From Lichina pygmaea (Eukaryota; Ascomycota; Lichinomycetes; Lichinales; Lichinaceae), in assembly GCA_963422465.1 (NCBI GenBank), contig OY730175.1, positions 186,001 to 250,000 on the forward strand: 64,000 nt of DNA, written 5' to 3'. Both the position numbers and the translations under genes were made by a program. Below the pieces are notes generated by a model. The model was not told where the DNA came from. It ran no database searches and saw only the letters and a list, made by a program, of their open reading frames with translations. Of the stretch, positions 1 to 64,000 are shown one piece after another. How positions within the stretch are numbered: position 1 is the stretch's first letter; each line of letters opens with the position of its first letter.

Positions 1-1771
1 GAGCGCTCAGCATCACGTGATAGCACTTGTCATTATTGAAGCTCGCTTGGAACACTGCTTAGTCAGGTTAGCGGCTCTAGAGCCACGTGATCTTCGTCCG
101 GGTATCTTTCTATTTATGGCATCGTGGAGATGCTCGAGTCGTGCATCACTTTAGATCACTTCATGTATTGCATGCTTCGACCGCCAAATCTGATGAGAGC
201 TGCCAGGCCTACACGAAACAGTCGCACCACAGCCCCACCACAGCCACCTGTGCCGGGAAGGCCTACGAAGGGTACAGTTACGAGGTTCTCGCCGAAAATA
301 TTGTTAGGTCAGTTACCCATAGCAACAAAACTCGGTTGGAAATTGCTGCTCAGGATGTGGGCGATCGGGTCATCCTCTTTTGAAACCACGTGATCATCCT
401 CGAAGTTTTACAGATACTCATCTAACAATATTTTCGCCCAAGAACCTCGTACTGTACATATCGTACTCGACTACTCGTAGTACCCCACGTACCCCCATCG
501 TACTTCCATACAGTACTTCCGAGGTCCTCGGATCGATATGGAATGTATTAATTACGGCCAACTAGCTAAGCTTCACCAAGACAATCAGTCAATCTTCTAG
601 AAAGATTCAGACCAAGATGGGTCTTGTTCGGTTCGTCAGACCAGTGATTAATCACTGGTACAATATTGATGTCCCGACTCGTCAGAGCCCCACCTGCCCT
701 GGCACGCCTGGCCACTGTGTTTCTGTGATAATCTCTCAAAGAGCACACTTCTCCCCCATCCCCATCAGACCGACCCACATTCCCCGACAACATTCTTTCA
801 AGAGCGTAGGACGAAACAGAATAAGGCCCTTGTGGCCTGCAAGGTACCTTTGTAGTTAGTTGAGGAACTTGATCTCCTCCAAAATTTCCCCATGTACTTA
901 CGTAGACAGTCATTCTCCACCGCCACACCCCTGCTTCTTGTTAGGCGCAGCCCTACATCATCAGCCGACGGCAGTCCTGACCACCCGACCGTGGCTGTCG
1001 GATCTTTTGGCCGAGTTGTTGGGCCTTCTGGCACTTCTACGGCACCAACCCCATGGGAGAGATGACTAACCGCTCGGTGCCGCCCGCACCCACCTCTATG
1101 AATAAACTCGTATCCGACTACTGTACGGAGTACGTAACGGTACTTCGTACATGACACACGCCCCGCATAGGCCTGACACGCTTCCCTCCGGCCGTCGGCG
1201 GTTCCGGAGCGGCTCACCCGACTTTTGGTCGTTGGTTTCGAAATGTATTCACGATCAAAAGAAAGACACCTCATGCTAATCAGCCCTGCTCTGTCCAGCA
1301 ACGACGCAGGAACACAACCGTCAACGGTCAGCCTTGTTCCTTCGATGCGCCTGCCATCCGCCCATTGCGATGCCAGCCACGGACGTGGACCTCGAGTCTA
1401 TCTCCCTTGGGATGTGGATCCTGCCAGGCCGCGCCTATTTCGAGTCTGCCAAGCGTCAAACGAGCATCTGCCGGCACCGTGCCGCGATCCTGCCGCATCG
1501 ACGGGCCCGCGGCGCGGCTGGGCGCCTACGGCCGCGAGTTCAATGGACCAGAGGCTCCAGCCAGCCTACGACCGGATCGAGGCCTGGAACCTGGTTGACG
1601 GCGCTGCGCCATGCTTCATCCTAGCAGGACGTTGTTCCGGTAAAATCAGAGCGACCGGTACAGCGTCCCTTTCGAGACCAAAACCTCTGCCGTTGCTCGA
1701 TCCTCAGAGCATCGACAATTCTTGATCGTTCTGCTTCCCCCGGTCCTCGGTTCAGCCTTCGTGACACAGCG
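1..1771. other. Intergenic region upstream of the kelch gene
   Basis: I see no convincing gene here. Open frames on both strands are short, overlap each other and match nothing I recognise. The sequence contains scattered GTAC-rich patches, for example around 455-510 and a GTACGGAGTAC palindrome half at 1123-1133. Similar patches recur in the other host spacers of this window. The last few hundred bases should hold the promoter of the gene starting at 1772, but I cannot point to a TATA box with confidence. Confidence 0.6.
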
Positions 1772-2111
1772 ATGCCGTCACGTCCACGGGCTTTCGCCGT
1801 CTTCTGCGCCTTGCTCTCGACATCCACGCTCGCCGACGCCTGGCCGCGGAGGTCTGATGATGTCTCCATCGCGAGGCGCACGACGCTGAGCGCCCGTCAA
1901 TCTGCTGGCAACATCGACAACGATTCGTTCTACAGGAGGGTCTATCCGGCGAGTGAGTGCGCCCTGCGTCCTACTGCAGAGTCGGAACTCGACTCGACCC
2001 TGACGTGCCAATGCGCAGCTGTCATCGTCGACAATTGGCTTTACATCGATGGCGGGGAGTTCTCGTACGACGATGGCGACACCGTGCGCTACGAGCATTG
2101 TACGTCGGCCG

Positions 2112-2154
<43 letters not shown>

Positions 2155-4043
2155 ACCAAGCTCAGGAAAGTTGAACGCTCACCGACTCCTCCTAACCCCC
2201 CAGCGACGGCTACTCTCGCCATCGACCTCTCCCGATCGTGGACGAACTCGTCCGTGACGATCAAGTCGACCGAGCACGCCCGCGGCGTGCCACACCTGCT
2301 GGGCACGAATCTGTGGTACAACGAGTCGGGCAACGAGCTCCTGCAAGGCTTTGTCGGGGCCGCGTCGCCCTGGCCAAACACCAACGGCGTGCAGGATCTG
2401 TGTCTGTGGAGCTTCAAGCTCGACGGCAAAGGCAGCGGCAGCTGGAGCCAGGTGTACGACTCCAGGGCGTCGGCCTTCGCCAGCATGACCCGCCCGTACC
2501 AGGGCTCCATGGCCCAGGACGACGGGGCCGCCTACATCCTCGGCGGCGTCTCGACCGCGGACACGAGTCACGAGACGCGCGGCCAGCCTTACATCACCCT
2601 CCCGGGTCTCATCAAGTACAACTTCACGACGGCGGAGTTCACGAACAGCACGGCCACGGACTACCACGGCGCCGGCACCGCCGCGCGTGGCCAGATGTTG
2701 TACGTGCCGACGTACGGCGAGAAGGGCCTCTACATCCCCCTCGGCGGCGACGCGCCCCGGCCGGGCAAGTACTCGCCGGGATCGTCCATGGTCGGCTTTC
2801 GCAACATCATGATGTACGATCCGGCGACGGACCGGTGGCACAGCCAGACCACCACCGGCGCCGAACCGAAAGGGCGCATCGAGTTCTGCGCCGTCGGCGC
2901 GCGCTCGACCGACGGTACCTACGAAATGTCGGTGCCGTTCTGGTCGCCCGTCCGGAGCGGGGCCCTTCTCCAGGTCTGAATCGTGCTGAAAACCGGTCTT
3001 TTCTCGCAGATTCATCTACGCCGGCTGGAGCGGCTCGCTCGGCGACGTGGCCATCCCGTGGGACGAGGTCTTCGTCCTCAGCCTGCCGGCGTTCCGCTGG
3101 TTCAAAGTGCGCTACGAACCCAGACATCCCCGACACGGACACGCCTGCCAGGTCGTCGGCAACCGGCAGATGCTCATCGTCGGCGGCGTCGACACCCTGC
3201 AAGACGAGGTGCTTCCGTTTCCCGACTCGAATGTCAGGACCGTCGACATTGCCCCGCTCAGCACGAGAGACCAGCTCACTCGCGGACTCGGCGTCTTCGA
3301 CATGACGAGGCTGAATTTCTCGGATCGTTACGACGCCGACGCGGAGCCGTACACCCAGAGCGACCTCGTCGCGGACTACTACGAGCAAAAGTAACCGGTC
3401 TCCTCGGCGAGCCCCGGTCGTGCCATGGTGCTGACGAGCTGCGTAGCCCGCGCTATCCGACCTGGGACAACGACGACGTCAAGGCGCTCATGCAGACCGA
3501 ATCCGGTGGGTGCTGACGGTCCGTGCCCGACGTCTCCGCCCCTGACCGTGGCTCGCTTCAGATCCTCGACCGAATCCGACCGCTCCTGCAGGGTCTTTTG
3601 CGTCTCCGTCCGAGGCGGCCTCGTCTGGGATCGGCAGCGGCGGCATCGCCGGTATCGCCGTCGGCGGCATCGTCGGCCTATCCTTACTTGGCGCAGGGGC
3701 CTTCCTTCTCTTCCGCAGGAGGAGGAAGCGGAACGACGTTGCCCGGCAGGAATCCACATCGGACAAGGGCGGCCCCGATTCTCCGGGCTCGAACGGTGGC
3801 GAGGTTCGGGACAGCTACTTCAGGGGATTCGGCTACTCGGAGATGATGGCCGGCGGCGGCGGATCGAAACCGCGACCGATGGCGAGCGAGCTGCCCGTTT
3901 CGACACGCCAGCACGACCGGCGGCCGCTGCACGAGCTCAACGTCGAAGAGCGGAGATACGACGTCGGGGACCGCGAAAGGACCGGGGCCGAATCGGAGGT
4001 ATTGCTGAACCAACCACGCCAACTCGTAGAGCTGAGCGGGTGA
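1772..4043 (+). CDS. Kelch-repeat type I membrane protein (five exons)
   Basis: Proposed exons are 1772-2099, 2204-2927, 3010-3390, 3447-3505 and 3562-4043, giving 657 residues with every phase consistent. Residues 1-23 look like a secretion signal. The middle has kelch-type beta-propeller blades: Gly-Gly pairs followed by Tyr/Trp, as in ILGGVSTADT, IFIYAGWSG and MLIVGGVDT. Residues about 520-546 form a Gly/Ile/Leu membrane span followed at once by RRRRKR, so the propeller should lie outside and a roughly 110-residue tail in the cytosol. This layout is common in filamentous ascomycetes; ligand and role are unknown. Donors are GTACGT, GTCGGT, GTAACC and GTGGGT. The second is weak, but the join restores the expected Tyr-Glu-Ile-Phe-Ile-Tyr blade start. 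The first intron contains a 39-base poly-C run. Confidence 0.82.
2114..2152 (+). repeat. 39-base poly-C tract in intron 1 of the kelch gene
   Basis: An uninterrupted run of 39 C lies between donor GTACGT at 2100 and acceptor CAG ending at 2203. Reading through it would give a long poly-proline and a frame mismatch, whereas splicing it out joins two frames cleanly. The opposite strand is a 39-base G run, able to form G-quadruplexes. Exact length is unreliable in any sequencing technology. Confidence 0.9.
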
Positions 4044-6504
4044 CGCGCCACGTACGAAGTCTCATGGAGAGTCGCGACCGAACCACATACACCGAGGCGT
4101 TTCTGTGTGGACCGCATTCCCTTTTGGAAGCGCCACGAGCCCGTCTCTTTCATCGATGACGATTCTGATCTTTTGGGTTACGTTCTCCAGGAGTATGGCG
4201 CGATATACTTTCGAGTCTTCCAGCCTGTTTTGAACCTACCGTTCCGGATGCTACTGCTACTTGTATATACCGGAATCCAACCTCTCTTTCTCCCTCACTC
4301 GCCCACGCACCAGGCCAGAATATCTCGAGCCCACATGACGCCGACGCGGTGCCGAGCCCTCCATAGCAACTTCACCGGATCATGTTTCACGTATAGGAAT
4401 CCTCACGTCCGGCCTAGCACAGACATCAAGGGCCAGCTCATCAGCCCGTCCTCACAGATTCAACCCAAGCGGGCTCCCACCAACGCATCACGTGACCTTC
4501 CAGTCGTCCACCAGCAAAGGCGATCAAGCTGCCAACGCTGGATCCTCGCCGGACGTCTGACGAGCCACTCGATCGATACCGTACTGGACAGATCTCATCC
4601 AGTGGCCCCTAACGTCTGGTGTGCAAGACGGTTGGTCGGCCAGGGGTCAAGTGGATGGTATGCTCGAGATCATCTTTGCACCTGGAAGTCTTGAGATGAG
4701 GGGTTTCAAGTCACCCTCCAGCATACAAGTAGACGATAGCTCCAGCAGTCTGGCTCAACAGAGGTCCCAGATTTGATGAAAGCTTCATTGCTTCTTTGAC
4801 GTAAGTGGAGCAGTCTCTGCCAGATAGACAGAGAGAGCCAGTTAGCTTTATCTAGATTGCTTTGAGAGGTGTCCAAGATCCTGTCGGGCTCCTGACCATG
4901 AGGCATATAGCGCGGTAAGATATCCAGATACTGGTACGTTTTACGTACTCTTCAGCACAACAGAGATGGATTATGTAATCATTGATTCTTGCAACATTTG
5001 CCTGCTGCTAACTTGTTACATGTTCAAGTCAAAACTCCTATCCACACGACAGGTGTCGTCCGAAGCACGATCGCCGCTGCGGAAGCCAGTCAACAATACA
5101 GCCATCATCCACAGATTACTTTCAGTATTTTTTAAGCATCAAGAATAGAACAGTGGCGATGGCCCGATGAACCGACGTGGTGGCGAAGCAGAGCGAACCA
5201 TCGCTGCCAAGATGCCCGCGGTACCGGTAGAGAGCTGACGGCCCGACCAGAGCTCAAAAGCACCGCCCCCACCAAAGCTCCAGAAGGGAAAAGGACCGCC
5301 AGACCGGTCGGGCATGGCGCTATGAGGACACGGAATCGTGACCCGCCTCCGGGCAGCGCTAGACAGCTTCAGCTCAAGGAGAGATGAGAGGACTCAAATT
5401 TGGGACGACGTGTCATCCGTCGTCCCATCTTGCGGATACAGCCTGTACCGTCTTACGAAAGCCATGGGCGCATGCCCTCCGCGAGTTCGGGACGGGGCTT
5501 CATCGTGCGACACTGGCATTCTGATCTATGCCCGACGACCCGGAGGGCCACGATGCTCGAGTACGGCATCGGTCAAGCGACGTGACATGTCCCTCTCGCC
5601 CTCACGGAACCGAGACGCCGATAACCTCCCACAGGCATCAGGGGTCAGGACCGCCTTGTCCGGGTCGAGGGACCTTCCCGATCCCGTATCGGCCACGCGC
5701 CGACGAGGAGGGAAGCCCGGATACTCGGCCGCCTTCAGCCTTACCGTATTGTGCACCCAACCGAGTTAGCGCCCGTTGCATCATGGGGATGACTGTACTG
5801 ATGGTGCGCCTTCAGCCAGGCACCGCGCGCCATCATTTGCACGGCCTGCCTATCAGAGTGGCCGCAACGGGTGAGCAAGGACCACCGGTCTTGGCCGAGT
5901 TTGGGGCTCGGTCGTCGGTGCGACCGCTTGCTTGATAGAGCTGGACTCTGCAAACACGAGGAATGAGGACTACGATACGGCCTGGCGGCCAGGATGACTT
6001 CCAAGACCCTGCCTTCTGCTAAAGCGCCGTAAGGCGGATCAGCCGATTCACGACACCGCGATCTGCTTGGCCCGTTCGGCCGTGTCCCTGGAGGGCTGAA
6101 CCGTCTCGGCCCTCCTCCAACTTGCACTCCCCACCATGGGTGTTCCCGGTCCAATGGCCGTCTCAGCTGCCTTGCCCCCTGTCCGTCGACCGGTGCCTGG
6201 CGCCCTGTCAGCCCCCTTGCCGGCTTTGGTCAGACGCATCAGGAACCACGCTGGCCGTCCAGGTCCATATATAGAGACCCTTGCCCTCGCCATGGCGTCT
6301 CTTGTCATCCGTTGTCGATTTCATCTCCTTGTCCGGCTCTGGTCCTACAGTCTGTCCTTCTACCGTCTCTCGTACCTTGTCCTATGCCTTGAACAGCGGC
6401 GCCGGGGATCCTCGTCTGACGTCCTTGCCGAACATACCCTCTCTGTCCTTCGTTCTGCTGGTGTCGTTGCATGAGCCCTTGCACTCTCTTGTATAGCGTA
6501 CATC
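4044..6504. other. Intergenic region between kelch and chitinase genes
   Basis: About 2.4 kb with no gene that I can support. Open frames around 4107-4694 and 5338-5935 have no recognisable domain, overlap frames on the other strand and lack clear splice structure. The last 250 bases are pyrimidine-rich and contain a TATA-like site, as expected for the chitinase promoter and 5' leader. Confidence 0.6.
6267..6274 (+). promoter_or_regulatory. Possible TATA element of the chitinase gene
   Basis: ATATATAG lies about 230 bases upstream of the chitinase start codon and is followed by a long CT-rich stretch (about 6340-6500), a usual fungal promoter arrangement. The call is positional only. Confidence 0.35.
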
Positions 6505-7833
6505 ATGTCTTTGCTTGCTCTAACGGCTCTGCTGTCCGTCGTCGGCTCGACCGCCGCCTTTGATGCGTCGGCGAGCAACAACGTGGCCGTCTACTGGGTA
6601 TGTTCCCCCTCTCCATGTGCCTGTAGATGTTTCTCGCTCATGCGCCTCTAGGGCCAAGGTCCAGACCAAGCAAGGCTCGCAGAGCTGTGCGAAAAGTCGA
6701 CGGCCGACATCATTCCGCTCGGCTTCCTGAACGTCTTTCCCGAGCAGGGCGCCGGCGGCTACCCCGGGACCAACTTTGGCAGTGCCTGCGGGCCCGGCCT
6801 CTACAAGACCCCCGAGGGCGTCGAGACGCAGCTCACGAGCGGATGCGCCGCCGTCGCCGAGGACATTCCCAAGTGCCAGGCCCTCGGCAAAAAGATATTG
6901 CTGTCCCTCGGGGGTGCGACGCCGGCTACGTACAAGGTCAGCAGCGACGAGGCGGGCGCGCGGTTCGCCGACTTTCTGTGGGGCGCCTTCGGACCGGCTC
7001 AGCCGTCTTACACCGGGCCGCGTCCGTTCGGGGACGCCGTCGTCGACGGGTTCGACTTTGACATCGAGCACAACGGTTCTGGCGGCTACGCGGCCCTGAT
7101 CACCCGTCTCCGGGAGCACTACGAGGAGGACTCGACCAAGCAGTACTACATCTCCGCGGCCCCGCAATGCGTGCTCCCCGACGCGCAGCTGTCGGACGTC
7201 ATCTCCAAGGCCTGGTTCGACTTTGTGTGGATCCAGTTCTTCAACACTCCCGGCTGCTCGGCGCGCGACTACGTCGACGGGCGCGGCAAGTTCACCTTTG
7301 ACGACTGGGTCGGCGTCGTCGAGGCGTCGCCGAACCCCAAGGCCAAGGTCATGCTCGGGCTGCCGGCCAGCCAGAGCGCCGTCTACAAGCCCGAGTTCTA
7401 CCTCGAGCCGAAAGAGGTGACCAAGATCGTCAACGACTTCAAGGGCAAGTACCCCGATCAGTTCGGCGGCGTGATGCTCTGGGAGGCGACCGCGTCGGAT
7501 ACCAACCGGGTCAACGGCAAGAGCTTCTGCGACGCCGTCAAGGACATTCTCGGCGGGACAAGCCAAGGGCCGGCCGACGGCGAGCCGACGACGACGACGA
7601 CGACGACTGCTACTACGACTGCGCACGATTTGCCCCCGTCAGAGGTCGCAGAATACGGCTACCCGGGAAGCAATCCGCGTGGAAACCCTGGACATTTGGA
7701 TTTGGAACAACCTAAGACGGAATCAAGCCCTACTCCCGAGATGCACGACTTGGACTCGGGCTCTCACTTCTCGGGTGACGACGGCAGGTGGCACGAAGGA
7801 AGGCGCTACGTGCCACGGTCTTTTGTCGGGTGA
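6505..7833 (+). CDS. Secreted class III chitinase (GH18)
   Basis: Exons 6505-6597 and 6652-7833 (54-base intron, GTATGT...CTAG) give 424 residues. GH18 chitinases hydrolyse beta-1,4-N-acetylglucosamine chains by substrate-assisted catalysis. Residues 1-18 are a signal peptide. The TIM-barrel domain starts at NVAVYWGQG, typical of the plant/fungal class III type. The signature D163-x-x-D166-x-D168-x-E170 (DGFDFDIE) is complete, with E170 the expected acid/base. LLSLGG upstream and GGVMLWEA downstream are conserved barrel strands. A Thr-run linker begins near residue 344, followed by about 70 residues with no chitin-binding module that I recognise. A secreted enzyme for cell-wall remodelling or for digesting fungal or insect chitin fits. 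The start is fixed by the signal peptide and the short first intron. Confidence 0.92.
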
Positions 7834-8534
7834 ATGCGTCTAACCAGATCTCACAAGAGCCATCTATCTTCTCCTCTTCATACCAATACCTTTGTGACCT
7901 GGCGTCGTTTTGATCACATCTCATTCTTGGCCCCTGTCATTCTCCAGACAGCCCCCTCTCTCTTTCTCCTTCTTCCTCTTCCACCTCTCCTTCTCCTTAT
8001 TCTTCTCCTCCTATACAGAGCTATTCATTCACGGATCTGCTAGCCAGGTCGGGCCCATCTACTCCTCTTTTCCTCGGCACTTCTGCCTCTGCACTTGGTG
8101 ATCTTTCCAAGCCGTAAAGAACGTATGTGCTTTGACAGTAGTTAGATCGTCTGTGCCTCGCCGCTGAATCTCTCGGGAGATGTACCCGATTCAAGCTAGC
8201 ACCTCGTACGAGGGCACCGGAGGACTACCGTACAACACGGGCACTCCCAACTATCATCATCTCCAGGCCGCTGTAAAAGAAAGCGCATAAAATGCAACAA
8301 GCCCGCGCGACACAGCCAATCTGACATGCCACTTGCCAAGCACATGGGAGCTTACAGCACTCGGCTGGCTAAGCTTCGGATAAGCTTACCAACATAGCAC
8401 AGTACAGTACGTACGTAGTACTTCTGTACCGTATCGTACGGTGGCACGTCAACGTCAGCGCTGACCTTGTCGTCTGCTGACGGAAGAGCCTGGATGGATT
8501 CTCTCCTTTTCAGAGGAAGGGTGAGAGAGTCAGA
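7834..8534. other. Intergenic region, pyrimidine-rich then GTAC-rich
   Basis: 7860-8040 is strongly CT-rich and probably belongs to the chitinase 3' flank. 8400-8450 contains clustered GTAC palindromes. No gene is supported. Confidence 0.55.
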
Positions 8535-8940
8535 AGCTGTTGACCGGGGACTCTACGGAGAGTTGCCGGCGGATTTGCAGGGGTGTCGAGATCAGCCTCC
8601 CCCCTGAGCGACGGCTCTGTTGGGATTTCAACACTGCCGAGGTCCAATCTCGGGAAGGACTACGGCGGGCTGCAGAGCAGGGACCGAACAGGTGTTGAAT
8701 TCGTGTTATATAGCGAGTTCTTCTTCCTAGAGAAATTGATAACGGCTCTTCCCTGCCTCCCAGCTCCAACAGGCTCAATTGTTGTCTGCAGGCACGTGAC
8801 AGTTTGCAGAGTTTTCCTCTTCTTCCTTGTCGTCGCTCCTAGATCTTAGTTAGTCAGGCCAGAGAGACGAATCTACAGTACACAGTTGACCCGGTCGTCA
8901 ACTACGAGTACTTGTACAGCACCTCTCCACATTAGTCGAC
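8535..8940 (+). repeat. Dispersed repeat, copy 1 (interrupted by a solo LTR)
   Basis: This block matches 49838-50115 in the same orientation. Shared landmarks are GTTGACCGGGG, GGATTTGCAGGGGTG, CAGCCTCCCCCCTGAGCGACG, GGCACGTGAC, TCGTCGCTCCTAGAT, AGAGACGAATCTAC and CAGCACCTCTCCACAT. This copy is split by a 154-base insertion at 8618-8771. Its right end is abutted by the Fot1-like transposon. It has no coding potential. It could be a MITE or an LTR fragment; I could not define its termini. Confidence 0.75.
8618..8771 (+). mobile_element. 154-bp solo LTR or TRIM-like insertion, TSD GGCTC
   Basis: The insertion begins TGTTGG and ends CCAACA, the usual LTR inverted ends. It is flanked by the 5-base direct repeat GGCTC (8613-8617 and 8772-8776). 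The homologous copy near 49.96 kb runs straight through this point, so it serves as an empty site. A TATATAG lies at about 8709. No coding capacity. Confidence 0.8.
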
Positions 8941-8946
8941 CGACTA

Positions 8947-8999
8947 CGTAGGCGACCCCGGAAGTGAGCCACCCCCCCCCTAGTGAGCCACTCACCAAA
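8947..8999 (+). repeat. Left terminal inverted repeat of the Fot1-like element
   Basis: Begins CGTAGGCGACCCCGGAAG after a TA dinucleotide and contains a C9 run and two AGTGAGCC copies. It is the reverse complement of 42602-42656 with a few mismatches. The symmetry extends a few bases outward (CCGAC...GTCGG), so the exact boundary could be slightly further out. Confidence 0.85.
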
Positions 9000-9249
9000 A
9001 TCTACCGATTGAGTGACTTGATCATGAAAATAGTTGTAGACAACCACAAATGAATTAGATTTGGAATTCAAATAGGCAGTCTTCAAATCTAGCTATAGTA
9101 GTAGCTCCCACAGCAATTTGAGCTTGTCGCTGTGTTGCACGTTGCTGATTTTCAGCCCTTTGCTGCTTCTCCTCCTCAAGTGCCCTCATGATGTTCTCGA
9201 TATTTGAGAATTGGGTGTTTGGATCTACCATGACTTGACGCTGTGTAGG

Positions 9250-9586
9250 TTACCCCTCCAGTTCCCTAACCCGTGCCTCAAGCATCTCAAGGCACTTAGT
9301 ATGCTCTGCTTGGAGTACAACAGCCTCCTCAAGTGCCTTGCATGCTTTGTTGAAGAATGCCTGACATCTCTCCCCAGGGAACCCATCAGTAGAAAGTTGT
9401 GCAGCAACCTCAGCAAATTGAGCTGGCTTCCGGGGGGTCTCAAATTCCATTGTTGTACTATTCCGAGAACATTTGCAGGGTCAGGGAGATAGTGACTGCT
9501 GGTCTTGAGAGTGTGCCAGTACCTGGGATGAGTTGATGACAGATTGGGGGTTGTATGGCACTAAACCTGTGGCTCTCCACCCTGCC
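9250..9586 (-). pseudogene. Fot1/pogo-like transposase, carboxy-terminal part
   Basis: This continues the frame broken at 41461. It opens with AGWRATGLVPYNP, the typical end of the pogo/Fot1 catalytic domain, and then a Gln/Ser-rich linker. A TGA at about 9481 interrupts it. It then runs on into an acidic, helical tail (FFNKACKALEEAVVLQ...LEARVRELEG) that ends at 9250. Such coiled tails are usual for this transposase group. Confidence 0.85.
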
Positions 9587-9927
9587 TGTAAGGCCTGTTT
9601 CGACACAGGCTTACAATAGGGGCTCGCAAAGCGATCACCTGACCAGGCGCGGCACGAGAGCCGCCTAAAGCTGCGCACAGGCCGTCGAAGACTGTCGTGT
9701 GCCGCAGATTGGCCAGATAAGAGCTGCACCATGATAGCTGACTGACATCAACTCGACTCTTGAACAGGAGGCCGACTCACAGAGAAGGGGGCTTATGGCT
9801 GTGGTTGGGGACATCAGCTAGAGCTATAAGAGAGAGGTAGCTGGCCTCTCTAGGAGGCCAGCAAACAATTTAATCATCTTTCAAACATTCATCTTGACAC
9901 ACTGCTGAAGCAAGACCCGCCCTTACA
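9587..9927 (+). repeat. 5' LTR of element A
   Basis: 341 bases, TG...CA ends. It keeps about 15 CpG dinucleotides, all altered in the partner LTR. It contains an AGAGCTATAAGAGAGAGG promoter-like stretch. Confidence 0.9.
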
Positions 9928-10244
9928 GTTTTGTTTGCTCACATGGCTGTCCCCAGCTTGGAGGTTCCGCACAAGCTCTACTAGGGCTGGAGCCCCCTCA
10001 GTGTACGCTGTTTCAGCCTCTGCACTCTGGCTTGCAAAGAACTGTGGCACAAGGTGTTCTAGCCTATCTATGCCAGTAAGTGCCAGGTATCCACCTGCCT
10101 TACCCTGGCCATCAACTTACCTGAAGTCAGCCAGCTGCTTGATGATGGGTGTTTCTTTGCCACTTACATCATCTGTCCTTTCCTGGACAACCCTCTCAGG
10201 GACTTTTTGTGATACTGGTCTACTTTATGTTATGTCCTCTCACG
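9928..10244. other. Left remnant of element A interior
   Basis: About 300 bases between the 5' LTR and the first LINE fragment. No gag, protease or primer-binding site could be identified with confidence. The minus strand has an open, protein-like stretch (for example LEHLVPQFFASQSAEAETAY) of unknown origin. Confidence 0.45.
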
Positions 10245-11363
10245 GCCTGCAACGACTCGAACCTCCACGTGGTGCAGGCTGGGAACCTCGGGGCAGTCGA
10301 TGGCGGGCGGCTTCCCAGGCTGCTCGTAGTCGCTGCACCGAGAGCTAATCGAGTCACCGGTCGAGCTGCTGGTGTTGCGGAGCGACGGGCCACCGGAGGT
10401 GTCGCGCAGGCACCCTGGACACCCCCGTGAAACAGCTACAGCAGAACAGAGGACTGCGACCAAGCTTGGGAGATGAAAACCACCCGACAGACGACTACCG
10501 TGTACGCTACGGCCCGAAGCCAGCCCCACAGCTGGTGGATGTGAAGTCTAGGCGTCTGATAGGGCACCTCTGGAGTAGTCGAGAGGAGTTCTCGTCACGT
10601 CACCCTCCTAGCAGAGTCTCCAGCTAACGCGTGAGGATCTGCTAGGGGGGGAGTGGCCTTGGCACCGCGGCGTTGTTAATCGAACGCGGACCACCTGTTA
10701 AAGAAGGAGAGTGGTCGTACGAGGAGACGTCGCCGCTCCAGTGCCTAAGGGCCGTGTGATAGCCAAAGTGCTGGCTTGATGGTTTTGCCTAAGGCCTTGC
10801 CACGAAGTCTCTTCGTACGATCCACAATCTGGGGCCAGGGGGCTGGGTTATCCAGTGGGCCAACAGGTGCAACCGGGGCCCCACAGGCGACAGCGGACCA
10901 AGGAGAACTCCTCCCTACTTGGTTAGTGGGCTGGAAAGGCGGCCCTGCAGGTGCTGGCACGGCCTGCAGGGTCCGTAAGGCCTGCGAGGCATGGTCGGCC
11001 TTCGTACGAGAGATCTGCGAAGGTAACGCGAAACAGTTAACAACTGCGAGGCGTGGCATATAATGGCAGTGACGGAGGTAGGGCCTGGGCCTACTACGAG
11101 ACTGTCTATATGGCCCGAGAGGACGGATGCGCATGCCGGTTCGTACGGAGTGCAGGCTTAGGCTGCAAACGACGAGCTCAGGGAGCAAACTACAGTTGGA
11201 GCGTGGGCTCTGGGCTGGTGACCCAGCGCTCCGAAGCAGGATCCCAGGGGTGAGCACGTACGGCGGAGTGCAAGAAACCTCGGGACTGTGGGAAAGCGTG
11301 GTAGAGACCCTGTGGGGGGGTGCCAACTCTACACTATGTTCTGGCATAGTACGACTGTGGTGG
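10245..11363 (+). mobile_element. 5' part of a Tad1-like LINE (family 2), truncated
   Basis: This CpG-rich block is collinear with 50366-51530: both begin GCCTGCRACGACTC and share most of their length, including GGTTTTGCCTAAGGCCTTGCCA and TGGCATATAATGGCAGTGA. At 11363 it stops where a different LINE begins. It carries no recognisable ORF1 domain and is probably 5' untranslated and degenerate ORF1 sequence. Confidence 0.7.
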
Positions 11364-13255
11364 AGGCCAATAGCACTTCTCAACACAATTGGGAAGCTGA
11401 TGGAAGCTCTGGCAGCCACAAAGCTAAGTGAACTGGCTGAGAAAGAAAACCTGCTACCAGAAATCCAGATGGGCTTCAGAAAAGGAAGATCAACTGAGTC
11501 TGCACTATTTCTACTCACTTCCCAAGTTGAAAAAGTCTGGAAGGAAGGAATGGTAGCCAGTCTTCTTTCTCTGGATATCTCAGGAGCTTATGATAGAGTT
11601 CTGCCAGAAATTCTCAAGAAAATCCTGGAGAGAAAAGGAATCCCCAGCTGGTTTGTTAACTGGATCTTTTCTTTCACTACCCAAAGAAAAACCTCTCTTG
11701 TTTTTGACGATTCAGAGTCTTCTTTGTTTCCAGTACACTGTGGAGTCCCTCAAGGTTCACCTCTCTCTCCTATTTTATTTCTTTTCTATATTTCAGATCT
11801 TCATAATATTGTTCATACACCAGAGAAAGGTGTATCAGCTCTGGGCTTTGCAGATGATACAAACCTTCTGGCATTTTCCCCTTCTCTTAAAAGCAATCTC
11901 CTGAAGCTAAAGTCTACTCACTCCAAGTGTTTAGACTGGGCAAGAAAACATGGAATGAAGTTTGCACCTGAAAAGTATGAACTTCTCCATTTTTCTAGAA
12001 GAAGAACAGATAATCTTCAGCTCAGTCTAAGACTTGGAGAAGTGGTACTACAGCCTAAGAAAGAAGTGCGTATTCTGGGACTACACTATGATTCCAAGCT
12101 TCTCTGGAAAAAACACCAGAAAATCATGTTACAGAAAGCTTCCAAGTTTTTCTCAGCACTTTCCAGAACTACTTTTTCTACATGGGGTCTACCTGTTCTC
12201 TCTGCTAGACTTGTCCACACTGCAATACTGAGACCACTTCTCAGCTATGCAGTAGGAGTCTGGTTCAATCCCCACAAAAAACCTTCTAATATTTCTTCTC
12301 TAAATCTTTTCCAGACTAAGTGTCTAAAAACTATAGGAGGTGTCTTCAAAGCTACTCCTACATTTCTTATTGAAGGAGAACTATTCCTACCACCTCTTGA
12401 TCTTTATTTCAAATTCAGAACAGCAACTTTCCTACAATCTTTCTATTTTTCTAATACTTCTTCTAATCCTCTCTCCTCACTTCTCTATAAGCTCTTTTCC
12501 CAGATCACTGTTTTTGTTTCTACTCTGAGAACACCTCCAAAGTCTCTGTCTACTGTCACACCTAACTGGAAAGCAAGATGGCTAGAAGAACTAACCACTA
12601 ACCAAGATTACTCTAAGAAACAATTTCAAGAAGTGTTTCAGAAAGAGTGGGAAGCCAGATGGCAGGCAAACAGACAGAAGTGTTCTCCAGTCTGGGAGCT
12701 ATTTTGCAGACTACCCCAAAGGAAAAATCTCAAAGTTTTCAAAGACTTGAGAAAAGCTGAAGCTAGTCTTTACTTGCAGATTCTATCAGCAAGGATAGGA
12801 CTAGCCAGCTTTCTTTTCAGAGCAAATGTTCCAGACTTCCAATCCCCTCTATGTTCCTGTGGTTTTGGAGAAGAGACTGCTCAATATATCACTTTCTCTT
12901 GTAACAAGTTTCTTACTCAAAGACAGCAAGCCACTTTTCTTTCCTACAATTTCTCTACTTTACTTCAAAAGCCTAAAGTGCTTAAAGAATTTCTTCTCTG
13001 GTTTATGTCTTTGAAAAGACTAGACCAGTTTAACTTAGCACACCAACTCTTACCAGAAAACCTATCATCTCTGTGATTTTATTTTCTCCAGACACTGCAT
13101 ATTCTCCCAGATAATTCCCTAGTCTTACCCAAGTCTCAGTTTTTATTCCTCCAAAGGTTTTCTGGGAAAAAAAAGTATGTATCTAGAAGTTCTGCATGGC
13201 TCACCAGCCAAATCAGAGTAAGAATAAAATAAAATAAAAATAAAATAAAAAATGT
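11364..13255 (+). mobile_element. 5'-truncated LINE (family 1, copy E) with open RT segment
   Basis: Encodes the last ~570 residues of a non-LTR ORF2 without a stop, from WRPIALLN to NLSSL, ending at 13076. It contains the reverse transcriptase motifs LDISGAYD, VPQGSPLSPILFLFY and FADD, so the catalytic Asp residues are intact. The endonuclease and the start of RT are missing, as expected for incomplete target-primed reverse transcription. A TAAAATAAAA-type tail (about 13210-13253) marks the 3' end. The terminal zinc knuckle reads CSCGFGEETAQYITFSC, with Tyr where copy D keeps His. Confidence 0.85.
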
Positions 13256-14632
13256 CCTCTCACATCTGTTGCCTTATGGCAGTAAATGTCTGGACTACTC
13301 TAAGGGATACCTTATCTTCTGGTAGGTTGCTTTCCTAATCATGAGTAACTTCCATGATTATCTAGTCAACACTAGCCTCCTGCTGGTTGTTGGTAGCTTC
13401 CTCTTGTTAAACAATATTTTGAAGTTTGCACTGGAGTGTAGGTAACAACAGGGAAGTACTATCCTGACTATTGTCCAGGTCAGGCCTCTGCAACAATCTG
13501 TCAGTGGGGTTTTTACTCTCCAGCCTGTAATCAATAACAAAGTTAAATCTGGATAGCCACTCAGCCTATTATACCTGTCTCCCAGTCAGTGTCTTTGTTG
13601 TCATGAAATAACACAGATTTGCATAGTCTGTCAAGACCATGATGGGGAATCAGCTCCTGTCCAGTGTTGCAGTCCGTACTGTGCCGTCCTAACCGAGTAT
13701 AGGATTAAGGGCGAGATGCGGAAGGCGGGTTGGTTCTCGCAGGAGAGGAGTGTCAAGGAGCGCGAAGGGGTTTAGTGGAACGTGGTGGTGGTGACACCTG
13801 ATCAATGGCTTCATACAAGAGGATTGTATTGAAGTAGATCTAGTTGTCTGGATCACAACATGAGTTGAAGACGATCGTTCCATAAGGGAACTATCGCCGG
13901 ACTATATAGTGCTGGCCTGTCAAGATGATCAAGATTGTCTTGACAGTCTCGATGTCAAGAAGGTGAGATTGTCTCGACAGTCCCACCATGTTATGCACCC
14001 TGCGTCAAGACTAGTGAGATTGTCTTGATGCTTCATGCACACTGCGTCGAGACTGGTGAGGCTGTCTTGATGCTTCCTGCATCCTGCATCGAGACTGGTG
14101 AGATTGTCTCGATGCTTCATGCATGCTGCGTCAAGCCGCCCGTGTGTGTCTCGACAGTCACGTGACCCCTTGTTGGTTGGTCACTTGACTTCCATAGTGT
14201 CCTCTTGCCTGGCCCGCGGCCTGATTGCCTATAAATGAGTGGCTCCCATCCCAGGGGTCGTAACATCCAGATAATAACACTATTCCTTGAACACCATGAC
14301 AATAGCCAGCAGTTCACTGTTGTGGATCTTGTAATTCTATTCTACTGCCATCATCTTCTGTGAAAAGAAGGCAATCAGATGCCAATGTTGTTCTTCAGAC
14401 TTGCCCCCAGCTGGTTGGGTCAACACACCTCTAATCACATACCTGGATATGTCAGTTACAACTTGTATTAGTTTGTCAGAGTCAAAATACACCAGCACTG
14501 GTACTTTCAGGAATTTCTTCTTTAGCATGTTAAATGCCTTCTTGGCCTCAGTCAACAGATGGAAGATCACTTCCTTAACTGTAGTCTTCTTGAGGTGTTC
14601 TGTCAAGATAGTGGTAATTTATGAAAACTCCT
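13256..14632 (-). pseudogene. Gypsy element 3 fragment: RNase H region, split by a solo LTR
   Basis: The minus strand reads through the RT thumb and RNase H of a Ty3/Gypsy polyprotein: FDSDKLIQVVTDISRYVIRGVLTQP, AFFSQKMMAVE, and beyond the solo LTR ANLCYFMTTKTLTGRQ and FNFVIDYRLESKNPTD. The catalytic Asp of TDAS has become TDIS and several stops are present. The solo LTR at 13665-14265 interrupts it. The upstream RT part lies at about 19960-20975, beyond the inserted LINE A. Confidence 0.8.
13665..14265 (-). mobile_element. Solo LTR of the Gypsy-2 family, TSD TCCAG
   Basis: 601 bases, the reverse complement of the LTRs at 27096-27650 and 32993-33591. It is flanked by TCCAG at 13660-13664 and 14266-14270, so it is a genuine insertion reduced to one LTR by recombination. 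It carries three copies of the 44-base internal tandem unit. It retains more CpG than the other copies. Confidence 0.9.
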
Positions 14633-14807
14633 AGATTTTTGATTTTTGATTTGATTCTTACACTGTTTGTAGCTTTACAGCCATGCAGACCTTCCAGCTA
14701 ATAGTGAACTTCTTCAGAAAACCTTTAAAGGAATAAAAACTGAAGACAGGGAGGTGACTAGAAAGTGTAGCAAAAGGAAATCTTGTAGTGTCTGGTAGGA
14801 AAAGCTT

Positions 14808-17800
14808 CTAGATGTTGGAGTGTGAATAGTGAAGTTTGAAAGCCAGATTAAATTGGTTTAGTCTTTTCAAAGACATAAACCAGTACAGAAACTTCTGTAG
14901 AAGCTCTGGGTTTGAAATAATAGTAGTGAAATCTTGGGGGTTAAAGAGAGCATGTTGTCTTTGACTTGAGTAGAGAGAGCATGAAAAGGTGATATACTTT
15001 ACTGTCTCTTCTGCTTGACCACACATGCATAGGGGGGTAGGAAAGTCAGGGACTCCAGCTCTGAAAAGAAAACTTGCTAGACCAATTCTCCCAGTTCTGG
15101 TTTGCAGTAGTAGACTTGCCTCAGCTTTCTGTAGCTCTTTGTAGAGCTTTAGGTTGTTGTAGTGAGGTTTTTGGCAAAACACCTGCCATCCAGCATAGTC
15201 TTTTCTTTTCTTCTCCTCCCATTGGTTTTCCCACTCTTTAGTAAAGAGTATTTGTAGTTCTTTCTTTGAACTAGCCTGGTTAGTAGTTATTTGACTTAAC
15301 CAAGTGAACTTCCAATTAGGAGAGATAGTTGAGCATTTCTTTAAAGGTTTCCTCAGTGAAGAAGCATAGGAAGAAATAGTAGAAAAGGTACTGTCAAGAA
15401 AGTCTTTCAGAGAGGAGGTTTGGATAGAAGATAGAAAACAAGCTGTGCGAAATTTAAAATAGAGATCTAGAGGTAAAAGAAAAAGCTCACTCTCTAATAG
15501 AAAAGAAGGAGTGGCTTTGAAAGCACCCCCAATAAGTCTCAGACATTTGTTTTGGAATATGATAAGAGAGGAAATATTAGAGGATTTTCTGAGTGGGTTG
15601 AACCAAATTCCCACTGCATAGCTCAGTACAGATCTGAGTATTGCAGTGTACACAAGGCGTGCTGTGAGAACTGGAAAGCCCCAGGTGGAGTAAGAGGTTC
15701 TAGAAAGAGAAGATAGTGCTTTTTGTGCTTTTTGAAGAATAATTCTCTGGTGTTTGTGCCAGTGGAGTTTGGCATCCAGGTACACTCCCAATACTCGCAC
15801 TTCTTCTTTTGGTTTTAGAATCACATTCCCAAGTCTAAGCTTGAGCTGCAGATTGTCTGATCTTCTTCTGGAAAAATGAAGTATTTCATATTTCTCAGGA
15901 GAGAAGACCATTCCATGTCTTGCAGCCCAAGATAGACATTTAAGATGTGTATTCTTCAACTTCAGAAGGTTGCTTTTAAGAGAGTGTCCAAATGCAAGCA
16001 GATTTGTATCATCTGCAAATCCCAGAGCAGAAACACCAGTAGTAGGAGAATGTACAGTCTCATGAAGTTCAGAAATATAGAATAGAAAAAGAATAGGAGA
16101 CAAAGGGGAACCTTGGGGAACTCCACAGTGAATAGGAATAGAAGAGGACTCAGAGTCATCAAAAACTAGAGTGGTGGTACGTCTGGTACAGAAAGAGAAG
16201 ATCCAAGAAGTTAGCCAGAGAGGGATTCCTTTTCTCTCCAGAATCTTTTGAAGAATCTCTGGAAGAACTCTGTCATATGCTCCTGAGATGTCCAGAGAAA
16301 GTAGAGATGCAACCATGCCTTCTTTCCAGACTTTTTCCACTTGGGAAGTTAGAAGGAAGAGTGCTGATTCAGTTGATCTGCCTTTCCTGAACCCCATCTG
16401 GATTTCTGGCAAGAGTTTAGCCTCTTCTGCTACCTTGCTTAGTCTGGCTGCTGTAATAGCTTCCATCAGCTTGCCAGTTGTGTTTAGCAGAGCTATAGGG
16501 CGCCAGGCTTTAGCTTGGTTATAGATTCCCTTGCCAGGTTTTCTTAGACAGACTGTTTTTGCATTCTTGAATTTCTCTGGAAAGTATTCCAGTCTCCAGC
16601 ATGTTGATGTGAGAACAGCTATAGCTTGGCAGAACTTGGGACCCAGAGCTTTCAGAAATCCATTTGGCAGCTTGTCTTTTCCTCCTGCTGTAAAAGGTTT
16701 CTTCTTGTTCAGAATTTGCTCCACTTCTTCAGTGCTAACCTCCTGAGAAAGCTGGATCTCTGGGGTACTCTGGTGACTTTCTGTACTTGGTTCTGGAACA
16801 CGTGCTTCTGGAAAGAATTGAGCTGAGAAAGATTTTGTCTTCTCCTCAAAGCTTTTGGCTAGTCCTTCTTGAGTCTCCAGATCAGGGACCAGAGGAAGAT
16901 CAGGGGTCTTGTTAGCTTTTGATTTTCCCCACTTTGCAAGCTTCCAGAATTTTGAGGAACTGGCTAGCTCATGAACTTGTTTTCTGAAGGTGTTCTGTTT
17001 GCCTTCTCTGACAGCTTTCTTCTTGAGCTTAGTTGCTTCTTCTAGCTCTTCTTGGCTTGCCTGTCCTCTGAGCACTTGTCTTCTTATTCTTCTTTCCTGC
17101 TTAACTTTAGTTTGGATCTCTTGGTTCCACCAGGGGACTGAGTGGCTAGATTGCTTCTGGAGTTCTGTGCATCTGTCTGCTATTTCTTGGAGAAAGTGGT
17201 TAAGATATTCCAAGTACTCGTCCACTTCATGTTTATCTTGAAAGTGGAAGGGCAGCTGCAAATTATTACACTCTTGTTTTGCCAGGTTTGTGTCCAGTGT
17301 TTTCCAGTTCCTTTCTGGCTTCCAGGTTTTTCTTGGTGAGTCCAGGTCCAGGCTAGTTAGCACAGGTCTGTGGTCAGACCCATGAAAGAACTGCAAAGCA
17401 ATTTTAGAAAAGATTAGAGAGTTAGAAAGAGAAGAAGATATAAAGGAAAGATCAATAGGTGAACAGGGTTTGTGGGAAAGAGATCTAGCTCTTGTGGGTG
17501 TAAAAGGTGCAATAGCTAACTCCAGATTTGAGTTTTTCATTAGAGTTTGGAACTTGTGTGCAGTGTCAGAATATAGTCTTCTTTTCTTTGACCAGTCAGG
17601 GTGGTGAAGATTTGAGTCTGTAAGAAGAATATACTGCCCTTTTGCTTGTAAAGCATTTTGGAGTAGACAGAGAAGAGCTTCTGATGCTTGTAGGTAGTTC
17701 TCTTGACTTGAGGGAGTGAAGTATAGATTATGCACCCACAGAGAAGTAGAGGTGTTTTCCAGATGAATTTCAAGAGAAACAAAGTCTTTACTCCAGAAAG

Positions 17801-18050
17801 TAGGGTGGAGAGATGACAGATTCAGGTTTTTGTTAATAAGAAAAAGAGTTCTACCAATCTCTGGAGAAAATAAAGGAAGAAAAGAAGAAAAAACAGTTGA
17901 GGTGCTGGTTTGAAGGTGAGGATTCTTCCAGGGTTCTTGAAGTGCAATAATATCTACTTCTTGAAGAGTTGGGGTTGCTAGAAGTAGCTCTTGGACTGAT
18001 TGGCTTTTCTGCACATTGTATTGAAGAAGTGTGAACTTTGTATTCTTCAT
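14808..18050 (-). CDS. LINE ORF2: endonuclease / reverse transcriptase
   Basis: 1080 residues, uninterrupted. Residues 1-235 form an AP-type endonuclease: Asn at YNVQ (11-14), catalytic Glu in ALQEPW (36-41), TDSNLHHPDW (144-153) and SDHRP (225-229). After a charged helical linker the RT core spans about 500-760, with LDISGAYD (Asp587), VPQGSPLSP (644-651) and FADD (678-681). A carboxy zinc knuckle reads CMCGQAEETVKYITFSC, where the His of the usual C-x-C-x7-H-x4-C pattern is Tyr. No RNase H motif was seen, although many Tad1 elements have one. The enzyme nicks target DNA and copies LINE RNA in place. Confidence 0.9.
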   Translation of the reverse strand: MKNTKFTLLQYNVQKSQSVQELLLATPTLQEVDIIALQEPWKNPHLQTSTSTVFSSFLPLFSPEIGRTLFLINKNLNLSSLHPTFWSKDFVSLEIHLENTSTSLWVHNLYFTPSSQENYLQASEALLCLLQNALQAKGQYILLTDSNLHHPDWSKKRRLYSDTAHKFQTLMKNSNLELAIAPFTPTRARSLSHKPCSPIDLSFISSSLSNSLIFSKIALQFFHGSDHRPVLTSLDLDSPRKTWKPERNWKTLDTNLAKQECNNLQLPFHFQDKHEVDEYLEYLNHFLQEIADRCTELQKQSSHSVPWWNQEIQTKVKQERRIRRQVLRGQASQEELEEATKLKKKAVREGKQNTFRKQVHELASSSKFWKLAKWGKSKANKTPDLPLVPDLETQEGLAKSFEEKTKSFSAQFFPEARVPEPSTESHQSTPEIQLSQEVSTEEVEQILNKKKPFTAGGKDKLPNGFLKALGPKFCQAIAVLTSTCWRLEYFPEKFKNAKTVCLRKPGKGIYNQAKAWRPIALLNTTGKLMEAITAARLSKVAEEAKLLPEIQMGFRKGRSTESALFLLTSQVEKVWKEGMVASLLSLDISGAYDRVLPEILQKILERKGIPLWLTSWIFSFCTRRTTTLVFDDSESSSIPIHCGVPQGSPLSPILFLFYISELHETVHSPTTGVSALGFADDTNLLAFGHSLKSNLLKLKNTHLKCLSWAARHGMVFSPEKYEILHFSRRRSDNLQLKLRLGNVILKPKEEVRVLGVYLDAKLHWHKHQRIILQKAQKALSSLSRTSYSTWGFPVLTARLVYTAILRSVLSYAVGIWFNPLRKSSNISSLIIFQNKCLRLIGGAFKATPSFLLESELFLLPLDLYFKFRTACFLSSIQTSSLKDFLDSTFSTISSYASSLRKPLKKCSTISPNWKFTWLSQITTNQASSKKELQILFTKEWENQWEEKKRKDYAGWQVFCQKPHYNNLKLYKELQKAEASLLLQTRTGRIGLASFLFRAGVPDFPTPLCMCGQAEETVKYITFSCSLYSSQRQHALFNPQDFTTIISNPELLQKFLYWFMSLKRLNQFNLAFKLHYSHSNI

Positions 18051-19447
18051 GTAGACATTTCATCTTCAAAGATCTTGAAGGGGTTGACTGACTGCTTTCC
18101 CCCTGTGTTTGTTGATCTTGTAGACAGAATTTGCACTTCTGGAGACCCTCCTCTGAGTCTCTCTGAGCTTCTAGTTGGCTCTGTGGTTTTCCGTCTTTTT
18201 CCCCCTGGAAGAGTCTGTATGAAGGGGAAAGTAACTGGAGACTGTGTGACTGAGACAGTGGTAGCAGTGGAGATCTCATACTTCCCTGGGCGGGAAATCC
18301 ATGCCTCTCTTGCCTTCTTGACTGCTTCTTGGCGTACTGGGCATGTGCTAGCCCAGGCTGGGTGAGCTCCTTTGCAGTTGCTGCATTTTGGCTTTAGCAG
18401 TTGCTCAGGGATTTGGCAGGTTCTTCTTTCATGCTGGCCTCCACAGGCACCACATACAGCTTGATTCCTGCACAGGCGAGCTTGGTGTCCATACCCAAAG
18501 CACTTGAAGCATTGTGCCACCACTGTGTTAGCCAGAAAAGGCTCTGCCTCATGCAATCTGTGGCCCAGCACTACTCCACTCTCAATTAGAAGATTGGCCT
18601 GTTCCGGGGTGGCCAGATCCAGGTGGAGTGAAGTAACTGGTTTCTTTTGAGCTATAGCCTTCTTTGACCAGTAGGCTCTTAGAATAGTGATTTGCTTGCT
18701 CAGGGATGGGTTGCTGTTCTGGATAGTCTGGCGAGTTTTTTCCAGGTTTTCTGGCTGGATGTCTGTGGTTCTGACTCCATGAATCAACACTGGGAATCTC
18801 TTGGGTTGGATAGTTGCTTCCTTGGTAAAAATAGCTGATATCCAGGCAGAGTCTTTCTCCAGAAAACTCTTAGTCTCTTGGGTTTCAGTGTTAATAAGAA
18901 TGTCCCCTGAGGGAAGTTTTCTCACTGCTCTGACTTGTTTATTATAGGGACTGGGGAGCCTGTCTTGGAGAGCTTGAAAAAGCTGGATGTGAGTCCTGTT
19001 GGCCATATCAGGTGTCTGGTTACCAGGGTGGACAAGAACTTCCTTCAGAATCCTTGGAGCTAGAGGGATTTGAGCTGGGATATGTTTCTGAACAGCCTGG
19101 GCATATGATGGCTTAGATTCTTGCTTGTCTAGCCGCTTGCTAATATTCTCCAGCTCCTGGAAAATCTTGTTGGTCAGACCAGTGGGGAGAGACTGGGTTT
19201 TGGTGGACTGGGCTTCATTAGTACAAGAGTTTTTCTTAATATTCTCCCAGCTTTTCAGTACAGATTCTGGGGTAGCTTGAGTCTTGAGCCATGAGTCCAG
19301 TAGGTTGTAGTCATTCTGGAGAGCTGGATAGGGGGTAGAAGAACTAGGCTGAGTACCAGCAGAACTGGGAGCTGGCATTGTTGGAGAAGGTGTTGTTTTT
19401 CTGGTAGTGTTCTGGGAGGAGTCCGGTTTCTTCTTTTTGACAGGCAT
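18047..19447 (-). CDS. LINE ORF1: nucleic-acid-binding gag-like protein
   Basis: 466 residues from the ATG at 19447 (MPVKKKKPDSS). The amino part is Pro/Ser/Thr-rich and low in complexity. The middle (LFQALQDRLPSP...FLEKDSAWISAIF) resembles the RRM-like domain of LINE ORF1 proteins. The end has three zinc knuckles: C-x2-C-x4-H-x4-C (CFKCFGYGHQARLC), C-x2-C-x3-H-x4-C (CGACGGQHERRTC) and C-x2-C-x3-H-x6-C (CSNCKGAHPAWASTC). Such proteins coat LINE RNA and act as chaperones in target-primed reverse transcription. The stop overlaps the ORF2 start as ATGA, which suggests reinitiation of the same ribosome. No stop interrupts it. Confidence 0.88.
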   Translation of the reverse strand: MPVKKKKPDSSQNTTRKTTPSPTMPAPSSAGTQPSSSTPYPALQNDYNLLDSWLKTQATPESVLKSWENIKKNSCTNEAQSTKTQSLPTGLTNKIFQELENISKRLDKQESKPSYAQAVQKHIPAQIPLAPRILKEVLVHPGNQTPDMANRTHIQLFQALQDRLPSPYNKQVRAVRKLPSGDILINTETQETKSFLEKDSAWISAIFTKEATIQPKRFPVLIHGVRTTDIQPENLEKTRQTIQNSNPSLSKQITILRAYWSKKAIAQKKPVTSLHLDLATPEQANLLIESGVVLGHRLHEAEPFLANTVVAQCFKCFGYGHQARLCRNQAVCGACGGQHERRTCQIPEQLLKPKCSNCKGAHPAWASTCPVRQEAVKKAREAWISRPGKYEISTATTVSVTQSPVTFPFIQTLPGGKRRKTTEPTRSSERLRGGSPEVQILSTRSTNTGGKQSVNPFKIFEDEMST

Positions 19448-19950
19448 AGGGTAGGTAACCTGCACAGTGGGTTGTTCACAAAGGGTCACCTGGTTCCTAG
19501 CAGTAATTGCACAATCCTGGGACCACTCCCCAAGACTGTACTTTCCTGGGCAGTCTTTTCCAACTAGACTCTAGGGAAATCTGGCTGTATTAACTCAAGC
19601 TGGAGACCACACCCCCTGCCTGAGCTTTCCTAGAGTTTTTCAACTCTACCAGCACTAGAGGCAAGCTCTAAACCATTTCTCTTATCCTGGGAGCCCTGAT
19701 CTCCTTGATGCTAGATGTTTCTCTTGAGAGAAGTTCAAGCTGTTATCTGTCTGACTGGGAGTACTTGCTCAATCCTGGGACCACACCCCAAGACTGAGTG
19801 TTCCTAGGTAATTGGGGCCTGTCCCCAGTCTTTCAGAATCCCACTGGCCACTCTCTGCCTTGTTATAGATAGTCTGTTGGTTGTTGAAGTTGAAGATCAA
19901 AGATTCAGAGATCACAACTTTTGACAAACAAGCTGGGTTACCCAAAGTGA

Positions 19951-20975
19951 TGGGTTTTCACCTTAAGGTTTTGGTGGTTCCCAACAGATACTCGCTTGGT
20001 TTCCAGAACTTCTGACAAAGTCCGGTGATTATCAGAAGTGATGGTCCTTGAACGTAGTGGTACTGGGAAGAGTTTTTGATCGTCTGACTCTGTCTATGTA
20101 GAACACATTTCAATTGTTTGGCAAAAAGCTTTACTCTGTGGAGGTACTCTAGCACTTGACAGACATAGTCAGTGTGCTCCCAGTGATTGTCAGAGAAGAT
20201 CAAGATGTTGTCTATGTAAACAATACAGAAAACATTGATCAAATCTTCCAACATAGTCTCTATGAAGACTTGGAATATTGTAGGCATGTTTGCTATTCTG
20301 AACAGTATGACCAAGTACTTGAAATAGCTGTACCTTGTCTGGAACACACTTTTCCATTCATCACTTTTCTTGATCTGGATCTAGTGGTATATGTTATAGA
20401 AGTCAATCTTCAAGAAGACTTTTGCTGTGCAGAGTCTATTAAAAAGCTCCCAGATCAACAGTAACAAACTAAAGTTCTTTCTAGTTTTTTTGTTAAGTCT
20501 ATGGTAGTTGATACAGATCTACAAAGTGCTATTCTTCTTCAGGATGAAGATAATCAGTGCTCCAGCTGGTGATATTGAATAACAGATCTAACTCTTCCAC
20601 AGGTATTTGTCCAGGTACTTCTTAAGAATACCAAGCTTCTTCTCTGAAAGCTTGTAGATAGGTTCTTTCAGTGAGTCTCCACCTTCCAGCTTGATTGTGT
20701 GGTTGTGCATCATGTGCTTGGGCAGTTACTGTGCCTTCTCAGCAGAGAACATGTCTGTGTAATCTTCAATTTTGTGTGGTAGGTCAAGCTCCTCCAGCAC
20801 TTCTCCAGTGATGGCCACTATAATGTGGGTGTCACCCAGCTCCTCACTGGTGCAAAACCACCATTCAACAACTTGCATCTTGTTTGGGAGGGTTACTGTG
20901 TTGCAAAAGCTTTCAGGTGTCATGATCTCTATGTTCTTGGCCTTTGATCAGTAGTGCCAGGTCTGCTGAGGCCAA
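19951..20975 (-). pseudogene. Gypsy element 3 fragment: reverse transcriptase region
   Basis: The minus strand reads as a decayed Ty3/Gypsy RT. From right to left: KLEGGDSLKEPIYKLSEKKLGILKKYL, SPAGALIIFILKK, ICINYHRLNKK, FLKIDFYNIYH, WKSVFQTRYSYFKYLVILF and VYIDNILIFSD, where the catalytic YVDD has become YIDN. Stops and shifts are frequent. Sequence between about 19955 and 20090 is not clearly collinear with RT and may include another small insertion. The downstream RNase H part continues at 14632, so LINE A landed between them. Confidence 0.75.
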
Positions 20976-21840
20976 TTTATTTATTTATTTTATTTATTTT
21001 ATTCTTACACTGATTTAGCTGTAGAGCCATGCAGAACTTCTAGGTACATGTTTGTTTCTCCAGAAAACCTTTGGAGGAATAAAAACTAGAGCTTGGGAGA
21101 GACTAGAGAAAATCTTGAGGAATATGCAGTAGCTAAGGAAATTTGTACATGTAGCTATTTGTTAAAATAAATAGTTGACTTGGTAGAGCTTAGAAAGAGA
21201 GTTGGTGGGCTAGGTTGAACTGGTCAAGTCTTTTCAAAGACATAAACCAGAAAAGAAGTTTAGGAAGTAGCTTGAAGGAGAATCAGATAGATAGGAAATC
21301 TTGTAGAGGGAATTGGACTTGTTGTCTTTAGTTTGAAAATTTGTTACAGAAAAAAATAATGTGTTGGGCTGTTTCTTCTCCAAAACCACAGATGTATAGA
21401 GGGGAGTTAAAGTCTGGAACATTTGCTCTGAAAAGAAAACTGGCCAGTCCTATTCTTGCTGACAGAATTTGAAGAAATAGACTAGACTCAGCTTTCCTCA
21501 AATCTTTGAAGATATTGAGATTTTTCTTCTGTGGCCTTCTGGTGAACATGTCCTAAATAGCAGAACAATTTCCTCTGCTTACCTGCTATCTGGCTTCCTA
21601 TTCTTTGTGGAAAACCTTCTGTAAACTTTTCTTTGAGAAGTCTTGGTTGGTAGTTAGTTGTTCCAGCCAGACTGTTCTCCAGTTTAGAGAAATAGTTGTC
21701 AGAGACTTTGGTGTAGTTCTGAGAGAAGAAACATAGAGAGAAATTTGACTGTGTAGTTTGTGGAGAAGTGTAGAAGGAGAGTTGGGTAGTGTGTTTGAAT
21801 AGAAAGATAAAAGAAAACATGCTGTTCTTATCTTGAAGTA
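20976..21840 (-). mobile_element. 5'-truncated LINE (family 1, copy C)
   Basis: Starts (3' end) with TTTATTTATTTTATTTATTTT at 20976-21002 and reads on the minus strand through the terminal ORF2 segment: RKNLNIFKDLRKAESSLFLQ, SARIGLASFLFRANVPDF and ICGFGEETAQHIIFFC. Upstream it ends abruptly at an LTR at 21841. Stops and shifts make it inactive. Confidence 0.8.
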
Positions 21841-22107
21841 TGTCACGGTTCTGGCCCTGTTGCATATCTGGCACAAGTCACGCACCTTGCCGGGAAGTTC
21901 CATCTGCACTGTTGCCTGTTTGCTCCACTGTATCCCCTGCCTATAAGAACTTCTCCTGCTCCCCCAGCTTCTTCTCTTCTTCTTTTCTCTTTTCCTTCCT
22001 TGTCTTTCGTCTTGTACATCAATCCAAGTCTCAAGTCTCAAGCCAAGTCAGGTCAAGGTTACCGAATCAGTTAGGCTCGAGTTCTGCTCTGCCATTGCCT
22101 CGTCACA
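21841..22107 (+). repeat. LTR of the Gypsy-1 family (copy L1), no matching TSD
   Basis: 267 bases, TGTCAC...GTCACA, matching the LTRs of the element at 34597-39995. Left flank AAGTA and right flank TGATC do not match. It is therefore probably a recombination product and not a simple solo LTR. It has one copy of the 49-base internal unit. Confidence 0.8.
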
Positions 22108-22352
22108 TGATCTGCATAGCCAACACAAGCCAGCCATGACCAGCTATAACTAGCTAGCTACTTGAGACAGCTGTGCAGTGGCTTGGAGATTGGTTGGGGT
22201 CACTTAGCTAGATACTCTGTTCTCAGCTCTATAGTATATAGAGCTGCTCTCACTGTTCTCTTTGGAGACTAGCAAACAATTCTAGTAACACACTTGATTC
22301 TTCCCACTAAGCAGTCACCTGAGCACACTGCTGGTAACATTCTCACACCACA
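22108..22352 (+). repeat. Diverged LTR-like fragment related to element A
   Basis: Shares spaced words with the right two-thirds of the element A LTR, such as GGTTGGGG...AGCTAGA, TATAGAGCTG, ACTAGCAAACAATT and CACACTGCTG. Too diverged for boundaries. No coding content. Confidence 0.4.
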
Positions 22353-22624
22353 CAGCTTGTGCAAGCACCTGACTGGGTTTGGCTGTATGTTATCTCACTT
22401 AGCAGTCATGTGACATGTACATACCAAGTCACATGATTATTAAGCAAGATTTATATAAGCAGGCCTTCCCCCAACACTGGTTGAGAGACCAGTTGTCAGT
22501 TTCTATCTATTGAATAATACTCTACAGACTTACTTGACAACATCTTCCAGGCATCTTTCAGTAGCTGCCTAGAGAACAGGCCTTCATCACAACTCTGTCC
22601 TGCTAAGACTCTAGCACTCTTACA
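22353..22624 (+). repeat. 5' LTR of LTR element 3 (left end degenerate)
   Basis: Closely matches 40356-40641 from CAGCTTGTGCAAGCACC to CTCTTACA; the first ~17 bases are replaced or diverged. It contains the TATA-like ATTTATATAAGC. Confidence 0.75.
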
Positions 22625-23151
22625 GTTCTGACAACTTTTTCCTTCAAGGAAGCAGCCCAGAGTGGTGATTTTGATCATGAAAATCTTTGTGATTATGACT
22701 GACCAGTAACAGAGTGTAACAACCTGCCACACAGCTACCTGCCAGAGTGCCAACATAGCTGCTGCTTGAAGCCTATCACACAATCATGATAGAAGTCTAT
22801 CACCAGATAATGGAAACTCTGCAGGTGAGTTGTCAGATAATAACAACATAGCTTCTGCAGAAAGGCCTGCAGGTTGCCTGGCAATCTGACTGTCACAAGA
22901 CAAGGTTGCTGGACTCTCAGGCACTTCAGGTGTCACTTTCAACATCCTTATACAGACTGCTACAAGTGGCTGTGCAGGTTGGGTAGATAAGGGCAAAGAC
23001 TGAGCAGCTGAGCCTGAGTCACCTGCAACACCTCACTTAGAGGAAGAGGTGCAGCTTAAGTGTGAGTGGCTTTGTGAGCTTAAGGCTAGACTTGAGGTTC
23101 TTCAAATAGACAAGAAGATCAACCACTTTCAGCAACATGTAGCTGAGGTCA
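22625..23151 (+). mobile_element. Remnant interior of LTR element 3
   Basis: About 530 bases after the LTR. The last part could encode a charged helical peptide (EWLCELKARLEVLQIDKK), as in some gag leaders, before a LINE interrupts it at 23152. The interior resumes only at 40313-40355, with a G-rich tract just before the right LTR. Almost all of gag-pol is absent. Confidence 0.5.
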
Positions 23152-24386
23152 AGACTCAAGCTACCCCAGAATCTGTACTGAAAAGCTGGGAGAATATTAA
23201 GAAAAACTCTTGTACTAATGAAGTCCAGTCCACCAAAACCCAGTCTCTCCCCACTGGTCTGACCAACAAGATTTTCCAGAAGCTGGAGAATATTAACAAG
23301 CAGCTAGACAAGCAAGAATCTAAGCCATCATATGCCCAGGCTGTTCAGAAACATATCCCAGCTCAAATCCCTCTAGCTCCAAGGATTCTGAAGGAAGTTC
23401 TTGTCCACCCTGGTAACCAGACACCTGATATAGCCAACAGGACTCACATCCAGCTTTTTCAAGCTCTCCAAGACAGACTCCCCAGTCTCTATAATAAACA
23501 AGTCAGAGCAGTGAGAAAACTTCCCTCAGAGGACATTCTTATTAACACTGAAACTCAAGAGACTAAGAGTTTTCTGGAGAAAGACTCTGCCTGGATATCA
23601 GCTATTTTTACCAAGGAAGCAACTATCCAACCCAAGAGATTCCCAGTGTTGATTCATGGAGTCAGAACCACAGACATCCAGCCAGAAAACCTGGAAAAAA
23701 CTTGCCAGACTATCCAGAACAGCAACCTATCCCTGAGCAAGCAAATCACTATTCTAAGAGCCTACTGGTCAAAGAAGGCTATAGCTCAAAAGAAACCAGT
23801 TACTTCACTCCACCTGGATCTGGCCACCCCTGAACAGGCCAATCTTCTAATTAAGAGTGGAGTAGTGCTGGGCCACAGATTGCATGAGGCAGAGTCTTTT
23901 CTGGCTAACACAGTGGTGGCACAATGCTTCAAGTGCTTTGGGTATGGACACCAAGCTCACCTGTGCAGGAATCAAGCTGTATGTGGTGCCTGTGGAGGCC
24001 AGCATGAAAGAAGAACCTGCCAAATCCCTGAGCAACTGCTAAAGCCAAAATGCAGCAACTGCAAAGGAGCTCACCCAGCCTGGGCTAGCACATGACCAGT
24101 ACGCCAAGAAGCAGTCAAGAAGGTAAGAGAGGCATGGATTTCCCACCCAGGGAAGTATGAGATCTCCACTACTACCACTGTCCCAGTCACACAGTCTCCA
24201 GTTACTTTCCCCTTCATACAGACTCTTCCAGGGGGAAAAAGACAGAAAACCACAGAGCTAACTAGAAGCTCAGAGAGACTCAGAGGAGAGTCTCCAGAAG
24301 TACAAATTCTGTCTACAAGATCAACAAACACAGGGGGAAAGCAGTCAGTCAACCCCTTCAAGATCTTTGAAGATGAAATATCTACA
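23152..24386 (+). pseudogene. LINE copy B ORF1, 5'-truncated
   Basis: Over 90% like copy A by eye, beginning at KTQATPESVLKSW. The zinc knuckles are present, but TGC to TGA at 24093-24095 ends the frame inside the third knuckle (AHPAWAST-stop). The ATG of the downstream ORF2 is changed to ATA, so both start coupling and ORF1 are lost. Confidence 0.82.
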
Positions 24387-27095
24387 TAAAGAATACAAAG
24401 TTCACACTTCTTCAATACAATGTGCAGAAAAGCCAATCAGTCCAAGAGCTACTTCTAGCAACCCCAACTCTTCAAGAAGTAGATATTATTGCACTTCAAG
24501 AACTCTGGAAGAATCCTCACCTTCAAACCAGCACCTCAACTGTTTTTTCTTCTTTTCTTTCTTTATATTCTCCAGAGATTAGTAGAACTCTTTTTCTTAT
24601 TAACAAAAACCTGAAACTGTCATCTCTCCACTCTACTTTCTGGAGTAAAGACTTTGTTTCTCTTGAAATTCATCTGGAAAATACCTCTACTTCTCTGTGG
24701 GTGTATAATCTATACTTCACTCCCTCAAGTCAAGAGAACTACCTACAAGCATCAGAAGCTCTTCTCTGTCTACTCCAAAATGCTTTACAAGCAAAAGGGC
24801 AGTATATTCTTACAGACTCAAATCTTTACCACCCTGAATAGTCAACAAAAAGAAGACTATATTCTGACACTGCACACAAGTTCCAAACTCTAATGAAAAA
24901 CTCAAATCTGGAGTTAGCTATTGCACCTTTTACACCCATAAGAGCTAGATCTCTTTCCCACAAACCCTGTTCACCTATTGATCTTTCCTTTATATCTTCT
25001 TCTTTTTCTAACTCTCTAATCTTTTCTAAAATTGCTTTGCAGTTCTTTCATGGGTCTGACCACAGACCTGTGCTAACTAGCCTGGACCTGGACTCACCAA
25101 GAAAAACCTGGAAGCCAGAAAGGAACTGGAAAACACTGGACACAAACCTGGCAAAACAAGAGTGTAATAATTTGCAGCTGCCCTTCCACTTTCAAGAAAA
25201 ACATGAAGTGGATGAGTACTTGGAATATCTTAACCACTTTCTCCAAGAAATAGCAGACAGATGCACAGAACTCCAGAAGCAATCTAGCCACTCAGTCCTC
25301 TAGTGGAACCAAGAGATCCAAACTAAAGTTAAGCAGGAAAGAAGAATAAGAAGACAAGTGCTCAGAGGACAGGCAAGCCAAGAAGAGCTAGAAGAAGTAA
25401 CTAAGCTCAAGAAGAAAGCTGTCAGAGAAAGCAAATAGAACACCTTCAGAAAACAAGTTCATGAGCTAGCCAGTTCCTCAAAATTCTGGAAGCTTGCAAA
25501 GTGGGGAAAATCAAAAGCTAACAAGACCCCTGATCTTTCTCTGGTCCCTGATCTGGAGACTCAAGAAGGACTAGCCAAAAGCTTTGAGGAGAAGACAAAA
25601 TCTTTCTCAGCTTAATTCTTTCCAGAAGCACATGTTCCAGAACCAAGTACAGAAAGTCACCAGAGTACCCCAGAGATCCAGCTTTCTCAGGAGGTTACCA
25701 CTGAAGAAGTGGAGCAAATTCTGAACAAGAAGAAACCTCTTACAGCAGAAGGAAAAGACAAGCTGCCAAATGGATTTCTGAAAGCTCTGGGTCCCAAGTT
25801 CTGCCAAGCTATAGCTGTTCTCACATCAACATGCTGGAGACTGGAATACTTTCCAGAGAGATTCAAGAATGCAAAAACAGTCTGTCTAAGAAAACCTGGC
25901 AAGAGAATCTATAACCAAGCTAAAGCCTGGTGCCCTATAGCTCTGCTAAACACAACTGGCAAGCTGATGGAAGCTATTACAGTAGCCAGACTAAGCAAGG
26001 TAGCAGAAGAGGCTAAACTCTTGCCAGAAATCCAGATGGGGTTTAGGAAAGACAGATCAACTGAATCAGCACTTTTCCTTCTAACTTCCCAAGTGGAAAA
26101 AGTCTGGAAAGAAGGCATGGTTGCATCTCTACTTTCTCTGGACATCTCAGGAGTATATAACAGAGTTCTCCCAGAGATTCTTCAAAAGATTCAGGAGAGA
26201 AAAGGAATCCCTCTCTGGCTAACTTCTTGGATCTTCTCTTTCTGTACCAGACATACTGTCACAGTTCTGGCCCAGTTGCATATCTGGCACAAGTCACGCA
26301 CCTTGCCGGGAAGTTCCATCTGCACTGTTGCCTGTTTGCTAGTCACGCACCTTGCCGGGAAGTTCCATCTGCACTGTTGCCTGTTTGCTAGTCACACACC
26401 TTGCCGGGAAGTTCCATCTGCACTGTTGCCTGTTTGCTCCGCTGTATCCCCTGCCTATAAGAACTTCTCCTGCTCCCCCAGCTTCTTCTCTTCTTCTTTT
26501 CTCTTTTCCTTCCTTGTCTTTCGTCTTGTACATCAATCCAAGTCTCAAGTCTCAAGCCAAGTCAGGTCAAGGTTACTGGATCAGTTAGGCTTGAGTTCTG
26601 CTCTGCCATTGCCTTGTCACACATACCACCACCCTAGTTTTTGATGACTCTGAGTCCTCTTCTATTCCTATTCACTGTGGAGTCCCCCAAGGTTCCCCTT
26701 TGTCTCCTATTCTTTTTCTATTCTATATTTCTGAACTTCATGAGACTGTACATTCTCCTACTACTGGTGTTTCTGCTCTGGGATTTGCAGATAATACAAA
26801 TCTGCTTGCATTTGGACACTCTCTTAAAAGTAACCTTCTGAAGTTGAAGAATACACATCTTAAATATCTATCTTGGGCTGCAAGACATGGAATAGTCTTC
26901 TCTTCTGAGAAATATAAAATACTTTATTTTTCCAGAAGAAGATCAGACAATCTGCAGCTCAAGCTTAGACTTGGGAATGTGATTCTAAAACCAAAAGAAG
27001 AAGTGTGACTATTGGGAGTGTACCTGGATGCCAAACTCCACTGGCACAAACACCAGAGAATTATTCTTCAAAAAGTACAAAAAGCACTATCTTCT
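24387..27095 (+). pseudogene. LINE copy B ORF2, amino and RT part, interrupted
   Basis: Collinear with copy A ORF2 from its start through IILQKVQKALSS. Visible damage includes the lost ATG, stops near 24840, 25302, 25437 and 25613, a one-base loss near 24820, TGA at 27006, and FADD changed to FADN. The solo LTR at 26257-26621 (TSD CATAC) splits it. Gypsy element 2 follows at 27096. Confidence 0.82.
26257..26621 (+). mobile_element. Solo LTR of the Gypsy-1 family (copy L2), TSD CATAC
   Basis: 365 bases, TGTCAC...GTCACA, flanked by CATAC at 26252-26256 and 26622-26626. It holds three tandem copies of a 49-base unit (starting AGTCACGCACCTTGCCGGG) where copy L1 has one; this accounts exactly for the 98-base length difference. 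Confidence 0.92.
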
Positions 27096-27650
27096 TGTTA
27101 CAACCCAGGGATGGGAGCCACTCATTTATAGGCAATCAGGCCGCGGGCCAGGCAAGAGGACACCATGGAAGTCAAGTGACCAACCAACAAGGGGTCACGT
27201 GACTGTCGAGACACACGGGAGTCTCGACGCATGATGCATGAAGCATCAAGACAATCTCACCAGTCTTGACGCATGATGCATGAAGCATCAAGACAATCTC
27301 ACCAGTCTTGACGCAGGGTGCATAACATGGTGGGACCATCAAGACAATCTCACCTGTCTTGACGTCAAGACTGTTGAGACAATCTCGATTGTCTCAACAG
27401 GCCAGCACTATATAGTCTGGTGATAGTTCCCTTATGGAATGATCATCTTCAACTCATGTTGTGATCCAGACAACTAGATCTACTTCAATACAATCCTTTG
27501 TACAAAGCCATTGATCAGGTGTCACCACCACCACGTTCCACCAAACCCCTTCGCACTCCTTGACACTCCTCTCCTGCGAGAACCAACCTGCCTTCTACCT
27601 CTCACCCTAATCCTATACTCAGATAGGACAGTACAGTACAGACCGCAACA
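27096..27650 (+). repeat. 5' LTR of Gypsy element 2
   Basis: 555 bases with two copies of the 44-base tandem unit (GCATGATGCATGAAGCATC core). It contains CACTATATAGTC as a likely TATA region. PBS-like CTTTGAAGACC follows. Confidence 0.88.
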
Positions 27651-27668
27651 CTTTGAAGACCCTCAAGG

Positions 27669-28495
27669 ATGAGTACCTCAGGAGCAACCAACCCCAACTT
27701 CCCAGATGGAAAGATTAGCGTCGCCAAGCCAGACCTGTTCTACGGTGAAAGAAACAAGGTTGATGACTGGCTCATGCAACTCCAAGTCTACTTTCAATTC
27801 CAACCAGAGACAAAGCTGCCTAAGGAAAAGTGGCCCCTCTTTGCAACCACTTACATGAGAGGCAATGCTTATTGATGGATCAAACCCTACGTCAACAAAC
27901 ATCTCTCAGGGAACGGAGACCACGACAGCACAACAGAATAGATGACAAAATGGACACGATTCAAGGATAAGATCAAAAGGATCCTTGGACCATCTAACAA
28001 AGATAAAGTGGCTATACGAATGATCCAGCACATCAAACAACAACACTCAGCCGCAGAGTACACCACGCAGTTCAAACAATACTCAGTACTGACTGACTGG
28101 GACAACAACGCCCTGATAGTCATGTACCGACGTGGACTCAAGGAAAACATGAAGGATGAAATCACCTTTGACAGACAAGCAGTCGACACACTGGACAAAC
28201 TCATCGCACAAGCAATCAACATTGATGACAAACTATTCAAGCGAGTGATGGAGAAACACCACGACAGAGGATACAGCCACCCCGCATGGCATGTGAGCAA
28301 CCACTACAAGCTGCCTAACAAGGTACTGCCACATGATCCATATGGCTATGCACCCATGGAACTGGATGCAGTCCACCACAAGGGAAGGTTCACAAAGGGA
28401 AGGAACAACAAAAAGAGGAAAGCACTGAAGTGCTATGCCTGTGGCAAGCTAGGCCACATAGCGAAAGACTGTCGCTCAAAGAACAAGGTGCACTG
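27669..28495 (+). pseudogene. Gypsy element 2 gag
   Basis: Starts MSTSGATNPNFPDG. It reads through a capsid-like helical region (PDLFYGERNKVDDWLMQLQVYF, then RMIQHIKQQHSAAEYTTQFKQY) to a CCHC knuckle CYACGKLGHIAKDC near 28433-28474. In-frame stops at about 27873 (TGA) and 27940 (TAG) fall where Trp is expected, so capsid is not made. Confidence 0.8.
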
Positions 28496-28794
28496 ACAGC
28501 AACTTAATACACTTGACAGAGACTGGAATGTCATCAAGCCAGAGGACCCACCAGGAGAGGCTCAGCTATCCCTTGAACAATAGGACAACTACGATCAGAC
28601 ATTGGAAGCAGCCCACCAACTGGCAACATCAGGAGGTAAGGACCTACCAGAACTAACAGGTCAGGACAAGGGACAGGAGCCCTTAACCACCTCTGATAGG
28701 GACTGAGACAAACCCACGTCTATCAAAGAAGAAATACCACGAGGAAGCTATACTTACAGTATAGACCCACGAAATCTACAGCACAGCGAACTAC

Positions 28795-29168
28795 AGTGGA
28801 GGTTTTGCACAAAGCACTACTGCACCTACCACGAACAACTACGAAGGTACGGAGGACATTCACCCTACCACACCACCTGCCACAAACATTGGGTCAATTG
28901 TGAGAAGGATGTGTGTGAGATCCACCTTTGGGACAAACGCCAACACACTGCATTCCCCGGGCACACACATGATTGGCACGAACACCTCATGTTCCTACAG
29001 CAAGGCAACAACCACAACTGCTATGTCAACAATTGGCAGTACTGCCTCAAGCCTGGATGTGACAAGCATCAGCAAGACAAATTCATGAACAGATTCCTCA
29101 GGACTGATGGGAATGGCTGGACCCATTGCCCAGTCAGTGGAAAGACACTTCAATCAGGAAAAGACTGA
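28795..29168 (+). pseudogene. Cys/His-rich segment between gag and protease (Gypsy element 2)
   Basis: An open stretch of about 124 residues with at least nine Cys and some twenty His, in patterns such as FCTKHYCTYH, HTTCHKHWVNCEKDVCEIH and CYVNNWQYCLKPGCDKH. It lies between the gag CCHC knuckle and the protease, where most Gypsy elements have only a short linker. It probably binds zinc; its function is unknown. It ends in a stop at 29166-29168. Confidence 0.6.
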
Positions 29169-29229
29169 ACTCCCTTGTCAAGGGGTGACATCGGGAGCTC
29201 AACAACATGACCCCTAGCAACGCAAAGCA

Positions 29230-32200
29230 CCTGTGATTGCCTGTGTCACTACACGCCAACACGCCAGTACGGACATACGCACTTGTTGACTCTGGAGCCA
29301 GTGGAAACTACATTTCAAGACAACTTTACAACACCCTCAGCACTGGAAGGAGACGCAAGCAGCAGCCCTATCAGCTCACGATGGCAAATGGACAGACAGA
29401 GCTAGTCTGCCATGAGACACAGCCAATGGAAATAGTTACCGGACACCATGCTGAAAGGATCCACCTTGATATTGTCGAGTTGGCCACTCAGGATATCTAT
29501 TTGGGGATGCCTTGGCTAAAGAAGCACAACCCAGTTGTTAACTGGAAGACAGAAGTACTCATGTTTAGGAACTGTACTAACAACGCAGCTCGGACCTGTT
29601 ACCAGCCGCAGAAGGCGTGGACAGATGAGGGAAGGAGTCCTCAGTGGAACCTCACTGACAGAAAGGATGACTCTCAAGAGAAGAGGTCTGCCTTGACAGG
29701 CACACCCCGGAACCAGGTGGCCAAACAGTCAGAGATGAAGAGAGAGGAAGTTGTTAACCCTCTGGAGATCCCTGAAGAGTACCGACCTGGGTATGATAAC
29801 CTCTTTCAGGAAGAGACAACGACAGCAGTGTTGCCTAAGCACCAACCTTGGGATCATGAGATCAAGTTGCAACCAGGGACAGAGCCAGGATTTGGACTAA
29901 TTTACCAGTTATCAGAGAAAGAGCTCCAAGTACTTCACGAGTACCTGGAGGAAAACCTGAAAAAGGGTTTCATTCGAGAATCTCAATCACCAGCAGGATA
30001 CCCGATACTATTTGCACCAAAGAAAGACAGAAGTCTTCGACTTTGTGTGGATTACAGGAAACTCAACAATATTACCATCAAGAATTGATATCCACTGCCA
30101 AATGCGAACGAATTGCGAGACAGGATCAGCCAAGCTACAATCTTTACCAAGCTGGACTTGAAAGGAGCATACAACCTGATACGTATGAAAGAAGGAGAAG
30201 AATGGAAGACAGCCTTCAGAACCTGATACAGACACTACGAGTATCTGGTTATGCCATTCGGACTCACAAACACACCAGCAACATGTCAAGCATTGATCAA
30301 CAACATCATCAGAGCACACCTGGACCAAACAGCTATCACCTACCTGGACAACATTCTTGTCTACTCGAACACGCAACAAGAACATACCAAACATGTGAAG
30401 GATGTTCTACGATGCCTACAAGAGGCAGGGCTCAAGCTCAACCTGAAGAAATACAAGTTTAACAAACCGGAAGTTGAATTCCTCAGATACATCATAGGGA
30501 TCGAAGAGATCAAGATTGACCCTGAGAAAATCAAAGTGATTCAGCAATGGCCAACACCGACATCAGTTAAGGAAGTACAAGCCTTCCTAGGATTTGCCAA
30601 CTTCAACTGATAGTTCATCAAGAACTACTCACAGATGGCAACACCACTGACGGAACTCACGAAGAAGGACGTGGAGTACTGGTGGACGGAGAGATAACAA
30701 AAAGTATTCCAACAGCTCAAGAACACTTGCGCCAAGGAACCAGTTCTTCTCAACTTCAAGACAGGCCAACCGACACGAATCAAGACAGACACTTCAGATC
30801 AGGCAGTGGGAGCATGTCTATGCCAACAGGCAGACAGCAAGTGGCACCCAGTTGCCTACTACTCACAAAAAATGACACAAGCAGAACAAAACTATGATAT
30901 CCACAATAAAGAGCTACTGGCAGTCGTCAACGCACTCGAACACTGGAGAGTGTACGCGGAAAGCAGTTCTGAACTCACTATTCTCACAGACCACAAGAAT
31001 CTGACAATGTTCACGACAACCAAGAAGCTGAACAGACAGCAAGTCAGATAGGCTGAACTCCTAGGGCAACACAAGTTCAAGATCTTGTACACCCCTGGAC
31101 AAGACAATGGGAGAGCAGACACACTAAGCCGACGAAAAAACCACATGGAGGATGATGAACACCAAGGAACAATCTTACAGCAGGACCAGCAAGGAAACCT
31201 GGTGCCTCAACCACAGATCAACAAGCTCACGGCAGAAGATACTAAAGAACTAATAAGGAACTACCATGATAACCCAGCACACAGTCACCCAGGAATCTCC
31301 AAGACCACAGACCTTATCCAACAGGCAGGGAACAATGTCATTAACCTCTGACAACATGTCACAAACTACATCAGCAAGTGTCTACTATGCCAGAAAAACA
31401 AACATGGAAGACATAAGCCATACAGAGAAGGACACCCGAACACAATACCGAAAGGCCCGTGGGAAGACATGTCAATGGACTTCATCACAAAGCTACCCAA
31501 GTCCAAAGACCCAGTCACAGGAATCACCTACAACTTGATTATGGTGATAGTGGACAGATTCACAAAATATCTAATAGCGGTACCATTCAAGGAAACCCAC
31601 ACAGCAGAACAGTTGGGACACCTCTTACTGGATAGATTAGTCAGAGACCACAGAGTTCCGATCACGATCATTACAGACAGAGATAAACTCTTCACATCCA
31701 ACTACTGGAAGACAATCAGTGCAGCCATGGGAACAAAACCCAAAATGTCTACAGCCTATCATCCACGAACCGACAGCCAGACAGAGCGAGCGAACCAAGT
31801 CCTGGAGACTTACTTATGGCATTACATCAACAAGACCCACAGCAATTGGGCACAGTTATTACCGGTGGCACAGCTGGCAATCAACCAGCACAGATCAGAC
31901 TCAACAAAGGAATCACCATTTTTTGCCAATTTTGGACAACATGCGAACATCGGGATGCCAAGCAGAGCTTCACCAAACACAGAGAAAGCACTCCAACACA
32001 ACAAGCTCCTACGACAAACGCACACGATGATGAGGCACTACCTTCAAGAGACCTCAGAAAGAATACAACGTCAAATGGACAAGAAATCAAAAATGGCACC
32101 TCAGCTAAAGAAGGGGGATAAAGTCTACCTCCTCACAAGAAATTGGAAAACGAAGAAACCAAGAACAAAGAAACTGGACCATGTCAAGGTCAGACTATTT

Positions 32201-32500
32201 TCAGTCGAAGAAAAAGCCGGACCAGTCAACATCAGACTGCGACTACTGAGAGACGCTTGGGTACACCCAAACTTTCATATCTCAATGATCGAATTAGCCG
32301 ACCAGAGCACACCCTTGCAGGAAACATTTCATTACCAACCAGAGGAAGAACAGGAATTCAAGGTCGAACAGATCCTGAAGAGAAAAGGTCAGCGATACCT
32401 TGTCAAGTGGAAAGACTACCCAGACTCGGAAAATACCTGGGAGCCACTCAGGAACCTCACAAACTGCCAGCTCCTCCTGCAGCAGTTCTGGCAGGAGTAG
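29230..32500 (+). pseudogene. Gypsy element 2 pol: protease, RT, RNase H, integrase, chromodomain
   Basis: Protease: YALVDSGASGNYIS (active DSGA) near 29278. RT: LRLCVDYRKLNN, LVMPFGLTNTPAT, and YLDNILVY where YVDD is expected. RNase H: IKTDTSDQAVGACL and HNKELLAVVNALEHWR. Integrase: H-H-C-C zinc finger ending CLLCQKNK, then the DDE core with MDFITKLPKS, TDRDKLFTSNYW and the Glu in DSQTERANQ. Chromodomain near 32350-32490: VEQILKRKGQRYLVKWKDYPDSENTWEP, expected to steer integration to heterochromatin marks. Stops at 30086, 30226, 30608, 30697 and 31351 and frame changes inactivate it. The integrase-chromodomain part (31469-32500) is still open. Confidence 0.88.
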
Positions 32501-32992
32501 GACTGAACAGCTCGGCCTGCAGCGTGGACGCATCAATGACTGTCACTGACAAGTCTTCACCATCCACCTCTATTTCAGCAACAAGGCACTGGAGCTTCTT
32601 CTTTGCTTGACCCTCAGCACCCTCAAGAACCTTTCGCTTTCAGGACACACGAGCCTGCAGCTCAGCAAGCTGCTCAACAAGAGCATCCCGCTTGGCCTCA
32701 TCAACAGCCAAATCCTCGTGAAGGTTATCCTGAGTCATGTTCAGTGACTCCCAAGAAAGTGACACACAGGACTTTCCCTGATGAGTGCACTCAGCGCACT
32801 TCAACTTATCATTGTTGTCAGACATTCAGAAGCAGGGCTTGTGGTTCAAAACACAGAAGTCACACGGAGCAAGTGACACAAAGTTATGATCACAGATCTG
32901 GGCTGCCAGTTGGTTTCAGTAAGCAGAGGCACATGATTTTGCAGACATACTCAAGAATTCATCGGGACGATGAATGAAGGAGAGGAGGGTAG

Positions 32993-33591
32993 TGTTACAA
33001 CCCAGAGATGGGAGCCACTCATTTATAGGCAATCAGGCCGCGGGCCAGGTAAGAGGACACCATGGAAGTCAAGTGACCAACCAACAAGGGGTCACGTGAC
33101 TGTCGAGACACACACAGGAGTCTTGACACATGATGCATGAAGCATCAAGACAATCTCACCAGTCTTGACACATGATGCATGAAGCATTGAGACAATCTCA
33201 CCAGTCTTGACACATGATGCATGAAGTATCAAGACAATCTCACCAGTCTTGACGCAGGGTGCATAACATAGTGGGACTGTCAAGACAATCTCACCCGTCT
33301 CGACGTCAAGACTGTCAAGACAATCTTGATTGTCTTGACAGGCCAGCACTATATAGTCTGGTGATAGTTCCCTTATGGAACAATCGTCTTCAACTCATGT
33401 TGTGATCCAGACAACTAGATCTACTTTAATACAATCCTTTGTACAAAGCTATTGATCAGGTGTCACCACCACCACGTTCCACCAAACCCCTTCGCACTCC
33501 TTGACACTCCTCTCCTGCGAGAACCAACCTGCCTTCCACCTCTCGCCCTAATCCTATACTCAGATAGGACAGTATGGTACAGACTGCAACA
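32993..33591 (+). repeat. 3' LTR of Gypsy element 2
   Basis: 599 bases with three copies of the 44-base unit, which explains the 44-base excess over the 5' LTR. Preceded by purine tract GAAGGAGAGGAGGGTAG. Confidence 0.88.
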
Positions 33592-33596
33592 CTTCT

Positions 33597-33938
33597 CTTT
33601 CTAGAACCTCTTACTCTACCTGGGGCTTTCCAGTTCTCACAGCACGCCTTGTGTACACTACAATACTCAGATCTGTACTGAGCTATGCAGTGGGAATTTG
33701 GTTCAACCCACTCAGAAAATCCTCTAATATTTCCTCTCTTATCATATTCCAAAACAAATGTCTGAGACTTATTGGGGGTGCTTTCAAAGCCACTCCTTTT
33801 TTTCTATTAGAGAGTGAGCTTTTTCTTTTACCCCTAGATCTCTATTTTAAATTTCACACAGCTTGTTTTCTATCTTCTATCCAAACCTCCTCTCTGAAAG
33901 ACTTTCTTGACAGTAACTTTTCTACTATTTCTTCCTAT
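33597..33938 (+). pseudogene. LINE copy B ORF2, middle segment
   Basis: Continues exactly where 27095 stopped (SRTSYSTWGFPVLTARLVY) and ends at FSTISSY, where minus-strand LINE D starts. Confidence 0.82.
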
Positions 33939-34596
33939 TTTTATTTTATTTTATTTTATTTTATTCTTACTCTGATTTGGCTGGTGAGCCATGCAGAACT
34001 TCTAGATACATACTTTTTTTCCCAGAAAACCTTTGAAGGAATAAAAACTGAGACTTGGGTAAGTCTAGGGAATTATCTGGGAGAATATGCAGTGTCTGGA
34101 GAAAATAAAATCACAGAGATGATAGGTTTTCTGGTAAGAGTTGGTGTGCTAAGTTAAACTGGTCTAGTCTTTTCAAAGACATAAACCAGAGAAGAAATTC
34201 TTTAAGCACTTTAGGCTTTTGAAGTAAAGTAGAGAAATTGTAGGAAAGAAAAGTGGCTTGCTGTCTTTGAGTAAGAAACTTGTTACAAGAGAAAGTGATA
34301 TGTTGAGCAGTCTCTTCTCCAAAACCACAGGAACATAGAGGGGATTGGAAGTCTGGAACATTTGCTCTGAAAAGAAAGCTGGCTAGTCCTATCCTTGCTG
34401 ATAGAATCTGCAAGTAAAGACTAGCTTCAGCTTTTCTCAAGTCTTTGAAAACTTTGAGATTTTTCCTTTGGGGTAGTCTGCAAAATAGCTCCCAGACTGG
34501 AGAACACTTCTGTCTGTTTGCCTGCCATCTGGCTTCCCACTCTTTCTGAAACACTTCTTGAAATTGTTTCTTAGAGTAATCTTGGTTAGTGATTAG
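33939..34596 (-). mobile_element. 5'-truncated LINE (family 1, copy D)
   Basis: The 3' tail (TTTTATTTTATTTTATT) lies at 33939-33966. The minus strand encodes the last ~140 residues of ORF2, from TNQDYSKKQFQEVFQ to NLSSL, without stops. The zinc knuckle keeps His (CGFGEETAQHITFSC). Close to copy E. Confidence 0.85.
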
Positions 34597-34873
34597 TGTC
34601 ACAGTTCTGGCCCAGTTGCACATGTGGCACAAGTCACGCACCTTGCCGGGAAGTTCCATCTGCACTGTTGCCTGTTTGCTCCGCTGTTGCCTGATCCCCT
34701 GCCTATAAGAACTTCTCCTGCTCCCCCAGCTTCTTCTCTTCTTCTTTTCTCTTTTTCTTCCTTCCTTGTCTTTTGTCTTGTACATCAATCCAAGTCTCAA
34801 GTCTCAAGCCAAGTCAGGTCAAGGTTACTGAATCAGTTAGGCTTGAGTTCTGCTCTGCCATTGCCTTGTCACA
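34597..34873 (+). repeat. 5' LTR of Gypsy element 1 (copy L3)
   Basis: 277 bases with one copy of the 49-base unit plus a short CCGCTGTTGCCTG duplication. CCTATAAGAAC may be its TATA region. Confidence 0.85.
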
Positions 34874-34931
34874 CTACGAAAGACCTACCCAACCATAACA
34901 CACTTCACCAAGCCATGTTCACGTCCTTGTC

Positions 34932-35890
34932 ATGTCTCAACAACCAGACCAAGCTATGCCAGTTGCTGGAAATAACAAGTTCCTTCACAACATGTTTGCA
35001 GAGTTCATGCAAATTCAAGCTGCCAACACCACTCCCAAGTCCAAGTCTGAACACACTGCTGACCCAGAGCTCTTCAGTGGCAATGGCAGAAACACGGAAA
35101 TCACGCATGAGAAGCTTGAGAGCTTCATCACGTCACTGTCACTCAAGATGACACTCAACACTGACTGGTACCCCACAGAAACATCGTGGATTGCGTATGT
35201 CTTTTCACGCACAACTGGCACTGCGCAGTCCTACATCTCAGCTAAGATCACAGCTGGCCAGTACATTGACTGGCACAACATTGTCCAAGATCTCCGGAAC
35301 ACCTTCTCCAACCCAGACCCAGAGTTCCTAGCTCAGAGGAAGCTCATCACCTTGCGTCAGGCCAACCATTCCTTTGCCGAGTTCTTCACAGAGTTCAATC
35401 AGTATGCTCCACGCACAGGCTTCAACAACAAGGCCTTGAAGTGCCATCTTCGATGCGCTGTCTCTGAAGAGCTTGCCAAGCAGCTTGTCAGCATCAACCT
35501 CAAGGACATCAGCTATCAGAAGCTTGTTGAGGAATGCCAGCTGCAGGACAACCAGTTGCGTGCCACTTCTGCCAACTCTCACTGTCTACGTCAAGCACCT
35601 CCCACCCAAGCTTCAGTTCCACAGTCAGGAGCTTCAGTTCTGCGTCCAGGGTTCATCAAGCCAGTCTTCACGCCACAGCCACCAAGTTCTACCATGGATC
35701 TCAGCCACTCTAAGCTGACACCAGAAGAGTGAGAACATCACCGAAGCAAAGGCCTCTGCTTCTACTGTGGGAACCAAGGTCATGTCTCAACTTTCTGTCC
35801 AGTGAAAAGCATGCCTGTTGTTGCCACCACCACAACCACCACCAAGTCTGCCACTGTTGAGACTACTCCAGAGTCAGAAAACAAGTAGTC
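34932..35890 (+). pseudogene. Gypsy element 1 gag
   Basis: ATG at 34932. A capsid-like helical region covers residues ~40-220 (ELFSGNGRNTEITHEKLESF, FRNTFSNPDPEFLAQRKLITL-like). A TGA at 35730-35732 replaces an expected Arg. The frame then continues through a CCHC knuckle CFYCGNQGHVSTFC near 35757-35800 to a TAG at 35886. Confidence 0.8.
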
Positions 35891-35899
35891 CTTGGTCAT

Positions 35900-38800
35900 C
35901 GTCACGCCCAAGAACATGAAAAGGATCTCCATGTTGGCTATCTGTCTCCAGACCAGCAATTGGACAGCAAGTGCTTGTTTCTTCCTTGTATCCTAGATGG
36001 GAAATTCAAGTGCAATGCTCTTCTTGACTCTGGCTGTTCAGTATTTGGCTGCATTGGTGCTTCCTTTGCGCAATCTCTTCACCAAGAACCTCTCCCCTAC
36101 CCACGCACATTGTGATCGTTCAATGGCAAGACATCACAAACCACGCATCTCGCCAAGACAATCATGACCACAGCACATGGCGTACACCAGGAAGAAGTCT
36201 CTCTCTTTGTGTCTCCTGGTCTTCACTATGATGTGATTCTGGGGATGCCATAGCTCCAGAAGCACAGGCCACACATTGATTAGACAAACACCTTAATCAT
36301 GTTCAAGTCAGATCACTGCTGATCTGCATACCTCAAGTCAAACAATAGCTATCCAATCTCTTTAGATCTTGAAGCCAAGATGTCTGCTGGAAAGCCTCAG
36401 AATCCCAAGCCCCTTTCTGCCACACCAATCCCCATCAATGCTGCCACATTTTCTCTCCTTGCTGCCAAGCCAGATCACCAGGTGTTCAGTGTTTCTCTGA
36501 GAGACATTGAGCAGGTGTTGAAGCCAAAGAAGTGTGTGGATCCTGCCACACTTCTCCCTGCTCAGTACCACAAGTTCCTGGATGTCTTCAGCAAGGATGA
36601 CGCTGACAAGCTTCCTCCTCTACACCCAGGAGTTGACCACAAGATCAAGATGGAACCAGGAACCCAGGCACCCTCTGGACCTCTGTACAGCATGAGCAGA
36701 GAAGAACTTGAAGTTCTCAAGAAGTACCTGACAGAGAACCTGAACAAGGGCTTCATTCGAGCATCTTCATCACCTGCTGCTGCACCAGTCCTCTTTGTCA
36801 AGAAGCCAGGAGGTGGATTACATTTCTGTGTAGACTACAGAGCACTCAACACTATCACCATCAAGAACTGTTACCCCCTGCCACTGATCCGGGAGATGTT
36901 GGACCAGCTTTGCAAAGCTGTGTGGTACACCAAGCTTGACATTTTTGGTGCCTTCAACTGTATCCAGATGAAGGAAGGTGAAGAATGGAAGACTACGTTC
37001 CGCACACGCTCAGGCCTCTACAAATACCTTGTCATGCCCTTTGGTCTTGCCAATGCTCCAAGCATGTTCCAGAACTACATCAATGATGTTTTGGGACCTG
37101 ACATCCTTGACGTCTTTGGCACTGCCTATGTGGATGATATCCTTATCTACAGTCAGACACTCAAGGAACACCAGAAGTACGTCAAGCTTGTTCTCAGTTG
37201 ACTACGAGATGCAAGCCTGCAAGTTGACATCTCCAAGTGTGACTTTGAAGTGTATCAAGTCAAGTACCTTAGCCTCATCATTCAGTCTGCCACTGAAGAC
37301 AGCTGACCCAGATCTGTGAGCATGGACCCAGCCAAGACTAACGCCATCAAGGAGTGGAAGCCTCCTGCCAGTCTCAAGGAAGTGCAGAGCTTCATTACCT
37401 TTGTAAACTTCTACTGCCAGTTCATCAAAGACTTTGCCAAGCTTGCATCCCTGCTCACAGCTCTGACCAAGAAGAATGTTGCCTTCAAGTGGGAAACCCC
37501 AGAGCAGTGCTTGTTTGAAAGCATCAAGAAGGTGTTCAGCACTGCACCCATCCTGCAGCACTTTGATCTGGAGAAGGAGTGTGTTGTTAAGACTGACGCT
37601 TCTGACTACGTCTCTGGTGCTGTCCTGTCACAGCCAGACCATGAAGGAGTTCTACGCCCTGTTGCCTTCTTGTCACGCTGCCACCTGCCAGCAGAATGCA
37701 ACTACAAGATCTACAACAAGGAGTTGCTGGCAATTGTCTGTGCCTTTGAAGAATGGCGAGCAGAGCTTGAAGGATCTCCAGAACCTGTCAAGGTGATCTC
37801 TGATCACAAGAACTTGGAGTACTTCATGTTGTCAAAGTGCCTTTCCCACCGTCAAGCCTGTTGGAGTGAGTTCTTGTCACACTTCAATTTCAAGATCAGC
37901 TACTGTCCAGGCAGTCAGTGCAAGGCTGACGCCCTCACTCGACATTCCCAAGACCTCCCGTCAGACAGTGATCCCTGTCAAGACTTCATAGAGTAAGTCG
38001 TCCTTAAGCCCAAGAATCTTGCATATTCAGAGGTTCAAGTCAAGCCTATCCAGATCCTGAGATGTTCAGAAGCTGCACCAGTTGACACTGAACCTGATGC
38101 TGCACCTCTTTCAGATGTCATCCAAGCTGCCTATAACAACCTTGCTGAAGGTGATCCAGTGGCAACAGTGTCACAGATGCTAAGGGATAGTGTCAGGCAC
38201 AGTCGAGAAGTGTCTCTCTCAGACTGCAGCTTGGAAAATGACTGTCTCTTCTACAAGAACTGACTCTGGATCCCTGAGAACAATGAGCTACACCTACACC
38301 TGTTCCAAGAAGCCCATGACCAAGCAATGGCTGGCCACACTGGGATTGCCAAGACCCACAATCTTCTGTCTTGTTGGTACTATTAGCCAAAGATGGTGAA
38401 CATCATACGGCAGTACATCAGGAATTGTCATGTCTGCTCTCGAGCAAAGCCTGCCTGTGATCGCCAAGGAGAGCTGCTGTCTCTTCCTGTGCCTCAGCAA
38501 TGTTGGCAGGATCTGGCTATGGATTTCATTACTGACTTGCCCAAGTCAAGAGATACCTACTTCCCTGGTGCCAAGCACATCTGGGTCATCACTGACTGTC
38601 TCACCAAAGAACACCACTTTGTGCCATGTGCTGAGATGACAACCTCACATCTTGTCCAGATGTTTATCCAGTTTGTTGTCTGTACCCATGGCTTGCCCAG
38701 GAGCATTGTCTCAGACAGAGGAGGTCAGTTTGTCAGCTCATTCTGGAAAGTACTCTGTGCCCATCTTGACGTCATGCTACGACTATCCTCAGGACACCAC

Positions 38801-39648
38801 CCAAAGACAGATGGTCAGACAGAACAAGAGAATCAGGAGCTTGAACACTACCTGAGATCCTATGTCAACTATCTCCAAGATGACTGGGTCCAATGGCTTC
38901 CTCTGGCAGAGTTCACGCAGAACAACTCCCAGTCTGATTCCTCTGGCATGTCACTGTTCTTTGCCAACAAAGGGTTCCATCCACAGCTCAGCATCACACC
39001 CACGAGTGAAGCCTGCAACCAAGATGCTATGGAAATCTCTGGAGAAATGACGCAGATTCTGGAACAGTTGCAAGCTGAACTCCGACTATCCCAGGAAGCT
39101 CAAGCTCACACTGCCAATTTGCATCAAGTCCCGTCACTGTCCTATCAAACTGGAGATCTTGTTTGGCTGAATACCAAGAACATCAGGACACGCCACCCAT
39201 GCAAAAAGCTTGACGACAAGTGGATTGGACTATTCAAGGTGTTGAAGACAGTCGGAAGCTGTGCCTGCCATCTGGAGCTTCCACACACTCTCAAGATCCA
39301 CCCTGTCTTTCATGTTTCCCTTCTACGTCTGACACCTGCTAATCCTATCCCTGGCCAATCAAATGAACACCCTGGCCCTGTCATTGGTCAAGACACAGAT
39401 GAAGAGTTCCAGGTTGAAGAAATCCTTGACTCCAAGCCAGCAATGTCTTGACAGAAGTTCAAGTACCTGGTCAAATAGTCCGGATGGCCAATTGAAGATG
39501 CCACTGAAGAGCCTATTGAGCATCTTGACAACACCAAAGACACCATCTACAACTTCCATAAGAAATACCCAAGGAAACCACGGCCACGGAACTACACCCA
39601 CGAGCAGCCTGAGGCTCACAGGAGTTTGCCATGTGAAGGAGGGGGGTA
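35900..39648 (+). pseudogene. Gypsy element 1 pol: protease, RT, RNase H, integrase, chromodomain
   Basis: Protease: LLDSGCSVFGC near 36020. RT (36380-37200, open): FCVDYRALNTI, LVMPFGLANAPSMF and YVDDILIYSQ with both catalytic Asp. RNase H (37316-37996): VVKTDASDYVSGAVL, YNKELLAIVCAFEEW. Integrase (38393-39200): MDFITDLPKS, VSDRGGQFVSSFW, DGQTEQENQELE. Chromodomain remnant near 39406-39540 (FQVEEILDSKPAMS...KFKYLVK). Stops fall mainly at expected Trp (TGG to TGA or TAG) and Arg (CGA to TGA) codons, including two within the chromodomain. Confidence 0.87.
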
Positions 39649-39649
39649 A

Positions 39650-39995
39650 TGTCACAGTTCTGGCCCAGTTGCATATCTGGCACAAGTCACGCACCTTGCC
39701 GGGAAGTCCCATCTGCACTGTTGCCTGTTTGCTCTGCTATTGCCTTGTTGCATATCTGGCACAAGTCACGCACCTTGCCGGGAAGTTCCATCTGCACTGT
39801 TGCCTGTTTGCTCCACTGTATCCCCTGCCTATAAGAACTTCTCCTGCTCCCCCAGCTTCTTCTCTTCTTCTTTTCTCTTTTCCTTCCTTGTCTTTCGTCT
39901 TGTACATCAATCCAAGTCTCAAGTCTCAAGCCAAGTCAGGTCAAGGTTACTGAATCAGTTAGGCTTGAGTTCTGCTCTGCCATTGCCTTGTCACA
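39650..39995 (+). repeat. 3' LTR of Gypsy element 1 (copy L4)
   Basis: 346 bases. It contains a duplicated block of about 79 bases that includes the 49-base unit, different in detail from the triplication in L2. Confidence 0.87.
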
Positions 39996-40312
39996 GACTT
40001 CACCACTATTATTTCAAACCCAGAGCTACTACAGAAGTTCTTGTACTGGTTTATGTCTTTGAAAAGACTAAACCAGTTTAATCTAGCTTTCAAACTCCAC
40101 TATTCCCAACCCAATACCTAGATTCTCTTCTCTTACCAGAAACTTCAAGATTCCTTTTGTTACATTCCCTAGTCACACCCTGCCTTCAGTTTTTATCCCT
40201 TCAAAGGTTTTCTGAAGGAGTTCACTATTAGCTAGAAGATCTGCATGGCTGTAAAGCTACTACCAGTGTAAGAATCAAATAAAAATAAAAAATAAAAAAT
40301 AAAATAAAAATA
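39996..40312 (+). pseudogene. LINE copy B ORF2 end and 3' tail
   Basis: Begins DFTTIISNPELLQKF and runs to the end of ORF2, then 3' untranslated sequence and an A-rich tail (40280-40312). Confidence 0.82.
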
Positions 40313-40355
40313 AAAGTATAGTCATGAGGGACTGCAACTCTAGGAGGGGGGGATC

Positions 40356-40641
40356 TGTCAGAAGCTGTGCAGCTTGTGCAAGCACCTGACTGGGTTCAGC
40401 TGCATGTTGTCTCACTTAGCAGTCATGTGACATGTACATACCAAGTCACATGATCATTAAGCAAGATTCATATAAGTAGGCCTCCCCCCAACACTGGTTG
40501 AGAGGCCAGTTGTCAGTTTCTATCCATTGAGCAATACTCTACAGGCTTACTTGATGACACCTTCCAGGCACCTTTCAGTAGCTGCCTATGGAACAGGCCT
40601 TCATCACAACTCTGTCCTGCTAAGACTCTAGCGCTCTTACA
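40356..40641 (+). repeat. 3' LTR of LTR element 3
   Basis: 286 bases, TGTCAGAAGC...CTCTTACA, preceded by the purine tract AGGAGGGGGGGA. Partner of 22353-22624. Confidence 0.8.
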
Positions 40642-41114
40642 CACTTGGCACTATTGTTGAACAACAACAAAAGAGTGCAGACATGTGGCAACTGATCAGT
40701 GATGAGGGTGTCGTGGCTGTATTTGAGGCACTAAGTGCACCACAGCTCAGGTTCATGTCTGTACTCCTGAATTTGTTGGAAGTTCTCCTTTGTACAAGCA
40801 CCAATCTTTCCACTGATCAAGAGGACTTCATGAAGAGGACAAGGCTCTGGAGCAGACATCACCAACATGAAAAGCCAACAAGATTCAACAGTGAGAAATG
40901 ACTATCCAACAGCAAAGAGAAGTCAAGAGGATGAGAGAGGAAAGAGAGCAAAAACACGTCAAGGTAAACAAGACAGATTTATACCTACCACAGGAATGTG
41001 GGCCACTGGAATGTTTGCAACAGTGCACAGTCAGCAGACACCAACAGCTATTTCCAATACACCAAACTGCCCAGCAGGATCTGAGAGACCACGATCCTAA
41101 AGGGGGGGGGTAAT
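40642..41114 (+). other. Right remnant of element A interior
   Basis: About 470 bases up to the AAAG9 polypurine tract. A short open frame near 40683-40901 (MWQLISDEGVVAVFEALSAPQLRF) is protein-like, but I do not recognise it. Confidence 0.45.
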
Positions 41115-41455
41115 TGTAAGGCCTGTTTCAACACAGGCTTACAATAGGGGCTTGCAAAGTGATCACCTGACCAGGCATGGCACAAGAGCCACCTAAAGCT
41201 GTGCACAGGCTGTTGAAGACTGTCATGTGCCACAGACTGGCCAGATAAGAGCTGCACCATGATAGTTGACCAACATCAAGTCAACTCCTGAACAGGAGGC
41301 CAACTCACAGAGAAGGGGGCTTATGGCTGTGGTTGGAGACATCAGCTAGAGCTATAAGAGAGAGGTAGCTGGCCTCTCTAGGAGGCCAGTGAACAATTTG
41401 ATCATCTTTCAAATGTTCATCTTGACATGCTGCTGAAGCAGGACCTGCCCTTACA
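41115..41455 (+). repeat. 3' LTR of element A, free of CpG
   Basis: 341 bases, TGTAAG...CTTACA. I find no CG dinucleotide in it, against about 15 in the 5' LTR. Confidence 0.9.
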
Positions 41456-41460
41456 CTGCC

Positions 41461-42547
41461 TGTATAACTCTTGTGGTCAGGCCTTCCTTCTGAGCATGAT
41501 GGTAGCATTTGACAAAGCGCTTTTTCTTGACAGGAGCTGCATTATCAAGGATATCAAGCTCAGATATTTGCTTGTGGTAGTGGCTTTTAACTGCAGAAAA
41601 ACAACTCAGATCCAGAGACTGCAAGACATGGGATGAGTGTGGAGGAATGTAGACTACATAGACATTATTCTACTTGCAAATCCATTGGAATTCCACTGTA
41701 GTATAGCTTCCATGTCCATCAAGTAGAAGCATCTGTGGCTGTTCCCCCGCCTGGTTTCTGGCAAAAAAAGCTTATTCAACCAGTTGATAGCAACATAGTT
41801 TGTAGTCCAGCCACAGTCTGATGTGGTATAGATCCAGTCTGGCACCTCCTTATGTGTAAACCAGCTGGTTTGTGGTGCCTGTCCTTTGAAAATAACAAGA
41901 GGACAAGACTTTGCTCCAGCAGCAGAGATTGTCTCCAGAATGGACACCCACTCTTGATTCCCAGGCATTTTCTTGTATGTCCACTTCCTGGACAAGTCTC
42001 CAATCACCTGGCTGTTTGTACAAGTCCCTAGAGCTATCCCAGTCTTGTCCATGTTCCAGATATCCTGGTGTTCAATGTTGTTCTGGAGTTGCATAGTCTT
42101 GAACCAGTGGAAGAAGTTGTTAAGAATGTCTGGATGGATGTTATCAATCCTAGAGGATATAATAGGCCTTCCAATGATTGAGGCTATTGATGGATGACAC
42201 TGAATGAACTTCCGCAGCTATTTGTTGCCAAGATCTGTAGTGTCTCTATTTGCACGTAGGATTTGAGTTGCCATATCTCGGGCAAAACTATGGGAGGGGG
42301 GGTGTCCTGTTGCTTCCTGCTCAAGGGTCCATGTGACCAGGTACTCCTCCTGGTAGGGAGTCAAGTGCCACTCAGGTTCATGGGCAATTGCTTGTGATGG
42401 CCGACTCTTCATGTGTTGACCAAGAGTGGCTTGTGAGATGTTGTACGCAGTTGCTGCAGCCCGGATTGAGCTGAAATGACCAGCTTCCAGATCCTCAATG
42501 GCCTCCTGAATAGTCTCCTCAATAGAATCACTATTGTTTGGTGCCAT
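41461..42547 (-). pseudogene. Fot1/pogo-like transposase, amino-terminal part
   Basis: Starts at the ATG at 42547 and reads towards lower coordinates. The first ~60 residues resemble a psq-type helix-turn-helix (AAATAYNISQATLGQHMK). A CENP-B/Tc5-type helix-turn-helix follows, then a DDE_1 core beginning near IWNMDKTGIALG. It is broken. A TAG near 42218-42220 replaces an expected Trp (GNK-stop-LRKF), and one extra G in the G5 run near 41740 shifts the frame just before the second catalytic Asp region. After the shift the frame continues through PPHSSHVLQSLDL. At 41461 the coding sequence is cut by the LTR insertion and resumes at 9586 in phase (VIQ...AGWRATGLVPYNP). Not functional as it stands. 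Confidence 0.88.
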
Positions 42548-42601
42548 AGCGTTGATAATTGCTACATTTTGTGGCAAGAATGTGGTGGAGTTACCCAGTC
42601 G

Positions 42602-42656
42602 CTAGATTTTACGAGTGGCTCACTAGGGGGGCGGCTCACTTCCGGGGTCGCCTACG
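42602..42656 (-). repeat. Right terminal inverted repeat of the Fot1-like element
   Basis: Reverse complement of 8947-8999; followed by TA at 42657-42658. About 54 bases pair with only a few differences. Confidence 0.85.
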
Positions 42657-42714
42657 TAGTCGGCGTTCAGAAGCTGACTTGTCGTCAGACCCTGTCAGAT
42701 ATCATACCGTAGAG

Positions 42715-42752
42715 TACGGTACGGTACGGTACGGTACGGTACGGTACGGTAC
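42715..42752 (+). repeat. (TACGG)n microsatellite
   Basis: About seven and a half perfect copies of the pentanucleotide TACGG, ending in TACAGTAC. Confidence 0.92.
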
Positions 42753-42946
42753 AGTACTTCTGTAGAGTACAGAAGTGAACCTGTCGTGCGTCTTGCGAGC
42801 CAGTGGACGTCAAGTGCGTACGTATCTACCCCGTACGGAGTACCGCATGTACGATACCTGACCTGATTACGTATGGTACTTGCCAGTAGCTCCGTATTTC
42901 CGTGAGTAGAAGACGGTCTTGAAACTTTTGGAATGGTCGGTCTTGC

Positions 42947-43746
42947 GTCGGACATCGCTGCCGAATCCTCGTTCTTTCTGAAATTAGGGGGTGGACGACG
43001 GGCACTTGTATAGGGAAGTACTGCAAGGTGCTTCTCGTACGGGGAACCGAAGGGGTATAATAGCGAGAGGTCTGTGTGTATGTCCAAGGTACGTACATAG
43101 GAATGTACAGATACGTATGTACTTCGTCTTGCTTTTAGGAGCAGGTACGTCGGACATCGCAATGGGATTGGTGTCAAGTAGTACCTGTAGGTATAGCCTT
43201 ACTTGCAGGGAGGACGAGGTATCTTGTGAGGTTGCCTTCCTTCGAAAGATGGGTGACGTACGTATGTACGGGGTAGTAGCTGCTTTTACGAGTACGAGTA
43301 CGAGTACAGAACGATAGGTACCGCAGAACAGATGTGTTTTCCGTCGGACATCGCAGAATGATTTGCGTCACCTGTGGCTTCTTAGGCTTGTCGGCGAATC
43401 CATTGTCCCGACATGGCTATATCGAGTGTCTCTTAATTATTTATTTGTCGGACATCGCAACATTGACAAAGGGAAGCTGCTGACTTATATCGTTTTGGCC
43501 GTAATGGCTTGATTGCATTACCTAATGGTATCGTACGGTGCGATATCTCCTGAGTGGCAGAGTACTCCGTACGGAGGTACTTATGTACGAGTACACGGCA
43601 TACCAGTACATACGTACATACGTACGTTCCGTACTTCGTACTCGTACCGTAGGTTTCGTTCCATCGGAAGAAGTCTGGAGAAGCAACACCAAACAATCAC
43701 CAAAGCCTCGTCGGAGGATGTTGCGCCCTCCTCCGTCGAACATCGC
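42947..43746 (+). repeat. Five direct copies of GTCGGACATCGC
   Basis: Copies start at 42947, 43149, 43343, 43447 and 43735 (the last has GTCGAACATCGC). Three are followed by a GATTTGCGT-like or GGATTGGTGT-like sequence a few bases on. Two more copies lie at 56553 and 56731. No reverse-strand copy was noticed. Confidence 0.8.
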
Positions 43747-44298
43747 AACAGGATTTGCGTTGCATGCGACTACGCTACGAGCCGACCAATTGACTTTGGT
43801 GAATCACCGTCAGCCCTATGGGCTAGCTCATATCAGAGCCGGAGAGTTTCGAGAACGGTCGCCCTTGACGATTAGGAGCAAGTCTGAAAGTGCTGTAAAA
43901 GTCCAACACTGTAGTACGGGATATGAGGGACTTCTTTACAACACTCTGTACCTGGTCAGGTGTGCCTCGAAGTCAGGAACAACGACCAAGGGGCCGTCAA
44001 TCGCTAGGCACGCGCAGATGTGCGGTCGGAGACACTCGACATGATCAGCACCCGAGGAGATTGAGGCTGCCTCGTTCTTCGACGGCTGCGGCCACGTAAC
44101 GCCCCTTCTCCACAGGTCCCGTGACTCTCGAAGGCGGTTGATGCGGCTACGGCGATGGTATCGGGAACGCGCTTCAAGGGCAGGGTTGTCGGAGGATGAT
44201 TTGTTCCGGTGCCGCCATCAGCCGGGTCCGTATCCGTGCCTACATCTGAATGGATGTATCGTTAACTGCGGCGGCGCACACCCAAAGAAAGATCAATC

Positions 44299-45706
44299 AT
44301 GGCAGACATTCCGAGTTATGTGTTTGAACACGGTCAGTCTGACGATTGCACTCGCCAATCAATCGCATCTCCCATCCGCAGCCATGCCATCATGCCGCAG
44401 GCGACGGGCTGTGCTAACTCGAGACCCCCCGGCGAAACAGCGCCCAAGATCTGGCTCCATTCCCAGGACCCTTACCGGCCGACGGACATCCACACTTTTG
44501 TGCAGCGCACGCGCCCGCAGATCAACTTCGCGCCGCTGGAGGGCGTGTCGCAACCCTTGGATCTCAACAACCTCGACACGCTCAACGGCTTCGGTCCGAA
44601 CGAAGGCCGCGATGTCCATCTGACCTCGGTCGACGACATCACTCAGGATCCTGACTGGATCAAGGGCTCGACTCCAGATGCCTCGGGCGTAATCAACGGC
44701 CAGATCACAGGCGCGATCGTCTTCCATGATCGCGGCGGGGGCGTGACCGATGCGTTCTATTTCTGCTTTTGGGCGTGAGTGCCGTCGCCTCGGTTGCGCA
44801 ATCTCTCCTGCGTTTCCGACTCTAGAGGCGGCGGGAACGAGGCAGGGAAGAGGCCTGAGGAATTTCAGACCGATGCTGATGGCTCGACAGATTCAATCGC
44901 GGCAATACCGTGTTTGGCTTCGAGATTGGAAGTCATTTCGGGGACTGGTAATCCGCCCGATGACATGCCGCAGCTATAGGCGAGTCACGTCAGTGTTGCT
45001 GATCAGCCGCGTTGCGTCTCCGGAGCAAGGGAGCACATGGCGATTCGATTCCGCGACGGCCAGCCGGAGGCGCTGTGGTACAGTCAGCATGCCACTGGCC
45101 AGGCCTTTACGTATCGTGCCGCCGAGAAAGAGGGCAAACGAGTCAGTGCCGACTCCGACCCCGACTCCGGCTCCGCAGCTTCCTAGAGACGCGTAGCTGA
45201 TGCGGTCCTCTCTCTCCAGCCGATCGGCTACTGCTCGAATGGGTCTCATGCGATCTATGCCACCACAGGGTTCTTTCCCCAGTCCTCTTGTGCTATTCGA
45301 CTCGAGAGAGAGTCTCCTCGATCAAGCCATTGACGACACTGCTCCCAGGCGCCACGACCACACGATTCCCAACTTTAACCTCCCGATCGGGCCCTTGCTG
45401 GACTACTGCGACCGCGGCATCCTCTGGGATCCGCTCCCCAGCTCCTATCGATACGTGTACGACGCCGGGCGATTTCGTCCCGCCGACGGGGCCGTCCACC
45501 CCACGGCCTACCTGCGCTTCAACGGCCGCTGGGGCGACCAGCAGTACCCGGACTCGGACCCGCGCCAGCGCAAGGTCTTGGGCATCGGTCTGACGGCCAA
45601 GTTCGGCCGCGGGCCGACCGGTCCCCGCAACAAGCAGCTCGACCGGCGCAACATCTGCCCGGACAATGTCAGTCCGTGCTGGGTCCGGCCATTCTTGACA
45701 CCTTGA
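44299..45706 (+). CDS. Vps62-like (DUF946) protein, six exons
   Basis: Exons 44299-44332, 44441-44774, 44891-44947, 45030-45141, 45220-45269 and 45349-45706 give 314 residues with all phases closing. Family landmarks appear in order: VFEHAPKIWLHSQDPYRPTDI, then AFYFCFWAFNRGNTVFGFEIG, GDWEHMAIRF, GSHAIYATTG, HDHTIPNFNLP and GPTGPRNKQLDRRNIC near the end. Vps62-related proteins were named from a yeast vacuolar sorting phenotype, and their biochemical role is unclear. No signal peptide or membrane span is seen. Intron lengths are 108, 116, 82, 78 and 79. Four donors are standard (GTCAGT, GTGAGT, GTAATC, GTCAGT). The fifth, GTTCTT, is weak but needed to join GlyArg-HisAspHis. Confidence 0.85.
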
Positions 45707-47438
45707 TGGCGCGGTGGCAAGGTCAACCGGGCCAGTTCAAGGTCGTCATTCGAACTGCGTCACGCCCGGCGCAGTCCTTTTGGCTTCACTGACTTGGATT
45801 CACGAGACATGATGCAACGGATCAGTTCTCTTACTCTCTCAATCTGACGAAGCAGCTAGAGTTTTCCATTATCGGCGTCAATATCAAGGAGACAGGCTCT
45901 CCGTCTCCGCATCCTTCGTCACCTCTTACTTCGCCTCCTAACAAGAGCTTATTCAACATATGCTCCTCTACATACGTACCAGGAACCGACTCACAACAAC
46001 ATCTATCAATCGAGGTCCTACACCTTGGATATCTAGCGCAGACCCCTGACCGTCTGCCCTGGAGGTTTCCTTGCCCCGTTTCATAGATTCCCTGAATAAT
46101 CTAGCCTAGCTAGATTTTAAAAAAGTGTTGGACTTTGATACAATACAATTACATCTTGGTCATGGCATCTTTCTACCGGTACATACAGTACGGTACGCAC
46201 AACAGTTCAGTGTCAGCCCTCTCCACCATTGACCGCTCCAAGATCGAATGTCAGTCAGCTCAACGGACTCGGAAGCTCTACTTCTGAAAATGTAGCCGTC
46301 ATGCTATAACTTCTACCGCACAATCGCATGCGTGTTCAGGTGCAAGTGCTGATCTGTGCCCCCAACATTTACATCTGCTTTGTCTGTGATACCGTCTTGC
46401 TCAAGGACGATTCCTCTTTTCAGGCTACAGTCCGTTGCGTGTAATCAGGATTTAACCACATGATTGCTCCAAGTCACCCGGCCCCAGCTCCTGCCAGAAT
46501 AGCAGCAGCTGAAACACGCGCAGTCCAACAGGCGTCATTTGCTTGGGCACCCAGCAATCCCAGCAATCTCGCAGCTGCAGCCAAATTGCCGACGTGATGC
46601 ACAGCGATTAAGTCGTAGGCGAGCATGCCTGGTGCTGACGCAGCATCGGGACCGTTGCACGAGCTGGCCTCTCTCGTCGTCCGTACCGGTAGACCGGGAG
46701 ACTGCCAAAAGCGCCCTGTGCGGTGCCGTACAGTCGGTACGTATACGACCGTGGTTGCGGCGCGAGACTCCAATCACGCCGCTCCAAGAGTCAAGCTCTT
46801 CCCCAGATTAAAGGTGCGAAACCTCGCGCCCGGAGGAAAAGAAAAGGCCCCCCCTGATCAGCTTCGTTATTTCCAGCCACCGGAAAGCGCGACTTCTTCT
46901 CTCTCGGCCTTCTGGACGTCGTTCAAATCATCCAGTCCGCTCTTTCCAAACTAATCAACCGTCAGTCAGCTGTTGTCTCAGGCGCATCCGATATCACTAT
47001 CAATTGTGACAGACAGACTCGAAGCTGCCGCTCCTGCTGCCGCTCCTAGCGGCGTCGGGAAGTCAGCCCGTCGTGCTGCTTGATCGAACCCGAACCCGAA
47101 CCCTGACGTCGACCTCGACCTCGACCTCGACGCGAAGACTCGCCAGGTTCTGCCGCTTGACGACTCCACCGGTGGCAGAGCCTTCGAGCCTCCGCGACGC
47201 GGATCAGGCTGTCCCTCGGGTCGATCTGCTCGCCGAGCCTTGGACCGACGCAGAACCAGCGCGGGGCCCGAGCTCTCGATTGTCAGCCCGGTTAGCGGCA
47301 GGAACGACCTTCCCGGTCGCGACCGACCGACCGACCGACCGGGCAGAACACACGTTGCGCTTGCCCGTTGAGATCGGGTCTTGACCGTCGCTTGGCTGGG
47401 AAGTCTCGACTCACTTGGTGAGACGATCAAACGGCGAC
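45707..47438. other. Intergenic region between Vps62-like and septin-like genes
   Basis: About 1.7 kb without a supported gene. 47085-47137 has short tandem runs of CGAACC and TCGACC, and 47316-47341 a (CGAC)n run; both lie in the probable promoter and leader of the septin-like gene. Confidence 0.6.
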
Positions 47439-49299
47439 ATGGTGAGCCTCGCCCGAGCCCGGCCGTCGACGCCCGGCAAGTCAACGCGCCACGAAGACGG
47501 TCCGGCGCCGCCTGTCCCCGAAGGCCGATCCATGTCTCCGCCACCGGAGCCGGCTCAACGTCGAACGAGTTTCAACTTCCTTCGTCGGAGCAAGTCGGGC
47601 GAGACGCTGTCGCGTCGAAGCGCTTCTGGTTCGAAGATCGTCAAGAGACAGCAGGTCGCGCAACAACAAGAGCGGTCGCGCCGGCAACAGGAGACCGCTG
47701 CCCAGACGCCGCCAGCGCTGCCGACGCTGCCGGTGCTGCGACCTCCGCCCCCGATGAACACCTTTGGCGACGAGAACGGCTCGGGCACACCGCCTCGACA
47801 GGGACTCAAGGTGCCGACGATGTCGTATTTCAGGGGCGCTCCGTACACAGACCCGCCGACGGCTCCTCCTTCGGTGCCGATCCCGCCCATCCCGGACAGC
47901 GACCCTCGAGGCCGCAGCGAGAGCATGGCCCACCGGGGTCGGTACAGCTACGCGAGCAGCGTCGTGAGCACCGTCAACGGCCCGCGCCGCGTGCGTCGGA
48001 GGAGGGACCCCACGCCCTACAAGTGAGTGCGCCCGGCGCGGCCATGTCGATGGCGCTTTCGCTGACGCGGCCGACAGCATCCTGGTCCTCGGTGCCAAGA
48101 GCAGCGGCAAGACGGCCTTTCTGAACTTCCTGCGGACGTCGCTCGCGCGGCCGTCGAAGAAGAAGCGCGGCCACGTGGCGGCGGTGCAGGAGACCGAGGC
48201 CGAACGAGGCGCGGGCCAGGCCAAACGGCCAGCCTCGGCCCATCCGGCCTTCAGCTCGCACTTCCTCGAGACCGAGATCGACGGGGAGCGGGTCGGACTG
48301 ACGCTGTGGGATTCGGACGGGCTCGAGAAGGGCATCGTCGGCCTTCAGCTCCGCGAACTGAACTCCTTCCTCCAGAGCAAGTTCGCCGAGACGCTCGACG
48401 AGGAGATGAAGGTCGTGCGCTCGCCCGGCATCCAAGACAGCCACATCCACTGCGTCTTCCTCCTGCTGGATCCCGCGAGACTCGACGCGAACATCGCCGC
48501 GGCCCGGAAGAGGTCGCGCGCACCGCAGCCGAGCGGCGTCAACGGGGTCGGTGCTCGGGCCCCGCCTGTCGTCGGGGGGCTCGACGACGAGTTCGACCTC
48601 CAGGTGCTGCGAGCGCTCCGGGGCAAGACGACGGTCGTGCCCGTCATCAGCAAGGCCGACACGATAACGATGGCGCACATGGCCTTCCTCAAGAGAGCGG
48701 TGTGGACCAGCGTCAAGAACGCGCGCCTGCATCTTCTCGAGGCGCTGGGAGTGGACGACTCGGACGTCGATGCCGGCGACAGCGCCGCCGACGACGACGA
48801 CGACGACGACGACGACAATGACGCCGCATCCGACGGTGGCGACGATGACAGGTCGTCCGCGAGCGTGCTCGTCCGGCAGTCGAACGTCGACGCCGACACG
48901 ACGGACGAGAACGAGCCGCCGCCGGGAAGCGCCCAGTCGTCTCCCGCGACGGACAAGACGCAGCTGAAGATGAAGAAGAGGAGGAAGAAGGAGAAGGAGA
49001 AGGAGAAGAAGAAGAAGAAGGGCGGCGTCTCGGACCCTCTCTCTCGACAGTCGGCGTCTCCACTGCCGCTGCTTCCGCTGTCGATCATCTCGCCCGACGA
49101 GTACGACATCGAGGAAGGCTTCGTGGGCCGGCGGTTCGCGTGGGGCGTCGCGGACCCGTACGACGGCGACCACTGCGATTTCGGCAAGCTCAAGGAGGCC
49201 GTCTTCGCCGACTGGCGTCGTGACCTGCGCGACGCCAGCAAAGAGATGTGGTACGAGCGCTGGAGGACCGAGAGGCTGAGGCGGAACACCAAGGGCTGA
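47439..49299 (+). CDS. Septin-domain GTPase with disordered N-terminus
   Basis: Exons 47439-48022 and 48078-49299 (55-base intron) give 601 residues. Residues 1-190 are Pro/Ser/Arg-rich and look disordered. The G domain follows: P-loop GAKSSGKT (200-207), DSDG as the G3 DxxG (273-276), the septin-type DSHIHCVFLLLDP, and SKAD as G4 (386-389). After a D-rich run (near 432-443) and a K/E-rich run comes HCDFGKLKEAVF...MWYERWRTERL, the usual end of the septin G domain. Septins bind GTP and form filaments at septa and the cell cortex. The long acidic and basic block sits between G4 and the terminal part, where classical septins have a short segment. There is no clear coiled-coil tail. It therefore resembles the divergent septin-like proteins of filamentous fungi and not the core Cdc3/10/11/12 types. 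Confidence 0.85.
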
Positions 49300-49837
49300 C
49301 GTCGGCCGTCTCGATGCGTCTGTCGGATCGGGGACGTGGCTGCCCGTGCACGTCTTGGTTGAGGAGGTGGCCGTCCGTGCATATCTTGATCGGAGACGGC
49401 GGACCGGAGGATATCGACTGGAGAGGGAGTGTGGCGCGATGGGGAGATGAGGGGGTGGAGATGGACGTGCGAGGAAGGAGGGTAGCATTCCTCTGCTCTG
49501 GCGTATGCGCAAGGGGGGGGGAGGTTGTCTGCATTGGTTTGGCTTGGTTTGGCTTGGGCTTGGTGTGGCTTGGTGCGGCTCACCTTGGTTTGGCTCGACT
49601 TGGCTCGACTTGGCTCGACTTGGGGGCTTAATTACACCACGACATACGTATCAGGGCCGAACATGCAGCAGCAGCTTTTTTTTTCCACTCAGTTGGAATT
49701 GTATAACATGATACCACCACTTGTTTAATTTTACTCTCTCCTGTCTCTTCCCTCTTCTCCTCCTCCTCTCCTCATCTTTTCCTTTCACTTCTCTTCTTCT
49801 CACCTTCCTCTCGTCTCGTGTTTTTTCTTTCCTTTCC
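49300..49837. other. Intergenic region with TTGGCT-type tandem repeats
   Basis: 49530-49622 consists of variants of TTGGTTTGGC and three close copies of TTGGCTCGAC. The remainder (49700-49830) is pyrimidine-rich. No gene seen. Confidence 0.6.
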
Positions 49838-50115
49838 TGTTGACCGGGGAATCTACTCCGTACGGAGACTTGCCCGAGGATGGATTTGCAGGGGTGCACG
49901 GAGCAGGGAGCAGGGAGCAGGGAGCAGGGAGCAGGGAGCAGCCTCCCCCCTGAGCGACGGCTAAATTGTCGTCGGCAGGCACGTGACCAGCCTGCAGAGT
50001 GTTCCTCCTCTTCTTCTCTGTCGTCGCTCCTAGATTTTCGTCGGACAAGAGAGACGAATCTACGTTACACAGTTGACCGGTTGTCAGCTATCAGCACCTC
50101 TCCACATAGTCGACC
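49838..50115 (+). repeat. Dispersed repeat, copy 2 (empty-site copy)
   Basis: Matches 8535-8940 but lacks the 154-base LTR. It contains instead a CTACTCCGTACGGAGAC palindrome (49852-49869) and a GGAGCAG minisatellite. Confidence 0.75.
49900..49941 (+). repeat. GGAGCAG minisatellite (six copies)
   Basis: Six perfect head-to-tail 7-base units. The equivalent point in copy 1 has no expansion. Confidence 0.93.
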
Positions 50116-50351
50116 GGTTGTCAGTTTTCATTTCCTCTTTCCCTTCTTCTTTCTCTTCTTCCTTTCTCTCCTCTCTTCTTTTCACCTCTCTCTTCCTCTC
50201 ACTTTCTCTTGTCAAGTATTCCTTCTTTTCTTTCTTCTTGTCTTTCCCTTTCTTCTTCCTCTTCTTCTCTTTTTTTTCTACAACTTTTCAAACCCCTACC
50301 TCAGTCAGGTGCCATGGGGGATGGCTGGCCCAGGTCACTTTTGTGACAACT
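50116..50351 (+). repeat. Pyrimidine-rich tract
   Basis: 50120-50285 is almost entirely C and T on the plus strand, with irregular TTCCTTTCTC units. No coding content. Confidence 0.7.
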
Positions 50352-51789
50352 AATCACCAAACTAGGCCTGCGACGACTCAAACCTCCACGCGGTGCAGGC
50401 TGGGAACCTCGGGGCAGCGATGGCAGGCAGTCTCCCAAGCTGCTTGTAGTCGCTGCACCGAGAGCTAATTGAGTCACCGGTCGAGCTGCTGGTGCCCGTG
50501 GAGCGACGGGCCCCGGAGGTGTCGCGCAGGCACCCTGGACGCCCCCGTGAAGCAACATCAGCAGAACAGAGGACTGCGACCAAACTGGTTATGAAAACCA
50601 CCCGACGGATGTCTACCGTGTACGCTACGGCCCGAAGCCAGCCCTGCAGCTGGTGGATGTGAAGTCTAGGCATCCGACAGGGCACCTCTGGAGTAGTCGA
50701 GAGGAGTTCTCATCGCACACCCCCCTTCTAGCAGAGTCTCTAGCAGCTAATGCATCGAGGATCTTGTTCTAGGAGGGGAGCAATATCTGCACCGCGGCAT
50801 TGTTAATCAAACGGGGAATACGTGTTCAAGAAGGCGAGCAGGCAGCCCGGAGGAAGCCCGCCGCTCCAGTGCCTAAGGGCCGTGTGATAGCCAAAGTGCT
50901 GGCTTGATGGTTTTGCCTAAGGCCTTGCCACAGGTTCCCTTCGGACTGCCTGTGGACCAGGGCTGGGGCACTGGAGATTCTCTGTTCGGAGGTTCTCTGT
51001 TCAGAGGTTCTCCGGTGGGTCACCACGTACAACCGGGGCCCCACAGGCGACAGCGGGCAGATTGAGACTCCTCCCTACTTGGTTAGTGGGCTGGAAAGGT
51101 GGTCCTGCAGGTGCTGGCATGGCCTGCAGGGTCCGTAGAGCCTGCGAGGCATGGTCAGCCTCTGTACAAGAGATCTACAGAGGTAACGTGAAACAGCAAG
51201 AGCTGCGGGGTGTGGCATATAATGGCAGTGATGGCAGTAGGGTCTGGGCCTACTTCAAGACTGTCTATATGGCCCGAGAGGACAGAAGCGCATACCAGTC
51301 TGTACAGAGTGCAGGCTCAGGCTGCAAATGACGGGCTCAAGGAGCAAACTACAGTTGGAGTGTGGGCTCCAGGCTGGCAACCCGGCACTCCAAAGCAGGA
51401 CCTAGGGGTGAGCGTACACAGCAGAGTGCAAAAGGTCTCAGGACTGCGGGGAAGTGTGGCAGAGACCCTGCACAGGATGTCGACTCTGTGCTATGCCTTG
51501 GCATAGCTCAACTGTGGCCACGTACTGACAGCACTTCTCAGATGGACAGCCAGCTTCCTGAAGGATTGCCAAACCTCCTGTCAAGGGCTAGACGTCGATG
51601 ACAATCAATAGATTCCTATTGTACAAGAAGGTAAAGCTGCAGAAGAGAAATGCAGCGCAGACAGGTAAAAACACGAAAAAGTGGCGCGAAGTCAGCTGAC
51701 TTGCCGCGTGGCCACGTGACTTAGCGGTGCTTGCGGTCTGCCCTGTGACACCTCCCTAGTTCTGGGGTGATGGCAGAGCGACACTCACC

Positions 51790-53140
51790 AGGTGTCCACC
51801 GGCATACCACAAGAGTTCCCAGTCTCCCCAATCCTTTTCCTATTCTTCAACAAGGATCTGGTCAACTTCTGCACTCAAGGAACCATAAAGGTGTCAGCTA
51901 TTGGCTTCATTGACAATGTCAACATCCTAGTGGTTGGCAACAGCACAGAAAGCAACTGCCAAGTGCTTGAACACATCCACCACAGCTGCACTGCCTGGGC
52001 CCACCACCACAGAGCCACCTTCACACCACACAAATACAAGTTGATGCACCTGACTTGTTCTCCAAGGTGATTCAACATGGCTGCAGGTGTCAACCTGGAG
52101 GGTACCACCAAGGCCCCGCAACCAACCCTCTGGATACTCAGCATCCTACTGGACCTGAAGCTCCGCTGGGGACTGCACATAAAGCGCACAGCTGAAAAGG
52201 CAACACAGCAAAGCTGGGCCCTCTCCACTATCACAGGATCCACCTGGGGAGCCACCTTCAACAAAGCACAGCTGATCTACAACACTGTGGTGCACCCAGT
52301 CATCACCTACAGAGCAACAGTGTGGAGCCTGTTGGACAGTCTCCTGAGGCCAGTGCACTGACACTGGATCAGAGACACCCTTGAACAGCAATAACAACAC
52401 TGCCTGTGGTCAGTCACTGGTGGCTTCAGGGCTACCAGCCAGAAGTAGCTTGAGAGTGAGGCTGCTGTCCCACCCCTCTGAGCGCACATGGCACAACTGC
52501 AGCTACAGGTGCACACCAGGATGGAAGTCTCCGGGGTCTGGACAAAGATTCAAGAGGCCTGCAAACAGCTCAAGTGTCAGCTGGCCTGACAACTGGGCTG
52601 ATGTTGCCATGCCTACATCTCACCAGGCCAGGCATGACACCGCTGGGCAGAGTCAATCCTCTGGCCTCAGCAGCCACTGGAATCCACCAAGAGGTCTCTG
52701 GGCCTGCCCCTGTGGGCTGACAGCCACCCTGCAGTCACTCCACCCCTAGGCACTCCCCCACAACCAGTCTGGCAGGCCTGCTTGCTATTGGAGCAATGGT
52801 GCTGGGAGTGATGGCACAAGCTCCACAGTGGGCCCCCACCTCAAGTCCAGCTGCTGGACCCAGATCCTGGAGGGGGAGACAACTGGAAGCCAGACAAGAT
52901 ACTGTACTGGGTGTCTCTCCAGCTTTGTGCCAGCCTATCCAAGACCCAAAGCAGCATCTTAACACAGATGCGCACAGGTAAGATTGGGCTGGCAGCCTTC
53001 CTCTGCAGGCGATGAGTCCCCAGCTTCCTGACACTGGCTTGTTGCTGCAGAGCGCAGTGGGAGACTGCCAAGCATGTTGTTCTGGAGTGCCCACACCTGC
53101 AGCAAGTACACCGCAGTCTTTACACTGCAACTGCTACTAC
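51790..53140 (+). pseudogene. LINE family 2 ORF2 remnant (RT to zinc knuckle)
   Basis: 51792-52070 reads TGIPQEFPVSPILFLFF...AIGFIDNVNILV, the RT palm with PQGSP changed to PQEFP and the catalytic FxDD changed to FIDN. 52077-52361 continues with the thumb region (NKAQLIYNTVVHPVITY). Broken frames near 52980-53140 resemble the terminal C/H knuckle (CRAQWETAKHVVLECPH). Several stops. Confidence 0.75.
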
Positions 53141-53268
53141 TGACTACCAGGTGATGATCTCGCGCCTGTGGCCTGCCACCGCCCTCACCTTGTGGGTCCT
53201 ACGCCACGGAGTTCTCTCCCAGTTCTCCTGGGCTCAGGAGCAGCTGGATACTGGTTACTAACCAGTCA

Positions 53269-53284
53269 CCCCCCCCCCCCCCCC
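53269..53284 (+). repeat. 16-base poly-C tract in the LINE 3' region
   Basis: Uninterrupted C16 between the ORF2 remnant and the (TCAA)n tail. Confidence 0.9.
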
Positions 53285-53383
53285 ATGTTCTACAGATTAC
53301 TCAAGAGGATAGCGCTGCCTGAGGCACTGCAGGGAGTTGACCCAGTGTAGCCTAGATACACTAGTGCTAGAATAGTGTAGGAA

Positions 53384-53406
53384 TTCAATCAATCAATCAA
53401 TCAATC
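53384..53406 (+). repeat. (TCAA)n tail of the family 2 LINE
   Basis: Five to six copies of TCAA end the element, merging into the TSD AATCACC. Simple-repeat tails instead of poly-A are common in fungal LINEs. Confidence 0.88.
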
Positions 53407-53678
53407 ACCAAACTAGTTTCTCTTACCCCCACTGCCAAGCTGAACCAGCTTCTATGTCCGAGAAGACCGAGTGGGGGAGCCTAATCATCGGAAGAAATAT
53501 ACTCGTAACTCTTTACAAGAGCTGCACCCAATGATCAATATCTGAGTGGAAAAAGCTTCCCCCTCATCTCACTGACCCATCCATCCATCCATTTCATGTG
53601 ATCTTTGTGGGCGCCGCCAATGTCCAATGTCCAACTTCCTCCACCCCTTTCCACCAAACACAGATATGACCAGATCGT

Positions 53679-56259
53679 TCACTTCCCACCAGGAGGAGCC
53701 CTTCTCGTGATGCAGAGCTCGGTACAGAACTCGCCAAAGTCGCCCCTGGTGGCCTCGCTGACGGCCGTGACCAGTTCCTTGCCGTACCGCACCTTGTACT
53801 CGACCTTGATCGCGTCGAGATGCGCGCGGTCCCAGTGGTACCGCACGAGCCGCGATATCAGCAGCTCCGTGCGCGACCCGCCAGACGCCGACGCCGCCGC
53901 CGATCCCCCCGCCTCGACGCTCTCCTCGAGAGCGAGCGCCTGGTGGATCAGCAGCGCGTCGCGCAACGGTCGGTTGATGGCGCCGTTGAGAATGTGCGCC
54001 ACCGTTTCGCCCTGCGTACAGTGACCGGTGTCAGAAAGCCTGCGTACGGACGGAGGGACCGTCACCGGCCGAGCTTACCACGAGGTTGGTCGACTTGCGC
54101 AGCACCTCCCTGGCAAAGTTCTTGCGGTACGTCTTCTCGTACTGCGTGAGCACCTCGCGCATGTGCATGTTGCTGCGGAGCACGACCGTCTGCAACATGG
54201 CCGTCTCGCCGCCCTGGCGCGCGACGAGGGCGTCGTGGAGCCGACGCACGTCGTCCTTGACCGCGTCGACGTAGACGTAGTGGCTCTCCTCCTGCCGGCG
54301 CTCCTCGAGCGCGAGCAGGATCGCGACCCGGAACTTGTCCGGCTTGAGCTCGGCCTTCATGCACCTCTCGAGCGAGTCGTTGTAGCGCTTGTCGCTGAAG
54401 GCGGCCTTGATCTCGCGGATCTCGGCGTTGCTGCGGCCGATGAGCGACTCGATCAGCAGCTCGCGCCGCGACGTGTTGCTCTGGTACCAGAAGTTGGCCC
54501 AGTACGCCTCGCTCTCCCACCGGCCCAGCGCCGTGGCGTAGCACGCCTTGCCGAACCCGCCCGACCCGAGCTTCATCTTCAGGTGCTTGGCGATGTTGAT
54601 GCCCTTGCCCTGCACCTTGGCGAACTTCTTGTACTCGTCGCGCAGCTGCAGCATCTGATCGTGGCTGAGCCGCGGCAGGATGTCGATGAGCGGGTCCAGC
54701 TCGACGTTGCGATGGCGCAGCGTCTCGGCCAGGTCGCGCGCGTCCCGCTCGGGATCGTAGAACTTGACCTTCTCCTTCGTCTTCTCCTTCGTCTTCTCCT
54801 TCGCCTTCTCCTTCGCCTTCTCCTTCGCCTTCTCCTTCGTCTTTTCCTCCACCTTCGACTTGCTCTCCCTCTCGGGCCGCTGCTGCTTCTTCTTCTTCTC
54901 TTCGGTCTTCTCGCGGATCTTCACCTGCACGACCCGCATGTCTCGGACCCGCTCTCGCTCCCTCGCCCGCGCCCTCTTGCGCTTGTGGTCGTCGTTGTCG
55001 TCGTCGTCGTCCGAGCCGCCCAGGCCCGAGAGAGGCGTCAGATCGCTGAGGTCGTCGTCGTCCACGGCCGACGGAAGCGCGATCGGCGACGGCATCGGCG
55101 ACATGGACTGGTAGGTGCCTCGGTAGGCCTCGAGCAGCGGAGATCCCGGAGGCGCCGCCCCGACCTCGACATGGCCGCTGGCGCCGCCGCTCACGGACAG
55201 GCGGTGCATGCGGGGACCGAGACCGGGCGACGGTGGCGCGGGAAGCGCACCTCCGCCGGGGTGCACCTCGACGACGTGCGCCTTCTCGGACCGGGACGCA
55301 GACTTCTCGGCCGCGGCTTTGACCTCGGCGGGCTTTGGCCTGGGCGCGGCGTGCTCGAAGGTCGACTCGGTGCTCTTCGGAGCGCTTTCGTCGGTGGCTG
55401 GCGTCTGAGGGTTGTAGTTGTAGCTGATCCGACCGTCCGGCTGCGCGTACTGGAACATGCTCGGCCTCGCATAGCCCATCTTGGGCTTGGCATAGTCTGG
55501 GCTGGTCGTGTTCGGATCCCTCGCACCTCGGTGGGCAGGCCCTGTCGGAGCAGCTCGGCCGGCACCAGCCGCGGTCGCAGCGAGCTCCGGCGTGTGGCCA
55601 TAGTCGTAGGCCGGAGGCGAAGCGTACGAGGGCGTCCGGTGCTGTCCCGGCGGAGGCGCGCTGGTCGGGGCGACGTAGTTTGGCGCGCCACCGTATGGAT
55701 GTGCCCCGGCGCGATCTGCGATGGGCGAACTCGGCGTCGGTGCGCTGTTCTCCACATTACGCGGGGGGTATGGGTATGTTCCTGGGTTCGCATGCTGCGG
55801 AGTGCCCTGGCCCTGTGGCGGTCGCCAATCGAAGGCGGGCTGCTGACCGTACTCCCCAAAGGCCGTCGGAGGCCCCGCCGGCGGCTGCGGGGCCGCGTAC
55901 TTGACGTAATGCTCTGGGTTGGCGTAGCTGGCGTTGACTTGACCGTGCTCGTAAGGAGTCGGCTGCGCGTAGTCCGCGTCGTGTCCGGGCTCCGGGGGAG
56001 CGGTCTGCTCGATGTCGAACTGGCGCCGCGGCGTTTGCGTATACGATGGATGAGGCATCGGCACATCGATGTGCGACGGGGGATCCGGTGCTTGCGGCAG
56101 GTCCGCGTAGCCGTACGTCGCAATCGCGTAGGGGTAGCTGCGATCAGGTTTGTCGCTCTCCTCCGGCGGCGCACGGCCTCGACCAGACGCCCGAGCCGAC
56201 AGCCTTCCCGGCGACTTGGAGCGCGACGAAGGAAAGGCGCCGGGTGCGTTCAGCGACAT
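53679..56259 (-). CDS. Annexin (fungal annexin C7-like) with YAxP-repeat N-terminus
   Basis: Exons 54079-56259 and 53679-54011 (67-base intron GTAAGC...GCAG) give 837 residues. The start MSLNAPGAFPSSRSKSPGR matches the usual fungal beginning. About residues 60-260 carry repeated Tyr-Ala-x-Pro motifs (DYAQP, SYANP, KYAAP, SYASP, DYAKP, GYARP, QYAQP). A Lys/Glu coil of repeated KAKE/KTKE follows (near 480-500). The last ~330 residues hold annexin-type helical repeats: LIDILPRLSHDQMLQLRDEYKKF, IREIKAAFSDKRYNDSLERCMKAEL, GETVAHILNGAINRPLRDALLIHQAL. Annexins bind acidic phospholipids in a Ca2+-dependent way. The classical GxGT loops are poorly kept, so calcium binding is doubtful. An upstream in-frame region to 56397 lacks an ATG. 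Confidence 0.88.
54770..54850 (-). repeat. Coding 12-base minisatellite in the annexin gene
   Basis: About seven copies of a CTTCTCCTTCGY unit (plus strand) encode the KAKE/KTKE run. Length is likely to vary among strains. Confidence 0.85.
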
Positions 56260-57107
56260 TGTTGTTGTATCCGACTGGACCTCTCGCTGAGACGTTCGAG
56301 AGCGACGGTGGCAGTTGACGCTCTCCTGAGATGACGCCTTCCTGTTCCGGCTTGTTGTGTGCGAGTAGAGGGGGCTTGTCGAGGGAGGGGTAGGCACGGT
56401 ACGGTAGGGTACATACGTACTTGTGGCGGCCGTTCAGCCCTGCCTGGCCCTACAGCTGATTCGGACGAGCGTTGAACTTCGATAGCGAGACACGGCAGAT
56501 CAGTGCCCGGTTAGTTACGTAAGATGCTTATCCGCCGACCATGAGTGACTCCGTCGGACATTGCACTCCGTTTGCCATGACAGCTCGTATCGGTCAGCCT
56601 CCGTACGTTCTTCCTTGTCGAGGTACGAGGGTACGGTACAGTAGAAAATCTCCGAGGTCGGATTCGAACGTCCGAGGGGCGGTTGCAACAGTCTCACGAG
56701 TACTAGCAGACGCCGGGCGGCCGCAATTCCGTCGGACATCGCACTCCGTTTGCGCAGCTGCTACGGGCAATGCAGATACAGTTCACTTTTCGCTTAGTTC
56801 TCCTCATTGAGGTGATAGCGCGGTCATGCATGCTTTCATTTCTATGACAGGATCGAATGTGAAATCTCCGAGTTGGAGGCAAAACGTCGCCCCCCCCCCC
56901 AAGGACTGGAGCTTGAAGGCATTAATGGCCCGACGGTTGATCGTCGAAATGACAGATGATGGCAGGAACAGCTACACCGTACAGAGTGTGGATGATCGGA
57001 TGGCTCGCACTCAAGGGGGATTCATTCGGTCGCATCATGTTGAGCCTTGATCATCTCAAGGCTCCCTCTGTTGGTGGCTCGCGCGGGTAGCACCTGACCC
57101 GGCCTTT
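56260..57107. other. Intergenic region upstream of annexin, with two GTCGGACAT motifs
   Basis: Motif copies start at 56553 and 56731, each followed by ACTCCGTTTGC. A C10 run lies at 56891-56900. An open frame at 56826-57050 (74 codons) runs through the C-tract and has no recognisable feature, so I do not call it. Confidence 0.6.
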
Positions 57108-58809
57108 CTAACGGCCGACACCCAAGCCCGGGACAGATCGAGTGGCTGGCGCCGGCGGAGATCCCGGACGAGGCGCGGATGATCCGAGACCGACGTATCT
57201 CTTGAACGCGCTAGAGACGGCACCTGGGAGCCTTTGCAGTCGCTGAACGATGCCCGGCGTCGTGGTCCAGGGCGCTTCCGTGACGACCATCTCGGTTCGG
57301 TCTGTCGGTGGTGGGCTAGACGGGTCGTCGTCGCCTGCGTCTCCCGGCCGATCATGAAAGCCGTTCGGACGCTGCCCAATGCCCCTCCTCGGGCCTCTCG
57401 GCCGGCCTTGGAACCATCTCGGACGCCGCCCGGTGCCCTTCATCGTGGCCTCCGGCTCGGACGAGGTGGATGCGCACTTCCGCAGCCGATAATAGAGACG
57501 GGTGTGTTGGAGGTACTTTGGCCGAAGCTCCCGGTACAGTTCTAGCTCTTCTGGCGTGCCGATGCCAGCATCAAGTTGGCGTCTCTTTGCTGCGTTTTCC
57601 GACCCGCCGAAGAACTGCTGGTACATGTTGAAGAACGGCCGCGACTCCTCGAGCAGCCGGACCTCGTCAGACATGCTCGCGGGATACCTGATGTCTATTT
57701 CCTCGGGCCCCTGATACCGTTTCTGCGTTTGACGCATGTAGGCATTGTACTTTCCTTTGAGATCCTTGAACCGATCGAGTTCCTCTTTGGTACCTTCCCC
57801 CCGCCTCATTTGAGCCAACTTCTCGGGGTTTCTCTTGAACTCTCTTTGGTATTGGAGGTAGTCGGGGCGGAGCAGGTCCAAGACATTGGCCTCCTCACAC
57901 GTGTACTCGCGGACCTGCTGATCCCTTATCCGCTGCTGAGCTCTGACGCGCTCGTACTCCTGGAATGGCCCAACAAGACGGTTGTATTTCTTGCGTTCTT
58001 CGGTCGACAGTTTGGTGATCCACTTCTTGCCTTTTTTACCCCGAAACTGTCGACGGTATTCCATCCATTGCTGTCTGATTCTTTCCAGCTGCTGGGGCGT
58101 ATGCCTGTTTTCGAGCGCTCTTGCCTTTTCTCTTGCCTTTGCCTCCTTATTTCGGGCGGCTATCACGGCTCTCTGGGATTTGTACCTCATCGACGCACTT
58201 CTCAACCGTTCGTATTCCTCAAGCTCCTCTGGTGTTGCTGTCGGGGATGCGGGGTTCGCCAGCGACTGATCGATTCTTTCTTTGATCTCTCGTCCCCGCT
58301 TCGATCGGTACTTGTCCCGGAGCTTGCGATGAAGCTTCTCGAGCTCTTTGAGTTCCTCGTCGGTGATGTCGTCGCCTGTCCCGTCAGTGCGCTTTCTTAG
58401 ACGACTCCTCAGGTCGTCGGTGTCCGAGTCGGCCTTGCGACTCTTCACGGTGACGCCGCTCAGCATGTTCTTCTCCGGGCCGTCGCCATCGAGGACCAGG
58501 CCATGTCCGAGTCGTAGATCGCCGTCGTGGCCAACGGCAGCGTTGTTCTCTACACCGTGGTCAGGTCGCAATTCAAGTCGACGGCGATCAAGTCGCTGCA
58601 GGGACCTACCGGTTGGCTGTACCGGACTCGCCAGGTCATGGACCGTGCCTTCGAGCCTCACGCCCTTCGTACGAGAGTAAGTGGGAGGGAGGGAAATCGA
58701 GGTGTAGAGTGCAACGTACCGGTCCAGCTTCCAAAGGCCTGGCCACCACCAGCTCAAAAAACAGCACGCCCGCGGTCAGGAGCGGACCAACGGCCTCCCG
58801 CATCTTCAT
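57108..58809 (-). CDS. Secreted protein with eight degenerate helical repeats, function unknown
   Basis: The first exon, 58720-58809, encodes 30 residues starting MKMREAVGPLL with a clear hydrophobic secretion signal and ends at donor GTACGT. The second exon runs to 57108. The acceptor is uncertain: AAG before 58664 (55-base intron), CAG before 58616 or CAG before 58595; all keep the same frame and give 548, 532 or 525 residues. The body contains eight units of about 24 residues, spaced 31-45, near TxEELxxYxxLRxxYxxY. Examples are TPEELEEYERLRSASMRY, TKEELDRFKDLKGKYNAY and TPEELELYRELRPKYLQH. Most units are followed by a Lys/Arg cluster. The carboxy part has an RPRG-rich stretch and a Pro/Thr-rich region. 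I know no family with this pattern. A secreted effector, a surface protein or a Kex2-processed repeat protein are possible; none is shown. Confidence 0.7.
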
Positions 58810-59566
58810 GAGTGTGTACCGTTGGCGCTCTCTGCGCCTGCAACGGCGGTTCTTGAAAGAGGACAGGAACAAAAGCCCTCCCTTGTGCTTGGTTCGAGTC
58901 CTCTAGCTCGACGGGCCGTACTGTCATCCCTCTGGCCAAGAGGGTGACTGAAATGTCACCGACGATCCATGGCATCTATATGAGGATGAGAACGTTCGAA
59001 GGCTCGTACAGCCGTCTTCTTGGGTTGGAGGAACGTGCCATTTCAAGCACGTCTTTACGGCGTTCACTGCAGGAGTGAAACTGTTTATGAGGTGCAGGAT
59101 CGATATTGTGACAGCTGATAAGGAACCTTACACAGAAGTTTTCTGTGTGGATACGACCAGCTGGCCGACGATCCGAGTTGCGGTGGCCTCCGGTGTCACC
59201 ACGACGTCTTCCCCTAAGGCGGATCGGCTCAGCTTGTCTCACTCACCTGTTGGGCTCTTCTCCGGGCTGTCTCCGTACGGTGAGTGGCTCGTCCGTACCG
59301 TAAACCTGCTCTTCGTTAGATGCTACTGACCAGCAGCTCTTCACGTCAGATCGCAGCCTCTCTCTCCACCGTACGGAAGTACATCTTGTGTCGTCATGGA
59401 CATCTCATTGGTGCTCTTGAAGCGCCCTTTGAAGCTTCATACACAAGGATTGACGTTCGACGTAACCGTACCACAACCACATCTTTGTGGGATTGAGCCC
59501 TACGATAGAGGAATGTCATTAACCTGAAGTCGGCGTTTGATTAGTGAGCTCGCGAGACGATACTCT

Positions 59567-59584
59567 GTACTCCGTACGGAGTAC
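59567..59584 (+). repeat. Perfect 18-base palindrome GTACTCCGTACGGAGTAC
   Basis: A self-complementary sequence. Close relatives occur at 1123-1133, 42831-42843, 43561-43581, 49852-49869 and 59706-59716, all outside genes. Confidence 0.85.
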
Positions 59585-60106
59585 ATACGTACATACGTAC
59601 GTATCGTACGTGTTACAGGTCCTCTCCGTACGTTAACCTCCAGAACCTCCAACGGCCATAGTCGCACGGAGAAAACGAGGTGTCACGTTACGCATGTAAG
59701 GTACTGTACGGAGTACATACGTGGACAGTCCCTCCGCACCGTTATCGGACATCCGAACGTACGTACGTGCGTACTGGTACGAGTGCGATACATACCTCGT
59801 ACGAAGTAAGCAGTGCAGTAATACGTACGTAGTACGGGATACTAGCAATCAAGAGGAAAGCAGGCTGCGAGAAAGAAGTCTTAGGACACGTCGGAGGAGA
59901 GGGTACGGACGTGCTCTCATTACTTTTGTCAGCAACAATGTCTTCGACTACATTTCTCAATCTCCATCAGGTCCACACCGCTTCTTCAAGTCCAGAGACT
60001 TTACGGAGGCCCGCGCCAAAAGTATTCGGAGAGATTTCTATGAGAGTGACAAAGGTTGTGAGACTATCCCGTAGTTCCCCTCCCAGTACGGAAGTAAATT
60101 TTTTGT

Positions 60107-60532
60107 CGGACAATTACTGTCGGTGCCCCCCCTCTTACTTCAATGCCCCCCTCGCTTAGCAAGGTACTTATAAGTTTGTGGCAGTCCCTTGTGATGTTAA
60201 GTACTCCTAAACTTTGGAGGCATCAGCCACCCGACCGAGCAACCTTACACCACTGACAAGTCCCCACACCCCCAAAAATACCACTTATGACTTCAAAGAT
60301 GTGTTCTGACTTGATGAGCGTAGAGCTAAGCATTTGATGCGACCGAGAAAAAAACTTGACTGAATATGATGTGGTGCGTGATACCTTGAAGACTTATGAC
60401 AGCCATGGGCTGTGTGGGTTGAAGAGATACCTCGCTTTACATGGAGGGGCTCGCCAAAATACATGTACCGACTTATGCGAGGGGGCATCGAAGTTATAGG
60501 GGGGCACTGGGGGGTACCGCAGTAATTGTCCG
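60107..60532 (+). mobile_element. Probable 426-bp MITE with ~55-bp inverted ends
   Basis: Ends CGGACAATTACTG (60107-60119) and CAGTAATTGTCCG (60520-60532) are perfect inverted copies. The similarity extends inward for about 55 bases through GGTRCCCCCC and CTTCRATGCCCCC. Flanks TTTTTTGT (60099-60106) and TTTTTTTGT (60533-60541) could be an 8-base target duplication with one T slipped, as for hAT elements. No coding capacity. Confidence 0.72.
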
Positions 60533-61895
60533 TTTTTTTGTTCTTGTTGTTGTCCACCACCACACCACCTCTATTGTTTGAGGTCTTGAAGTCTGAAGTT
60601 CTTAAGTATCTTCTCATAAAGCTCAGTCTTCTTCCTGTTCCAAACCGTCACTATTCTTATCATTGTTGTTATCATCACTGTTCTTGTTCTTGTCTGGGGG
60701 GTTTGTGACTGGATGGTACTTAGCCACAGTCGTATATAACCTGACAGATTTGGTAGATTGTGCTGGAAGAAAAGTCTGTAAGATCACTGATATGCTTCAC
60801 AGGTATATCTTCTTCAAGAAGAGCAAGCACACATGCTTTCTGTGCAATGCTGATACTTTTGTTGGCTGTGGTTTATCAGTGGTGTGGGGTCGGGTGAGGT
60901 GGTTTTGGTGTAGTCTCATCACTTTTTGGTGGGATTCCGAATACTTCTGTCGCCAGCCCCCGTACGCAGGCGTTGGACATGCAAGTCGCAGACTTGACCG
61001 CCATACCCCGCCTGCTCGTACTCACCCCCGCTGACTAAGCACGTCGGCCGCTGTCGCAAGCTGAGAGCCCATCAAAGACCATCGCACGACGTTCTGAGCT
61101 CGTTGCGCAGCTCTATAGTCAACGACGTTGGTCACTGCCTGAAGTGACACCTTGTTTCTAGAGTACCATGCCGTACTCGCTCTATCCGCCTCAGACATCT
61201 CTTTCCATCGTGAAGCATGCCAAGACGCGGTCGTTCCACTGCGAGGCTTTTGCGGATGGCCGCACACCTGGCTCCAGTGGCCAGGTACCGTACCTTACGT
61301 GAATCTGTTCGAACATCGATGGCATGCCGCCGGTCCCACCAGGAGCCGGTCTTGATAGGTGCAAACGATGACGACCGGCAAAGCTTTCCATTTGGCTCCG
61401 TTGGTATTGTTCGTTCACCAGAGCCTCTCCACGTCTATGCCAAACGCTTGCTAGGAATCTGGGATACCTGCTTAGGTCAACCTGCTGTTCGACAGTGTTG
61501 GCATGATTTTTATGACAAGAACTGTCCCTAAGCTGGAGTATTTCATCTCGGCTGATATAGCACCGGCAACTTGCGATGTTGTGGATTGAGTGTGCTGCTC
61601 TGTCGCATACATTTGCTGATCGGCATCACGGAGTGGCATGTTCCGAGATGAATATGCTCACCGTGCCCGGGCCTGGCTGCCTGAAAATCGGAAGTCTCCT
61701 TGCCCAGATCTACAATTCACTTTCTAGAATGGTACTGGTGATATTCACCTCTTGCCACCTCGCAAGGCTCTCAGGGCGTGTGCATATAGATCACACACTC
61801 CCAGTCTCCGCTGTGGATATTGTTGATATATATTCTCTCCGCTGCTCAGCTGCGTCTGGTTCTCCAGTCTTTTGGCCACGCTTCTTGACTGCACA

Positions 61896-63569
61896 ATGGC
61901 TCTTTCAACTTCTACAATCTTCGCCGACGACGAGCGAGTCGTCATCTCTCTGCCTGGGAACTTCGAAGGGCTCCCGGTGGGGTTTCGTTATACCACCTTT
62001 CTACTGAACTCGGATGGCTTCACGACGAGGACGCTGGGATGGACAGACGATCCAACCGCCTTTCTCCAGAGGCCTACGACGAATACGGTGAGTGGCCTCT
62101 CGTCGTGCGAGCCCAAGGCGGACACGGGAGCTCGATGGTGGCGACACTCCATGTCGATCCGCATACCGATCCAAGCTCTGTTACTATCTGGTTCGAGAGT
62201 CTGGACTTACTCGGTGCAGAACCTGATACCGCCGCTAAGAACCGCCACCGCCCTGGAGACGTCTGTGGATTCCAATGTCTCGACGTGGTCTCCCCCGAGG
62301 GAGGGCGGCCTGGACCCATTTTCAAACCCGTCGTCACCACGATCTACGTCGGCGATGTCTAGTCCTTCTCGAGTCGCCGCTTCTCCGACCGTGACCACCA
62401 GTCTACGCCCCGAAACCTTGCCCGTCACAGGTACCTCGGCAACAACTGCTACAGAACCTGACTCTTCCGAGTCTTCGATCGTTCCACCCGTGAGCGAAGG
62501 ACAGAGCTCTTCGTCAGCGCCTGGCGTCCCAATCAACGTTGCGATCGGGGTTGGCGGCGGTCTCGGCACGGCTGTCATCATCGCGGTCGTTGTGTTCTTT
62601 GTCAGGAAGGCCCTCCGCAAGAGATCGAAGGCTGCCGTGATGCCTCGGGTTGACAGCCAGGACGAACTCGAGGAAGTAGCCCCGGTAGGGAGTGCAGGAG
62701 CGCCGAAACCTCAGGCTCTCCGGGTCCAGCGGGTTGGAACGTCGGCCGGGATCGGAGAGACGGATGAACCAGGCGAGGATGACCTGGCACTGAGCACTAG
62801 CCTGCCACGACCGCGGCAGTTGCGGACTGTCGACCGCGAACCGGCTCGACGGCGGAACAAAAGTCGAGAAGCATTGGCGGCCCTGTCTTCTCAGGGCCTC
62901 GAGCTGCGCGCGCTGACGCCGAGGGTGCAGTCGCCGCGGCCTAAACCGCCAACGCGGCCTTGGAAAGGCTTTCTCGATGCCGCCGACTACGACCTGATGC
63001 GGCGCATGCCAGCGCCGCTCTCGGTGACGGAGGACTACAGCACCAACGCCGGCGAGGGCAGCGTGGATGGGTACTGGCAGGAAACGGCGTCCTTGAGGGA
63101 AGAGCGGCTGTACCGACTACAACGACCAGGGCACAGTCCGCCTCCGCCGCCGTCGCCAGGGCCGTCGGAGTCGTCGGCCGCTCGGTACGGGCCGGATCCG
63201 TCTGCGTACGCGCCAACGGCGCCCATGTCTCGGATCCAAGAGATGAGCGACGTGGGCATGACTCCGGTGGTGCGCGATTCCAGCGGCGGAAACACGAGCC
63301 AGGAGGTGCAGGGATCTCCGACCGGCACGGCCGAAGACACGATAGGCCAGCAAAGCTCTTCGCCGATGGGGTCCGGGGACGCTCTCCTCGAGCGCGAAAC
63401 ACGCGTGGATCGGTCCGACCCACAGCCGGCGGAGGAGCAGCCCCCCGAGGGACATGACGAAGAGGAGGCTGCACATGGTCTCTCGACGGCTGCGGGCAAG
63501 CTACCCGCCAAAGACAGCCAGGCGCCTGACGTGCTGCCGCACGACCCGCCTTCGGGCAACCGAATCTGA
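61896..63569 (+). CDS. Ser/Thr-rich single-pass membrane protein
   Basis: 557 residues from the ATG at 61896. The outer part (to ~210) becomes Ser/Thr/Pro-rich, as in mucin-like stalks. Residues ~213-236 form a membrane span with a Gly-rich start (VAIGVGGGLGTAVIIAVVVFFV), followed by the stop-transfer RKALRKR. The ~320-residue tail is Arg/Pro/Glu-rich and probably disordered and cytosolic, with a PPPPPSPGP stretch. The layout resembles fungal Mid2/Wsc-like surface sensors, but I recognise no WSC or other named domain. The amino end is doubtful: no signal peptide is present at this start, and a GTGAGT donor at about 62092 suggests that an intron, and perhaps an upstream exon, is missing from the model. 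Confidence 0.68.
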   Translation: MALSTSTIFADDERVVISLPGNFEGLPVGFRYTTFLLNSDGFTTRTLGWTDDPTAFLQRPTTNTVSGLSSCEPKADTGARWWRHSMSIRIPIQALLLSGSRVWTYSVQNLIPPLRTATALETSVDSNVSTWSPPREGGLDPFSNPSSPRSTSAMSSPSRVAASPTVTTSLRPETLPVTGTSATTATEPDSSESSIVPPVSEGQSSSSAPGVPINVAIGVGGGLGTAVIIAVVVFFVRKALRKRSKAAVMPRVDSQDELEEVAPVGSAGAPKPQALRVQRVGTSAGIGETDEPGEDDLALSTSLPRPRQLRTVDREPARRRNKSREALAALSSQGLELRALTPRVQSPRPKPPTRPWKGFLDAADYDLMRRMPAPLSVTEDYSTNAGEGSVDGYWQETASLREERLYRLQRPGHSPPPPPSPGPSESSAARYGPDPSAYAPTAPMSRIQEMSDVGMTPVVRDSSGGNTSQEVQGSPTGTAEDTIGQQSSSPMGSGDALLERETRVDRSDPQPAEEQPPEGHDEEEAAHGLSTAAGKLPAKDSQAPDVLPHDPPSGNRI

Positions 63570-64000
63570 GTCTGCGTCGGTCACGTCGTACACGGCACGG
63601 GGGGGAGCGAGCGATTTGACACGTTCACGTGGAGTGGTCCGAGATGTTTGGATATCGGCCGGCATTGGAATAATCAGACCGTCGGAACAGAGCACCGAAG
63701 CGGGATCATCAATCGCAGCCAGCAAACAATATAATCCCGTCAAACCGTAAAGGAGCACAGCCCCTGCCGCCGCTCTCCATCCACAGTAGTTTTCTATACG
63801 TCCGACCACTGTGTTCCGTGTTTTCGACGAATCCTTTTGGTCTCACGTCGTCCGTCGATCTAACCGTCAGGGATCATGAGACGGGGGGGGGGGGGGGGGG
63901 GGGGGAGGAATCTTTACTACATTCCAGATGCATGACCAAACTACAGTATGTAGGGAAAAACTCGGTCCAGCCATTTAATTCCCCCTCCCCCCCCATTTCT
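63570..64000. other. Right-end intergenic region
   Basis: Downstream flank of the membrane protein gene. It contains a G23 run and, at 63984-63996, a C-rich stretch. No gene seen. Confidence 0.6.
63883..63905 (+). repeat. 23-base poly-G tract
   Basis: Uninterrupted G run after GAGAC and before AGGAATC. Another member of the long G/C homopolymers scattered in the host spacers of this window. Confidence 0.92.

Follow-up and report, generated by a model that had tools for sequence, protein, structure and literature searches.

A likely secreted protein with eight degenerate repeats and a candidate Kex2 maturation site

The locus and its gene model

We analyzed a window of 64,000 nucleotides from a genome of 32,469,017 bases in 8 contigs. 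The contig that holds the window (3,229,784 bases) begins with telomere repeats, which places the gene described here about 244 kb from that telomere. The gene lies at 58809-57108 on the minus strand, has a two-exon look and, on sequence evidence, looks real. A neighbouring annexin gene on the same strand, most of whose protein is encoded at 54031..56238 with the last exon further downstream, served as a yardstick for synteny and divergence. Its product has a long Pro/Tyr-rich N-terminus, and its proposed last intron (GTAAGC...CTGAC...CGCAG) provided a local yardstick for splice signals.

Exon 1 (58720..58809, minus strand; MKMREAVGPLLTAGVLFFELVVARPLEAGP) has 30 codons, ends in phase 0 and is followed by the donor GTACGT. 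It would encode a signal-peptide-like N-terminus, with a Glu inside the hydrophobic stretch. The proposed intron (58596..58719, minus strand; GTACGT...CTGCAG) follows the splice consensus with matching phase, and exon 2 (57108..58595, minus strand, stop codon included) was drawn from the open frame and codon usage. The repeat frame is open from 58775 to 57108, or 555 codons. Two in-phase YAG acceptors would yield a protein of 525 residues (exon 2 from 58595) or of 532 residues (the acceptor ...GTACAG on the minus strand, exon 2 from 58616, frame unchanged). An earlier reading of these letters, which we call the sequence-only reading, had proposed a clean signal-peptide exon here; its coordinates, strand, first exon, donor and in-phase acceptors were all confirmed, and we infer that this exon is spliced to the repeat frame.

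Codon usage was modelled on 40 long open frames drawn from 20 stretches of 10 kb. By this model the repeat frame outscored the other two frames of its strand in 25 of the 30 windows with starts from 58545 down to 57240; upstream of about 58545 the signal is weak. The database model of the window's protein, P0002, opens within the proposed intron, and intron sequence accounts for its residues 1-22 if exon 2 starts at 58595. The database model of the ortholog, P0003, starts inside the pro-region. These models are a warning that the signal exon of this gene can be missed in databases.

Signal-like starts of this quality are scarce. Starts at least as hydrophobic as that of this gene, with a basic residue close to the front and a consensus donor within reach, were met 5 times in 400,000 strand-bases of this genome, in a count that kept real genes in the background and took this gene's own value as the threshold. 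At a looser threshold, the 1,006 bases from 59600 to 58595 hold no signal-like place other than that of this gene (two nested ATGs), where about 0.013 would be expected. We counted this rarity in favour of secretion. Together with the signal-like start and the splice phase, it makes it likely, as far as sequence can tell, that the protein is secreted, as the sequence-only reading had held.

Several other features were seen in the window. A transposon island of lower GC (0.396-0.492 when counted per 2 kb between 12 and 44 kb) spans 11082-42217. It includes one non-LTR element that has both a reverse transcriptase and an endonuclease domain (14811-18059); fragments of LTR-type integrase and reverse transcriptase, accompanied by chromo or Tf2-type domains, at 31352-39448; and part of a DDE_1 transposase (41657-42217). 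At 47968-49299 a Septin match over the cut-off (E 2.5e-28) marks an unusual septin-like protein with long acidic and basic low-complexity interruptions. One frame in 1957-4043 has a weak Kelch-like match under the cut-off (E 0.00027), and a nearby open frame encodes a basic tail and a hydrophobic stretch that resembles a transmembrane segment; the two are possibly parts of one surface protein. A Ser/Thr/Pro-rich open frame at 61872-63569, with one transmembrane-like segment by eye and no Pfam match at E 0.01, is a possible mucin-like surface protein. Outside genes, the word GTAC occurs 33 times in 58810-61000 (8.5 expected) and 28 times in 43000-44100 (4.3 expected), with no enrichment in 49700-53600 (11 against 14.9 expected). 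Over 200 kb of the genome it occurs 828 times against 747 expected, and GTACGTAC occurs 27 times against 2.8.

The eight-unit repeat and its predicted fold

The repeat region (57477..58388, minus strand), delimited by self-match and model helices, contains eight degenerate units with the motif TxEELxxYxxLRxxYxxYxR. In the window protein the best self-match scores 54, against a mean of 30.7 and a maximum of 46 in 100 shuffles, and 61 diagonal windows score at least 30, where no shuffle had more than 22. P0003 shows the same pattern, with a best self-match of 49 (at most 42 in shuffles) and 43 diagonal windows (at most 19). The starts of successive units in the window protein are 43, 45, 31, 35, 37, 39 and 39 residues apart. 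The sequence-only reading had described eight units of about 24 residues; the eight units do recur, but their true spacing is 31-45 residues and the 24-residue motif covers the first helix only.

We scored the units by a leave-one-out procedure in which each unit was excluded from its own model, with unit starts chosen by eye and a cut of 0.05. In the window protein this recovered units 1 (58293..58364), 2 (58164..58235), 4 (57936..58007), 5 (57831..57902), 6 (57720..57791) and 8 (57486..57557), all on the minus strand, six of the eight (p at most 0.015). The two missed were the weak units 3 (58029..58100, minus strand; p 0.315), which scores higher in a shifted register in the window protein and whose register is uncertain, and 7 (57603..57674, minus strand; p 0.215). 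Six of eight were also recovered in P0003 (p at most 0.035, with unit 3 at 0.035), where units 2 and 7 each reached 0.055.

The second residue of unit 5 is an invariant Cys. A second invariant Cys begins the basic, Gly/Pro/Arg-rich tail (57111..57476, minus strand), for which model confidence is mostly low. The protein as a whole is strongly basic, with a computed pI of about 10. Basic clusters had been reported after most units, and a dibasic pair is indeed present in 6 of the 7 intervals between unit starts of the window protein (KR or RR in 5), yet only 6 of the 13 dibasic pairs in the repeat region are still dibasic in P0003.

An AlphaFold2 model from two sequences (mean pLDDT 56.5, pTM 0.29) makes residues 101-397 of P0002 mostly helical. 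Modelled alone, the repeat region is largely helical, with a mean pLDDT of 77.6 and a pTM of 0.39. The predicted local helices are credible. The models bear out helical units, but because the pTM is only 0.29 and 0.39 they do not establish a rod or solenoid shape. The claim that the repeat belongs to no recognised family held up: searches of Pfam and NCBIfam found no family above the cut-off, the best matches lying far below it, and no profile match assigned the repeats to a known intracellular family, the outcome that the sequence-only reading had named as speaking against it. Neither the PDB sequence search nor Foldseek, the latter queried with a low-confidence model, gave any match at E 0.001 or better.

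Relatives, divergence and the pro-domain

Of 7,998 candidates scored in a search of about 5.8 billion proteins, only the window's own protein and P0003 passed. P0003 aligns to 98% of the query at 61% identity and keeps the eight-unit layout. A profile built from both sequences (7,995 candidates) found the same two proteins only. Within the genome itself, no paralogue was found with the window protein at E up to 1 or with P0003 at E up to 10 (3 first-look candidates scored in each case), and a composite of the repeat at E up to 10 gave three matches, all within this gene (4 candidates). Two short peptide patterns turned up no relatives among 165 pattern matches in a prokaryote collection and 536 in a viral collection. 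The relative and paralogue searches depend on shared short words, and remote relatives could escape them.

The best match of the neighbouring annexin is P0004, at 78% identity. P0003 and P0004 each lie on a contig that is 743,246 bases long; because the lengths agree, we take the two to share one contig and the synteny of the repeat gene and the annexin to be kept. In a single-gene annexin tree of 25 rows (the window and 24 of the 120 matches listed, 446 having passed), the window protein groups with P0004 (100/99), then with P0005 and P0006 (96/89), and next with Peltula and P0009 (85/88, not starred). A wider, open fork (83/91) takes in Thelocarpon, Sclerophora, Chaenotheca, Piccolia, Sarcosagium and three further proteins. 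NCBI taxonomy assigns Peltula to the Lichinomycetes, Chaenotheca to the Coniocybomycetes, and Thelocarpon and Sarcosagium to no class. Because the tree puts the fungus nearest Peltula, it is probably a cyanobacterial lichen fungus; on this one gene, the Lichinomycetes are the best guess for its class.

Between the window protein and P0003, identity is 72% in the pro-region (44 of 61; residues 31-91), 57% in the repeats (172 of 304) and 70% in the tail (86 of 122). The repeat region, the predicted structured part, changes fastest, which is unusual. The rapid divergence that had been suspected from its appearance is thus now measured: 57% against 78% in the annexin, where 576 of 736 positions are identical with 37 gap columns, the long low-complexity start included. 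Within the 24-residue windows, the seven consensus columns are identical at 42 of 56 positions and the other columns at 68 of 136 (Fisher p 0.002, a test biased towards its result in that the seven columns were hand-picked from the two-species consensus). The linkers between motif windows are identical at 55 of 104 positions. In residues 92-395, the charge class is altered in 80 of 132 replacements. Fast repeat change of this kind can also mean relaxed constraint.

Ahead of the repeats lies a putative pro-domain (58389..58595, minus strand). Residues 1-97 of P0002 have a pLDDT below 50, rising to about 90 from residue 101, and are predicted to be disordered. Just ahead of this boundary, LRSRLRKRTDG is identical in the window protein and P0003. 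The invariant LRKR (58389..58400, minus strand; residues 88-91 of P0002), immediately before TDG, is an exact fit to the preference of Kex2 for Arg at P1, Lys at P2 and Leu at P4, as given in the excerpted text of PMC8528282. The two species share two more aliphatic-x-K/R-R sites, whose last residues are 360 and 488. As these are also kept, LRKR/TDG is the best but not the sole candidate for Kex2 cleavage. Over the whole of P0002 there are 21 dibasic pairs, of which 12 are still dibasic in P0003 and 2 of the remaining nine have no counterpart. A gene with a proprotein-convertase P-domain (PF01483), a feature of Kex2, was found on another contig of this genome (C1).

Interpretation and comparison with known systems

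The reading that we prefer, to which we give about an even chance, is a secreted, basic, all-alpha protein of eight repeat units that is matured by Kex2 and acts outside the cell. The signal peptide would route the protein into the secretory pathway, where Kex2 would remove a disordered pro-domain of about 70 residues at LRKR/TDG and leave a mature chain of eight helical units. The Thr-x-Glu-Glu N-cap and the stripe of Leu and Tyr would pack the helices, leaving the remaining positions to change fast. Outside the cell, the protein would bind the surface of a partner, either another organism or the lichen matrix, and this surface would most likely be anionic or proteinaceous. Of the Kex2 precursor put forward by the sequence-only reading, what is supported is mainly a single pro-domain cut at this invariant boundary site, while the release of eight peptides has poor support.

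The strongest competitor, still unlikely in our judgment, is an intracellular basic coiled-coil or helical protein that binds nucleic acid or the cytoskeleton. Translation would then begin with residue 66 of P0002, whose ATG lies at 58466-58464, and the signal-like exon would be a coincidence. The Met at residue 66 is kept in P0003, the protein is very basic, and support from codon usage becomes clear only near 58545, all as such a protein would have it. However, residues 31-66 differ between the species at just 12 of 36 positions, which would be odd for a 5' leader, and the signal exon is rare by chance. These 12 differences, all explicable as single-base changes, bear on a further alternative as well, in which a TAG acceptor before 58549 would produce a secreted peptide of 59 residues in another frame and the repeat frame would be a second product. 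Ten of them alter the first codon position and 2 the second, compared with 54 and 57 elsewhere (Fisher p 0.031; 0.055 when the start residue is left out), a skew that could reflect coding in a shifted frame. The acceptor, GTGTAG, lies downstream of a CTGAC branch-like site at 58564, and the 59-residue product (58549-58455) ends in RRRTC. Nevertheless, by-hand codon work indicates that V56I in P0003 would be a stop in that frame unless there is a further change, and over 58545-58456 the repeat frame has the better codon usage (+0.24 against 0.00, about 0.13 of which is a stop penalty). Since the shifted frame probably has a stop in P0003 and codon usage prefers the repeat frame there, chance is the more likely source of the skew, and we regard this splice choice as highly improbable.

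The divergence of the repeats fits another reading that we consider rather improbable, a structural protein of the cell wall or thallus matrix that evolves under weak constraint and without selection driven by a partner. A basic tail rich in Gly, Pro and Arg would suit such a role, as would a gene that is present in both species with no paralogue found in the genome. What argues against it is that residues 92-395 are ungapped in P0003 and hold the motif positions as others change, a sign of structure rather than free drift, an argument tempered by two small insertions in P0003, one of 3 residues and one of 2, that lie in or beside the repeat region. Less probable still is a Kex2-processed repeat protein (KEP), from which every unit would be freed as a secreted peptide. 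The signal-like start, the repeats and the KR or RR pairs in most inter-unit intervals of the window protein are what one would look for. The excerpted text of PMC6339444, however, describes KEPs as having at least three identical or near-identical repeats, whereas unit 1 of the window protein is only 16-25% identical to units 2-8; Kex2 sites would also be expected between repeats, and the majority of the repeat-region pairs are lost in P0003. The repeat region is, besides, predicted to be helical with fair local confidence.

Beyond the secreted, Kex2-matured repeat protein that we prefer, an effector, surface or symbiosis role may be envisaged. In its most ambitious form, which we put forward as speculation and think rather doubtful, the gene would found a new family restricted to a single lineage of cyanobacterial lichen fungi: secreted, Kex2-matured helical repeats whose exposed face is under partner-driven selection and which serve as symbiosis effectors or in partner recognition at the interface of fungus and cyanobacterium. 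Orphan secreted proteins are common in fungi, and for cyanobacterial lichen fungi we know of no secreted effector whose mode of action has been worked out. The gene offers something concrete to test: a clear candidate for the maturation site, a repeat that is predicted to be structured, and an excess of change in that repeat that can be measured. Its interest is moderate and lies in a repeat that is predicted to be structured and yet outpaces the disordered parts of the same protein; if it proves ordinary, it still adds a new repeat family to the record.

TPR, HEAT, spectrin and oomycete LWY modules are alpha-helical tandem-repeat proteins, and the present protein resembles them as a predicted chain of short helices with a recurring hydrophobic pattern. 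It differs, in a comparison with these modules as a group, in having no Pfam or NCBIfam match over the cut-off and, with a low-confidence model behind the fold search, no PDB or Foldseek match at the E threshold of 0.001. Like KEPs, it has the look of a secreted repeat protein in which most intervals contain a dibasic pair, but its repeats are degenerate and predicted to be folded, and its repeat-region dibasic pairs are mostly lost between species. The closest likeness of overall plan is to the Kex2-processed pro-domain (K2PP) effectors of fungi, which in the excerpted text of PMC8528282 include SnTox3, ToxA and SIX1/4/6. There, a K2PP has an N-terminal signal peptide and, in the first half of the protein, a disordered pro-domain ending in KR, RR or LxxR. 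Unlike these effectors, the window protein would have a mature part made of eight helical repeat units, with two Cys that are invariant; its cleavage and activity are putative, and the fungus that encodes it probably forms lichens and is not a pathogen of plants. Judged from the letters alone, it has in common with them a signal-like start that is rare by chance and a predicted disordered N-terminal pro-domain, followed by a canonical Leu-x-Lys-Arg site and then a predicted folded domain.
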